DNA of 44,351 bases. It comes from an uncultured Bacteroidia bacterium. Its GTDB lineage: Bacteria > Bacteroidota > Bacteroidia > Bacteroidales > Prolixibacteraceae. The stretch is taken from assembly GCA_903850335.1 (NCBI GenBank), contig CAINLJ010000254.1:1-44351 (forward strand). The letters run 5' to 3'. Both the position numbers and the translations under genes were made by a program. Numbering within the stretch: position 1 is the stretch's first letter; the number at the start of each line of letters is the position of its first letter. The notes under the pieces were generated by a model, which did no database searches, was not told the DNA's origin, and worked only from the letters and a program-made list of their open reading frames with translations. Of this stretch, positions 1 to 44,351 are shown piece after piece.

Positions 1-1312
1 CGTTTGTATGGCACAGGGCACAGGCCACGGTGGTATGGGCTCCCGTGAGCGGGAATGTGGTGGTTGTGTTGTGATCAAAGGTCGAACTGGTCCAAACCGT
101 CGTTGTATGACAAAGTTTACAGTCAGTCGGGAATTTGGTTGCCGTATGTGATGGTGTTGTCGTCGCATTGTAATTGGCCATATGACAGCTTGCACAATCA
201 GTTGGTGTTCCACCTGAGAATCCATTTGAATGACATTTAATACATTCTACTTTAATATGACCACCAGTCAGAGGAAAGGATGTACTTATATTATGATCAA
301 AAGTTGCGCTAGTCCAGGAATCTTCTGTGTGACACAAAATGCAATCAGTAGGATATTTGGCTGATGCATGTGCAGGTTTTGTAGAATTATTATATTTGTC
401 CAGGTGACAACTTACACATTCTGTCGAAATGCCAGCATAACCTTTCGAATGACAGCTAATACAGCTTACTCCTGAATGAGATCCTTTCAGAGGGAATTTG
501 GTGGCACTCGAATGATCAAATGGTGTAGGAGCCCAGGCTGCCGTTGTATGACATGTTTTGCAATCTGTTGAAAATCTGGCGCTAATGTGATCCGGATTTG
601 TTGATGAATTAAAGTTGTTCGTATGACAACCAATACAGGAAGTGGATGTTCCGCCAGCGTAACCATTTGTATGACAGCTTATACATTCAACAGTAATGTG
701 GGCTCCTGTCAATGGGAAAACTGTCCCGGTATTGTGATTGAAAACTGTTGATTTCCACCCGTTATCGGAATGACAAAGAAAACAGTCCATGGGAAAACTA
801 CTTTTAACATGTGAAGGTGATGTCGTTGCATTAAACTGTGCCATATGACAATCTGAGCATTGGGTCCCCATCGGATCATAACGAAGCAATGAAGCTGATT
901 TATGACATTGATAACAATCAAGTTTTTCATGCAATCCTGTTAAAGGGAATCTGGTTAAGCCGTGAATTTTAATTATATTTTCGACATGCCATGACTGTGG
1001 GGTATGGCATCGTTCACAGTCTTGCCCGACAGTTAACTGATGAACATCATTATGACATGAGATGCACGTGGATTTTGTGTTTGAAAACACAAGATCAATG
1101 TGACATTTTCTACATTCAGGTTTTGTGTGTTGCCCGATTAATTTAAAATTCGTTTTTGAATGATCAAAAGAAATGCTATCGATGTTAACTGTCCAGTCTT
1201 TTGAATTATGACAAACACTACATTCAAAAGCTAAATTATCCCCATGCGGAGATTTAGCTAATAAATTAACCGATAATAGCGTAGTCGCAATTAATATAAT
1301 AAGTCTGTACAT
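1..1312 (-). CDS. Giant multihaem c-type cytochrome, C-terminus beyond window edge
   Basis: An open frame of 437 codons starts at an ATG at 1310-1312 and runs off the left edge. A hydrophobic signal peptide of about 20 residues is followed by the same SPHGD start as the 40-haem paralogue at 3538-6516. Seventeen CxxCH haem-binding motifs are visible. Six lie in the first 156 residues, at the same residue positions as in the paralogue. The rest lie in three complete units of 73-74 residues (three motifs each, from residue 177) and part of a fourth. Each unit also carries non-motif histidines in FxH, GxH and NPxH/KPxH contexts, suitable as distal axial ligands. I infer an exported electron-transfer protein. 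It is separated from the upstream barrel gene by about 520 nt and probably has its own promoter. The total haem number is unknown because the gene is truncated by the window. Confidence 0.93.
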   Translation of the reverse strand, partial: MYRLIILIATTLLSVNLLAKSPHGDNLAFECSVCHNSKDWTVNIDSISFDHSKTNFKLIGQHTKPECRKCHIDLVFSNTKSTCISCHNDVHQLTVGQDCERCHTPQSWHVENIIKIHGLTRFPLTGLHEKLDCYQCHKSASLLRYDPMGTQCSDCHMAQFNATTSPSHVKSSFPMDCFLCHSDNGWKSTVFNHNTGTVFPLTGAHITVECISCHTNGYAGGTSTSCIGCHTNNFNSSTNPDHISARFSTDCKTCHTTAAWAPTPFDHSSATKFPLKGSHSGVSCISCHSKGYAGISTECVSCHLDKYNNSTKPAHASAKYPTDCILCHTEDSWTSATFDHNISTSFPLTGGHIKVECIKCHSNGFSGGTPTDCASCHMANYNATTTPSHTATKFPTDCKLCHTTTVWTSSTFDHNTTTTFPLTGAHTTVACALCHTN

Positions 1313-1649
1313 TATTCTACATTTTTATTCTAACTGAATAAAGAATCTTGGCCAGTATGATAATTCCGCCCAATTTATATGGAAGAAATCTATGCCGAAA
1401 ATATATACTTATGATGTTAAATCTAAGTTTTCATAGGATTGTTACGGCATTTAGCGCAGTTTATATTTAATCTTAATACAATTATGAACCTAATTTCTAT
1501 AAATCTTTGATTATCAAGAACTATAATAGTAATTCAAATGATATAGTTATTTCTATAAAATCCTGTGAAATTTTCAGTTTAGTTAAGTTAACGTAAAAAA
1601 ATAGTAATATGAATTTCAGACTTATTGATTTCAAAAATCTAATAAGTTT

Positions 1650-1683
1650 CAAACGTAATTCAATACTAGAATTTTGAGACAAA
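1650..1683 (-). promoter_or_regulatory. Candidate Bacteroidota-type promoter for the truncated cytochrome gene
   Basis: On the minus strand, TTTG at 1683-1680 is followed after 22 nt by TACGTTTG at 1657-1650. This matches the Bacteroidota -33 TTTG / -7 TAnnTTTG pattern, though the spacer is one base longer than the usual 19-21. Such motifs are short and the region is AT-rich, so a chance match is possible. Confidence 0.35.
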
Positions 1684-1805
1684 TTCTAAGTTGGACAATA
1701 ATAGTTTAAAGTTCATATTTATTTGTATGTTAAACTATTGACCCAATAGCATTTTATAAAATAGAAAAATAGTCGGAATTGCAGGATTCAAATTGCAACC
1801 CTATC

Positions 1806-1832
1806 ATTTTTAGCAATTTTTCAGCTAAAAAT
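1806..1832 (-). terminator. Weak hairpin after the barrel gene
   Basis: ATTTTTAGC at 1806-1814 and its reverse complement at 1824-1832 form a 9-bp stem with a 9-nt loop, directly after the stop codon at 1834-1836. The stem is AT-rich and no clear T-run follows on the minus strand, so the terminator call is tentative. Confidence 0.35.
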
Positions 1833-1833
1833 G

Positions 1834-3534
1834 CTATAAAATTCTTGCTTTTTGCTGTATTCTATAGCTTGACCGGGTTCCACTGCCACCGATTCGGTGT
1901 ATCAGACTTATATAAATACGTCCGTAGTTATTAGTCGTCTCATGCGTAGCCTCGAAGTCTGCAGAAAGTGTTAGTTTTTTTGCTATCCGCCAGGAAAGAC
2001 TTAATTCTCCAATATCTTGTCTTAATGTTGTATGCGAATTCTTGTAAGTATAATTCACGATTCTGTATTGTAATTCGGTATATACCTTTCCCTTGAAAAG
2101 ATCACGCGATAGCGACATTCCGTAAACCATCCCATCAATATAGCCTGATTTTAAGAGAGTTACATTAAAGGTAAGAGAAGACAAAATCAAAGGCACCTGA
2201 CTATAACTTAAATAACTATATGCGTTGATGCTGGGAGTAGGGTCTGATTTTTGAAAACGATATCCACCTGACCCTCCCCAGTTAATATATTTAGTTGGAC
2301 GATAATTGAACTGAAATCGCAGACCCTGTCTTGTTTCCTTATCTATAATACTATCTATTTGATTTTTAAATGTTTCGTAATAGTATACATTCTTTCTGGC
2401 ATCATAGGATACAAATACAGAAAGTTTTTTCCAGGGTTTATATCTTAACGAAATATAGGTACTTGTCAGATCAAGAGTATTAGTCGGTTGAAGATTTTTT
2501 AAGGTGTAAAAATCAAATTCAAATGAACAGAAGAAATCAAGCTTCTTTATAAGAGAATTACTGTGTTGAAAATAGGCAAAACGACGGTCCGTCTTGAATT
2601 TATTCATCTGATCGAAAAAGGCAAATGAAGTTTGCATATTTCCGTTTTCCTTTTGAATGTTATGTGCTGCAAATAATCCAAACTGCATGAGTTTTGGATT
2701 AAAGCTGTAATCGAAAAAGTCAGGTCTTGATCCAATTACAGAACCATATGTGAAATTTTTATGGGTCGTTTCAAAATGTATCCCGTCCACAGCTCCCACA
2801 TTTGCCATGTTCAAATTTACTTTACGTCCAAATGTTATATTTGTAGCTAAACTTAAATCATATTTAAGTGCTAAACTATATATTTTCAAGTATTTATTGA
2901 GATCATTGCCAATCTTGCTTAACTCGTCCGACTTGTGAGTTAACGATACATATGTCTCCAATGAAAATTTGGAGTCCTTAATATGATTAGCATTGAATGA
3001 TACATTATACCTGTATCTTTGATCCGTATTGGCGCTGGTCAATGTTGAATAGGTAGATATTGCAATCCGACCATCCGTCTGGGCCCTTTCGGCCCGTCCT
3101 AAAGCCATTTTTGGAATCGCGCTAATTGCCTGATCATTTACAGAAGTTGTGGCATTTAAATCTTTCGGTAGTAATTTTTCTTTTCTTGGTTCAACGGTAA
3201 TTTTCCCAAATATTGGTGTAGATATGACCAGAGAAATCTTTCCTAAAACTGTTCCAACACAAGAAACGGATGAAAGATTGGAAACTTTTATTGCCGGAAT
3301 CAGAATATTATTTCGTGCAATGAATAAAGTATCATCAACATGAAGTCCTTCTGTACTTGCGAATTTTACATAGACATTTTGAGAACTCAAATAAGAAATG
3401 GTTCCTTTTATAACAACTTCGTTGGATGTTTGTGCAAACATTTCAGATGTTAGGCAAATAGTTAGAATAATGAAAAAACATAGCTTCATATTCTTATGTA
3501 TTTGTGATAAAAATCTCATTATAACCTTAATCAT
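1834..3534 (-). CDS. Outer-membrane beta-barrel protein in the multihaem cytochrome locus
   Basis: 566 residues. A signal peptide (hydrophobic stretch about residues 17-34, ending in FAQ) is followed by a small beta-rich domain of about 100 residues (VVIKG...VDDTL...). From about residue 150 to the C-terminus the sequence alternates hydrophobic and polar residues with many aromatics, as in a transmembrane beta-barrel. No CxxCH motif is present. It starts 3 nt after the stop of the 40-haem cytochrome, so translation is very likely coupled. The start is uncertain: ATG at 3534 is the longest, but ATG at codon 6 has AAGG six bases upstream and ATG at codon 16 also keeps the signal peptide. By position it could be the porin partner of an outer-membrane cytochrome conduit (the MtrB/PioB role). 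I see no direct sequence similarity to MtrB, so that role is inferred. Confidence 0.8.
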   Translation of the reverse strand: MIKVIMRFLSQIHKNMKLCFFIILTICLTSEMFAQTSNEVVIKGTISYLSSQNVYVKFASTEGLHVDDTLFIARNNILIPAIKVSNLSSVSCVGTVLGKISLVISTPIFGKITVEPRKEKLLPKDLNATTSVNDQAISAIPKMALGRAERAQTDGRIAISTYSTLTSANTDQRYRYNVSFNANHIKDSKFSLETYVSLTHKSDELSKIGNDLNKYLKIYSLALKYDLSLATNITFGRKVNLNMANVGAVDGIHFETTHKNFTYGSVIGSRPDFFDYSFNPKLMQFGLFAAHNIQKENGNMQTSFAFFDQMNKFKTDRRFAYFQHSNSLIKKLDFFCSFEFDFYTLKNLQPTNTLDLTSTYISLRYKPWKKLSVFVSYDARKNVYYYETFKNQIDSIIDKETRQGLRFQFNYRPTKYINWGGSGGYRFQKSDPTPSINAYSYLSYSQVPLILSSLTFNVTLLKSGYIDGMVYGMSLSRDLFKGKVYTELQYRIVNYTYKNSHTTLRQDIGELSLSWRIAKKLTLSADFEATHETTNNYGRIYISLIHRIGGSGTRSSYRIQQKARIL

Positions 3535-3537
3535 TTA

Positions 3538-6516
3538 CTATACTTTAGGATGACAGGAAAAGCAATTTGTACTGTTATAAACATATCCGGTTTTCCCTTT
3601 ATGTGCTGAATCCATTGATGCCTGATTGTGGGTATGGCATAACAAACAATTGAATACGGCAAAATTTGCAGGATTAGTATGACATTCACTGCACAAGGTC
3701 CATTGACCTTTATGTCTTCCACTGTAGACTTTAAAGTACTGGGTGTCGTGATCAAATGTTGAAGTAGTCCAGACAGTTGTAGTATGACATGACTCACAAT
3801 TAGTGGGAAATTTAGCTGTGGCATGCGCCGGATTCGTTGTTGAATTATATGCAGACTGGTGACAACTTACGCATGCAGTTGAAATACCAACATAACCTCC
3901 TGAATGACAACTTATACAGGTTAAGCCTACATGTGACCCTGTTAAAGGGAATGTTGTTCCTGTACTATGATTAAAAGTTGCAGGACTCCATGCTACCATA
4001 GAATGACACGTCTTACAATCGGTTGAAAACTTAGCAGCCACATGTCCGGGATTAGTTGTTGCATTGTAATTTGTAAGGTGACAACTAACGCAGGTGGTTG
4101 GAATACCTGCATAACCTGCTGTATGACAACTTATACAAGAAACACCAACATGTGCATCCGTTAATGGGAAAGTTGTGCTCGTATTGTGATTAAATGTTGA
4201 CGGTGTCCAGGCAGTTGATGTATGACAAGTCTCGCAGGTAGTAGGAAATTTCGCCGCAACATGAGACGGGTTAGTTGAAGCATTGTATTTTGCCATGTGA
4301 CAACTTACACAGGTTGTAGGTATTTGAGTATAACCTGTCGTATGACAATTGGCACAGCTTACTGAAATATGGGCTCCTGTTAATGGAAAAGTTGTGCTGG
4401 TATTATGATTGAATGTGGATGGTACCCATGCTGTAGTGGAATGACATGTTTCGCACGTATTAGGAAATTTCGCCGTGGAATGCACGGGATTGGTGGTGGA
4501 ATTATAATTTGTTAAATGGCAACTGACACATGTAGTTGATATTGCAGTATAACCACTTGTGTGGCAGGAAACGCATGCTACACTTGTGTGAGCCCCTGTA
4601 AGCGGAAAGGAAGTGCTTGTATTATGATTAAATGTTGAAGGTGACCAGGCTGTTGTAGTGTGGCATAACTTGCAGTCCGTAGAATATTTTAACTGAACAT
4701 GGGATGGGTTTGTTGTGGCATTGAAATTCGTTAAATGGCAGCTTACACAAGTGGATGAAATATTTGTATAACCGTTTGAGTGGCAACTATTACAGGACAC
4801 TCCAATATGTGCCCCTGAGAGTGCAAAAGTCGTAGAAGTATTATGGTTAAAGGTTGACGGGACCCATGCCGAAGTAGTATGACATGTTTCACATGTAGTA
4901 GGAAATTTCGCTGTGGAGTGTATAGGATTGGTTGTCGAATTATAATTTGTCAAATGGCAACTGACACATGCAGTTGATATTGCAGTATAACCACTAGAAT
5001 GGCAGGTAACACACGCCACACTTGTATGAGCCCCGGTAAGCGGAAATGAAGTGCCTGTATTATGATTAAAAGTTGAAGGTGACCAGGCAGTCGAATTATG
5101 GCATATTTTACAGTCAGTAGAATATTTTAACTGAACATGTGACGGATTAACCGTAGCATTGAAATTTGTTAAATGACAACTCACACAGGTAGAAGCAATA
5201 TTTGTATACCCGTTTGTATGACAACTGATGCACGAAACGCCAATATGAGCTCCGGAAAGCGCAAAAGTCGTTGATGTATTATGATTAAAAGTTGAAGGAA
5301 CCCAGTTATTTACCGTGTGACATGTTTCACACGAAGTCGGAAATTTTGCAGCTAAATGGTCTGGATTTTTTGCTGTATTGTAATTGGTCATGTGACAACC
5401 GGCGCAGGTTGTCGGAGTTCCGGAATACCCATTTGCATGACAACTTGTGCATGTTACCCCGATATGTGATCCTGTAAGTGGGAAAGTAGTCGATTTGTTG
5501 TGATCAAATGTCGCCGGACTCCAGGCTGTCGTAGTATGACATGTCTTGCAATCTGTCGAAAACTTGGCTGTTACGTGATTTGGATTAGTCGTTGAATTGA
5601 AATTTATTAAATGACAACTGACACAGTCAGTAGAAGTCCCAACATAAGTCTTTGAATGACAGCTAATACATTCAACGCCAACATGCCCGCCAGTTAATGG
5701 GAACGACGTTGCCGTGTTGTGATTGTAACTGGATGGTTTCCAGGCTACCTCGGAGTGACATATCTTGCAGTCCGTAGAAAATTTTGCTCCTGTGTGCGAC
5801 GGATTTGTTGTTGAATTGAAAATCGTTTGATGGCAACTTACGCATAAAGTGGATGTTGAAGTATACCCCTTCGAATGACAACTAATACATTCGACGCCAA
5901 GATGTCCATCTTTAAGTGGAAAAGTTGTATTTATGTTATGATTAAATTTGGCTGGTTGCCAACCCAATTCCGAATGACAAAAGAAACAATCAGTTGGATA
6001 TTTTGAAAGAATATGAGAAGGTTGTGAACTGGCATTATAATCTTTCATGTGACAATCTGAGCATAGTGTTCCCATAGGGTCAAACCGTAAAAGCGAAGCA
6101 GATTTGTGACATTGGTAACAATCTGCCTGAGCATGACGCCCTTGTAGTGGAAATCTGCTAAGCTGATGGATTTCAGTTATGTTTTGTACAATCCATGATC
6201 TGGGCGTATGACATCTCTCGCAATCCTGACCTACAGTTTGCTGATGCATATCCTTATGACACGAAAGACAAGTCTGTTTTGCATTAGAAAATACAAGATC
6301 CACATGACACAATTTGCAATCAACGGTTATATGGTTGCCAACTAATGGATAACCTGTTTGATTGTGATTGAACGAGGAATTTTCGCCCTTAAAGGCCCAG
6401 TTCTCCGGACTATGACACACATCACACTTTATATTAAGCTTATCTCCATGTGGAGATTGAGCGAATAAGTTGAAAGTCAATAATAAACCTATGATTTGCG
6501 ATGACAATCTGAGCAT
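3538..6516 (-). CDS. 40-haem c-type cytochrome built of ten tandem trihaem repeats
   Basis: 992 residues with a signal peptide (residues 1-20, ending LFAQ). I count 40 CxxCH motifs: six in an N-terminal module (to about residue 156), thirty in ten tandem units of exactly 73 residues (177-906), and four in a C-terminal cap (907-989). Each unit has the plan CxxCH - FxHN - FxLxxxH - CxxCH - CxxCH - NPxH, giving one extra conserved histidine per haem. This is what bis-histidine ligation would need. The protein must be exported and matured by a cytochrome c biogenesis system, none of which lies in this window. Its start overlaps the end of the 20-haem gene by 28 nt, and the barrel gene follows after 3 nt, so the three are probably one operon. 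A role in periplasmic or cell-surface electron transfer is inferred. The physiological partner cannot be read from the sequence. Confidence 0.96.
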   Translation of the reverse strand: MLRLSSQIIGLLLTFNLFAQSPHGDKLNIKCDVCHSPENWAFKGENSSFNHNQTGYPLVGNHITVDCKLCHVDLVFSNAKQTCLSCHKDMHQQTVGQDCERCHTPRSWIVQNITEIHQLSRFPLQGRHAQADCYQCHKSASLLRFDPMGTLCSDCHMKDYNASSQPSHILSKYPTDCFFCHSELGWQPAKFNHNINTTFPLKDGHLGVECISCHSKGYTSTSTLCVSCHQTIFNSTTNPSHTGAKFSTDCKICHSEVAWKPSSYNHNTATSFPLTGGHVGVECISCHSKTYVGTSTDCVSCHLINFNSTTNPNHVTAKFSTDCKTCHTTTAWSPATFDHNKSTTFPLTGSHIGVTCTSCHANGYSGTPTTCAGCHMTNYNTAKNPDHLAAKFPTSCETCHTVNNWVPSTFNHNTSTTFALSGAHIGVSCISCHTNGYTNIASTCVSCHLTNFNATVNPSHVQLKYSTDCKICHNSTAWSPSTFNHNTGTSFPLTGAHTSVACVTCHSSGYTAISTACVSCHLTNYNSTTNPIHSTAKFPTTCETCHTTSAWVPSTFNHNTSTTFALSGAHIGVSCNSCHSNGYTNISSTCVSCHLTNFNATTNPSHVQLKYSTDCKLCHTTTAWSPSTFNHNTSTSFPLTGAHTSVACVSCHTSGYTAISTTCVSCHLTNYNSTTNPVHSTAKFPNTCETCHSTTAWVPSTFNHNTSTTFPLTGAHISVSCANCHTTGYTQIPTTCVSCHMAKYNASTNPSHVAAKFPTTCETCHTSTAWTPSTFNHNTSTTFPLTDAHVGVSCISCHTAGYAGIPTTCVSCHLTNYNATTNPGHVAAKFSTDCKTCHSMVAWSPATFNHSTGTTFPLTGSHVGLTCISCHSGGYVGISTACVSCHQSAYNSTTNPAHATAKFPTNCESCHTTTVWTTSTFDHDTQYFKVYSGRHKGQWTLCSECHTNPANFAVFNCLLCHTHNQASMDSAHKGKTGYVYNSTNCFSCHPKV
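3799..5988 (-). repeat. Ten tandem 219-bp units encoding 73-residue trihaem modules
   Basis: Residues 177-906 of the 40-haem cytochrome divide into ten units of exactly 73 codons, each beginning with CxxCH. Counting back from the C-terminus places the next motif at residue 907, so no unit has gained or lost a residue. Units 4-5 (4894-5331) and 6-7 (4456-4893) resemble each other more than their direct neighbours, showing a later duplication of a two-unit block. Confidence 0.93.
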
Positions 6517-8114
6517 AATAATTGATTGTTTTTGTATTCAATATATTTCTCGTTTTCAGTGACAACCACCTTGTGGCATTTTTCACAGTTCACTTTCGCG
6601 TGAGCTCCTTCGAGTTTAAACCTCGCAGAATTATGATTAAAAATATTTTTTTTCCAGTCCGTTTGTTCATGACATCTCAAACAATCTGTTTTGCCATTCG
6701 TATCAAATTGACTACCGTGAATGTTCTTATGACATCCGGCACATTCTTTTGAAAGACCTTCAAATTTTTGTATTACTAAACCTGTTTCATTGTTCTTAAA
6801 ATGACACACGGTACATGATTTTCCGATATGAACTCCCTCCAGTTTAAAATCGGTACCGGAATGATCAAAATTGATCGTTCTCCAGCTATTAACGGTATGA
6901 CATTTAGTGCATTCTGATTTGGGATAGTACTTTTCCCGAATAAAACCCTTGTGTTTATCCTCATGGCAATCTATACATGCTTTGCCGGTATTTACAAATG
7001 TCCAGATTTCTTGTTTTTTATGACACAATATGCATGGTGTAGCAATATGGGCTCCTTCGAGTCTGAATTCTGATGTATTATGCCTTTCAATTGTATAAAG
7101 TGTCTCAGTAAATCCTGAATTGTCGTGACATTGATCACAATCGGGAAGAATGCCATTTTTGCTAAATTCATTTTTGTGAAAATCAATGTGACAATCAGAA
7201 CAATGATCTGATTTAATTGGATCAATAAGGTTTTTTTTGTGACATTTTTTGCAATCCAGATTCTGATGTTTCCCAAGAAGCTTAAAGTCTGTTTTGTCAT
7301 GGTCGAAATTTCCATTGTCTTTCTTAACATGAAATGATTCTTCAGAATGACATTTTTTGCAATTCTGCCCAAACTTATCTTCATGAACATCTTTATGGCA
7401 ACTTGTACAATTGTTAAACAATATTCCTTCCCATTGTGGCTGTGATTTGCCATTTATAACCATCGGTTTGTGGCATTTTTCGCAACTCACAGTCTTGTGT
7501 TTGCCAAGTAAGGGAAATTTTGATGTGTTGTGGTTGAACCCTTCAGCTTTCTTAAACGTATCAAACCCATGACAATTGAGGCAGTTAGGTGACATTTTAC
7601 CCTTGTGAAAGTCTTCATGACAGGAAAGGCATTCTCTGCTAAGTCCTAAATAAGTTGAATTTTTTTTCTTCAATTCAGGATCCTTAATGAAAGCAGCCTT
7701 ATGACATGAACTGCAGTTACAAGCTTTGCAGTCTTCTTTTGAATGCGCTCCTTTTAATTCAAATCCTGTTTTTAAGTGATCGAAGGTTGTCTTTTCAAAT
7801 TTTAGCATCTTAAAATTAAGACCGTGGTGATCATTGTGACAAATAAAGCAATCCTTTGCAATTACTTCATTTGATGAATGATACCCCTTCTTAGAGCTGA
7901 TCCCTGCCTTAATCTCCTTATGACAGTCAAGACATTTTTCTTTTGTTACTTTATTACCCAGATCATGACATTTTGTACAATTGCTGACCCCTTCAAGAAA
8001 CGAATGCGATTTACTTAGCTCTCCAGGCGAGATCTGAGCTGCCGCATTTGAAAATATCGCGAACAATAAAAAGAAAAATAGTATTTGTGCAGAAATTCTC
8101 ATAAAAATGGTCAA
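6489..8114 (-). CDS. 20-haem c-type cytochrome
   Basis: 541 residues. A signal peptide (about residues 1-27, ending NAAAQ) is followed by 20 CxxCH motifs. One is embedded in the compact sequence CKACNCSSCH. From about residue 170 the protein shows a looser repeat of about 75-95 residues: CxxCH, then FxH..F.L.G.H..xxCxxCH, then CxxCH..xH. This is the same building plan as the 40-haem protein but with variable, lysine-rich linkers. The extra histidines in FxH, GxH and CHxDxH contexts could be distal haem ligands. The last haem motif (CSDCH) and the stop lie inside the first codons of the downstream 40-haem gene. It is 49 nt downstream of the ferredoxin/FAD oxidoreductase. It is likely a periplasmic electron shuttle between the inner-membrane module and the larger cytochromes (inference). 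Confidence 0.95.
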   Translation of the reverse strand: MTIFMRISAQILFFFLLFAIFSNAAAQISPGELSKSHSFLEGVSNCTKCHDLGNKVTKEKCLDCHKEIKAGISSKKGYHSSNEVIAKDCFICHNDHHGLNFKMLKFEKTTFDHLKTGFELKGAHSKEDCKACNCSSCHKAAFIKDPELKKKNSTYLGLSRECLSCHEDFHKGKMSPNCLNCHGFDTFKKAEGFNHNTSKFPLLGKHKTVSCEKCHKPMVINGKSQPQWEGILFNNCTSCHKDVHEDKFGQNCKKCHSEESFHVKKDNGNFDHDKTDFKLLGKHQNLDCKKCHKKNLIDPIKSDHCSDCHIDFHKNEFSKNGILPDCDQCHDNSGFTETLYTIERHNTSEFRLEGAHIATPCILCHKKQEIWTFVNTGKACIDCHEDKHKGFIREKYYPKSECTKCHTVNSWRTINFDHSGTDFKLEGVHIGKSCTVCHFKNNETGLVIQKFEGLSKECAGCHKNIHGSQFDTNGKTDCLRCHEQTDWKKNIFNHNSARFKLEGAHAKVNCEKCHKVVVTENEKYIEYKNNQLLCSDCHRKS

Positions 8115-8163
8115 AGATTTATTTTTTTGCTAAAATGAGCAGATGATTTAAAGATTTAATAAA

Positions 8164-9498
8164 TCAGGTATGTTTCAATATAGCTTCTCCATATTTAGTT
8201 GAGATGTCAATTCCAATCTTCTTCAGAAACTGAGTCGGGAGCTCACCACCGGCAAAAATAAAGACTAAATCATTTGGTAACTTATTCGATTCCTTTTCAT
8301 CACCTTTTGAGTAGACAATTGAATCTGATTCAATGGATATGACATTTGATCGGAAAATAACGTTGATTTGATTGTTCTTTATTGCATTATTAATTGCAAT
8401 TGCATTTTTCGGCTTAAGACGACTAAACGAATCGCTTCGGTAGGAGAGTGTAACCTCGTTTTGGTTATTCAATAAAAGTGCGGATTCAATAGCTGAATCT
8501 CCTCCTCCAACGATTAATATTTTTTTGTTTGTAATAAGCTCTGGTTCCAGAAGCCGATAGGCTACCTTTTCTGTATTTTCTCCCGGAACATTTAATTTTC
8601 GCGGAGTTCCCCTTCTCCCAATAGCTAATAATACATTTCTCGAAGTATGTGTCTCACCCTGACTTGTTTGAACGTTAAAAGACCCATTCTCCGAGGTAAT
8701 AGCCTCAACTCTGGTATTCTCCAGTATGCTAATTTCATACTTTGCGATTACTTTATGCCAAAGTTCCAGTAATTGATTTTTTGAAGTTTCATGAAGTTTG
8801 ACCTTCCCATACAGAGGCAAATCCATGGGTGACGTCATTACTATTTTCGCTCTTGGAAAAGTAAAAACGGTTCCCCCCAACGTATCCTGTTCCAATGTTA
8901 GAACTTTAAGATTGTGTTTCTTTGCTGCGAGTGTAGCAGATATACCAGCCGGACCTGCACCGACAACAATCAAATCATAAGTTGCCGGAACCTTACTATT
9001 CAGGGATTTAATAATGTTTTCTACCGCTTCATTACCTTGCTTTACAGCGTTTTTGATTAATCCCATTCCTCCCAATTCTCCGGCAATGAAAATTCCGGGC
9101 ACATTAGTCTCAAAATTCGGGTTGATGTGTGGTAAGTCCACACCTCTTTTCTCTGTACCTATATATAAGGATATTGCCTCGACCGGACAGGCGCGAAAAC
9201 AGGCACCGTGTCCTACACAGTGAGAGGCATTAATAATCGTTGCACGACCATTTCTAATCCCTAATATATCATGTTCAGGACAGGCGTCAATACAGGCTCC
9301 ACTCTTAATACATCTAAAGGGATCGACAACAGGATATAATGAAACCGGCTCATGTAATCCATCTTCTTTGGCTAACAAAATCTTTTCATCAACTATTTTA
9401 GATTCCTTGATTTGTTTTCGAATATAAATAGTTAGAATCCCGGCAGTAAGCAAGGCACCTAACCCATAAATGATTATTTGTTCCAATATTATATTCAT
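8164..9498 (-). CDS. Membrane-anchored ferredoxin/FAD-NAD(P) oxidoreductase
   Basis: 444 residues. An N-terminal transmembrane helix (about 7-25) is followed by a two-cluster ferredoxin domain (about 55-115) and a thioredoxin-reductase-like flavoprotein domain. The latter has an FAD-binding GAGPAG near residue 180 and an NAD(P)-binding GGGDSA around residue 330. Both ferredoxin motifs lack the usual second cysteine: CIKSGACIDACP has Ser and CVGHGACFRACP has His there. From memory this pattern is typical of the wider family, so it need not mean loss of the clusters. It probably moves electrons between NAD(P)H and the membrane or cytochrome chain. The stop of the cytochrome b-like gene lies 4 nt upstream, so the two proteins probably work as a pair. 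The direction of electron flow and the true partner are not visible. Confidence 0.88.
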   Translation of the reverse strand: MNIILEQIIIYGLGALLTAGILTIYIRKQIKESKIVDEKILLAKEDGLHEPVSLYPVVDPFRCIKSGACIDACPEHDILGIRNGRATIINASHCVGHGACFRACPVEAISLYIGTEKRGVDLPHINPNFETNVPGIFIAGELGGMGLIKNAVKQGNEAVENIIKSLNSKVPATYDLIVVGAGPAGISATLAAKKHNLKVLTLEQDTLGGTVFTFPRAKIVMTSPMDLPLYGKVKLHETSKNQLLELWHKVIAKYEISILENTRVEAITSENGSFNVQTSQGETHTSRNVLLAIGRRGTPRKLNVPGENTEKVAYRLLEPELITNKKILIVGGGDSAIESALLLNNQNEVTLSYRSDSFSRLKPKNAIAINNAIKNNQINVIFRSNVISIESDSIVYSKGDEKESNKLPNDLVFIFAGGELPTQFLKKIGIDISTKYGEAILKHT

Positions 9499-9502
9499 CT
9501 AT

Positions 9503-10288
9503 TTAAAATATCCATTTATAACCCATAACCAGTACTACCACAACATGTATTATCATCACAATCAACATTATTAATGCAAATGGTAAATGGGCAACATGCC
9601 AGTATTTGAATATATTTTGCATGAATTCCAGACGTTCTATTCGCTTTATCAATTTTTGTTGACTCTTGATAAGGTTTTTAACATTCTTTAATTCAGATGA
9701 GGAAAGATTCAATTCCTTTAATTTTGCATTAATCTGTATCGAACTTCCGGATTCTAATTCAGATAAGTCAATATTATACTTATCCATAAATGTTATAACC
9801 AGATCATCCTTCATTTCCTGAACCTCACGTAAACTTAACATCCGGCCCTCAATACTATGGGGGATTTGCAAATAAATAAATCTTCCCGCAACACCGCTCA
9901 AAACAACAGCGACAAGACTCCAGAAACTTAGAGAAACTATTCCGCCAAACTTAAAGGAGGTATGATATAATATAAAAACAGGTCCTAATGCACATAAAAA
10001 AATGTGAAATTCTAACCAGTATTTGAGTAATCCGACCCTTGAAAAAGCTTTCATTCGTTTTCGGATCATATAGGAAAATACCCCTATTGTTACTAGTAAT
10101 GAGCCAATAATTCCTAAACCATGACCAAGAAAACCACTTGGTTTTAAATTTGCATAATCCGGATGGAAAAAACGTTCCTCTATAGGAAGCCTATAATATG
10201 AATAGCCATATATTCCTAATCCAATAAGAGCAATTATAACCGCCAATGTATAGATCCACAAATATATCCGGTGTACAGTCCGTGTCAT
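9503..10288 (-). CDS. Cytochrome b-like five-helix membrane protein
   Basis: 261 residues with five predicted transmembrane segments (about 8-30, 52-73, 92-110, 117-140, 232-256). A charged helical stretch (about 145-228) lies between the fourth and fifth. Histidines in or next to the helices (H56, H95, H109, H231, H234, H248) could ligate b-type haems, and the segment SGVAGRFIYLQIP follows the fourth helix. It is the first gene of the minus-strand locus, 4 nt ahead of the ferredoxin/FAD oxidoreductase. I infer a membrane electron carrier, possibly a quinol:cytochrome oxidoreductase subunit feeding the multihaem proteins. It is not a standard NapC/NrfH-type quinol dehydrogenase, as there is no CxxCH. 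Family assignment is by topology and histidine pattern only. Confidence 0.72.
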   Translation of the reverse strand: MTRTVHRIYLWIYTLAVIIALIGLGIYGYSYYRLPIEERFFHPDYANLKPSGFLGHGLGIIGSLLVTIGVFSYMIRKRMKAFSRVGLLKYWLEFHIFLCALGPVFILYHTSFKFGGIVSLSFWSLVAVVLSGVAGRFIYLQIPHSIEGRMLSLREVQEMKDDLVITFMDKYNIDLSELESGSSIQINAKLKELNLSSSELKNVKNLIKSQQKLIKRIERLEFMQNIFKYWHVAHLPFALIMLIVMIIHVVVVLVMGYKWIF

Positions 10289-10616
10289 GTCACTAAATAG
10301 TTGATAAAAAATTATTCCTGAAAAGATTAATATTCATAGTAAAATATGGTCCGAACAAACCATTTAAACCTTTTAATTATTCATTGGTCGAATGTATAGA
10401 TTTATCTATGTAATTTTGTAGGGTGTAGTTCTGATTCTCGTAATTTATAATTATTCTTAATATTTTTTAATATTATTTACTTAAATAGTATTATAATATG
10501 TTAATATTCACATTTTGACAATACTGTACTTTAACACTTTAACAGCTTTATATAACTTGTTGAATTGATCATTTTTCCAACGGTAAGGAGTTTCTCATTA
10601 AAACTAATTTTAAAAG
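10289..10616. other. Divergent intergenic region between the cytochrome locus and the murein-peptide operon
   Basis: 328 nt, AT-rich, between two divergent genes, so promoters for both directions must lie here. On the plus strand TAATTTTG at 10411-10418 fits the -7 consensus, but its nearest TTG lies 24 nt upstream, which is too far for a convincing pair. A purine-rich AAGGAG sits at 10584-10589, 27 nt before the ATG at 10617, too far to act as its Shine-Dalgarno site. No gene or RNA is seen. Confidence 0.5.
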
Positions 10617-12074
10617 ATGTATCGACTCTATTTAATTATTTTGGTTTTCACGATCGTAATTGGTTGCACCGACAAGGCAAGAACTGAGCACCAGGTTGCA
10701 GATATCCAGGAAGCTTATGATAAGGGTAACCTCACAAACGCTACTAACTGGTCTCATGACCTGATATCGATGGGCAATGTTGATACACTTACTATAAATA
10801 AAGTCGGATTAATTTTGGACATGTGTAATCGAATTGAATCTGACTTTACCCTAACAGAGGCGGATGTAAATAAACTATTAAAAAGAGAGTATATTTCATA
10901 CACACAAGCCGAAAGAGATCAGTGGGAACGTAATAATTGGTTGGAATTTATGATTATTGACGGGACAAAACATTATTTTAAACGAGCTGTTTCAAATCTA
11001 AAGTTAATCCTTCAAAGCCGGATACGGCAGGTAAAACCAATCAATAATCCAGACCCTCAATCTGTTTTTTGTTTAAATCATTCCAGAATGGTCATTGAAA
11101 AGTCAAGGCAAAATAATCAACCTGTTCTGCCTGTTAAAATGAAACTCTCTTACAAAATAACCGTGAATGCAGATGCCGTTCCGGAAGGAGAAATTATCCG
11201 TTGCTGGCTTCCCTGGCCTCATGAAAATACTCAACGCCAAGAAAAAATAACCTTAATGAGAACGGTACCGACTGAAAATATCATTGCTCCTGATACCGTT
11301 TTACAGCGATCAATCTATCTGGAAAAGAAAAGTTCAAAAGGAAAACCTACAGTATTTGAATTACAGTTTGAATATGTATCTATGGCTCAATACTTTGATT
11401 TAAAAAAATCAAATATTTTACCTTATGACACCTCCCAGACGGTTTACAAAAAATATACGGCAGAACAATATCCTCAAATCCGATTTACAAAAGAGATCAA
11501 ATATTTATCAGATAGTATTATCCAGGGAGTTACAGAACCTGCAGAAAAGGTAAAGAGAATTTATTACTGGATCAATAATCACGTTATATGGACTGGAGCA
11601 CTCGAATATTCGATTATACCTTATATTGCCGGATATGTCCTAAAAAACAGGAGGGGAGACTGCGGTATGCAAACTTTACTTTTTATGTCGATGGCACGAT
11701 ATCAGCATATTCCTGTTAAGTGGCAGAGTGGTTGGATGATGCATCCGAATGAAGTTAACCTTCACGACTGGTGCGAAGTTTACTACAATGGCATTGGATG
11801 GGTTCCACTTGATATGTCTTTTAATCTGCAGAAATCTAATGATGTACGCGAAAGGGAATTTTACATAAGTGGAATAGATTCATACCGGCTAATAATTAAT
11901 GAGGGAATAGGAAGTCCATTGGTGCCACATAAGATTTTCCCGCGAAGTGAACCTTATGACTTTCAGCGTGGAGAAGTTGAATGGAAGAAGGGCAACCTAT
12001 ACTTTAATCAATGGGACTATAAAATGACTGTTTCTTATAATCAGACAAGTACAAACGATAAAAGTATATATTAA
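10617..12074 (+). CDS. Transglutaminase-like (papain-fold) lipoprotein
   Basis: 485 residues. The N-terminus is a lipoprotein signal with a lipobox ending IVIGC (Cys17). A helical region and a beta-rich domain (about 170-260) lead to a transglutaminase-like domain (about 300-405). The expected triad is visible: Cys349 in RRGDCGMQ, His383 in NLHDW and Asp399 in VPLDMSF. Such domains in bacteria act as cysteine peptidases or amidases. Downstream lie an NlpC/P60 peptidase and a dipeptide epimerase, which suggests a role on murein peptides, but the substrate is not shown by the sequence. Gaps to the next genes are 60 and 38 nt, compatible with one operon. It is probably anchored to the inner or outer membrane facing the periplasm. 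Confidence 0.87.
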   Translation: MYRLYLIILVFTIVIGCTDKARTEHQVADIQEAYDKGNLTNATNWSHDLISMGNVDTLTINKVGLILDMCNRIESDFTLTEADVNKLLKREYISYTQAERDQWERNNWLEFMIIDGTKHYFKRAVSNLKLILQSRIRQVKPINNPDPQSVFCLNHSRMVIEKSRQNNQPVLPVKMKLSYKITVNADAVPEGEIIRCWLPWPHENTQRQEKITLMRTVPTENIIAPDTVLQRSIYLEKKSSKGKPTVFELQFEYVSMAQYFDLKKSNILPYDTSQTVYKKYTAEQYPQIRFTKEIKYLSDSIIQGVTEPAEKVKRIYYWINNHVIWTGALEYSIIPYIAGYVLKNRRGDCGMQTLLFMSMARYQHIPVKWQSGWMMHPNEVNLHDWCEVYYNGIGWVPLDMSFNLQKSNDVREREFYISGIDSYRLIINEGIGSPLVPHKIFPRSEPYDFQRGEVEWKKGNLYFNQWDYKMTVSYNQTSTNDKSIY

Positions 12075-12134
12075 ACAGTTTTAATAATTACTATTTTTGT
12101 AAATACTTCTCAGGCACTTTAAAATGGTTCAATT

Positions 12135-13301
12135 ATGAAATATCTTTTGTCTTTCTCAATCGCAATATTCTTCATATTTATTAATTGCAAATCAAAATCG
12201 ATTGAACCATTACAGGCTGATATTGATGCGATTGTAAAACACTGGCTTCCTGATAAGAGAGTTGGAATCTGCAACTTTAATCTTGTTCCTACAAATAAAA
12301 GCGAAGTTGTGATAAAAGGTGAATCTCTTTACCCTGGTTCAAAGGCTGAGGTTTTGGATTTTCTCAGGGGAAAGGGTATTTCAATAATTGACAGCGTTGT
12401 AATTCTGCCGGATACCGTACGATTTGAGAAAAATTGGGGATTAGTCACGTTAAGTGTAGCAAATATGCGAACTAAACCTGCTCACTCTTCTGAAATGGTC
12501 TCCCAGGCAATAATGGGTACGCCGGTTCGAATTTTGAAAGAGATTGAGGGATGGACATTAATTCAGACTCCGGATCTCTATATTGGATGGACAAACAGGT
12601 CTGCCATCCACCCCATGACCCGATCCGATATCAATGAATGGCGGTCTTCTGAGAGACTAATCTATACAGGAACTGACGGAAGTATTAAAGGAGAAAACCC
12701 AGACAATACTATTATTAGTGATCTTGTGGCTGGTGCTCTGGTCGTAAAAAAGTCTGTTAGTTCTAAATTTGCAGTTATAGCTCTTCCTGACGGACGTACA
12801 GGGGTAATTCAGAAAGTTAACTGGACAGACTTCAATAAATGGAAGGATACTGTTTCTTTAAAAACTGACCTGATGATTTCTACAGGCAAAAAATTCATGG
12901 GTTTCCCTTACCTCTGGGGAGGTACATCATCAAAAGGGATGGATTGCAGCGGATTCGTCAAGACAGTATGTTTTTTAAATGGTGTAATCCTGGAACGTGA
13001 TGCTTCACAGCAGGTTAATCATGGTACAGAAGTAGATTTAAGTGGTGGTACGGGCAAGCTTATCAAAGGCGATCTCTTATTTTTTGGATCCAGACAACCA
13101 TACCGTGTAAACCATGTTGGACTATATATCGGAAATAGTGAAGTCCTTCATGAATCCGGAAGTGTACATATAAACAGCCTTGAAAAAGGAAAATCCAACT
13201 ATAACGAAGAGCTTGCATCAAATTTGGTTGCCGCAAGAAGAATTATTGGTAAATTTCCGGAAAAGGGGTATTGGCCATTAAAAAATCATAATTGGTATTA
13301 A
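12135..13301 (+). CDS. SH3-NlpC/P60 lipoprotein, murein-peptide endopeptidase (YkfC-like)
   Basis: 388 residues. The signal peptide ends at a possible lipobox Cys18 (FINC). One or two bacterial SH3-like domains (about 100-230) precede an NlpC/P60 cysteine peptidase domain (about 245-385). The catalytic residues can be placed as Cys271 in GMDCSGF, His327 in VNHVGLYIG and His339 in VLHESG. The layout (SH3 plus NlpC/P60, about 390 residues) matches gamma-D-glutamyl-L-diamino acid endopeptidases of the YkfC/dipeptidyl-peptidase VI group, which release L-Ala-D-Glu from murein peptides. The next gene encodes an L-Ala-D/L-Glu epimerase, its natural partner. Operon membership with both flanking genes is likely. 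Confidence 0.92.
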   Translation: MKYLLSFSIAIFFIFINCKSKSIEPLQADIDAIVKHWLPDKRVGICNFNLVPTNKSEVVIKGESLYPGSKAEVLDFLRGKGISIIDSVVILPDTVRFEKNWGLVTLSVANMRTKPAHSSEMVSQAIMGTPVRILKEIEGWTLIQTPDLYIGWTNRSAIHPMTRSDINEWRSSERLIYTGTDGSIKGENPDNTIISDLVAGALVVKKSVSSKFAVIALPDGRTGVIQKVNWTDFNKWKDTVSLKTDLMISTGKKFMGFPYLWGGTSSKGMDCSGFVKTVCFLNGVILERDASQQVNHGTEVDLSGGTGKLIKGDLLFFGSRQPYRVNHVGLYIGNSEVLHESGSVHINSLEKGKSNYNEELASNLVAARRIIGKFPEKGYWPLKNHNWY

Positions 13302-13339
13302 TTTTCTGAAAACTACTTAATAAAATAAATCTTCCAAAA

Positions 13340-14482
13340 ATGAGTGACAGGCGTAATTTCTTAAAAATTACTGGTCTAACTGCTGGTTCGATGCTTATAG
13401 GTGTGTCCGTTCCAGCATCTGAAAAAGTAGTTTATATCAATAGTAAAGCTGCTGGATTAGGATCGACAATGAAATTAAAATTTCGTCCTTACGAATTGCA
13501 GTTAAAACATGTCTTTACAATTGCAAATAATTCACGGACCACAACGCCGGTAATGCTTACTGAAATAGAATATGACGGAATTACGGGATATGGCGAGGCC
13601 AGTATGCCTCCTTATCTTGGAGAAAGTCATAAATCAGTGGCAGACTTTCTCTCAAAGGTTGATCTTACTATTTTTAAAGATCCTTTCCAAACAGAAGATA
13701 TCATATCCTATATTGATAGTATTGCCATTGGTAATTATGCGGCTAAGGCATCATTGGATATTGCGTTACATGATTTAACAGGCAAGTTGCTTCAGCAACC
13801 GTGGTTCAAATTGTGGGGCCTAAACTCTTCAAAGACACCAAACACAAGTTTTACAATTGGGATGGATACACCTGAAATCGTAAAGCAGAAAGTTCATGAA
13901 GCCGAAATATTTAAAATCCTGAAAGTTAAGCTTGGCAGAGATAATGACAAGGAGATGATCAGTACAATTCGTTCTGTGACCAACGTTCCAATCTGTGTGG
14001 ATGTAAATCAGGGTTGGAAGGATCGGGAGATGGCTCTTGATATGATTCATTGGCTTGCATTACAGGGAGTTGTCTTCATTGAACAACCTATGAGCAAACA
14101 TGCAGTAGAGGATATGGCATGGCTTACAGAAAAAAGCCCGCTGCCGGTCATGGCGGATGAGGCAGTACAAACTGTACACGATGTTCTGGCTGTCAACAAA
14201 GTTTATTCGGGCATAAATATTAAATTGATGAAATGCGGTGGTATGCGTAATGCATATAAAATGGCCTGCATGGCAAAAACAATGGGTATGAAGGTGATGA
14301 TCGGATGTATGACAGAAACTTCTTGTGCAATATCTGCAGCAGCCCAACTGTCGCCTTTGGCAGATTGGGCTGATTTAGATGGCAACTTATTGATTAATAA
14401 CGATATATATGATGGTGTAAAGATAGTGGATGGCAAAGTTACTCTTTCTGATTTACCTGGAATAGGAATTAGCCTAAGATAA
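13340..14482 (+). CDS. L-Ala-D/L-Glu epimerase-like dipeptide epimerase with Tat-type leader
   Basis: 380 residues of the enolase superfamily (MR/MLE). Catalytic-site residues of the dipeptide epimerase group can be placed: the KxK motif at 195-197, metal ligands Asp221 (CVDVNQGW), Glu248 (FIEQP) and Asp273 (MADEA), and Lys295 (INIKLMK). The N-terminus, DRRNFLKITGLTAGS, resembles a twin-arginine leader, which would place the enzyme in the periplasm or on the membrane. Characterised AE epimerases (YcjG, YkfB) are cytoplasmic, so this is unusual. The neighbouring NlpC/P60 lipoprotein would supply L-Ala-D-Glu. ATG at 13469 (MKLKFRP) would give a leaderless protein of the usual length, but the upstream coding sequence reads as a clean Tat signal, so I keep the longer start. 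Confidence 0.92.
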   Translation: MSDRRNFLKITGLTAGSMLIGVSVPASEKVVYINSKAAGLGSTMKLKFRPYELQLKHVFTIANNSRTTTPVMLTEIEYDGITGYGEASMPPYLGESHKSVADFLSKVDLTIFKDPFQTEDIISYIDSIAIGNYAAKASLDIALHDLTGKLLQQPWFKLWGLNSSKTPNTSFTIGMDTPEIVKQKVHEAEIFKILKVKLGRDNDKEMISTIRSVTNVPICVDVNQGWKDREMALDMIHWLALQGVVFIEQPMSKHAVEDMAWLTEKSPLPVMADEAVQTVHDVLAVNKVYSGINIKLMKCGGMRNAYKMACMAKTMGMKVMIGCMTETSCAISAAAQLSPLADWADLDGNLLINNDIYDGVKIVDGKVTLSDLPGIGISLR

Positions 14483-14500
14483 TTCAAGCTGAGAATTCCT

Positions 14501-15160
14501 TCAGTGTATATAGTCGGTTGGAGGAAAAGTTAAGTGTTTTAACGATTCGGGATCATTCTTAAGGCTTTTAGATGCTGCATTGTGTACAATCTCCATGAGT
14601 TTGAAAAGCTCTTTCATACTATTTTCATAACTATGGTTTCTTAGCTCTCTTTTTTCAATATAAGATATCAATGCATTATGCACCTCATTGAATTTTTCTG
14701 ATATTCTGCTAATCTCTTCTAATTTTGAATCAGGGCAATTAGCTGCTTTAAATGAACCTCTTCTTTCTGCAACAAGATTTGCTGTTCTTTCGAGAAACGA
14801 TTTTAATTCGAAATAATCCTGTGATACTTTTTCCATTTCGATATACCCAAATGATTCACATAATTCAGAATCATATGGAAATGACTTCTGAATATAGTAG
14901 CGAAACATTACAAAAAATGTCCTGATCTTCTCTTTCATTGCATCGAGTTCCAGACTAAACCTGCAGACTTCTGCATTATCATTCTCCGGTTCCATTGAAT
15001 GAGCCTGAACCTCATAAAAAAGCGCTTTAAATTTGTATATAAACCCTTTGTCCAGCTCTGAACTACTGTCCATAATGGCAGGGAGTTTTTCTTTCAAATG
15101 TTTTTTAAAATCAGAAGCAATTTTTAGAAGTTCGTGCTGTGGATAGGATGTAATATTCAT
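14501..15160 (-). CDS. Helical protein of unknown function
   Basis: 219 residues, no signal peptide or membrane segment, rich in Glu, Lys, Phe and Tyr and predicted mostly helical. I recognise no catalytic motif. It is convergent with the dipeptide epimerase (18 nt apart) and followed upstream by an unrelated TonB-type gene, so the neighbours do not suggest a role. Length, composition and an intact frame with a normal start favour a real gene. Confidence 0.72.
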   Translation of the reverse strand: MNITSYPQHELLKIASDFKKHLKEKLPAIMDSSSELDKGFIYKFKALFYEVQAHSMEPENDNAEVCRFSLELDAMKEKIRTFFVMFRYYIQKSFPYDSELCESFGYIEMEKVSQDYFELKSFLERTANLVAERRGSFKAANCPDSKLEEISRISEKFNEVHNALISYIEKRELRNHSYENSMKELFKLMEIVHNAASKSLKNDPESLKHLTFPPTDYIH

Positions 15161-15318
15161 ACTCTTAATTATAAGTTCCTATAAAGATAAGGTGAATTTG
15201 ATAGAATTATCTGTTTAAGAGCGAATATTTAGGATCATTTAACGGGTCTTAGCAATGTTTATGAATTGCTGAAATCAGGAAGGTTTTTTCTTTTGGACAG
15301 TAACTTGTATATCCTTTG

Positions 15319-16242
15319 TTACTGAAGAATAAAATGATAGGTTATTGTTCCTTTTTGGAATGCGGGTGCGTTTTGATCAGTATTAAAGCTGGCAGAGATT
15401 GCAGCTTTACGGGCAGCTTCAAGTAAATCAGGATCTACGGTATTCGATCCCCTTACACCTGGAAGTGCTTTCGTAACCTTTCCGTATTTATCAACGGTAA
15501 CTTCAACCACAACTACTCCTGCCTCGTTTCCTGGAAATGCAGGTTTTGGAAGTGACCTTGCACTCCGCCCGGAAAGACTGTAAGAAATTCCTTTCCCCTC
15601 ACCACCACCAAGTCCGTATTGATTAGCACCTGGAGTCCCATCAGGGCTGCCTTGGTTTCCACCTCCGTACGTATTGCCCTGGCTTGTACTTCTGGATCCG
15701 TTATCTGTTTTACCACCTCCGAAGGCATTTTTTGCCCTTGAATTGATGGCTCCTATTTTTTTCTCCTGTTCCTGCCGGATACGATTGTCTTCAGCTTCCT
15801 GTTTCTGCCTTTCGAGAGCTTCATCTCTCTCTTCCTTCTCCTTACGTGCTTTGATTTTCCGTTCTTCATCAAGTAAAAGCTGCTTTTCTTTTGCAATTTT
15901 TTTCTTTGCATTTGCAGCAATTGCAACTGTTTTTTCGTATTCCTGAGTCAGCAAATCTTCATCACCCTTATCCTGAACCTTTGTTGAAGGTCGTGGTTTG
16001 CTTACCGGATGTGATGCAGCTGCTTTTGCTTTTGTAGCTGAAACAACTTCTGATCCCATCGCAGCCGATGGCTCCTGAAGCCCAAGTCCAGTATTGGAAT
16101 TGCCAAAATCAACAAGATAACCTTCATCTTCCTTGGGCGGAACCGGCAGATTGATAACCATTAGCAAAAGGAAAAGGAATAAAGCGATGTGAAATAACAT
16201 CGTTGCAATGGCTCCTGATCTTTGACTGTTTGAATAATTCAT
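15319..16242 (-). CDS. TonB-family energy transducer
   Basis: 307 residues. One N-terminal membrane anchor (about 13-31) is followed by PVPPKEDEG, a long charged Lys/Glu coiled-coil-like region (about 95-170), a Gly/Ser/Asn-rich linker (about 170-225) and a C-terminal TonB-type domain. The latter is marked by KPAFPG, VVVEVTVDKYGKV, and a final FQKGTITYHFIL strand. TonB proteins carry the proton-motive force from ExbBD in the inner membrane to outer-membrane receptors. ExbB and ExbD are not in this window. The linker is more charged than the usual Pro-rich type, so a TolA-like role is an alternative. It lies 111 nt downstream of tamB. Confidence 0.85.
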   Translation of the reverse strand: MNYSNSQRSGAIATMLFHIALFLFLLLMVINLPVPPKEDEGYLVDFGNSNTGLGLQEPSAAMGSEVVSATKAKAAASHPVSKPRPSTKVQDKGDEDLLTQEYEKTVAIAANAKKKIAKEKQLLLDEERKIKARKEKEERDEALERQKQEAEDNRIRQEQEKKIGAINSRAKNAFGGGKTDNGSRSTSQGNTYGGGNQGSPDGTPGANQYGLGGGEGKGISYSLSGRSARSLPKPAFPGNEAGVVVVEVTVDKYGKVTKALPGVRGSNTVDPDLLEAARKAAISASFNTDQNAPAFQKGTITYHFILQ

Positions 16243-16353
16243 TACAAATTAAAATGGTTAATCCTTTCTTTCCTATTTCAAATTAATCGTCCTCAATTCA
16301 CGGGCCGTATACTGAAAATGAAATTTCAAACTTTGCCCTCACGACAAAAATAG

Positions 16354-19300
16354 CTATTTCGATGAATCAAGTCTCATCGGAATTTTAATTTTTGACCTTT
16401 TGGGCCGGTAATGGTTAAATAAATCACTTAAAGTATCAAATTCTTCACGAAACGACAGACCTATACCTTGTTTATATAAGGAAGTATCATAAATTAAATC
16501 ATCATTAGCCCGGTTATATGCCTTCAGTTGTAACTTACCCGATTTGTTGAGTTTTACAAAAACTTCAACCTCTCCGACAACAGGATTGGTAGTATTTGAC
16601 TGCAAATTACTGTTGTTTCCAATGTTACCATTTATCGTAACCCTGTCATTAAGAATTTGGGTACTGAGGGCAAATTCCATCTGATTTGCGTTTACCTGAT
16701 CACCCGGCCGATAATTGAAACCAATATCAAAATCGTTACTTATTTGTGACAACCAGTTGGATAGTTGATTTGATAGAATATCAGATGTAGTAGACCCAAC
16801 AACACTGCTTGTGCTCGACTGAAAGTCTTGTCTTCCCCGAAGATATTCAGGAGTGAAGAATTGACCCATAACCATTAAGGAGACCATTTGTCTGTTAATA
16901 TCATCCTGAGTACTTATAAATTGTTGCAACTCATCTTTCGTTCTTTCGTCTGCAGTCGGGAAGTTAATGTCAAATTTCACTATCGGATTAAGTAATTTTT
17001 TTGACAGGTTTATTTTACATTGAACAGGAATTCTACGTGAATTATCATTCTGATTGTAATTTAGCAGCAAATAGTTAATCGGTGCCTTTAAGGTATAAAG
17101 AGCATTCAGATCAACAATGGCACCATAGGGGTCCCCATTCCATGAAATTAGTCCTCCCTGCTCAATATGGAACTTTCTCACAAGAACATTTTGAAGTGTA
17201 AACATGTAATCACCCTTATCGATCCTGTAATCACCATACATAAGGAAGTTTCCTTCTTTATCATATTTAAATCTTAGATCACCTGATCCATAGCCACTTA
17301 TGGCATCTCCTACTGTCGAACGGAAAAGCATTTGTACCTTGGCATCGGGAGTTGCTGCAATATCGAGGTTTACTTCCAGCCCCCCAGTATCAATATTTCG
17401 GGCCGGTTGATTATTAACCTGATCAGTAGTATTAGTATTCACAAACCTTATGAAATCATATTGATTTACAGACTCAGGGTTTTCAATCGGCACATAAATT
17501 TGAGTTCCTGGCTTGGACTTTAGTGAAATGTCAAGCCGTATACTGGCAATTTTGCCATATATCTTTATTTCTCCTGCACCATGTGCCAGACCGTAAAAAT
17601 AATTGTTATCACTTGTTGTTGTATTCAATACCATAATGTTGTCAGAAGTGGCAGTCATATCATACGCCATATGATTGAACAGATTGTGAGTAATTGTACC
17701 GTTAAATCTCGCCTTATTTTTTTCGCCATCGAAGACCAGAATATTTTTGAAGTTTATAGAGTCTCCTGAAAACCTAACCGTATCGTTAAATGAATAGATA
17801 ACTTTTGTATAATCAATACCCAATTTTGCGTTTGTAACGGCGACCTTCCCATTGAATTTAGGTTCAGATAGTCTTCCGTTCACATTTACTTTTCCGTTTC
17901 CGATGCCTTCAACCTTATTGGCAAAACTGCCAAGAATAGGAAGAAGTGACTCAAGAGGATAATCATTAAATGAGGCATTATAGTTGATACTATCGCTTTC
18001 AGGCTGGTAATATCCTCTCAAATCAAAGCCGGCTTTTGAATCTTTTACAAGTTTCAAGGAAGAATTCAATTTCTTCTTCTCCTGATCCCAACTATTTTCA
18101 AGCATAACATCTCCGAAATTCTTTTCAAGATAAGTGAAATCGGATACTTTTAATTGGCTGGTTAAAAACAGCGTATGATATGGATCTGCAATTGCTGTTG
18201 AACCATTTAGTTCACCAAAAATGCCTATTTCCTCACCCAGCAATAAGTCCAGATTACTTAGTTTGACTTTAGTAAACTCAACATTAATTTTATCTGAAGT
18301 GTTGTCTGCAACTTTCCCAAATATTCTGAATCGTTCCTGATTATGGTGAATATTGAAATTGTCGATTGCTATTGTTGTTGAGTCGATATGGAGGTGACTC
18401 TTCTCAATCTGCCACAATGAATCTCCCAGCCAAATTTTAGAAGGATGCAGGTAAAAGTCTGCAAGATTGTTCCCCTTATTGTTTTTTGAAAAAACTCCCA
18501 GGAAATCAATTTTACCCGAATAAGTAGGAACGGAAGTATTATTCCAGTTTATTGTAGTGGAGAGACTGTCATGAACAAGTAAATTATTTATTGAGAAATT
18601 TTCGACTGAAACGGCACCTCCTAAAACTGCATCTTTGGTACCGATCCTGAAGACCCAATTGTTTCCAAGGTTTCTCGAATTTATTGTTAACCCCTTAGCA
18701 TGGTGTTTATTATAATATACTTCATTGATGTTTCCATCCATTGTCAGGATTTTATTTTCCGAGTCGATTCTGCCAGAAAGTAAAACTGGCGATTTTACAA
18801 CCAATCCAGGTACGAAGAAACTACCCAGTTCTTCGGCTTTTTTTATCCTTACATCAAATTGGAATGCATTTTTCCCTGTAGAAGCTCTGTCAGAAAACGG
18901 GATTTGTGCAGAGGGAAGAAAATGGTGAAGATAGTCCCTGAAGGTCAGGTCAAATTCTCCAAAAAGGTACTTCCCATCAATTGTAATATCAGCGATGTCT
19001 GACCTTAGAGTTATATTATTTTTCTCCTCATTATTGGACGTTTTCAGAATCAAATCCTTTATAACAAGAGTCTTGTTGTCTCTGACAAATTTTAATTTTT
19101 CCAGATTTATTTTACCATTAATATTGTCAATGTGATCGCCAGTAAAATTTGCACTTATTTTAAGGGACAAATCTGATATTTTTCTATCTCTTTCAATCCC
19201 AAGAATCAATAAGTTAGCCTTTTCTACCGTTGAAGCGAAATTGAATTCAGGAATTGCACTTTCAAAATCAGCCTTACCTGAAAACGTCATTTTTAGATTA

Positions 19301-20769
19301 CTATCCCTAACATTTAACTCTCCTTCAAAACTATGGTCCCTGGCAATCCCGTTAACATAAATTGAATCAATCCTGTATTTATTGAAATAGAGGCTGTCTA
19401 TATTACCTGCTATAAATGCATTATATTTTTTGTTAGCAGCTCTTGATCCATTAATTTTCACTTCAAGTGAAACAGCCCCTAGCTGGGGATAATCGAGTAA
19501 TTTTCCCGCTTCAAAAGATGCAGCTTTAACACTTCCTTGAAAATCAACTAATCCAGAAATTTTTGGACGAATAGTTACATCAGTTGTCAATTTCCCAAGA
19601 CTGCCATCCAGAGTGCCGTAAGCTACGAAATCGGAAGGGAAACCAGTAAAATTCCCCTGGTAAGTAAGCCTTGTATTACCATCAAGAAGTTCAGGAGGGA
19701 TTTTTAAGTACTTATTAGGGTAACTATCAGGCATTTTAACAGTTACCAGATCGTTAAAATTAAAAGTATTATTATAAAGCTTAAAAAAGATGAAAGTGTT
19801 TTTCCAATTCGGTAAGCCCCTTAGCTCAAGGTCAGCGTTCACCTGAGTATCTTTTCCAACTTTGAAATTTATTTTCCTGAATTTTAAATTACTTAACGAT
19901 CCCTTTAATCCACCTGAAAATGTGATGGGCTCATTCATGCCCCATAATTCAGGGATAGCATATGACAAGTCGGAAAGCGATATTTTCGATTCTTTAAAAT
20001 CACTTTCAATGATGTACTTGTTAGTAAGGGTCTGGCTTTTTTCAGAGTATAATGAATCGATCAGGTAAAGCCTATTCTTTGATATTTTTATTTTACTCGC
20101 TTGTATATGAGAATGATTAGAGACTAAAGTCATATCCGAAAGCTCAAAACCTGTTGAATCAATCTTTCCTCTGAACCTAAGGTCACCGATGGCGAGGCCA
20201 GATTTTTCATTCACCGACGCATTATCAAGAAAAAAAGTTGTTAATGAATCAGTGACATGGACATTGATCAATGACAGATTAAACTTTTTTACTTCTAAAT
20301 CATTAAAATTAATGCCATTTACAAGTGTATCCCTGGCTGTCAGATCTTTATACCTGATATTCCCGTCACGAAAGAACAGGTTTTTAAAAGTAATTTGCCA
20401 GGGTTTAACTGAATCAGATTTTGAATTACCGGACTCTGTTAGAAATTGGTAATTATATCCTTTGGATTCCTTTGAAACTCGAATCCTGGAATCTTCAAAG
20501 TATAAATCGCCAAGATGTACTTTCTTTTTTAAAAGATCGAGACTGTCAATACGAAATTTTAAATTCCCAAGGTAACAGAGTGTATCCTGATTGCGGTCCT
20601 CAATGATTACTTTTTCCAGAACTATATTTTTAAATAAAGAAATATCGACTCCCCCAACACTAATTCTTGTCTTGAAAGTTAGAGATAATTGCGAGGTAAA
20701 CCATTGAGCAGCAATTGTCTGAATCCGTGTGGACCGAAAAATAAGGTATGTGCCTCCGAATATTGACAA
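16354..20769 (-). CDS. tamB: TamB-like translocation and assembly module / AsmA-like lipid-transfer protein
   Basis: At least 1471 residues, a typical length for Bacteroidota TamB. The chain is dominated by repeated beta-strand segments, as in the long taco-shaped beta-groove of AsmA-like proteins, and ends in a DUF490-type C-terminal domain (about residues 1080-1440: INLSKKLLNPIVKFDINFP, TADERTKDELQQF, QMVSLMVMGQFF). TamB spans the periplasm and is linked to outer-membrane protein assembly and phospholipid transport. The TTG at 20767-20769 is the first usual start codon in frame, but the frame stays open upstream to a stop at 20848-20850. That extension encodes a basic-hydrophobic anchor (KLKGKSIKKRFKILLFLSF) that completes the membrane helix. 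The true start is therefore probably upstream, at a non-standard codon such as ATT 20836-20838. Confidence 0.93.
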   Translation of the reverse strand: MSIFGGTYLIFRSTRIQTIAAQWFTSQLSLTFKTRISVGGVDISLFKNIVLEKVIIEDRNQDTLCYLGNLKFRIDSLDLLKKKVHLGDLYFEDSRIRVSKESKGYNYQFLTESGNSKSDSVKPWQITFKNLFFRDGNIRYKDLTARDTLVNGINFNDLEVKKFNLSLINVHVTDSLTTFFLDNASVNEKSGLAIGDLRFRGKIDSTGFELSDMTLVSNHSHIQASKIKISKNRLYLIDSLYSEKSQTLTNKYIIESDFKESKISLSDLSYAIPELWGMNEPITFSGGLKGSLSNLKFRKINFKVGKDTQVNADLELRGLPNWKNTFIFFKLYNNTFNFNDLVTVKMPDSYPNKYLKIPPELLDGNTRLTYQGNFTGFPSDFVAYGTLDGSLGKLTTDVTIRPKISGLVDFQGSVKAASFEAGKLLDYPQLGAVSLEVKINGSRAANKKYNAFIAGNIDSLYFNKYRIDSIYVNGIARDHSFEGELNVRDSNLKMTFSGKADFESAIPEFNFASTVEKANLLILGIERDRKISDLSLKISANFTGDHIDNINGKINLEKLKFVRDNKTLVIKDLILKTSNNEEKNNITLRSDIADITIDGKYLFGEFDLTFRDYLHHFLPSAQIPFSDRASTGKNAFQFDVRIKKAEELGSFFVPGLVVKSPVLLSGRIDSENKILTMDGNINEVYYNKHHAKGLTINSRNLGNNWVFRIGTKDAVLGGAVSVENFSINNLLVHDSLSTTINWNNTSVPTYSGKIDFLGVFSKNNKGNNLADFYLHPSKIWLGDSLWQIEKSHLHIDSTTIAIDNFNIHHNQERFRIFGKVADNTSDKINVEFTKVKLSNLDLLLGEEIGIFGELNGSTAIADPYHTLFLTSQLKVSDFTYLEKNFGDVMLENSWDQEKKKLNSSLKLVKDSKAGFDLRGYYQPESDSINYNASFNDYPLESLLPILGSFANKVEGIGNGKVNVNGRLSEPKFNGKVAVTNAKLGIDYTKVIYSFNDTVRFSGDSINFKNILVFDGEKNKARFNGTITHNLFNHMAYDMTATSDNIMVLNTTTSDNNYFYGLAHGAGEIKIYGKIASIRLDISLKSKPGTQIYVPIENPESVNQYDFIRFVNTNTTDQVNNQPARNIDTGGLEVNLDIAATPDAKVQMLFRSTVGDAISGYGSGDLRFKYDKEGNFLMYGDYRIDKGDYMFTLQNVLVRKFHIEQGGLISWNGDPYGAIVDLNALYTLKAPINYLLLNYNQNDNSRRIPVQCKINLSKKLLNPIVKFDINFPTADERTKDELQQFISTQDDINRQMVSLMVMGQFFTPEYLRGRQDFQSSTSSVVGSTTSDILSNQLSNWLSQISNDFDIGFNYRPGDQVNANQMEFALSTQILNDRVTINGNIGNNSNLQSNTTNPVVGEVEVFVKLNKSGKLQLKAYNRANDDLIYDTSLYKQGIGLSFREEFDTLSDLFNHYRPKRSKIKIPMRLDSSK

Positions 20770-20949
20770 GACCGCAAATGATAGAAAAAGCAGTATTTTG
20801 AACCTTTTTTTGATACTTTTACCTTTTAATTTTATAATTACAATGTTTTAAACTCAATAGATATTTTGATGTCTTAAAATTAGCACTTTTTGAACTGTAT
20901 CAAAAGAGGTATTTTCAGAATGTCATCAAATAGGAATAATTAATGAAGA

Positions 20950-21984
20950 ATGGGAAAAAAAACTGACATCATAATTTTGGGAATAGAATCATCCTGTGAT
21001 GATACTGCTGCAGCAATAATACGTAATGATCTAATTATTAGTAACGAAGTTTCGGGTCAGGCTATTCACATGGCTTACGGAGGTGTTGTGCCTGAGCTGG
21101 CATCCAGGGCTCATCAACAAAATATTATTCCGGTCGTTGACCTTGCAATCAAAAAAGCCGGAATAACGATTAACGATATTTCGGCAGTTGCTTTTACCCG
21201 GGGGCCTGGATTGTTGGGATCATTACTAGTGGGTACATCTTTTGCCAAAGGGTTTGCCTTGGCACGAAATATCCCTCTCATCGAAGTTAATCACCTTCAA
21301 GGTCATGTTCTTGCACATTTTATTCACGAATTATCCGTAGAGAAAAAGGACCCTGAATTTCCCTTTTTATGTCTTTTAGTTTCGGGCGGCAATTCTCAGA
21401 TCATCATTGTACGCGATTATTTGGATATGGAAGTAATAGGTCAGACAATTGATGATGCGGCAGGAGAGGCCTTCGACAAATGTGCCAAGGTAATTGGCCT
21501 GCCTTATCCCGGAGGACCACTGGTTGACAAATATGCCAAAGAAGGAAATCCCAAGGCGTTTATTTTTGCCAGACCACATATACCAGGTTTAGATTATAGT
21601 TTTAGTGGCTTAAAAACATCATTTCTCTATTTTATTCGTGATAAAATAGCCATAAATCCGAATTTTATAGCTGAAAACCAAGCAGATATATGTGCATCGC
21701 TTCAGGAAACTATTATTGATGTCCTTATGACAAAAGTAAAGAAAGCTGCTAAAGAAACCGGAATAAAGACTATAGCCGTTGCAGGTGGAGTATCAGCAAA
21801 TTCAGGACTTCGTCAGGCATTGATCAATGCTGCAGATAAACACGGTTGGGAGATGCATATCCCGCCATTTAAATTTACAACCGACAATGCAGCAATGATT
21901 GCTATAACAGGTTATTATAAATACCTGAAAGGCGAATTTACAACACAGGATACGACTCCTTATTCACGGGTAACCTTGAAATAA
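20950..21984 (+). CDS. tsaD: tRNA N6-adenosine threonylcarbamoyltransferase
   Basis: 344 residues, the usual TsaD/Kae1 length. It begins with the ASKHA-fold signature GIESSCDDTA (about residues 11-20) and has the metal-binding motif HLQGH at 115-119. Later come the nucleotide-binding segments VSGGNSQ and AVAGGVSANSGLR. TsaD, with TsaB and TsaE, transfers the threonylcarbamoyl group from TC-AMP to A37 of tRNAs that read ANN codons, in the cytoplasm. The ATG at 20950 is the only start that gives the N-terminal beta strand. It is divergent from tamB and ends just before a strong hairpin terminator. Confidence 0.98.
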   Translation: MGKKTDIIILGIESSCDDTAAAIIRNDLIISNEVSGQAIHMAYGGVVPELASRAHQQNIIPVVDLAIKKAGITINDISAVAFTRGPGLLGSLLVGTSFAKGFALARNIPLIEVNHLQGHVLAHFIHELSVEKKDPEFPFLCLLVSGGNSQIIIVRDYLDMEVIGQTIDDAAGEAFDKCAKVIGLPYPGGPLVDKYAKEGNPKAFIFARPHIPGLDYSFSGLKTSFLYFIRDKIAINPNFIAENQADICASLQETIIDVLMTKVKKAAKETGIKTIAVAGGVSANSGLRQALINAADKHGWEMHIPPFKFTTDNAAMIAITGYYKYLKGEFTTQDTTPYSRVTLK

Positions 21985-22023
21985 AAAAAGAAAAAGAACC
22001 CGGACGGGCTCTTTTTCTTTTTT
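21984..22023. terminator. Bidirectional intrinsic terminator between tsaD and glyA
   Basis: A long inverted repeat: an A-rich arm (about 21984-21998) running into CCC, a GGAC loop, then GGG and a T-rich arm (about 22009-22023), with one A/C mismatch. On both strands the stem ends in a T-rich tract, so it can stop transcription from both convergent genes. Confidence 0.88.
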
Positions 22024-22072
22024 AAGATTAGCAACGTTTCTTGTATCCTTCATCAAAAGACACCGCTAGAAT

Positions 22073-23353
22073 TTACCAGGCAAATATTGGGAATTTCTCC
22101 ATCATTTTGTTAACCCTTCCCCGGACACTTGAAATAACCGATTCATCCTCAGGATTCTGCAATACCTCGTCTATAAAATCAACAATGATTGCCATATGCT
22201 CCTCTTTAAGACCACGCGTTGTTATAGCCGGTGTGCCAACACGCAATCCTGAAGTCAGAAACGGAGAACGGGAATCAAAAGGTACCATATTTTTATTGAT
22301 TGTAATGTCAGCTAAAACCAGAGCGTTTTCAGCTTTCTTTCCTGTGAGTTCTGGAAATTTAGTTCGTAAATCAATAAGCATAGAGTGATTATCAGTACCA
22401 CCGGAGATTACTTTATAACCTTTTTCAATAAATGCGCTGGCCATGACTCTGGCATTTTTCTGAACCAGGATCTGATAATCCCTGTATTCAGGTTCAAGAG
22501 CCTCACCAAATGCAACTGCCTTAGATGCAATCACATGTTCAAGCGGACCTCCCTGAATTCCAGGGAAAATAGCAGAATCAAGCAAAGATGACATCATCTT
22601 GAGCTCACCTTTCTTTGTAGTAAGTCCCCATGGATTTTCAAAGTCTTTTCCTAAAAGAATTATTCCTCCCCGTGGCCCACGTAAGGTCTTGTGAGTCGTT
22701 GAAGTTACTATGTGAGCAAATTTAACCGGGTTTTCAAGTAATCCTGCCGCAATAAGTCCGGCAGGATGTGCCATGTCCACCATGAATATAGCTCCGATTT
22801 TATCAGCAAGATTGCGCATTCGCTGATAGTCCCATTCCCTTGAATAAGCTGAAGCTCCCGCAATTATCAATTTAGGAAGTTCCTTCAATGCGACCTCTTC
22901 CATCAGGTCATAGTCTACTAATCCTGTATCTTCTTTAACAGTATAGGCTATTGGCCGGTATAATAAACCTGATGAATTTACTGGAGAACCGTGCGAAAGG
23001 TGACCGCCATGGGATAAATCCAGCCCCATAAAAGTATCTCCGGGTTTCAACACTGTCATCAATACTGCCATATTCGCCTGAGCACCGGAGTGTGGCTGAA
23101 CATTGGCATATTCCGCACCAAAAAGTCTTTTAAGTCTGTCTATGGCAAGTTGTTCCGCTTCATCAATAAATTGACATCCACCGTAATAGCGGTGACCTGG
23201 ATAACCTTCGGCATATTTATTTGTCAGACACGAGCCCATTGCCTCCATCACCTGGTCTGAAACAAAGTTCTCAGAAGCAATCAGTTCAATACCATGCAAC
23301 TGGCGTTGTTTCTCCTTTTCTATAATCTCAAAAATCTGTGTATCTTTTTTCAT
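22073..23353 (-). CDS. glyA: Serine hydroxymethyltransferase
   Basis: 426 residues, full length. The PLP-binding lysine is Lys222 in [13 protein letters not shown]. Other family signatures are IELIASENF (22-30), [15 protein letters not shown] (45-59) and [10 protein letters not shown] (191-200). The enzyme interconverts serine and glycine with tetrahydrofolate, supplying one-carbon units in the cytoplasm. It is convergent with tsaD and separated from the ClC gene upstream by about 100 nt. Confidence 0.99.
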
Positions 23354-23454
23354 TCTTTATATGGATAAATACAAAGTGCAAATTTACAGTTTCTAATCTT
23401 AATCCCGTAACCACTTAATGTTTCTTTACCAGATATTATTTCAACGATTGTTAA

Positions 23455-25230
23455 CTATTCTTCCGAAAACCTGACTAATTCAGCCCGATAAGCATTGAAA
23501 ATAGTTGATTTTGAAATAAAACCAATATATTTTCTATTATTTACGACAGGTAGGTTCCATGCACCACTGTCATTAAATTTTTTCATTACATTTTCCATCT
23601 TCTCATCAGTCGAAATAACCTCAGGAGGCATGATCATAAAATCCTTAACCAGGGTGGTTGAATAACGTTCCTTATCAAACATAAACTCTCTGATATCATC
23701 GAGCAAGACAACACCACAGAAAATTCCTTCCAAATCAATAACAGGGAAAATATTTCTTTTCGATTTGGAGATAATTCTAACCAATTCACCTAATGTGGTA
23801 TCCCTGTTTACTGTAAGAAGATCAGTCTCAATTACATTCTTTAATTTTAGAAGGGTAAGGATTGCCTTATCCTTATTATGAGTTATTAATTCTCCTCGCT
23901 GAGCAAGACGTTTATGATAAAGAGAATGCGGCTGAAGAGGCTTTATTGTTAGGTATGCTGTTGCTGATGTGATCATTAGTGGAATTAGTAATCCGAAACC
24001 CCCTGTTATTTCGGCAATAAGGAAGATGGCAGTCATCGGAGATTGCATTACGCCTGCCATCATTCCTGCCATACCTGCAAGGGCAAAATTGCGTGAGGGC
24101 ACAAGATTTCCTTCGAGGTTAATTACTGATGAAACGAAAAATCCTGCAAGACCACCTAAAAACAGGGAAGGGGCAAAAATACCTCCACTTCCGCCGGATC
24201 CTGTGGTAGTTGCTGTTGCGACAATTTTAACAAGCATAATAATAAAAATCATCCCGATTAGAACAAACTTGTTGTCTTTAAATCCAACGAAAAGTGAATT
24301 ATTTAGAATATTCGCCCCAGAGTCTGTAAGAATCTGATCTATTGTGAAATACCCTTCACCCCATAACGAAGGAAATAAAAATATGAAAATTCCTAATAAA
24401 ACACCTCCAACGAGTACTTTAAGATAAGGATTTCCAATCTTTCTAAACCTACTATCCACGTAGAGGTTTCCTGAGGTAAACAGATAGGAAAAAAGTCCGC
24501 AAAAAATTCCGAGAACGATATACCAGGGGATATTTGCAACATTAAAGGCTTTATCAATCTGGAAATAAAAATGATGGGCACTTCCCATCAGAAAATAGGC
24601 AAGTGAGGCAGCAGTCGAGGCAGAAATCATCAAAGGAAGCAAAGATGACATAGACATGTCAAGCATTAAAACTTCAATAGCAAATAACATCCCTGCAATT
24701 GGAGCCTTGAAAATTCCGGCAATTGCCGCCGCCGCTCCGCAACCAATCAGCACTGTCATCGTATGATAACTCAGATTAAATCGCCTTGCAATATTTGAAC
24801 CTATCGAAGAACCAGTCAGAACCACTGGGGCTTCCGCCCCGACAGATCCACCGAACCCAATTGTAATCGTACTTGAAATTATTGAGGTAAACATATTGTG
24901 TGCCCTCATCCTCCCTTTTTTATTGGCAATTGAATCAAGTACTTTAGTCACGCCATGACTGATGTCATCCTTAACAAAATACCTGACAAATAATACAGTT
25001 ATAAGAATTCCAATTCCAGGATAGGCCAGATACTGATAACTTTCAGCATAGGATGTAAAGTTCTGAGTCAGAAGCTTGCTTAAATGATGGATAAGATTCT
25101 TAAGGATTATTGCAGCAAAGCCGCTTAAAAGACCGACTACAAAACTCAGGATGAGTAACACCTCACGTTCATTAAGGTGTTTTAAACGCCAGGTACTGAT
25201 AAAGTTCGCAATTTCATTAAGTCTTTTCAT
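23455..25230 (-). CDS. ClC-type chloride channel/antiporter with C-terminal CBS pair
   Basis: 591 residues. Residues 1 to about 440 form a multi-helix ClC core with the pore motifs GGSVGAEAP (gating-type Glu133) and GSGGSGGIFAP near residue 350. Residues about 455-585 hold two CBS domains (VNRDTTLGELVRII and MPPEVISTDEKMENV), which in other ClC proteins bind adenine nucleotides and tune gating. The protein sits in the inner membrane and moves chloride or another small anion, perhaps in exchange for protons. The selectivity motif near the first half is too divergent here to choose between channel and antiporter. Neighbours do not suggest a specific role. Confidence 0.94.
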   Translation of the reverse strand: MKRLNEIANFISTWRLKHLNEREVLLILSFVVGLLSGFAAIILKNLIHHLSKLLTQNFTSYAESYQYLAYPGIGILITVLFVRYFVKDDISHGVTKVLDSIANKKGRMRAHNMFTSIISSTITIGFGGSVGAEAPVVLTGSSIGSNIARRFNLSYHTMTVLIGCGAAAAIAGIFKAPIAGMLFAIEVLMLDMSMSSLLPLMISASTAASLAYFLMGSAHHFYFQIDKAFNVANIPWYIVLGIFCGLFSYLFTSGNLYVDSRFRKIGNPYLKVLVGGVLLGIFIFLFPSLWGEGYFTIDQILTDSGANILNNSLFVGFKDNKFVLIGMIFIIMLVKIVATATTTGSGGSGGIFAPSLFLGGLAGFFVSSVINLEGNLVPSRNFALAGMAGMMAGVMQSPMTAIFLIAEITGGFGLLIPLMITSATAYLTIKPLQPHSLYHKRLAQRGELITHNKDKAILTLLKLKNVIETDLLTVNRDTTLGELVRIISKSKRNIFPVIDLEGIFCGVVLLDDIREFMFDKERYSTTLVKDFMIMPPEVISTDEKMENVMKKFNDSGAWNLPVVNNRKYIGFISKSTIFNAYRAELVRFSEE

Positions 25231-25296
25231 AGTATGTCAAAATTACCTGAAATAATTCTTAATTCCCAAATTTATGACTTATTCCAAATCATATAC

Positions 25297-26793
25297 TTAT
25301 TCAGTCAATGCAAGCCGAATCAGACCAGCTCTAGCTTTATTTGTAAACAAGTCGCTGTATGGATTTGCAATTGCTTTAAAGTTCAAACATAGATGGTAGT
25401 ATTTCCCTGCCATCGCTTTCGATCCATTTTTTTCCATCATCATTCCCGCTTGCACAAGACCTTTCTGTGCGATGTAATCACCTGAACTTTTACCCGTTTC
25501 AAATGCCCTTAAATAGAGTGATTCAGCCTCACTTACTAGCTTCTGAAGTCTTTTGCATTCGGCTTTAAGGTAATAAAATTGCACCTTCTCCTTTTCATCA
25601 CTGAAAGAATTTTCAGATCCCAATCCAAGTTCATGCTCAGCTTTTTCATAATATCCACCCCTAACCAGATAATCAGCACTTAAAAGAATACGGTTAGGCA
25701 GTTCTGTCTTCGATGCCTCGAAAGCAGCCTCAATATCCCTGTTATGAAGCTCTCTGCCTTTTGATTTTACCTCGTTCAAGTAATCATGGTATAATTGAAT
25801 ATTTCCGGAAATATATGAAAAACAGGCAAGGTCATAAATTGTAGTTTTAAGATAATCTGTTCCAGGAGCTTCTTTCAGATAGTCAATTAATGGAAGATTG
25901 GCGTCCTGATCAAGTCGCAGCATTTTGGTTTTCCCTTTAAGATAATTTAAGGCGGGAAATGGAACCTCAAATTTGGATGGTAGAATGTTGGAGATTAATT
26001 TCAATGTTAATTCTCCTTCGTTAGCATCATAGGTAGTAGTTGCAGCAATATAATTGACAAGGGCAATATCCTTAAACTGATCCATTTTCTCACTGATCAT
26101 TGATGTTAATTGATCTTCCTGATTCATTATTTTATATGCTGCCATAGTGAAAACGAATGCCTCTTCTTCATAACCAGTCCTACCTTTGGAAAAAGCAGAG
26201 TATTCTGAAAGTTTTTTCAGACCTGCCTGCGAATCACCTTTAATTCCAAGCAATTTGATTCCCCATTGCAATATTCTGGGCATAAAGGCTACTGAAACCT
26301 GAATCATACCGGGTATTTTTTTATTCTGCTCATAAGTAGGATATCTGGCAGCATTTTCTTCCAATAGGTTGTATCCCTTTAGGCATGATATTAATCCGGA
26401 AATTTTACCGTCATATTTAATCTTGAGAAGCCCGGCAAGGACTTTGGCTTCACCCAGCAATAGACGGTAATCCGGTGAATTATCCGGCAAATTCTTTAGA
26501 TCGTCGACATATTGATTTATATCATCAGCCTTTTTACTATATTCGGATGGTGAATTGGAAATCATCAGGGTAATCACATTACTATACAATCGGTAGAAAG
26601 TTACGTAACCATTCCCCGGATTTTTTAATTCTTCTGTTTTTAACAACTTTTCTGCCGAAATTGGACGCAAAGCAAATAAGTACTGGTGAGCCAGTCTGAT
26701 ATTTTGATTATTGTCATACGAAGGTCCCGGGTAACTCTTTAAACCATAAAAGTTTAATAATATGAGAAGAGTTGTGCAGATATAATATTTCAT
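25297..26793 (-). CDS. Exported TPR-like protein of unknown function
   Basis: 498 residues. An N-terminal signal peptide (residues 1-20) is followed by an almost fully helical sequence with TPR-like segments, clearest near the C-terminus (FYYLKAECKRLQKLVSEAESLYLRAFETG, about residues 408-436, and GKYYHLCLNFKAIANPYSD). It begins 66 nt upstream of the ClC coding region in the same direction, but a functional link is not evident. It resembles Bacteroidota secreted TPR proteins that act as scaffolds in the periplasm. I cannot name a more exact family. Confidence 0.75.
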   Translation of the reverse strand: MKYYICTTLLILLNFYGLKSYPGPSYDNNQNIRLAHQYLFALRPISAEKLLKTEELKNPGNGYVTFYRLYSNVITLMISNSPSEYSKKADDINQYVDDLKNLPDNSPDYRLLLGEAKVLAGLLKIKYDGKISGLISCLKGYNLLEENAARYPTYEQNKKIPGMIQVSVAFMPRILQWGIKLLGIKGDSQAGLKKLSEYSAFSKGRTGYEEEAFVFTMAAYKIMNQEDQLTSMISEKMDQFKDIALVNYIAATTTYDANEGELTLKLISNILPSKFEVPFPALNYLKGKTKMLRLDQDANLPLIDYLKEAPGTDYLKTTIYDLACFSYISGNIQLYHDYLNEVKSKGRELHNRDIEAAFEASKTELPNRILLSADYLVRGGYYEKAEHELGLGSENSFSDEKEKVQFYYLKAECKRLQKLVSEAESLYLRAFETGKSSGDYIAQKGLVQAGMMMEKNGSKAMAGKYYHLCLNFKAIANPYSDLFTNKARAGLIRLALTE

Positions 26794-26923
26794 AGACAGG
26801 TATCATCAGTTATAAAACTCATTTAACAAGTATGGAAATTTTGAATTTCGCGCAAATGTAGTTTATTATTAATAAATTTGTCTTTAAGAATTATTTCAAA
26901 CAGCAATCTCTCACATCAAAATT

Positions 26924-28216
26924 ATGAAGTATCTGATATCATTCTTTGTTATTTGTTTTGCGTTAATTGTGAACGCCCAAACAAAATCTATTAAACATTC
27001 TCCAATTCTTATTGAAACAGATCCGGGTAGCGTTGGGATGTCGTCCGAAAGACTCATGAGGATTGACCGGATGTGTACAGAGGCGGTTTCAAATGGTGAA
27101 GTTCCCGGAATTGTGGCATTAGTTTGCCGGAATGGTAAAATAGTTTTTTATAAGGCATTTGGGATGGCGGATAATGAGAAAAAACGGATTTTAAAACGAG
27201 ACGATATATTCAGAATAGCTTCGCAAAGCAAGGCAATCACTGCTACAGCTGTGATGATGCTATGGGAAGAGGGAAAATTCAAACTGGATGATCCGATATC
27301 ACGATATATCCCTGAGTTTAAAAGTCCTAAGGTGCTAAAAACATTTCTTTACAAGGATACAAGTTATACCGCAGTACCTGCCGCCGGCGAAATCACAATA
27401 CGTCAGTTATTATGTCATACTTCCGGTATTGGATATGGCATTATTGACAGTGACGAACGAATGAAAATGATTTATCAAAAAGCTGGCGTTACAGATCTCT
27501 TTACAACCGAAAGTATTTCAGTTGGCGAGAGCGTTAAGAAACTTGCAAAATTGCCGTTGCATGCCAATCCCGGAGAGAAATTCATATATAGTGAAGGGCT
27601 TGATGTACTTGGTTATTTGATCGAAGTTGTTTCAGGAATGCCGTTTGATCAATACCTTAGACGGCATCTTTTTGATCCTCTTGGCATGAATGATACCTGG
27701 TTTTACCTGCCTGTTGAGAAAACTGACCGATTAGTTAAGGTACAGCAAAAAAATGACAAAGGTGATTGGGTTCATTATCCAGTGACATTTTATGATCCTG
27801 ATTATCCAGTCAAAGGGAGTAAATCTTTCTTCTCAGGCGGTGCAGGCTTATCATCCACTGCCAAAGATTACGCCACTTTCCTTCAGATGTATCTTAATGG
27901 TGGTGAATTGAATGGAGTACGTATTCTTAGCCGGACAACTATTCAGACAATTCTTGAAAATCAGACGGGAACACTTTTTGGTGGTTCAGAGAAATTTTTT
28001 GGTCTTGCCTTCTCTGTTAACGCAAAAAAAGCCGAACAGGTTGGAGGATTAAGCAGTGAAGGAACATTTGAATGGGGTGGATACTTTAATACTCAATATT
28101 TTGCCGATCCCAAGGAGAAAATCATCGGTATATTAATGAAACAGACTCAGGGTCCGGTAAATGATAATACAAGTTGGAAATTCAGGGAAATGACCGGACA
28201 GGCAATTGATGATTAA
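26924..28216 (+). CDS. Exported serine hydrolase, class C beta-lactamase family
   Basis: 430 residues with a signal peptide (about residues 1-19, ending VNAQ). The penicillin-binding/beta-lactamase fold is shown by the nucleophile motif SxxK (Ser100-Lys103 in ASQSKAI), a YSEG motif in the position of YxN, and SGGAGLSSTAKDYATFLQ typical of the family's C-terminal half. Such enzymes include beta-lactamases, D-alanyl-D-amino acid hydrolases and esterases. The motifs do not tell them apart, and resistance should not be assumed. It is divergent from the TPR gene and may be co-transcribed with the small gene 36 nt downstream. Confidence 0.92.
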   Translation: MKYLISFFVICFALIVNAQTKSIKHSPILIETDPGSVGMSSERLMRIDRMCTEAVSNGEVPGIVALVCRNGKIVFYKAFGMADNEKKRILKRDDIFRIASQSKAITATAVMMLWEEGKFKLDDPISRYIPEFKSPKVLKTFLYKDTSYTAVPAAGEITIRQLLCHTSGIGYGIIDSDERMKMIYQKAGVTDLFTTESISVGESVKKLAKLPLHANPGEKFIYSEGLDVLGYLIEVVSGMPFDQYLRRHLFDPLGMNDTWFYLPVEKTDRLVKVQQKNDKGDWVHYPVTFYDPDYPVKGSKSFFSGGAGLSSTAKDYATFLQMYLNGGELNGVRILSRTTIQTILENQTGTLFGGSEKFFGLAFSVNAKKAEQVGGLSSEGTFEWGGYFNTQYFADPKEKIIGILMKQTQGPVNDNTSWKFREMTGQAIDD

Positions 28217-28252
28217 TAACAGTAAGAATATTCACATATAATCAGATTAATT

Positions 28253-28588
28253 ATGAAAACAAACACGTTGATTACTACAAGTACGAATCTGGAGGGTTAT
28301 AGAATTGTTAAACAGTTGGGCCTTGTAAGGGGAATTACAGTTCGATCCAGAAGCATATTAGGGAATATGGCTGGTGGATTTATGACAATTTTCGGTGGCC
28401 GAAGTGCAATATACACTGAATTATGTGAAAATGCACGTGAAGAAGCCTTGCAGTTAATGATCCAACATGCCAATGAATCAGGTGCAAATGCAATTATAAG
28501 TATGCGATACGACGCTAATGAAGTGATGAACGGACTTACAGAGGTTCTCGCATATGGGACAGCTGTTGTGGTAGAGAAAATAGATTAA
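28253..28588 (+). CDS. UPF0145 (YbjQ-like) protein
   Basis: 111 residues, the size of the YbjQ family. Family features are the N-terminal strand TNLEGYRIVKQLGLVRG, the helix ENAREEALQLMIQHANESGANAII and the terminal AYGTAVVVEKI. There is no signal peptide. The family is often labelled heavy-metal-binding, but its function is not firmly known. The stop is only 6 nt from the convergent histidine kinase gene. Confidence 0.93.
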   Translation: MKTNTLITTSTNLEGYRIVKQLGLVRGITVRSRSILGNMAGGFMTIFGGRSAIYTELCENAREEALQLMIQHANESGANAIISMRYDANEVMNGLTEVLAYGTAVVVEKID

Positions 28589-28594
28589 AACAAA

Positions 28595-29716
28595 TCATAG
28601 TGTAATAAAGAAGGTGGTTCCTTCTTTTTCTGAGGTTGTGAAATCCACCTCACCGCCAAGATATTGTTCACCTAAGATCTTCATGCTATATGTGCCCAAT
28701 CCCCGTTGGGCACCTTTAGTTGAAAATGAACGCATAAATACCTGAACTTCAATGTCCCTTGGTATATATTTACGGTTGTGAACAGAAAATCTTATTCGAT
28801 TATAAGGTTGCTGAATAGCAGATAATCTAACCTTGTCCCCTTCGTCACTTGCCTCAAGGGCATTTTTTATCATGTTGGTCAGAACACGTTTTAAAAGAAC
28901 AGGGTCACTTTCAAATTTGATTGATATCAGGTCTTCTGCAATTACAATATTTTTTCCTTTTGCTACGGCAAGAAAATTCAGTTCACTGGCAATATGGTGC
29001 AGAAATGATTCACTGTCAATAAGTTGTTTATCAACCATTAATTCCTGATTCTCAGCCTGGGTTAAGAGTCGTTGCATCCCTATCTCATCAATAATCTGCT
29101 GACACAGGGAAGCACCCATTTGCAAAAAATCCTGTTGTTCCTCCTTTTCAATGGATTCAAAGATTTCAAAGAAACCTTTCAAACCGGAGGCCGTATTCAT
29201 GATGTCGTGAAAAAATATTTTTTCGATGATCGCGCGCCGCTTCCGGTCTGTGATATCAATCAGAGAAAATATTGTAAAATTGGTATTTTCATGGACAAAA
29301 GGTGTAGCAGTAACTTCAACATCAAGGAAATTCTCTGCACCTTTAACAATTCGTCGGATCCTGCATTCTGAGGTAGTTTTTACCCCGGTCCTTTGACATT
29401 GAAGCATTGAGTTGATGGCCCCGCAATACCGGCAATGCTCTGAAGTACCACATCCACCTGGCTCTTCAAAAGAAAACCGGCAGTTAATCGCCTCGCCAAA
29501 ACGTTTTCCAAGAACTTCTTCAAGACTTTGAACCTGAAGGGTTTTCATTAAAATATCATTCGTATAAACGATTTGCCTGTCTTCATTTAAAATACAGAAG
29601 ATAAAGGAAAGAGAACAAAATATCTCATCAAGATAAGGTATCTTATCAAGACTTATATTGCTATTTATCACATCAATATAAGAGCTTCTTTTAGCTGGGG
29701 CAAATTTCGTTTCCAT
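28595..29716 (-). CDS. PAS-domain sensor histidine kinase with cysteine-rich PAS insert
   Basis: 373 residues, cytoplasmic, no membrane segment. A PAS domain (about 30-155) contains a cysteine-rich insert with Cys79, Cys89, Cys95, Cys98, Cys107 and Cys118; Cys89-x5-Cys-x2-Cys lies in GGCGTSEHCRYCGA. A dimerisation helix carries the likely phospho-acceptor His170 (FFHDIMN). An HATPase_c domain (about 260-373) has the N box NMIKNALEAS (Asn285) and the G2 box GLGTYSMK. I infer a soluble redox or metal sensor. No response regulator is adjacent, so it is an orphan kinase within this window. Confidence 0.9.
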   Translation of the reverse strand: METKFAPAKRSSYIDVINSNISLDKIPYLDEIFCSLSFIFCILNEDRQIVYTNDILMKTLQVQSLEEVLGKRFGEAINCRFSFEEPGGCGTSEHCRYCGAINSMLQCQRTGVKTTSECRIRRIVKGAENFLDVEVTATPFVHENTNFTIFSLIDITDRKRRAIIEKIFFHDIMNTASGLKGFFEIFESIEKEEQQDFLQMGASLCQQIIDEIGMQRLLTQAENQELMVDKQLIDSESFLHHIASELNFLAVAKGKNIVIAEDLISIKFESDPVLLKRVLTNMIKNALEASDEGDKVRLSAIQQPYNRIRFSVHNRKYIPRDIEVQVFMRSFSTKGAQRGLGTYSMKILGEQYLGGEVDFTTSEKEGTTFFITL

Positions 29717-29809
29717 ATTCCAATTAACTTTTAAAGAATTTTATTTCCCGTTTTTATCCATATTTTGCGATAAAGAATTTAGACTTTCTGCTAAGTTATA
29801 CAAAATTTA

Positions 29810-31087
29810 TTACTTTCCCATCATAGCTACTATGATTTCATCATTAACTCCTGCAGCATTAAGGATTCCAAGAGCATCAGGAGAAGTGTCAAAATTGCAT
29901 TTGGAAGTTTTAATTTTCTGCAGAATAATTGCATTGGAAAGCTTCATCTGAATTAATTTAATAATATCTTTATTGGTTAGTGTATTTGCCTGGTCTGCCT
30001 GTACAGCTTTTGTATCCTCCTCAATTTTCTTTTCTGCCTCGAAGGATGCTTTCTGTTCTACGATTTGCCTGGATATTTGTAAATCCTTTGCTTTCTTACA
30101 ATTTGTCATTGCAGAAGTAACTATATCTCCAGGATGCAGTTTGGCTGCTTCCTGAAAAAATTCAAGTGCCTTATCGTAATCCTCCTTAAGCAAAAAAGTC
30201 ATCCCAACATTGTAATAGGCATGAGACAATAATTTTTCCTTTATTTTAGTATCTGCCTTGCATTCCTGAAGGTTCTTTTTTGATATCTCAAATGCCAGAT
30301 CCAGATTGCCTGAATTTAGTGCCTGATAAGCTGCTTTTAAATTATGGTCTTTATTATCGTAAAAATATAATGTTCTTGGCTCGGACCATGGAAGAAACAT
30401 ACGATGTGCTACATCAGTAAAAGACTGGAATGCAAGGTTCTGAACATCGAATTCGGCTGGAGGGTCCGGGTATCCTTTTTCGGATTCATTGGTTCGTTCA
30501 GGGGAATAATCGAAGGGTTGGGAGGCAAAAATACGACCCGTGGCCAGATCAACAGCCTGAATAGAACCTCTGAGGAAAGCCCGTGTTCGTGAATAATATA
30601 CAGGAATTTCTATAGATTTTTTATCCTTATCCGTAATAGTCCTTTTTCCAGTCCTTCTGTCTACTTTGACATTGCAAACCTGCACTTTCACGATAACAAG
30701 TGCCGAAGGACCAAGAATTTTTCCGATTGCTGATGCACTTGTTTGATCAACAAACCCACTAAGCGTTAATTGGTGTTCAGCCAATATTGATGTAAGATGG
30801 GCCCTGTCGATAACTACAATATTATTCCTTATAAAATCACTTTGTATGGCATCAATAAGTTGATCTGAACACATTCCTGTTGCAGGGCCAAAAGCGATTT
30901 TTGATACTTTAATTCCAAGATCCGGTGGATGAGAAAGGGTTATTGTCACTTGAGGACAGACTAAACTTTCAAAAAATTGAGCCCGTGAAGATATTACCGA
31001 ACTGAAAATAAAGAGAAAGAGAAGAACTGCCGCTTTTGAATTTCTTGTTATAACAGTAATAATTATTTGTAAATCAGTATTTTTCAT
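29810..31087 (-). CDS. Exported CsgG-like/TPR protein
   Basis: 425 residues. An N-terminal signal or anchor (about 18-36, ending SRAQ) is followed by a CsgG-like domain (about 45-190), with NNIVVIDRAHLTSILAEHQ and SASAIGKILGPSALVIVKV. Two TPR-like units follow (about 240-335), then a coiled-coil stretch with many Gln/Lys/Glu and a small C-terminal helical domain (NKDIIKLIQMKLSN to the end). CsgG-like domains occur in secretion pores and in periplasmic assembly proteins. The role here is not known. It is separated from gnd by 187 nt holding a terminator. Confidence 0.82.
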   Translation of the reverse strand: MKNTDLQIIITVITRNSKAAVLLFLFIFSSVISSRAQFFESLVCPQVTITLSHPPDLGIKVSKIAFGPATGMCSDQLIDAIQSDFIRNNIVVIDRAHLTSILAEHQLTLSGFVDQTSASAIGKILGPSALVIVKVQVCNVKVDRRTGKRTITDKDKKSIEIPVYYSRTRAFLRGSIQAVDLATGRIFASQPFDYSPERTNESEKGYPDPPAEFDVQNLAFQSFTDVAHRMFLPWSEPRTLYFYDNKDHNLKAAYQALNSGNLDLAFEISKKNLQECKADTKIKEKLLSHAYYNVGMTFLLKEDYDKALEFFQEAAKLHPGDIVTSAMTNCKKAKDLQISRQIVEQKASFEAEKKIEEDTKAVQADQANTLTNKDIIKLIQMKLSNAIILQKIKTSKCNFDTSPDALGILNAAGVNDEIIVAMMGK

Positions 31088-31218
31088 ATTTTATATTTTT
31101 AATTAATTCTAATGGGTGGTATCTGAATATTTTCTCAGAATTTTGTATCTCTTTCCCTTTTATTGTTTATGAGCTTTTATAAAAGTAAAATTATAAAAAT
31201 TACTCAATCTTTTATCAA

Positions 31219-31258
31219 ATAAAAAGGCACCATAATCAGAAGATTACAGTGCCTTTAA
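31219..31258 (-). terminator. Intrinsic terminator downstream of gnd
   Basis: AAAGGCAC at 31223-31230 pairs with GTGCCTTT at 31249-31256, with a smaller AATC/GATT pairing inside the loop. On the minus strand the stem is followed by a T-rich run, as in a rho-independent terminator, closing the sugar-acid operon. Confidence 0.82.
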
Positions 31259-31274
31259 GTAGTATTTATCTCTT

Positions 31275-32723
31275 TTAAACTGAATAAGTTGTGGAGGCTG
31301 TATCTCCGCCACGGCCAGTCCAGTTGGTATGAAAAAATTGTCCCCGTGGTCTATCAATTCTTTCATAGGTATGAGCTCCAAAATAATCACGCTGGGCCTG
31401 AAGAAGATTTGCAGGTAATCTTTCACTTCGGAAGCCATCAAAATAAGTCAATGCTGTTGCCAGGCAAGGTGCCGGAACACCATGATTAACAGCGGCTGAA
31501 ACGACTCGCCGCCAACCTGCTTGCGCATTTTCAATGGTTTCCCTGAAATAATTATCAAGCAGTAAATGTTCTAATTGTGGATTCTTGTCAAACGCTTCCT
31601 TGATCTTGCCTAAGAATACAGAACGAATAATACAACCACCACGCCACATCAGAGCAATACCTCCATTATTTAAGTTCCATTTGTATTCCTTTGCTGCCTC
31701 ACCCATCAGATCGTATCCCTGTGCATACGAAATAATCTTTGCTCCAAGAAGTGCATCTTTTAAATCGCTCAAAAACTGCAATTTATCTCCACTAAAAAGC
31801 TTTTCCGGACCACTTAGAGCCTTGGATGCTTTAACACGAAGCTCCTTCTGGGCAGACAGGCAACGTGCAAAGACAGATTCCCCAATAAGAGTCAGTGGAA
31901 TTCCAAGGTCTAAAGCAGATACACCTGTCCATTTACCAGTGCCCTTTTGTCCTGCAGTATCCAGAATTTTCTCTACAAGAGCCTCTCCGTTTTCATCCCG
32001 AAAGCCGAGAATATCACGCGTTATTTCAACTAGATAACTGTCAAGATCTCCCTTGTTCCATTCTGCAAATACCTCATGCATTTCATCTGCCGACATGCCG
32101 AGTAATTCTTTCATCATCTGATAGGCTTCACAGATAATTTGCATATCTCCATATTCAATTCCATTGTGCACCATCTTCACAAAATGTCCGGCTCCATTTT
32201 CACCTACCCAATCGCAACAGGGTTCATCCCCAACCTTTGCAGCAACTGCCTGAAAAATAGATTTTACTGCCGGCCATGCTTCCGGTGAACCTCCAGGCAT
32301 CATTGAGGGTCCAAGAAGTGCACCCTCTTCGCCACCTGAAACACCGGTTCCGATGTATAGAAGACCTTTGCTTTCAACATAGGCTGTTCGTCTGATCGTA
32401 TCAGGGAAGTGGGAATTTCCTCCATCAATGATGATATCACCTTCCTCGAGATGAGGAATAATTTGTTCAATAAAATCGTCTACGGGGGAGCCTGCCTTTA
32501 CAAGCATCATCACCTTACGCGGTCGCTCAAGGCTGGCACATAGATCGGCGATGGAGTGACATCCAATGAAATTTCTACCGGCACCTCGGCCAGTCATAAA
32601 TTTATCGACCTTATCTATTGTGCGATTATACACGGAAACTGTGAATCCTTTACTTTCCATGTTTAACACAAGATTTTCTCCCATAACTGCAAGCCCAATC
32701 AGGCCAATATCTGCTTTCTTCAT
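31275..32723 (-). CDS. gnd: 6-phosphogluconate dehydrogenase (decarboxylating)
   Basis: 482 residues, full length for the long bacterial form. The Rossmann motif GLIGLAVMGENL (7-18) is followed by VYNRT, whose Arg suits NADP. GVSGGEEGA (127-135) and FVKMVHNGIEYGD (181-193; Lys183, Asn187, Glu190) form the active site, and the all-helical C-terminal domain is complete. It converts 6-phosphogluconate to ribulose-5-phosphate. No glucose-6-phosphate dehydrogenase gene lies beside it; instead it follows the sugar-acid genes, 81 nt after pdxB. This suggests that 6-phosphogluconate may come from gluconate rather than from glucose-6-phosphate (inference). Confidence 0.98.
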   Translation of the reverse strand: MKKADIGLIGLAVMGENLVLNMESKGFTVSVYNRTIDKVDKFMTGRGAGRNFIGCHSIADLCASLERPRKVMMLVKAGSPVDDFIEQIIPHLEEGDIIIDGGNSHFPDTIRRTAYVESKGLLYIGTGVSGGEEGALLGPSMMPGGSPEAWPAVKSIFQAVAAKVGDEPCCDWVGENGAGHFVKMVHNGIEYGDMQIICEAYQMMKELLGMSADEMHEVFAEWNKGDLDSYLVEITRDILGFRDENGEALVEKILDTAGQKGTGKWTGVSALDLGIPLTLIGESVFARCLSAQKELRVKASKALSGPEKLFSGDKLQFLSDLKDALLGAKIISYAQGYDLMGEAAKEYKWNLNNGGIALMWRGGCIIRSVFLGKIKEAFDKNPQLEHLLLDNYFRETIENAQAGWRRVVSAAVNHGVPAPCLATALTYFDGFRSERLPANLLQAQRDYFGAHTYERIDRPRGQFFHTNWTGRGGDTASTTYSV

Positions 32724-32804
32724 CTTTTAAAGTTTTCTGGTAATATTTTTTGTTTTAATGATTATTTTTTAAAATTTTCTTGTTACTACTCTGAATTACT
32801 CATT

Positions 32805-33926
32805 TTAAAGTCTGAATCCTAATTGATTAAGCTTGTGAATAGCTTTTAAATTGTTGATTTTACAAAAAATTCTAAACATTGGGAATTCTCGTCGGACAGG
32901 ATATTTACCACGTTGGTATTCAAATGTTTCCACAGATTCCCTTAAACGTTTATCATCTTGACGAATATCATAGGTAGACAAAATTGCCTCTGTGAGAATC
33001 TGCTGTATCGTTTTTCCTGTACCATCTATGAATATATCCAACTCTGAGGGCATTTCAACACCTGAGCATTTCCAGTTATTCAGTCCCAATTTAAAAAACT
33101 TACTTATAGCTCTCACACTCATGGTTGTTCCATTGGCCTTTCCGTCCCTCGAATATCCCGCAATATGAGGTGTTGCTAAATCTACGAGACCCAGCAACTC
33201 TAAATCGATTAATGGCTCATTTTCCCAACAATCAATTACAGCTCCAGAAATCTTGCCAGACCTTAATGCTTTTTTCAACGCCTCGGTATCTGTAACTTCT
33301 CCACGACATGAATTGATAATAATAGGAAGCTTTTTGACAGAAGAAAAAAATTCATCGTCTGCCAGATGGAATGTTTTATCTGCTCCTTCTAAATTTAGCG
33401 GAACATGCAGTGAAATAATATCTGCCTCTTGAATAATCTCTTTTAATCCAACAAACCCCTTAATGCCTTCGGCTCTTGCCCGGGGGGGATCATTGAGAAG
33501 AACCTTCATTCCGAGGATTTCGGATAACCGGGCCACCTTTGATCCTACATTCCCGACGCCAACAATTCCAATTGTTTTGTCCTTCAGGGAAAATCTTTTC
33601 TTTTCAGCCAGAACGATCAAGGCTGATGCAATATATTGTTCGACCGACTTTGCATTGCATCCCGGTGCGTTAGTCCAGTTTATTCCTGATTGCCCGCAGT
33701 ATGTTGTATCAATATGATCAAAGCCAATAGTCGCTGTAGCTATGAATTTAACCTTCGAACCAGACAGTAATTTCTCATTACACTCTGTTCTCGTGCGTGT
33801 GATCAGTGCGTTTGCGTCTTTGACATCCGATGTGGTTATTTTATCTCCAGGTAAATAAACAACCTCAGCATAAGGTTCCAAGGCCCCTTTTATATATGGA
33901 ATTTTATCGTCAATGATGATTTTCAT
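32805..33926 (-). CDS. pdxB: 4-phosphoerythronate dehydrogenase
   Basis: 373 residues, a D-2-hydroxyacid dehydrogenase with the PdxB layout. The start MKIIIDDKIPY and the segment ATATIGFDHIDT are PdxB-like, the Rossmann motif is IGIVGVGNVGSKVA, and the catalytic part contains NSCRGEVTD, WENEP and TPHIAGYS. The C-terminal dimerisation extension (about 300-350, with TYDIRQDDKRLRE) separates PdxB from other 2-hydroxyacid dehydrogenases. The enzyme oxidises 4-phospho-D-erythronate in pyridoxal-5-phosphate synthesis. Its place between the Gfo/Idh gene (10 nt) and gnd is unexpected for a cofactor gene, unless it supports another phosphorylated sugar-acid oxidation. Confidence 0.93.
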   Translation of the reverse strand: MKIIIDDKIPYIKGALEPYAEVVYLPGDKITTSDVKDANALITRTRTECNEKLLSGSKVKFIATATIGFDHIDTTYCGQSGINWTNAPGCNAKSVEQYIASALIVLAEKKRFSLKDKTIGIVGVGNVGSKVARLSEILGMKVLLNDPPRARAEGIKGFVGLKEIIQEADIISLHVPLNLEGADKTFHLADDEFFSSVKKLPIIINSCRGEVTDTEALKKALRSGKISGAVIDCWENEPLIDLELLGLVDLATPHIAGYSRDGKANGTTMSVRAISKFFKLGLNNWKCSGVEMPSELDIFIDGTGKTIQQILTEAILSTYDIRQDDKRLRESVETFEYQRGKYPVRREFPMFRIFCKINNLKAIHKLNQLGFRL

Positions 33927-33936
33927 GGCGTAAGTG

Positions 33937-34941
33937 CTAATAATTCAGGTCTTTATGGTAAAAACTATAAACCATCTCATCCATTACCTTGCTTGTTCGT
34001 GCTCCTGTAACTCCTGTTGAAGGAGATTTACCTTCGCCTCGCAGGGAAGCCACTACCTTTTCCATAAGATAGCTTTGGACATGTTTTGGCCTTTCAAACG
34101 GAAATTCAGATCGACCTGACCTATTTTCAAGAATAACAGGAACCGATTTAAACGTTGAGAAAATTATTTTTCCCTGATCACCAATTATCTCTACTTCGTC
34201 AAGAATATTTCTTTCCGAGGTTGTAAAACACCAGGTTCCTGTACCAGCAACACCCGTTTGATGTATCCAATTGGCAGCTACAAGATCTTCCGCATTATAC
34301 CGATGCGCCTGATTTAATGCGTTCGCCCTTACTCTTTCGATAGGACCAAAGACAAAATCAAGAAAATCAAGAGTGTGCGAAGCAAGATCGAAGAGCAAAC
34401 CGCCTCCGGATATTTCGGGACGATAGCGCCAGGGTGCAACTTTATTTTCGGCCTCACTTTCCAAAGGGGAATAAAACCTGACATTAACCAAACGAACGGA
34501 TCCTACAGCTAACGACTCAACCAGTTCCTTTACCTTAAGAAAAGCAGGTAAAGTTCGTCTGTAATAGGCAGTATATAAAGGAATTCCCGTTTCTTCGGAA
34601 ATCCTTATCATTTCACTGCATTCAGAGTAATTTCTTGCCATAGGTTTTTCAACATAGACCGGCTTTCCAGCACGCATCGCTTTAATCGCATATTCGTGAT
34701 GCGCATCTGGTGGTGTAGCAATGTAGACTGCGTTTACTTCGGGATCATTTATAAGTTCGTCTGCATTTGAATACCATCTGGGAACATTATGACGCCTGGC
34801 ATAGTCTTCAGCAAGTGTTGCATTTCTGCGCATCACAGCTACAAGGCTGGAATGAGGAGTCAATTGAAGAGGAGGCCCACTTTTAACCTCAGTTACATCT
34901 CCGCACCCTATTATTCCCCACCTAACTTCTTCTAATACCAT
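33937..34941 (-). CDS. Gfo/Idh/MocA-family oxidoreductase
   Basis: 334 residues. An N-terminal NAD(P)-binding domain has GIIGCGDVTE near residue 9 and the family motif EKP in VYVEKPMARN near residue 97. The C-terminal alpha/beta substrate domain has SGGGLLFDLASHTLDFLDF, where the Asp and His usually take part in catalysis. Members oxidise or reduce sugars, inositols or sugar acids. The start lies 7 nt after the LarA-like stop, so the two are probably co-translated. Its substrate is likely a sugar acid or derivative from the locus, but the sequence does not identify it. Confidence 0.93.
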   Translation of the reverse strand: MVLEEVRWGIIGCGDVTEVKSGPPLQLTPHSSLVAVMRRNATLAEDYARRHNVPRWYSNADELINDPEVNAVYIATPPDAHHEYAIKAMRAGKPVYVEKPMARNYSECSEMIRISEETGIPLYTAYYRRTLPAFLKVKELVESLAVGSVRLVNVRFYSPLESEAENKVAPWRYRPEISGGGLLFDLASHTLDFLDFVFGPIERVRANALNQAHRYNAEDLVAANWIHQTGVAGTGTWCFTTSERNILDEVEIIGDQGKIIFSTFKSVPVILENRSGRSEFPFERPKHVQSYLMEKVVASLRGEGKSPSTGVTGARTSKVMDEMVYSFYHKDLNY

Positions 34942-34948
34942 ACTTTAG

Positions 34949-36238
34949 TTAATCTTTAAATCTTTCGCTTACTGCCCAAAGACCAATAGCCGGGTTGGAG
35001 ATGTAATAAAATTCTTCACCCTCATCAGTAATGTTCCATCCATCTCTTAATTTTGATGGATTATATCTTTTGTTCATCTCCTCAAGACTCCCGTATTCAA
35101 ATCCGACTCCTTCAATTTCTTGTTTGGTCAGATTCTCTGTCGCAGTGCCAGGACAATAAATTACAGAAAACCTTCCCTCCGATGATCCATGGATAAGGTG
35201 TGCTGCGGCACTTAAATTATTTCGAAGGTCCTCATTTTCCCTTACTGCTTTTAAGGTTTGTGGAGTACCGAAATAGCCATATTTCCGAATCATTCGGTCG
35301 ATCTCAGGGTCTTCACCAAACTCCTTCAATCCTGGTGCCAGAACAATTAATTTACCACCGTCCTCAATGGCCATTCGTGTTCGGTAAATAGCCTTATTTC
35401 CTAACCAGGTTGATTTGAATTCTGATGGATCAAGATAAACGACAACTTTTTTGAGTGGTTGATCCAACATTTTAAAGTTCACTTTTAGCGATAGGGCAGA
35501 GGCAGCCTTAAAGACTTCCTTGTCATCACCAATATATAAACCACGAACTTTCAGTTTGCCATCCTCATTATCCATTCCGACGACGGTGAGTACGTAAAGT
35601 ATGGGTAAATGTTTGGCAAAATGATGACTAGCATAATTGAATATACGCCGGACCGGGGTCTGTGACCGGCCCATCATCTTTTCCATTCCAAAAGCAGCAC
35701 CTATGAAATGGCTTTTATTTATCCCTTCAATCCCTCCGGTCCCAACAAAGATATTTTTATTATGATTTGCCATTCCTACTACTTCGTGCGGAACGACCTG
35801 ACCAATAGACAATATAAGGTCATATCCCCCGAATGCAAGTAGTTTGTTAACCTGAGCAGGCCATGCAAAATCGACTGCACCTGCGGTTACTTCGCTTATA
35901 AAATCTGAGGGAACTTCCCCTAAAGTCACTACATCATTACGCCAATCATGATTACGGAATAATGACTGTGGAATTCCGCAGAACATCTCTGTGATCTGAT
36001 GCTCTGTCATAGGAGTATGAGTTCCTAATGCTGGTAGAATATCAGTAAGATTATTCCCGTAAAAATCATAAATATACCGTGTTAGCAATCCGGCATGAGA
36101 TGCAAACCTTGTAAAATCAGGAGGAATGGCAAGAATTTTATTCTTGCTTCCCAGAAGCGTTAAGGCAGTGTACAATCCTTCCTTTAGATCGTTATCAGAA
36201 AGTGAAGCCGTTGGCGAACCGGTCTGAAAGTATATCAT
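34949..36238 (-). CDS. LarA-family (nickel-pincer nucleotide) racemase/epimerase, possibly a sugar-acid 2-epimerase
   Basis: 429 residues of the LarA/DUF2088 family. Recognisable parts are PPDFTRFASHAG (40-50), ALGTHTPMTEHQ (70-81, His74) and GQVVPHEVVGMANHNKNIFVGTGG (146-169). His151 and Lys161 correspond in position to residues that bind the nickel-pincer nucleotide in LarA. From memory, LarA homologues include lactate, malate and other 2-hydroxyacid racemases and a D-gluconate 2-epimerase that interconverts gluconate and mannonate. Its neighbours are a mannonate oxidoreductase, a sugar kinase and 6-phosphogluconate dehydrogenase, which make the last activity attractive here. The cofactor genes larB, larC and larE are not in the window, so the cofactor must be made elsewhere in the genome. 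Confidence 0.85.
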   Translation of the reverse strand: MIYFQTGSPTASLSDNDLKEGLYTALTLLGSKNKILAIPPDFTRFASHAGLLTRYIYDFYGNNLTDILPALGTHTPMTEHQITEMFCGIPQSLFRNHDWRNDVVTLGEVPSDFISEVTAGAVDFAWPAQVNKLLAFGGYDLILSIGQVVPHEVVGMANHNKNIFVGTGGIEGINKSHFIGAAFGMEKMMGRSQTPVRRIFNYASHHFAKHLPILYVLTVVGMDNEDGKLKVRGLYIGDDKEVFKAASALSLKVNFKMLDQPLKKVVVYLDPSEFKSTWLGNKAIYRTRMAIEDGGKLIVLAPGLKEFGEDPEIDRMIRKYGYFGTPQTLKAVRENEDLRNNLSAAAHLIHGSSEGRFSVIYCPGTATENLTKQEIEGVGFEYGSLEEMNKRYNPSKLRDGWNITDEGEEFYYISNPAIGLWAVSERFKD

Positions 36239-36346
36239 GTTTTTCCTTTATAATTAGGTTTCCGTAGATTTCAAAAACGTTGATGCGCTCTTTTAATATT
36301 GCCGTAATCTTTGAACACTTATATCCTTTAAAGTATCTGACATATA

Positions 36347-37426
36347 TTACCTTCTAACCCGTGCATTGCCTTTCCAGATACTCCAAACCATCTCCTCATC
36401 GGCAGGCTGTGCATAATCCGTCATAAATGTTGTGGCAAGTGCTCCTGTCGCCCAGCCAAATTGTGACCATTTGTAAGGTTCCCACTCCCTAAGTATTCCA
36501 TAAAGTAATCCTCCCACAAATCCGTCTCCACCACCTATGCGGTCAAGAACAGCAATTTTTCGTGGTTCAATTACATTCCATGTATCTCCTTCCAGCATAA
36601 TTGCACCCCAAAGATGTTCATTAGCATTAATCACCTGACGTAGCGTGGTTGCAAATATGGAGGAGTTTGAAAACTTTTCTTTCACCCTCTCTATCATTGC
36701 TTTAAATCCTTCTATTTCAGCATCTATGCCTTTTCCACCAGTTTCAGGGCCTTCAATTCCAAGGCAAAGTTGAAAATCTTCTTCATTTCCAATTAATATA
36801 TCAGAAAGGGAAGCAATTTCGGTAAATAGCTTACTTAATTCATCTTCACGTCCTTTCCAGAAGGATGCACGATAATTCAGATCAAAAGATATGCGAGTAT
36901 TATATTTTTTTGCAATTCGGGCAATTTGCAGACAAAATTCGCTTGTCTCAGGCGATAAGGCGGCAATTAATCCTGAAAGATGAACAATTTGTACCCCTTC
37001 ATTACCAAAAATCTGTTCAAGATCAAAATCTTTCACGTTTAATGTTCTTCCAACCTCTCCTGCACGATCATTCTGCACTCTTGGACCCCGTGAACCTAAT
37101 CCGCTGTCAGCAATGTTAAACTGATGACGAAAGCCCCAGGGATCACCTTGTTCTATTTCCGGTCCTTCAAAGTACATATTTCGGCTCCTTAGATTACTCT
37201 TGATAAACCGCGCAATCGGACTGTCTTTGACAAATGTTGTAAGTACTTTAACCGGCAGCCCCAGGTAGGATGCAATGCTTGCAACATTGGTTTCTGCACT
37301 TGTTGCATACATATGGAAAAGATCACTTGAGTGTACGGGTTGCCCATTAACCGGTGTTATCCTCACTCCCATGCTGGTAGGAACTAATAAAGACCAAAGA
37401 TATTTTTGTTTTAAGGGAAGGGTCAT
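36347..37426 (-). CDS. PfkB-family sugar/sugar-acid kinase (KDG kinase-like)
   Basis: 359 residues with the ribokinase/PfkB fold. The substrate-side segment TSAETNVASIASYLGLPVKV (41-61), FDLNYRASFW (181-190, typical of 2-keto-3-deoxygluconate kinases) and the catalytic GGGDG at 298-302 (Asp301) are visible. It phosphorylates a sugar or sugar acid with ATP. In the standard hexuronate pathway this would be KDG to KDPG. The N-terminus lacks the usual GE..lR opening of KdgK, and the internal segment around residues 110-130 (SRGPRVQNDRAGEVGRT) is unusual, so gluconate or another acid is a possible substrate. It lies 60 nt downstream of the SDR gene and 108 nt upstream of the LarA-like gene. Confidence 0.85.
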   Translation of the reverse strand: MTLPLKQKYLWSLLVPTSMGVRITPVNGQPVHSSDLFHMYATSAETNVASIASYLGLPVKVLTTFVKDSPIARFIKSNLRSRNMYFEGPEIEQGDPWGFRHQFNIADSGLGSRGPRVQNDRAGEVGRTLNVKDFDLEQIFGNEGVQIVHLSGLIAALSPETSEFCLQIARIAKKYNTRISFDLNYRASFWKGREDELSKLFTEIASLSDILIGNEEDFQLCLGIEGPETGGKGIDAEIEGFKAMIERVKEKFSNSSIFATTLRQVINANEHLWGAIMLEGDTWNVIEPRKIAVLDRIGGGDGFVGGLLYGILREWEPYKWSQFGWATGALATTFMTDYAQPADEEMVWSIWKGNARVRR

Positions 37427-37486
37427 AATTTATTTCTTAATTTATTATTGATACAGCACTTGACTAATCTATTTTTTATAGAAGGA

Positions 37487-38338
37487 TTAAACCCCGCTGT
37501 AAGCATTAAATCCACCATCCACTGGGATTACTATTCCGGTCACAAAGGCCGATAAGTCTGATAATAAATATAATACCGCCCCCTGAAGATCATCTGGTTC
37601 ACCAAATTTCCCCATTGGAGTATTGTTTACTATCTTGGTTCCGCGTGCAGAATACTCTCCTGATTTTTCATCAATTACTAAAAATCGATTCTGGTTTGTT
37701 ATAAAAAATCCGGGAGCAACCGCATTAACACGGATTCCTGCTTTTGCTAAATGTACCGCAAGCCATTCTGTAAAGTTGTTTACAGAGGCCTTCGCCGCTG
37801 AATATGCGGGTATTTTTGTCAGTGGATGATATGAATTCATACTCGAGATATTCAATACAACACCTGCTTTCTTCTCCAGCATATCTTTCGTAAAGACCAT
37901 TGAAGGTAATACTGTTCCTTTAAAATTCAAGGCAAATACATCATCAAAACCCTCCATCTCAAGCCCATAAAAGGTCTTTTCAATCGAATTGAGGTCATTA
38001 TCCAGGATTTGCTCTACTTGTGTAGTGGCTTTAGGTGAATTCCCTCCTGCACAATTTACAAGTAAATCAATTGCACCAAGCTGTTGGTTTATTGTTATTT
38101 TAGCTTTTTCTAAGCTAGGTTTGTCGAGAACATTTGCTCCAACACCGATAACATCTGCATTATATTCATGGGAAAGATCTGAAGCAATTGCAATTGCCTT
38201 TTCCTCATTACGCCCAAGAATAGCAACCTTTATTCCGACTGATAGGAGGGCTCTTACAATTGCGATTCCAATAATGCCAGAACCTCCGGTAACTACGCAA
38301 ACTTTCCCACTTAGATCTTCAAAGGATAATTTATTCAT
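37487..38338 (-). CDS. SDR-family D-mannonate oxidoreductase (fructuronate reductase), probable
   Basis: 283 residues, classical short-chain dehydrogenase. The nucleotide-binding TGGSGIIG lies at 17-24, NCAGG at 95-99, the catalytic Ser at 165-166 and Tyr179-x3-Lys183 in YSAAK. The loop with PKATTQVEQ after NCAGG and the general layout match the SDR enzymes used by Bacteroidota in place of UxuB to reduce D-fructuronate to D-mannonate. The uxaC and uxaE genes on the other side of the regulator make fructuronate, which supports the assignment. The gap of 45 nt after the LacI gene suggests co-transcription with the regulator. Confidence 0.88.
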   Translation of the reverse strand: MNKLSFEDLSGKVCVVTGGSGIIGIAIVRALLSVGIKVAILGRNEEKAIAIASDLSHEYNADVIGVGANVLDKPSLEKAKITINQQLGAIDLLVNCAGGNSPKATTQVEQILDNDLNSIEKTFYGLEMEGFDDVFALNFKGTVLPSMVFTKDMLEKKAGVVLNISSMNSYHPLTKIPAYSAAKASVNNFTEWLAVHLAKAGIRVNAVAPGFFITNQNRFLVIDEKSGEYSARGTKIVNNTPMGKFGEPDDLQGAVLYLLSDLSAFVTGIVIPVDGGFNAYSGV

Positions 38339-38383
38339 GTATAATTCTCGTTTTCAAATGTTATACCACTTTAAGTTTAACAC

Positions 38384-39436
38384 TTAGATGGATATATAAT
38401 ATTTATAATTCTCTTTGGTGATGATATCTATAGCTGTATAATTAGCCTCATTCACGCTTTCTTTCCTCACAATCTTATCGAATAAAATATTAGTTGCTGA
38501 AAAACCCTGAATTTCAGGATTTTGATTTAAAAGAAAATCAATTTTATCCTGAAGAAGCAAATCTACATTTTTGGGAATCAAATCATATCCAATGATTTTA
38601 GGGCGTACTTCGTATGAGTCAAACAATCCTGCCACAAGGTGTACTTTCGAATTGGAGACAAAGACGGCATCAATAGAATCAACCTTCGCAATACTTGTAT
38701 TAAGACTTGTAGCTCGCTGGATTTCGTCTGATCCGACTTCCATTTTAATAATCCTGTGTGATTTATGACCAACGGTCTCAAAATAATTCAGAAAACCTGT
38801 TTCGCGTAAGAGCAGGTGGTTCGCATTTTGTAGATTCTTTGTAATATGAATCATTAAAATATTACTCTTTGGAGTAATTCCATAATCGAGTAGCTTGGCT
38901 GCAAGGAAACCGCTCTGAACGGAATCCTGAACTACAAAACTCATCGGGTGGGCCTCTTCAAGTGTTGAGTCTATAAATACATAGGGTATTGACTGTTCAT
39001 CAAGAATCTGCGTAAATTTTAACGATTCTCTTTTTCCCCAGGGTGCCAGCAAGATACCATCAGGCTTGGATTCAAGTATTTTATTGGATTCCCTTGTAAA
39101 CGAATCCGGATCTTCCATTTTAAAATGGTATTGCTCAAGTCGGATGCCATATTGGCTAAGCCGGTTGACCGCCTTATCGATACCTTCCTGAGGTTTCGAC
39201 CAGAAGGAATCTTTATTTCCTGCCTTGGGAGTAAGCGAAGCAAAGTTTATTATCTTTTTTGATGCAAGCGTGCTAGCTAATATGTTAGGACGATAATCAA
39301 ATTCACGGATTATTTTAAGAATTTTTTCCCGTGTCTCTTCCGATACTTCTCCCCGCTGATGCAATACCCTGTCCACTGTTCCAATGGATACACCGGCTTT
39401 CTTTGCAATATCCAGAATTCTGATGTTTTTTGTCAT
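38384..39436 (-). CDS. LacI-family transcriptional regulator of the hexuronate locus
   Basis: 350 residues. An N-terminal helix-turn-helix (about residues 6-30, DIAKKAGVSIGTVDRVLHQRG) with hinge helix (RPNILASTLA) is followed by a periplasmic-binding-protein-like sensor domain. The inducer is likely a hexuronate or a derived keto acid, judged from the genes on both sides. It is divergent from uxaE. Two near-palindromes of the form CGTGnnCGnnCACG lie in the 269-nt gap between them, which suits repression of both directions including its own gene. Confidence 0.95.
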   Translation of the reverse strand: MTKNIRILDIAKKAGVSIGTVDRVLHQRGEVSEETREKILKIIREFDYRPNILASTLASKKIINFASLTPKAGNKDSFWSKPQEGIDKAVNRLSQYGIRLEQYHFKMEDPDSFTRESNKILESKPDGILLAPWGKRESLKFTQILDEQSIPYVFIDSTLEEAHPMSFVVQDSVQSGFLAAKLLDYGITPKSNILMIHITKNLQNANHLLLRETGFLNYFETVGHKSHRIIKMEVGSDEIQRATSLNTSIAKVDSIDAVFVSNSKVHLVAGLFDSYEVRPKIIGYDLIPKNVDLLLQDKIDFLLNQNPEIQGFSATNILFDKIVRKESVNEANYTAIDIITKENYKYYISI

Positions 39437-39493
39437 ATGGTAAAAATGAATGGTAAGATATTTATTTTGATTGTTTTTACCTATAATTGGTCA

Positions 39494-39501
39494 CAAAATT
39501 A
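39494..39501 (-). promoter_or_regulatory. Candidate -7 box for the LacI-led operon
   Basis: On the minus strand the sequence reads TAATTTTG, an exact TAnnTTTG match, 58 nt upstream of the ATG of the LacI gene. The -33 region would fall over the first operator (39521-39534), consistent with autorepression. A clear TTTG at -33 is not seen. Confidence 0.4.
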
Positions 39502-39520
39502 ACCCAAATATTTTAAATCA

Positions 39521-39534
39521 CGTGTACGAACACG
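39521..39534. promoter_or_regulatory. LacI-family operator 1 (near-palindrome)
   Basis: CGTGTACGAACACG matches its reverse complement at 12 of 14 positions and has the central CG typical of LacI-family operators. It lies 85 nt upstream of the regulator gene and shares the core CGTGnACGAACACGG with operator 2. Confidence 0.75.
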
Positions 39535-39610
39535 GAAAAAATGTTTAAAAACATAAATTATTAATTTTTGCCCCTGCAGATTTTGAATTGAAATGAAAAC
39601 CATTTAATTT

Positions 39611-39624
39611 CGTGAACGAACACG
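39611..39624. promoter_or_regulatory. LacI-family operator 2 (near-palindrome)
   Basis: CGTGAACGAACACG repeats operator 1 with one base changed, 90 nt away, and lies 82 nt upstream of uxaE. Two copies of the same rare motif in a regulator's divergent promoter region strongly suggest the regulator's binding sites. Confidence 0.75.
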
Positions 39625-39705
39625 GGCAGAGAAAATATTGAAATTCTACCTTAAATCAACATCATAAAAATACGTTATTACAACGAATCAATAAAATAAA
39701 TTTCT

Positions 39706-40953
39706 ATGAAAATAGGTAAATACAGTTTAGGTATTGGTGACCGGTTTGGACATCAGGGAGAGGCACAACTAAGAGCGGTAATCAGGGCAGCGGAATTAGG
39801 AGTCGGGATTGATCCGGTATGGAATAAATCTAACCGGGAACATACATATATCCACTCTCAACCTCAGGATACACGAACAGAAGCAGACGCAGCTGTTAAG
39901 TCATTATCGTTTAAAGGCAGATATTTTGTTGATGCAGATCATATAAATATTTCGAATGTTCAGGGTTTTATTTTAGCCTCTGATTTCTTTACCCTGGATG
40001 TAGCTGGTAAAATTGGTACTGAGTCAAACCCGGAAGATATTCAGGCATTTATAGGAAGCTGCACTAAGTATTCAGGTACTCTGAATATTCCGGGAATAAC
40101 TAATGCTTTGGAAGTTCCGGAAAAATTAATTTTTGAAACAGGACAAAAATTTCTGGCTGCAATTAGCGAAGCAGGCAGAATATACAAATACATAGCTGAT
40201 CAGAAGGGTTCCGGGAATTTTGTTACAGAAGTTTCAATGGATGAGGTTGAATCACCCCAAACACCGGTAGAATTATTTTTTATTTTGAAGATGATCGCCG
40301 ATCAGGGGATTCCGGCTCAGACAATTGCCCCCAAATTTACCGGACGTTTTAATAAAGGAGTTAATTATGCTGGTGATGTGAAGCAATTCTCCCGTGAGTT
40401 TGAAGAGGATGTTCTTGTCATTGATTATGCAATACAGGAATTTGGATTACCCGATAATCTCAAACTAAGTGTTCATTCAGGATCAGACAAATTCTCAATT
40501 TATCCTGAAATCTCGCGGATTATTAAAAAATATGATAAGGGCATTCATGTGAAAACTGCAGGAACAACCTGGCTTGAAGAAGTTATTGGTTTGGCACTTG
40601 CTGGTGGTGAAGCACTGGATCTTGTCAAACAATTTTACATTGAAGCTCTTAGCCGTCAGCAGGAATTGTGTGCCCCCTATGCCGACGTAATAGATATTAA
40701 ACAGGATGAATTACCCTCCTCTGAAGAAGTTCTAAAGTGGGACTCTGAGAAATTTGCAAATACACTCCGACACATTCCAGGACATGTTGATTATAATCCA
40801 AATTTCAGACAATTGATCCATGTGGGTTATAAAATTGCAGCTGAAAGTGGCGCTAAGTACTTAGGTTTGCTCATACAACATAAAGAAATTATTGGTAGCT
40901 GTGTAGAAGAAAATCTCTTCGACCGGCATCTCAAAAGACTTTTTGATCTTTAA
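39706..40953 (+). CDS. uxaE: Tagaturonate/fructuronate epimerase family protein
   Basis: 415 residues. The start MKIGKYSLGIGDRFG and the segment RYFVDADHINI (72-82) are like the UxaE family, in which D-tagaturonate is epimerised to D-fructuronate (first described in Thermotoga). The neighbouring uxaC gene makes both keto acids from galacturonate and glucuronate, so UxaE would merge the two branches. It is the first gene of the plus-strand arm under two LacI operators and is followed by uxaC after 45 nt. The assignment rests on overall resemblance and context. I cannot place the metal site with certainty. Confidence 0.85.
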   Translation: MKIGKYSLGIGDRFGHQGEAQLRAVIRAAELGVGIDPVWNKSNREHTYIHSQPQDTRTEADAAVKSLSFKGRYFVDADHINISNVQGFILASDFFTLDVAGKIGTESNPEDIQAFIGSCTKYSGTLNIPGITNALEVPEKLIFETGQKFLAAISEAGRIYKYIADQKGSGNFVTEVSMDEVESPQTPVELFFILKMIADQGIPAQTIAPKFTGRFNKGVNYAGDVKQFSREFEEDVLVIDYAIQEFGLPDNLKLSVHSGSDKFSIYPEISRIIKKYDKGIHVKTAGTTWLEEVIGLALAGGEALDLVKQFYIEALSRQQELCAPYADVIDIKQDELPSSEEVLKWDSEKFANTLRHIPGHVDYNPNFRQLIHVGYKIAAESGAKYLGLLIQHKEIIGSCVEENLFDRHLKRLFDL

Positions 40954-40998
40954 ATTTCAAATTGAACGATACCTGTTTGTTACCTCAAAAGCTTTTAT

Positions 40999-42405
40999 AT
41001 GAAGTCATTTATGGATGAAGATTTTCTGCTCCAAACAGAAACTGCAAGGCAATTGTATCATGAATATGCCAAGTCGATGCCTATTTTCGATTATCATTGT
41101 CATATATCACCTCAGGAAATTGCTGAAAACCGTAGGTTTAATAACCTGACAGAGATCTGGCTTCATGGCGATCATTACAAGTGGAGGGCAATGAGGACAA
41201 ATGGTATTGATGAGAAATTCTGTACAGGTGATGCAAGTGACTGGGAGAAATTCCTTAAGTGGGCTGAGACGACTCCATACACGATGCGGAATCCATTGTA
41301 TCACTGGACTCATCTTGAATTACGGAATCCTTTTGGAATAACTACCCTGCTGAATGCTGATTCTGCCGGTCAGATATGGGATAAATGCAATGAATTGCTG
41401 GCAAGGGAAGATTTTTCGTGTCTGGGAATAATAAAAAAAGCAAACGTTAAATTGATCTGTACAACAGATGACCCAATAGATTCTCTTGATTATCATAGTA
41501 TTATCAAAAGTAGTGAATTTGATGTTAAGGTTATACCGGCTTGGCGACCTGATAAAACTATGTCAATTGAGGATCCTGTTCTTTTTAATTCATATGTCAA
41601 TCAAATTGAGTCAGTATCAGGAATTTCGATTACATCATTTGATAACTTTATCGAAGCTCTGGATAAGCGTCACAAAAATTTTCACGACAATAGTTGCCGT
41701 CTTTCAGATCATGGACTTGAAACTATTTTTGCCACCGAATACAAACAAACTGAAATAAACACTATTTTTAATTCCCTTCGAAACGGGAAAATTGTATCAC
41801 CAGAAGATAGTTTGAAGTATAAATCTGCAATGTTGTATGAATTTGCTGTAATGGACCATAGCAGGAACTGGACTCAGCAATTTCATATCGGAGCGCTGCG
41901 TAATAATAACTCCCGAATGTTTTCATCCATTGGGGCAGATAAGGGTTTTGATTCAATTGGTGATCTACCGGTCGCGACATCACTATCCAAATTCCTAAAC
42001 AGGCTGGATTGTGATAAAAAGCTTACCCGCACTGTTCTTTATAATCTTAACCCTTCGGACAATGAAGTGATGGCTACGATGATCGGAAATTTTCAGGGCG
42101 GGATAACTCCAGGAAAAATTCAATGGGGATCGGGTTGGTGGTTTCTCGATCAGAAAGACGGGATGACTAATCAGATTAATACACTTTCAAATCTTGGATT
42201 ACTAAGTCGTTTTATTGGGATGCTCACCGACTCAAGAAGTTTTCTTTCTTACTCGCGTCATGAATATTTTCGTCGGATCCTATGCAATTTAATTGGCAAT
42301 GATGTTCAAAATGGGGAAGTTCCGAATGATATTGAATTTTTGGGTAATATGGTGCAGGACATATCTTATAATAATGCAAAAAATTACTTTCAATTTGATT
42401 TATAG
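40999..42405 (+). CDS. uxaC: Glucuronate (uronate) isomerase
   Basis: 468 residues, full length. The N-terminal motif FDYHCHISPQEIAENRRF carries metal-site His33 and His35, and the family segments NLTEIWLHGDHYKWRAMR (50-67), FHIGALRNNNSRMF and the late WFLDQKDG and GMLTDSRSFLSYSRHEYFRRI are present. It isomerises D-glucuronate to D-fructuronate and D-galacturonate to D-tagaturonate in the cytoplasm. It sits between uxaE and the transporter, with gaps of 45 and about 45 nt, most likely one operon. Confidence 0.98.
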   Translation: MKSFMDEDFLLQTETARQLYHEYAKSMPIFDYHCHISPQEIAENRRFNNLTEIWLHGDHYKWRAMRTNGIDEKFCTGDASDWEKFLKWAETTPYTMRNPLYHWTHLELRNPFGITTLLNADSAGQIWDKCNELLAREDFSCLGIIKKANVKLICTTDDPIDSLDYHSIIKSSEFDVKVIPAWRPDKTMSIEDPVLFNSYVNQIESVSGISITSFDNFIEALDKRHKNFHDNSCRLSDHGLETIFATEYKQTEINTIFNSLRNGKIVSPEDSLKYKSAMLYEFAVMDHSRNWTQQFHIGALRNNNSRMFSSIGADKGFDSIGDLPVATSLSKFLNRLDCDKKLTRTVLYNLNPSDNEVMATMIGNFQGGITPGKIQWGSGWWFLDQKDGMTNQINTLSNLGLLSRFIGMLTDSRSFLSYSRHEYFRRILCNLIGNDVQNGEVPNDIEFLGNMVQDISYNNAKNYFQFDL

Positions 42406-42450
42406 GTTATCCAGTTAAATTTTAATAGTTTACATTATATCCATTAAGTG

Positions 42451-43977
42451 ATGAACCAAATTAACCAAAGAATCGGCAAGTACCGATGGACAATATGTGC
42501 CCTTGTATTTTTTGCTACAACAGTAAATTATTTGGACCGGCAGGTCTTAAGTTTACTGAAAGACAGGCTTGAGGTTCAGTTTAACTGGAGCGACTCTGAT
42601 TATGCGAACATTGTTTCAGTGTTTCAATTTGTATATGCTATTTCCATGATTTTTGCCGGCCGGCTAATTGACTGGCTTGGAACCAAATTCGGATATGCCT
42701 TGTCCTTGATTATTTGGTCTGTTGGCGCAATGGTGCATGCCCTTGCAAAAGGTACAGGAGGGTTTATGTTTGCAAGGGGTGTATTGGGATTTGGAGAGTC
42801 TGGCAACTTTCCAGCTGCTATAAAAACTGTAGCAGAATGGTTTCCCAAGAAAGAACGTGCCTTGGCAACAGGCATATTTAACTCAGGTACAAATGTAGGT
42901 GCAATACTTGCTCCAATGACTGTTCCATGGCTTGCGGACCACTTTGGATGGCAATCTGCGTTCTTAATCATAGGAGGAATAGGTTTTATATGGCTGATTT
43001 TCTGGTTTTGGCTGTATGAAGTGCCAGCACGAAGCAAACGAACTGGTTTGCTGGAGATTGAATACATAAATTCAGATAATGGGTCAGACCGTCAGACAAG
43101 CAGTGATTCGAAGGAAAGTCCTATTTCATGGATCCAACTTCTGAAATTTAAACAAACCTGGGCGTTCAGCTTCGGTAAATTTATGACCGATGGGGTATGG
43201 TGGTTCTTCCTTTTCTGGCTGCCGGCATATTTGAAGGCACAATATGGAATGACAGGCACCGATGTTGCTATTCCTTTGGCGGTTTTATACATGCTGTCAT
43301 CTATTGGGAGCATTGGTGGAGGATGGTTTCCAATGTATTTTATCAACAAGGGATATGAGCCTTATGAGGGTCGTATGAGAGCTATGTTAACAATCGCATT
43401 ATTCCCGCTGATTGTATTAACGGCCCAGTATTTTGGAACAATAAGTTATTGGTGGCCTGTAATAATAATTGGAATTGGAACCGCTGCTCATCAGGCCTGG
43501 TCAGCAAACATATTCACTACTGTCTCGGATATGTTTCCAAACAAAGCGGTGGGAAGTGTCACAGGCATTGGGGGAATGGCAGGTGGAATTGGAGGAATTG
43601 TTGTAAATAAATCTGCAGGATGGCTGTTTGACAGTTACCGGCACGCCGGTATTGCGAAGGCCTGGACTGATGCAAAATTATCTAATTTGGGAGAATATGT
43701 GGATAAGATCCGGTCTCTTCAGCTTGTAAATAAGCATGGAGATATTATTAACATAAATAAGGTTGAATTGTCCGGACTTCCGGCTGATGTAGCGACAAAA
43801 TTACAAGCTATTGATCCGGTCTCGTATAATCTCCTAAAATCCGTACAATATCCAATAGTTCAGCATAATATGACAACGGCCTATACAATCGTGTTTGCAT
43901 TTTGTGCTCTGGCTTATTTAGTTGCCTGGGGTATTATGCACACGCTTGTTCCCAGATTTAAGAAAATTGAACTTTAA
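42451..43977 (+). CDS. MFS hexuronate transporter (ExuT-like, ACS family)
   Basis: 508 residues with about twelve transmembrane helices. The N-terminal VNYLDRQVLSLL and RGVLGFGESGNFPAAIKTVAEWFP segments are typical of anion:cation symporters of the ExuT/GudP type. A hydrophilic insertion of about 90 residues lies near the end (from about residue 395). It probably imports glucuronate or galacturonate with protons. I chose ATG at 42451; a GTG one codon upstream (42448) is also in frame and gives one more Met-like residue. It is the last gene of the plus-strand arm. Confidence 0.92.
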   Translation: MNQINQRIGKYRWTICALVFFATTVNYLDRQVLSLLKDRLEVQFNWSDSDYANIVSVFQFVYAISMIFAGRLIDWLGTKFGYALSLIIWSVGAMVHALAKGTGGFMFARGVLGFGESGNFPAAIKTVAEWFPKKERALATGIFNSGTNVGAILAPMTVPWLADHFGWQSAFLIIGGIGFIWLIFWFWLYEVPARSKRTGLLEIEYINSDNGSDRQTSSDSKESPISWIQLLKFKQTWAFSFGKFMTDGVWWFFLFWLPAYLKAQYGMTGTDVAIPLAVLYMLSSIGSIGGGWFPMYFINKGYEPYEGRMRAMLTIALFPLIVLTAQYFGTISYWWPVIIIGIGTAAHQAWSANIFTTVSDMFPNKAVGSVTGIGGMAGGIGGIVVNKSAGWLFDSYRHAGIAKAWTDAKLSNLGEYVDKIRSLQLVNKHGDIININKVELSGLPADVATKLQAIDPVSYNLLKSVQYPIVQHNMTTAYTIVFAFCALAYLVAWGIMHTLVPRFKKIEL

Positions 43978-44035
43978 TTGTAATCTGAACCATTTATGGG
44001 TAATATTATGATTCATCCTTGAATCGGCAATCCTG

Positions 44036-44105
44036 TCACCCTTTCAGGGTTTTGAATGTGTTGACAACTTTATCTTTCCTATAATTATTTCACCCTTTCA
44101 GGGTT
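44036..44105. repeat. Short palindromic repeat A, two copies
   Basis: TCACCCTTTCAGGGTT occurs at 44036-44051 and 44090-44105 (16 identical bases, 54 bp apart). Its core ACCCT-TTC-AGGGT folds as a 5-bp stem with a 3-nt loop. I found it nowhere else in the window. Confidence 0.85.
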
Positions 44106-44190
44106 CAATGGAGTATTTGGCCCGATTCAGTTTATAACTTCTTAATAATAAGATGAATGTAATAATCATTCAGCATGAATTTGCCATGTT

Positions 44191-44252
44191 AACCTCGAAG
44201 AGGTGGTATGAATCTACCCCAAATGATATACCGTTAAAACCTCGAAGAGGTG
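44191..44252. repeat. Short palindromic repeat B, two copies
   Basis: AACCTCGAAGAGGTG occurs at 44191-44205 and 44238-44252 (15 identical bases, 47 bp apart). Its core ACCTC-GAA-GAGGT again folds as a 5-bp stem with a 3-nt loop. In both copies an ATGA follows within a few bases, which extends the similarity (GGTATGA, GACATGA). Confidence 0.85.
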
Positions 44253-44282
44253 ACATGACTATTAGAGAACCCCGAACATTAA

Positions 44283-44351
44283 TTATTTGTCATTCCAATC
44301 GAATAAATATCTTTCGTCATATTCAATTTCGTGAGTTTTTAGAAATTCCAG
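44283..44351 (-). CDS. C-terminal end of IS200/REP-associated tyrosine transposase (partial)
   Basis: Reading leftwards from the window edge, 22 codons end at a TAA (44283-44285). The peptide begins LEFLKTHEIEYDERYLFDW. From memory the end of Bacteroidota Y1-type (IS200/RAYT) transposases has the same form: EFL, then K, then EFDERY plus an aromatic. The catalytic HUH and Tyr lie outside the window, so activity cannot be judged. The adjacent palindromic repeats support a RAYT-like identity. Confidence 0.6.
   Translation of the reverse strand: MEFLKTHEIEYDERYLFDWNDK

Follow-up and report, generated by a model that had tools for sequence, protein, structure and literature searches.

A hexuronate operon of a Prolixibacteraceae bacterium predicted to reach the pentose phosphate pathway through mannonate and gluconate

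How is D-mannonate consumed when a hexuronate operon encodes the enzymes that lead to it, but not the dehydratase and aldolase that usually follow? The question is raised by a locus in the draft genome (95.6% complete) of an uncultured Bacteroidia bacterium of the Prolixibacteraceae (GCA_903850335.1). The window, that is, the whole stretch of 44,351 nucleotides that was analysed, is the entire contig C254 (CAINLJ010000254.1), so nothing is visible past its right end. All named genes were open reading frames in the ORF check, and family models identified each of them, in agreement with the gene set listed in a preliminary description of this DNA.

A single control region separates the genes for UxaE and UxaC from those for an SDR oxidoreductase, a PfkB-family kinase, a LarA homologue, and Gnd. 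A LacI-family regulator gene (38,384–39,436, minus strand; PF00356 and PF13407) heads the leftward gene run. The span first assigned to the locus, 31,275–42,405, contains the named genes, but the cluster also has PdxB-like, Gfo/Idh, LacI, and MFS genes and therefore continues to the right, where the MFS gene ends at 43,977. The divergent control region carries a pair of operator-like sites, nearly identical and lying 90 bp apart, CGTGTACGAACACG (39,521–39,534, plus strand) and CGTGAACGAACACG (39,611–39,624, plus strand), both of which the LacI regulator would bind. An operator scan took in all 101 related loci. Of the named ones, 39 had a LacI-like ORF, which the motif (at most two mismatches) directly preceded in 27, and site pairs 89–90 bp apart were also present in L064, L067, L072, L076, L077, and L082.

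In the predicted entry pathway, UxaC (40,999–42,405, plus strand; NF002794, 651 bits, cut-off 387; PF02614, 699 bits) would convert glucuronate and galacturonate to fructuronate and tagaturonate. Tagaturonate would be turned into fructuronate by the tagaturonate 3-epimerase UxaE (39,706–40,953, plus strand), which had no NCBIfam match in the family-model scan and was recognized by Pfam PF16257 only (169 bits, cut-off 27). The SDR D-mannonate oxidoreductase (37,487–38,338, minus strand; subfamily model NF006132, 371 bits, cut-off 281) is a predicted fructuronate reductase in the role of UxuB and would reduce fructuronate to D-mannonate. Hexuronate is probably imported by the MFS transporter (42,448–43,977, plus strand; PF07690, 190 bits), for which the best NCBIfam model, TIGR00893, scored 215 bits, under its cut-off of 395.

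Mannonate dehydratase and KDPG aldolase had been described as missing from the locus, and both absences held. A PF03786 search of the 95.6% complete draft found no UxuA, and thus none is present in the window, and the only KdgA of the genome lies on another contig, where it adjoins a predicted KDG kinase (C25), KduI, an SDR in the KduD position, and GH88. The operator-like site had no match (at most three mismatches) in the 19 kb stretch around KdgA, so the arrangement that would have spoken against the proposal, uxuA and kdgA under the same operator elsewhere in the genome, was not found. We rejected the idea that this KdgA restores a KDG route for the hexuronate operon, given its dedicated kinase and the lack of an operator match. 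That separate kinase and aldolase would handle KDG released from unsaturated uronates made by lyases. A gluconokinase search of the genome with family models found no P-loop type, and the four FGGY kinases over the cut-off resembled other kinds (best models glycerol, xylulose, rhamnulose, and ribulose kinases, from their N domains); a fifth FGGY match, on C260, was below the cut-off and was left out of the model scan.

We propose, with a probability of roughly 0.6, that the hexuronate operon links the isomerase pathway with the pentose phosphate pathway via mannonate, gluconate, and 6-phosphogluconate. The group 18 LarA homologue, with the nickel-pincer nucleotide, would invert C2 of D-mannonate to give D-gluconate, the PfkB kinase would phosphorylate gluconate at C6, and Gnd would oxidize and decarboxylate 6-phosphogluconate to ribulose-5-phosphate and NADPH. 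This prediction, for which we infer what the LarA and kinase steps act on and in which order they run, is well supported by the gene set, the absences, the recurrence of the cluster, the UxaC/UxuA profile of genomes, and the LarA model and residues. The same reading in the preliminary description gains from the lack of a detected UxuA, the KdgA with its own kinase, and the presence of larBCE, and stays a prediction from sequence.

The LarA homologue (34,949–36,238, minus strand) passed the NCBIfam "putative hexonate epimerase" model NF052594 (group 18) with 648 bits, above the curated cut-off of 500, and is a predicted nickel-pincer D-mannonate/D-gluconate 2-epimerase. Its best fold match was 4NAR of Thermotoga maritima, to which it is approximately 25% identical. 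The window sequence was aligned with those of 20 of the 21 other group 18 genomes (G014 was left out). The catalytic and NPN-binding residues of LarA are given as D72, R75, H108, H174, K184, H200, and K298 in the sections consulted of PMC7583248, and all were kept in 21 of 21 sequences, as invariant D41, R44, H74, H151, K161, H177, and K282, which bears out the LarA-family assignment made earlier. In the accessible text of PMC11770544 and PMC7583248, the GntE substrate signature is E-V/S in a loop and W in helix 11, and GntEs usually have A and H at the places of LarA W358 and T359 in the helix-14 region. The loop residues E152 and V153 and the helix-11 residue W278 were invariant in the 21 sequences. 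A346 and H347 were also invariant and may correspond to the helix-14 pair, to which they were matched by motif, the 4NAR alignment being off by two there. Lactate racemase identity was rejected, as the loop is E-V and not hydrophobic (compare the relevant part of PMC7583248). C135 carries the genome's second LarA, which was also rejected as a pathway member, having H-P in the loop and ceramidase-like, TIM-barrel, and transporter genes as neighbors. Eight of 15 distant LarA homologues were inspected, and a 44-residue fragment in G326 was counted in neither LarA set. No assayed enzyme assigned to group 18 was found in the accessible portions of the LarA-superfamily literature, in which the 2020 authors put forward a hexonate substrate for this group as a hypothesis and warn that activity is not always predicted by gene context (Desguin 2020).

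The genes for the nickel-pincer cofactor, whose presence had been left as a check, were found in the same genome, with LarE, LarC, and LarB adjacent on C223 and all above cut-off. LarC was present in 8 of the 22 group 18 genomes and absent from the other 14; this gap counts against the proposal and raises the question of the cofactor source. A wider picture, which we regard as possible but rather doubtful, is a widespread hexuronate-to-pentose-phosphate route in which most sample hosts (the 14 of 22) would obtain the cofactor without LarC, through an unknown nickel insertase or uptake from neighbors, PfkB would be a third structural family of gluconokinases, and PdxB would keep Gnd free of 4-phosphoerythronate.

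The PfkB-family kinase (36,347–37,426, minus strand; PF00294, 66 bits, cut-off 26) is a predicted gluconokinase (or mannonokinase). By Pfam and fold it is a PfkB protein, neither FGGY nor P-loop as in classical GntK. It shares the fold and the DLNYR and DRxGGGD motifs with KDG kinases (KdgK, PfkB family; 2AFB), but has TSAETN where KDG-kinase rows have GGGEAN, and N where their IYF and YDR motifs have tyrosine. In the kinase tree, window-type kinases formed one clade of 49 rows with 100/100 support, apart from the KDG-kinase rows, on a long separating branch for which the tree warns of long branches. The window kinase lay outside the clade of kinases beside KdgA, KduD, or UxaC, and the C25 kinase lay outside the window-kinase clade. 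The preliminary description had also noted unusual features in this kinase.

Gnd, the NADP-dependent decarboxylating 6-phosphogluconate dehydrogenase (31,275–32,723, minus strand; TIGR00873, 761 bits), is the sole Gnd of the genome (a single PF00393 match genome-wide). The observation of Gnd without Zwf is correct for the locus but not for the genome, which has zwf (TIGR00871, 636 bits) and pgl on contig C258, so that the sole Gnd has another job too. The suggested gain of NADPH likewise needs qualification, since Gnd returns one NADPH but the SDR step spends one reduced nucleotide, making it a swap. The PdxB-like 4-phosphoerythronate dehydrogenase (32,805–33,926, minus strand; NF001309, 458 bits, cut-off 434) would clear 4-phosphoerythronate, a Gnd inhibitor, and a PdxB homologue lay within 4 kb of LarA on the same strand in 35 of 97 related loci. 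The Gfo/Idh/MocA oxidoreductase gene (33,937–34,941, minus strand; PF01408 and PF22725) is an optional cluster member, for which 16 of 65 loci had a homologue close to LarA.

Recurrence was examined in the 101 related loci, 97 of which had a LarA ORF and 65 at least 4 kb on each side; a further 32 were dropped for having less than 4 kb on one side. The simple ORF caller gave no LarA ORF in L053, L097, L134, and L138, and L053 was likely lost to the caller's overlap rule, as the G014 gene is open. The same cluster does recur in other genomes: SDR-kinase-LarA-Gnd in that order was the commonest arrangement (38/97). Of the 65 loci, 58 had Gnd and 56 had SDR near LarA, and 53 had there a kinase of the PfkB or PPi-PFK-like kind, leaving 12 loci without such a kinase within 4 kb on the LarA strand. 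The PPi-PFK-like gene of some relatives could replace the kinase or could equally serve sedoheptulose phosphate downstream. LarA with Gnd also occurred in Ignavibacteriota and Planctomycetota loci (L112, L125, and L141). Among 139 UxaC-bearing genomes of a phylum sample, a LarA homologue was present in 26 of 39 without UxuA and in 9 of 100 with UxuA, as raw counts that ignore kinship.

The proposed route was weighed against other readings of the same genes. A serious rival, which we consider unlikely, places the kinase first: PfkB would make 6-phosphomannonate from D-mannonate, and 6-phosphogluconate would then be formed from it by the LarA homologue. Both activities were shown in Lactobacillus suebicus extracts without identification of the genes, as far as the available text of PMC6978723 goes; under this rival, candidates for the genes missing from that pathway would lie in the operon. 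Three assayed GntE enzymes, with KM values of 9.4 to 120 mM for free D-mannonate in the excerpts of PMC7583248 and PMC11770544, also favor this order, but GntE2 is described there as taking the free acid with a kcat of 197 per s. The commonest gene order fits it too, although gene order tells reaction order poorly, and group 18 has the GntE loop and helix-11 residues, of which the acidic loop residue would not favor phosphate.

It is improbable, in our judgment, that PfkB is a KDG kinase, with mannonate dehydrated by another dehydratase such as enolase-type ManD, LarA acting on another hexonate, and Gnd a housekeeping copy. The solved relatives of the kinase do include KDG kinases (2AFB, from T. 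maritima, is the best fold and, after the uncharacterized PfkB kinase 4GM6, the second-best sequence match), and a single Gnd with zwf in the genome would suit a housekeeping role. ManD could draw off mannonate, and Edd 6-phosphogluconate, if the genome encodes them. Against three curated KDG kinase models the window kinase scored 93, 38, and 24 bits (cut-offs 440, 400, and 400), whereas the C25 kinase, beside KdgA and KduI, scored 218, 124, and 53; the latter also missed the cut-offs, so the models do not separate the two kinases. The higher scores of the C25 kinase with these models, the separate clade, the co-occurrence of both kinase kinds in 13 of 65 loci, and LarA with Gnd in the two other phyla argue against this reading, as does the enolase-superfamily gene of the window, whose best models were N-acetyl-Glu racemase and Ala-Glu epimerase, not ManD. 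Least probable, we think, are parallel branches, in which mannonate would be shared by UxuA (to KDG) and LarA (to 6-phosphogluconate, for NADPH and pentose supply), UxuA having been lost or lying in the unassembled part of a genome that is 95.6% and not 100% complete. In the part of PMC3750489 consulted, one regulator controls both operons of T. maritima, and UxuA lay beside LarA on the same strand in 8 of 97 loci (two of the eight were scanned, both true UxuA). Among the 22 group 18 genomes, however, UxuA was present in 6 and not found in 16, of which 15 were 98–100% complete. These UxuA occurrences, in 8 of 97 loci and 6 of 22 genomes, indicate that the mannonate-gluconate route is not always a replacement.

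The mannonate-gluconate-6-phosphogluconate route itself has already been proposed, reportedly by Rodionova in 2012, for T. maritima; new here are group 18, the PfkB clade apart from presumed KDG kinases, and the frequent PdxB partner. The kinase here is PfkB-type, whereas that of T. maritima is GntK, which we take to be an FGGY kinase. The window co-locates UxaE, reductase, LarA homologue, kinase, and Gnd beside one regulator, here of LacI type and with PdxB and Gfo/Idh genes added. The same logic of tagaturonate epimerase, fructuronate reductase, LarA-type 2-epimerase, sugar kinase, and Gnd under one regulator appears in the UxaR-regulated galacturonate operon gnd-uxaE-uxaD-gntE-gntK of T. 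maritima, which, unlike the genome without detected UxuA, keeps a kdgAK-uxuBA operon (PMC3750489, as excerpted). D-Mannonate is epimerized by T. maritima GntE2 in the part consulted of Desguin 2020 (PMC7583248). The D-gluconate 2-epimerases GntE1, GntE2, and LarAH15 have the same catalytic and NPN-binding residues, E-V loop, and helix-11 W, but group 18 is a sequence group separate from GntE1 (group 19) and GntE2 (group 20), as numbered in the accessible literature. The galacturonate-phosphoketolase pathway of L. suebicus, in the available text of PMC6978723, likewise has UxaC, UxaE, UxuB, passage from mannonate to 6-phosphogluconate, and Gnd, and its identified-protein table gives UxuA, KdgK, and KdgA as ND; it differs in running kinase then epimerase, with genes unidentified, and in its phosphoketolase ending.

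If the proposed route is true, it would account for the use of glucuronate and galacturonate by many Bacteroidota, and by some other bacteria, that lack mannonate dehydratase. A large group of nickel enzymes, named only "putative hexonate epimerase" by NCBIfam, would acquire a function, and the steps from mannonate to 6-phosphogluconate would gain candidate genes. The operon would then connect pectin sugars with pentose phosphates in a redox-neutral way, through genes transferable to laboratory strains.

The genome carrying the window is a draft of 5.5 Mb with a completeness of 95.6%, and the window covers its contig C254 completely. At 31275-43977, two divergent gene runs were arranged around a common control region of 269 bases. 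The leftward run comprised, in order, genes for LacI, an SDR, a PfkB kinase, a LarA homologue, Gfo/Idh, a PdxB-like protein, and Gnd, with intergenic gaps of 7 to 108 bases, and the rightward run comprised UxaE, UxaC, and an MFS transporter. Matches above the NCBIfam cut-offs included D-mannonate oxidoreductase for the SDR, glucuronate isomerase for UxaC, NADP 6-phosphogluconate dehydrogenase for Gnd, and "nickel-dependent putative hexonate epimerase" (NF052594) for the LarA homologue. UxaE was identified from Pfam, with no NCBIfam match. The preliminary description had proposed that mannonate is epimerised to gluconate by the LarA homologue and phosphorylated by the PfkB kinase to 6-phosphogluconate, the substrate for Gnd. 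This pathway is the best reading of the locus, with a probability of about 0.6. Elsewhere in the window, genes for multihaem cytochromes with MtrC/MtrF-like domains adjoin an iron-sulfur flavoprotein oxidoreductase gene (3538-9498), a region possibly serving extracellular electron transfer, and an NlpC/P60 peptidase gene is followed by an enolase-superfamily gene (12135-14482) whose top models, N-acetyl-Glu racemase and Ala-Glu epimerase, both scored below cut-off, with ManD far lower.

PMC6978723 and PMC7583248 credit Rodionova 2012 with proposing a gluconate route in T. maritima, whose GntE2 was demonstrated to be active (PMC7583248). Searches of open literature, which mostly leaves out subscription papers, turned up no title or abstract on such a route in Bacteroidota, on a PfkB gluconokinase, or on a named mannonate kinase. 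Groups 19 and 20 of the LarA homologues epimerise D-mannonate, and a hexonate substrate is hypothesised for group 18, to which the window protein belongs (PMC7583248). The counterparts of LarA D72, R75, H108, H174, K184, H200, and K298, taken from the catalytic and cofactor residues listed there, were identical in all 21 aligned group-18 sequences. Loop residues E152 and V153 and W278 were likewise invariant (21/21); Desguin and co-workers count a loop E-V/S and a helix-11 W among the signature residues of groups 18 to 20 (PMC7583248). GntEs usually carry A and H in the helix-14 region (PMC11770544), and the window protein has an invariant A346 H347, matched to that region by motif only; N341, aligned to GntE2 N348, was N in 19/21 sequences. 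The predicted structure (mean pLDDT 86.6) best matched T. maritima 4NAR (TM 0.77), which is GntE2 according to the cited GntE literature. A second LarA homologue of the genome, on contig C135 (L055:8027-9289), has loop H-P and lies among ceramidase-like, MFS, SBF transporter, and two TIM-barrel genes.

An order in which phosphorylation precedes epimerisation, through 6-phosphomannonate, is a less likely but serious alternative for this locus. That order is described for L. suebicus, where a kinase and then an epimerase convert mannonate to 6-phosphogluconate, with genes left unassigned (PMC6978723).

It is less probable still that the window PfkB gene encodes a KDG kinase. The closest solved fold is that of KDG kinase 2AFB, despite motif differences: the window kinase retains the DLNYR arginine, the NDR arginine, and the GGGD aspartate, TSAETN replaces GGGEAN, and asparagine occupies two positions that are tyrosine in KDG-kinase sequences. 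Those two tyrosines presumably contact KDG. In a tree of 92 kinases from the compared loci, in which long branches were flagged and exact joins are unsure, a branch with support 100/100 separated the window kinase clade (49 sequences) from the rest. The 19 sequences best matching the C25 kinase, encoded beside the genome's only KDPG aldolase gene, or the KDG-kinase type of locus L034 were placed elsewhere and mostly lie beside KdgA, KduD, or UxaC; a second LarA-associated clade held 18 sequences (31-34% identity to the window kinase), and six strays fell between the clades. Three KDG kinase models gave 218, 124, and 53 bits for the C25 kinase versus 93, 38, and 24 for the window kinase, and the kinase half of a KDPG aldolase/kinase fusion model gave 513 versus 163. 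Neither kinase reached the KDG kinase cut-offs (440, 400, and 400) or that of the fusion model (700, which refers to the fused protein), so the KDG kinase models rank the two without deciding. Since the presumed KDG kinase on C25 also misses these cut-offs, one argument is weakened, which slightly lowers the gluconate reading and slightly raises that of a KDG kinase.

Of the usual next enzymes noted as missing from the locus, the mannonate dehydratase UxuA had no match in the genome; the same search was positive in 5/14 control genomes. The lack of KDPG aldolase held for the locus but not for the genome, where a single copy lies on C25 beside its own kinase. There (L054:8857-16082), KdgA-KdgK-LacI form one arm of a divergent pair; the other arm holds KduI, GH88, DUF4861, and, in the KduD position, an SDR. 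Together they seem to make up a complete, separate, self-contained route for KDG from lyase products or unsaturated uronates. Similarly, Gnd without Zwf was true of the cluster but not of the genome, which has a zwf-pgl pair on contig C258 (L150:4794-7124) with no adjoining Gnd; the window Gnd was the sole copy found. No P-loop gluconokinase was detected, and the N domains of the four FGGY kinases above cut-off best matched glycerol, xylulose, rhamnulose, and ribulose kinases. LarE, LarC, and LarB, which had been suggested as a check, were all found above cut-off, side by side on contig C223.

In the control region, the pattern CGTGNACGAACACG occurred at 39521 and 39611, 90 bases apart; it was picked by eye from the same region, and its expected chance matches in the window (0.22 at up to 2 mismatches) are only a guide. 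Its recurrence immediately upstream of LacI in 27 of the 39 LacI-bearing loci among the best 80 of 577 relatives (up to 2 mismatches) provides independent support for the site. The 89-90 base spacing was repeated in six loci, with about 70 in others. The site was found in 0/21 phylum-sample loci, only two of which had a LacI-like ORF. No joint control of uxuA and kdgA elsewhere was seen: UxuA was not found, and the 19 kb surrounding KdgA held no site at up to 3 mismatches (1.8 expected by chance). The 14 kb surrounding larECB held one 3-mismatch site, matching chance expectation.

Among 395 genomes of the phylum, 139 had UxaC, 105 UxuA, 22 a group-18 LarA, and 15 another LarA homologue. UxaC accompanied group 18 in 21/22 genomes, and UxuA occurred in 6/21 UxaC genomes with group 18 versus 94/118 without. 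Any LarA homologue was present in 26/39 UxaC genomes lacking UxuA versus 9/100 with it (Fisher 1.8e-11, shared ancestry uncorrected); 13 UxaC genomes had neither. Part of the more distant LarA set also looks like GntE, because loop E and helix-11 W were present in 8/8 read (of 15). LarC (TIGR00299) was matched in only 8/22 group-18 genomes, still an enrichment over 16/373 of the others, and was unmatched in 9/15 genomes with another LarA homologue. The 14 LarC-less group-18 genomes include three single-contig assemblies (G124, G188, and G302), and all 14 retain the nickel-pincer residues in LarA. This low count speaks against simple readings; the case for the window's genome, which has LarC, is not weakened by it. 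The accessible part of PMC11796402 mentions genomes with LarBCE but without LarA, and not the opposite case.

The cluster was also sought in other genomes, and 101 loci were compared (21 from the phylum sample and the best 80 of 577 confirmed relatives), with a LarA ORF called in 97. The order SDR-kinase-LarA-Gnd occurred in 38/97 loci and SDR-kinase-Gnd-LarA in 5/97. In the 65 loci with 4 kb on each side, Gnd (58) and SDR (56) lay near LarA, and the nearby kinase was of the window type in 33, the second type in 17, PPi-PFK-like in 3, and none of these in 12. A KDG-type kinase shared the locus with a LarA-associated PfkB kinase in 13/65. In L064, the closest relative compared, KdgA-KdgK-UxaC-UxaE lie opposite LacI-SDR-PfkB-LarA-Gfo-PdxB-Gnd. 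UxuA adjoined LarA on the LarA strand in 8/97 loci, and both of the two scanned were true UxuA. According to their records, the best 80 relatives include Bacteroidota, Verrucomicrobiota, Acidobacteriota (Edaphobacter), Planctomycetota, and Ignavibacteriota. Among the compared loci from other phyla than Bacteroidota, an Ignavibacteriales locus (L112) had the full order, two Planctomycetota loci had variants of it, and several Verrucomicrobiota loci had kinase with LarA but without Gnd or SDR. In L037, L044, L121, and L143, PPi-PFK-like and HAD genes adjoin LarA with no PfkB kinase seen; the PPi-PFK-like gene could stand in for that kinase or could act further down the pathway, on sedoheptulose phosphate.

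A PdxB-like gene (32805-33926 in the window) lay near LarA in 35/97 loci, often with Gnd as well, and a HAD-type gene in 9/97, the two together in L122 only. The usual substrate of PdxB is 4-phosphoerythronate. This compound inhibits Gnd, and gluconate poisons a B. subtilis mutant unable to remove it (PMC6449344). PdxB may shield the Gnd of the cluster from 4-phosphoerythronate, and the two genes may form a metabolite-repair pairing.
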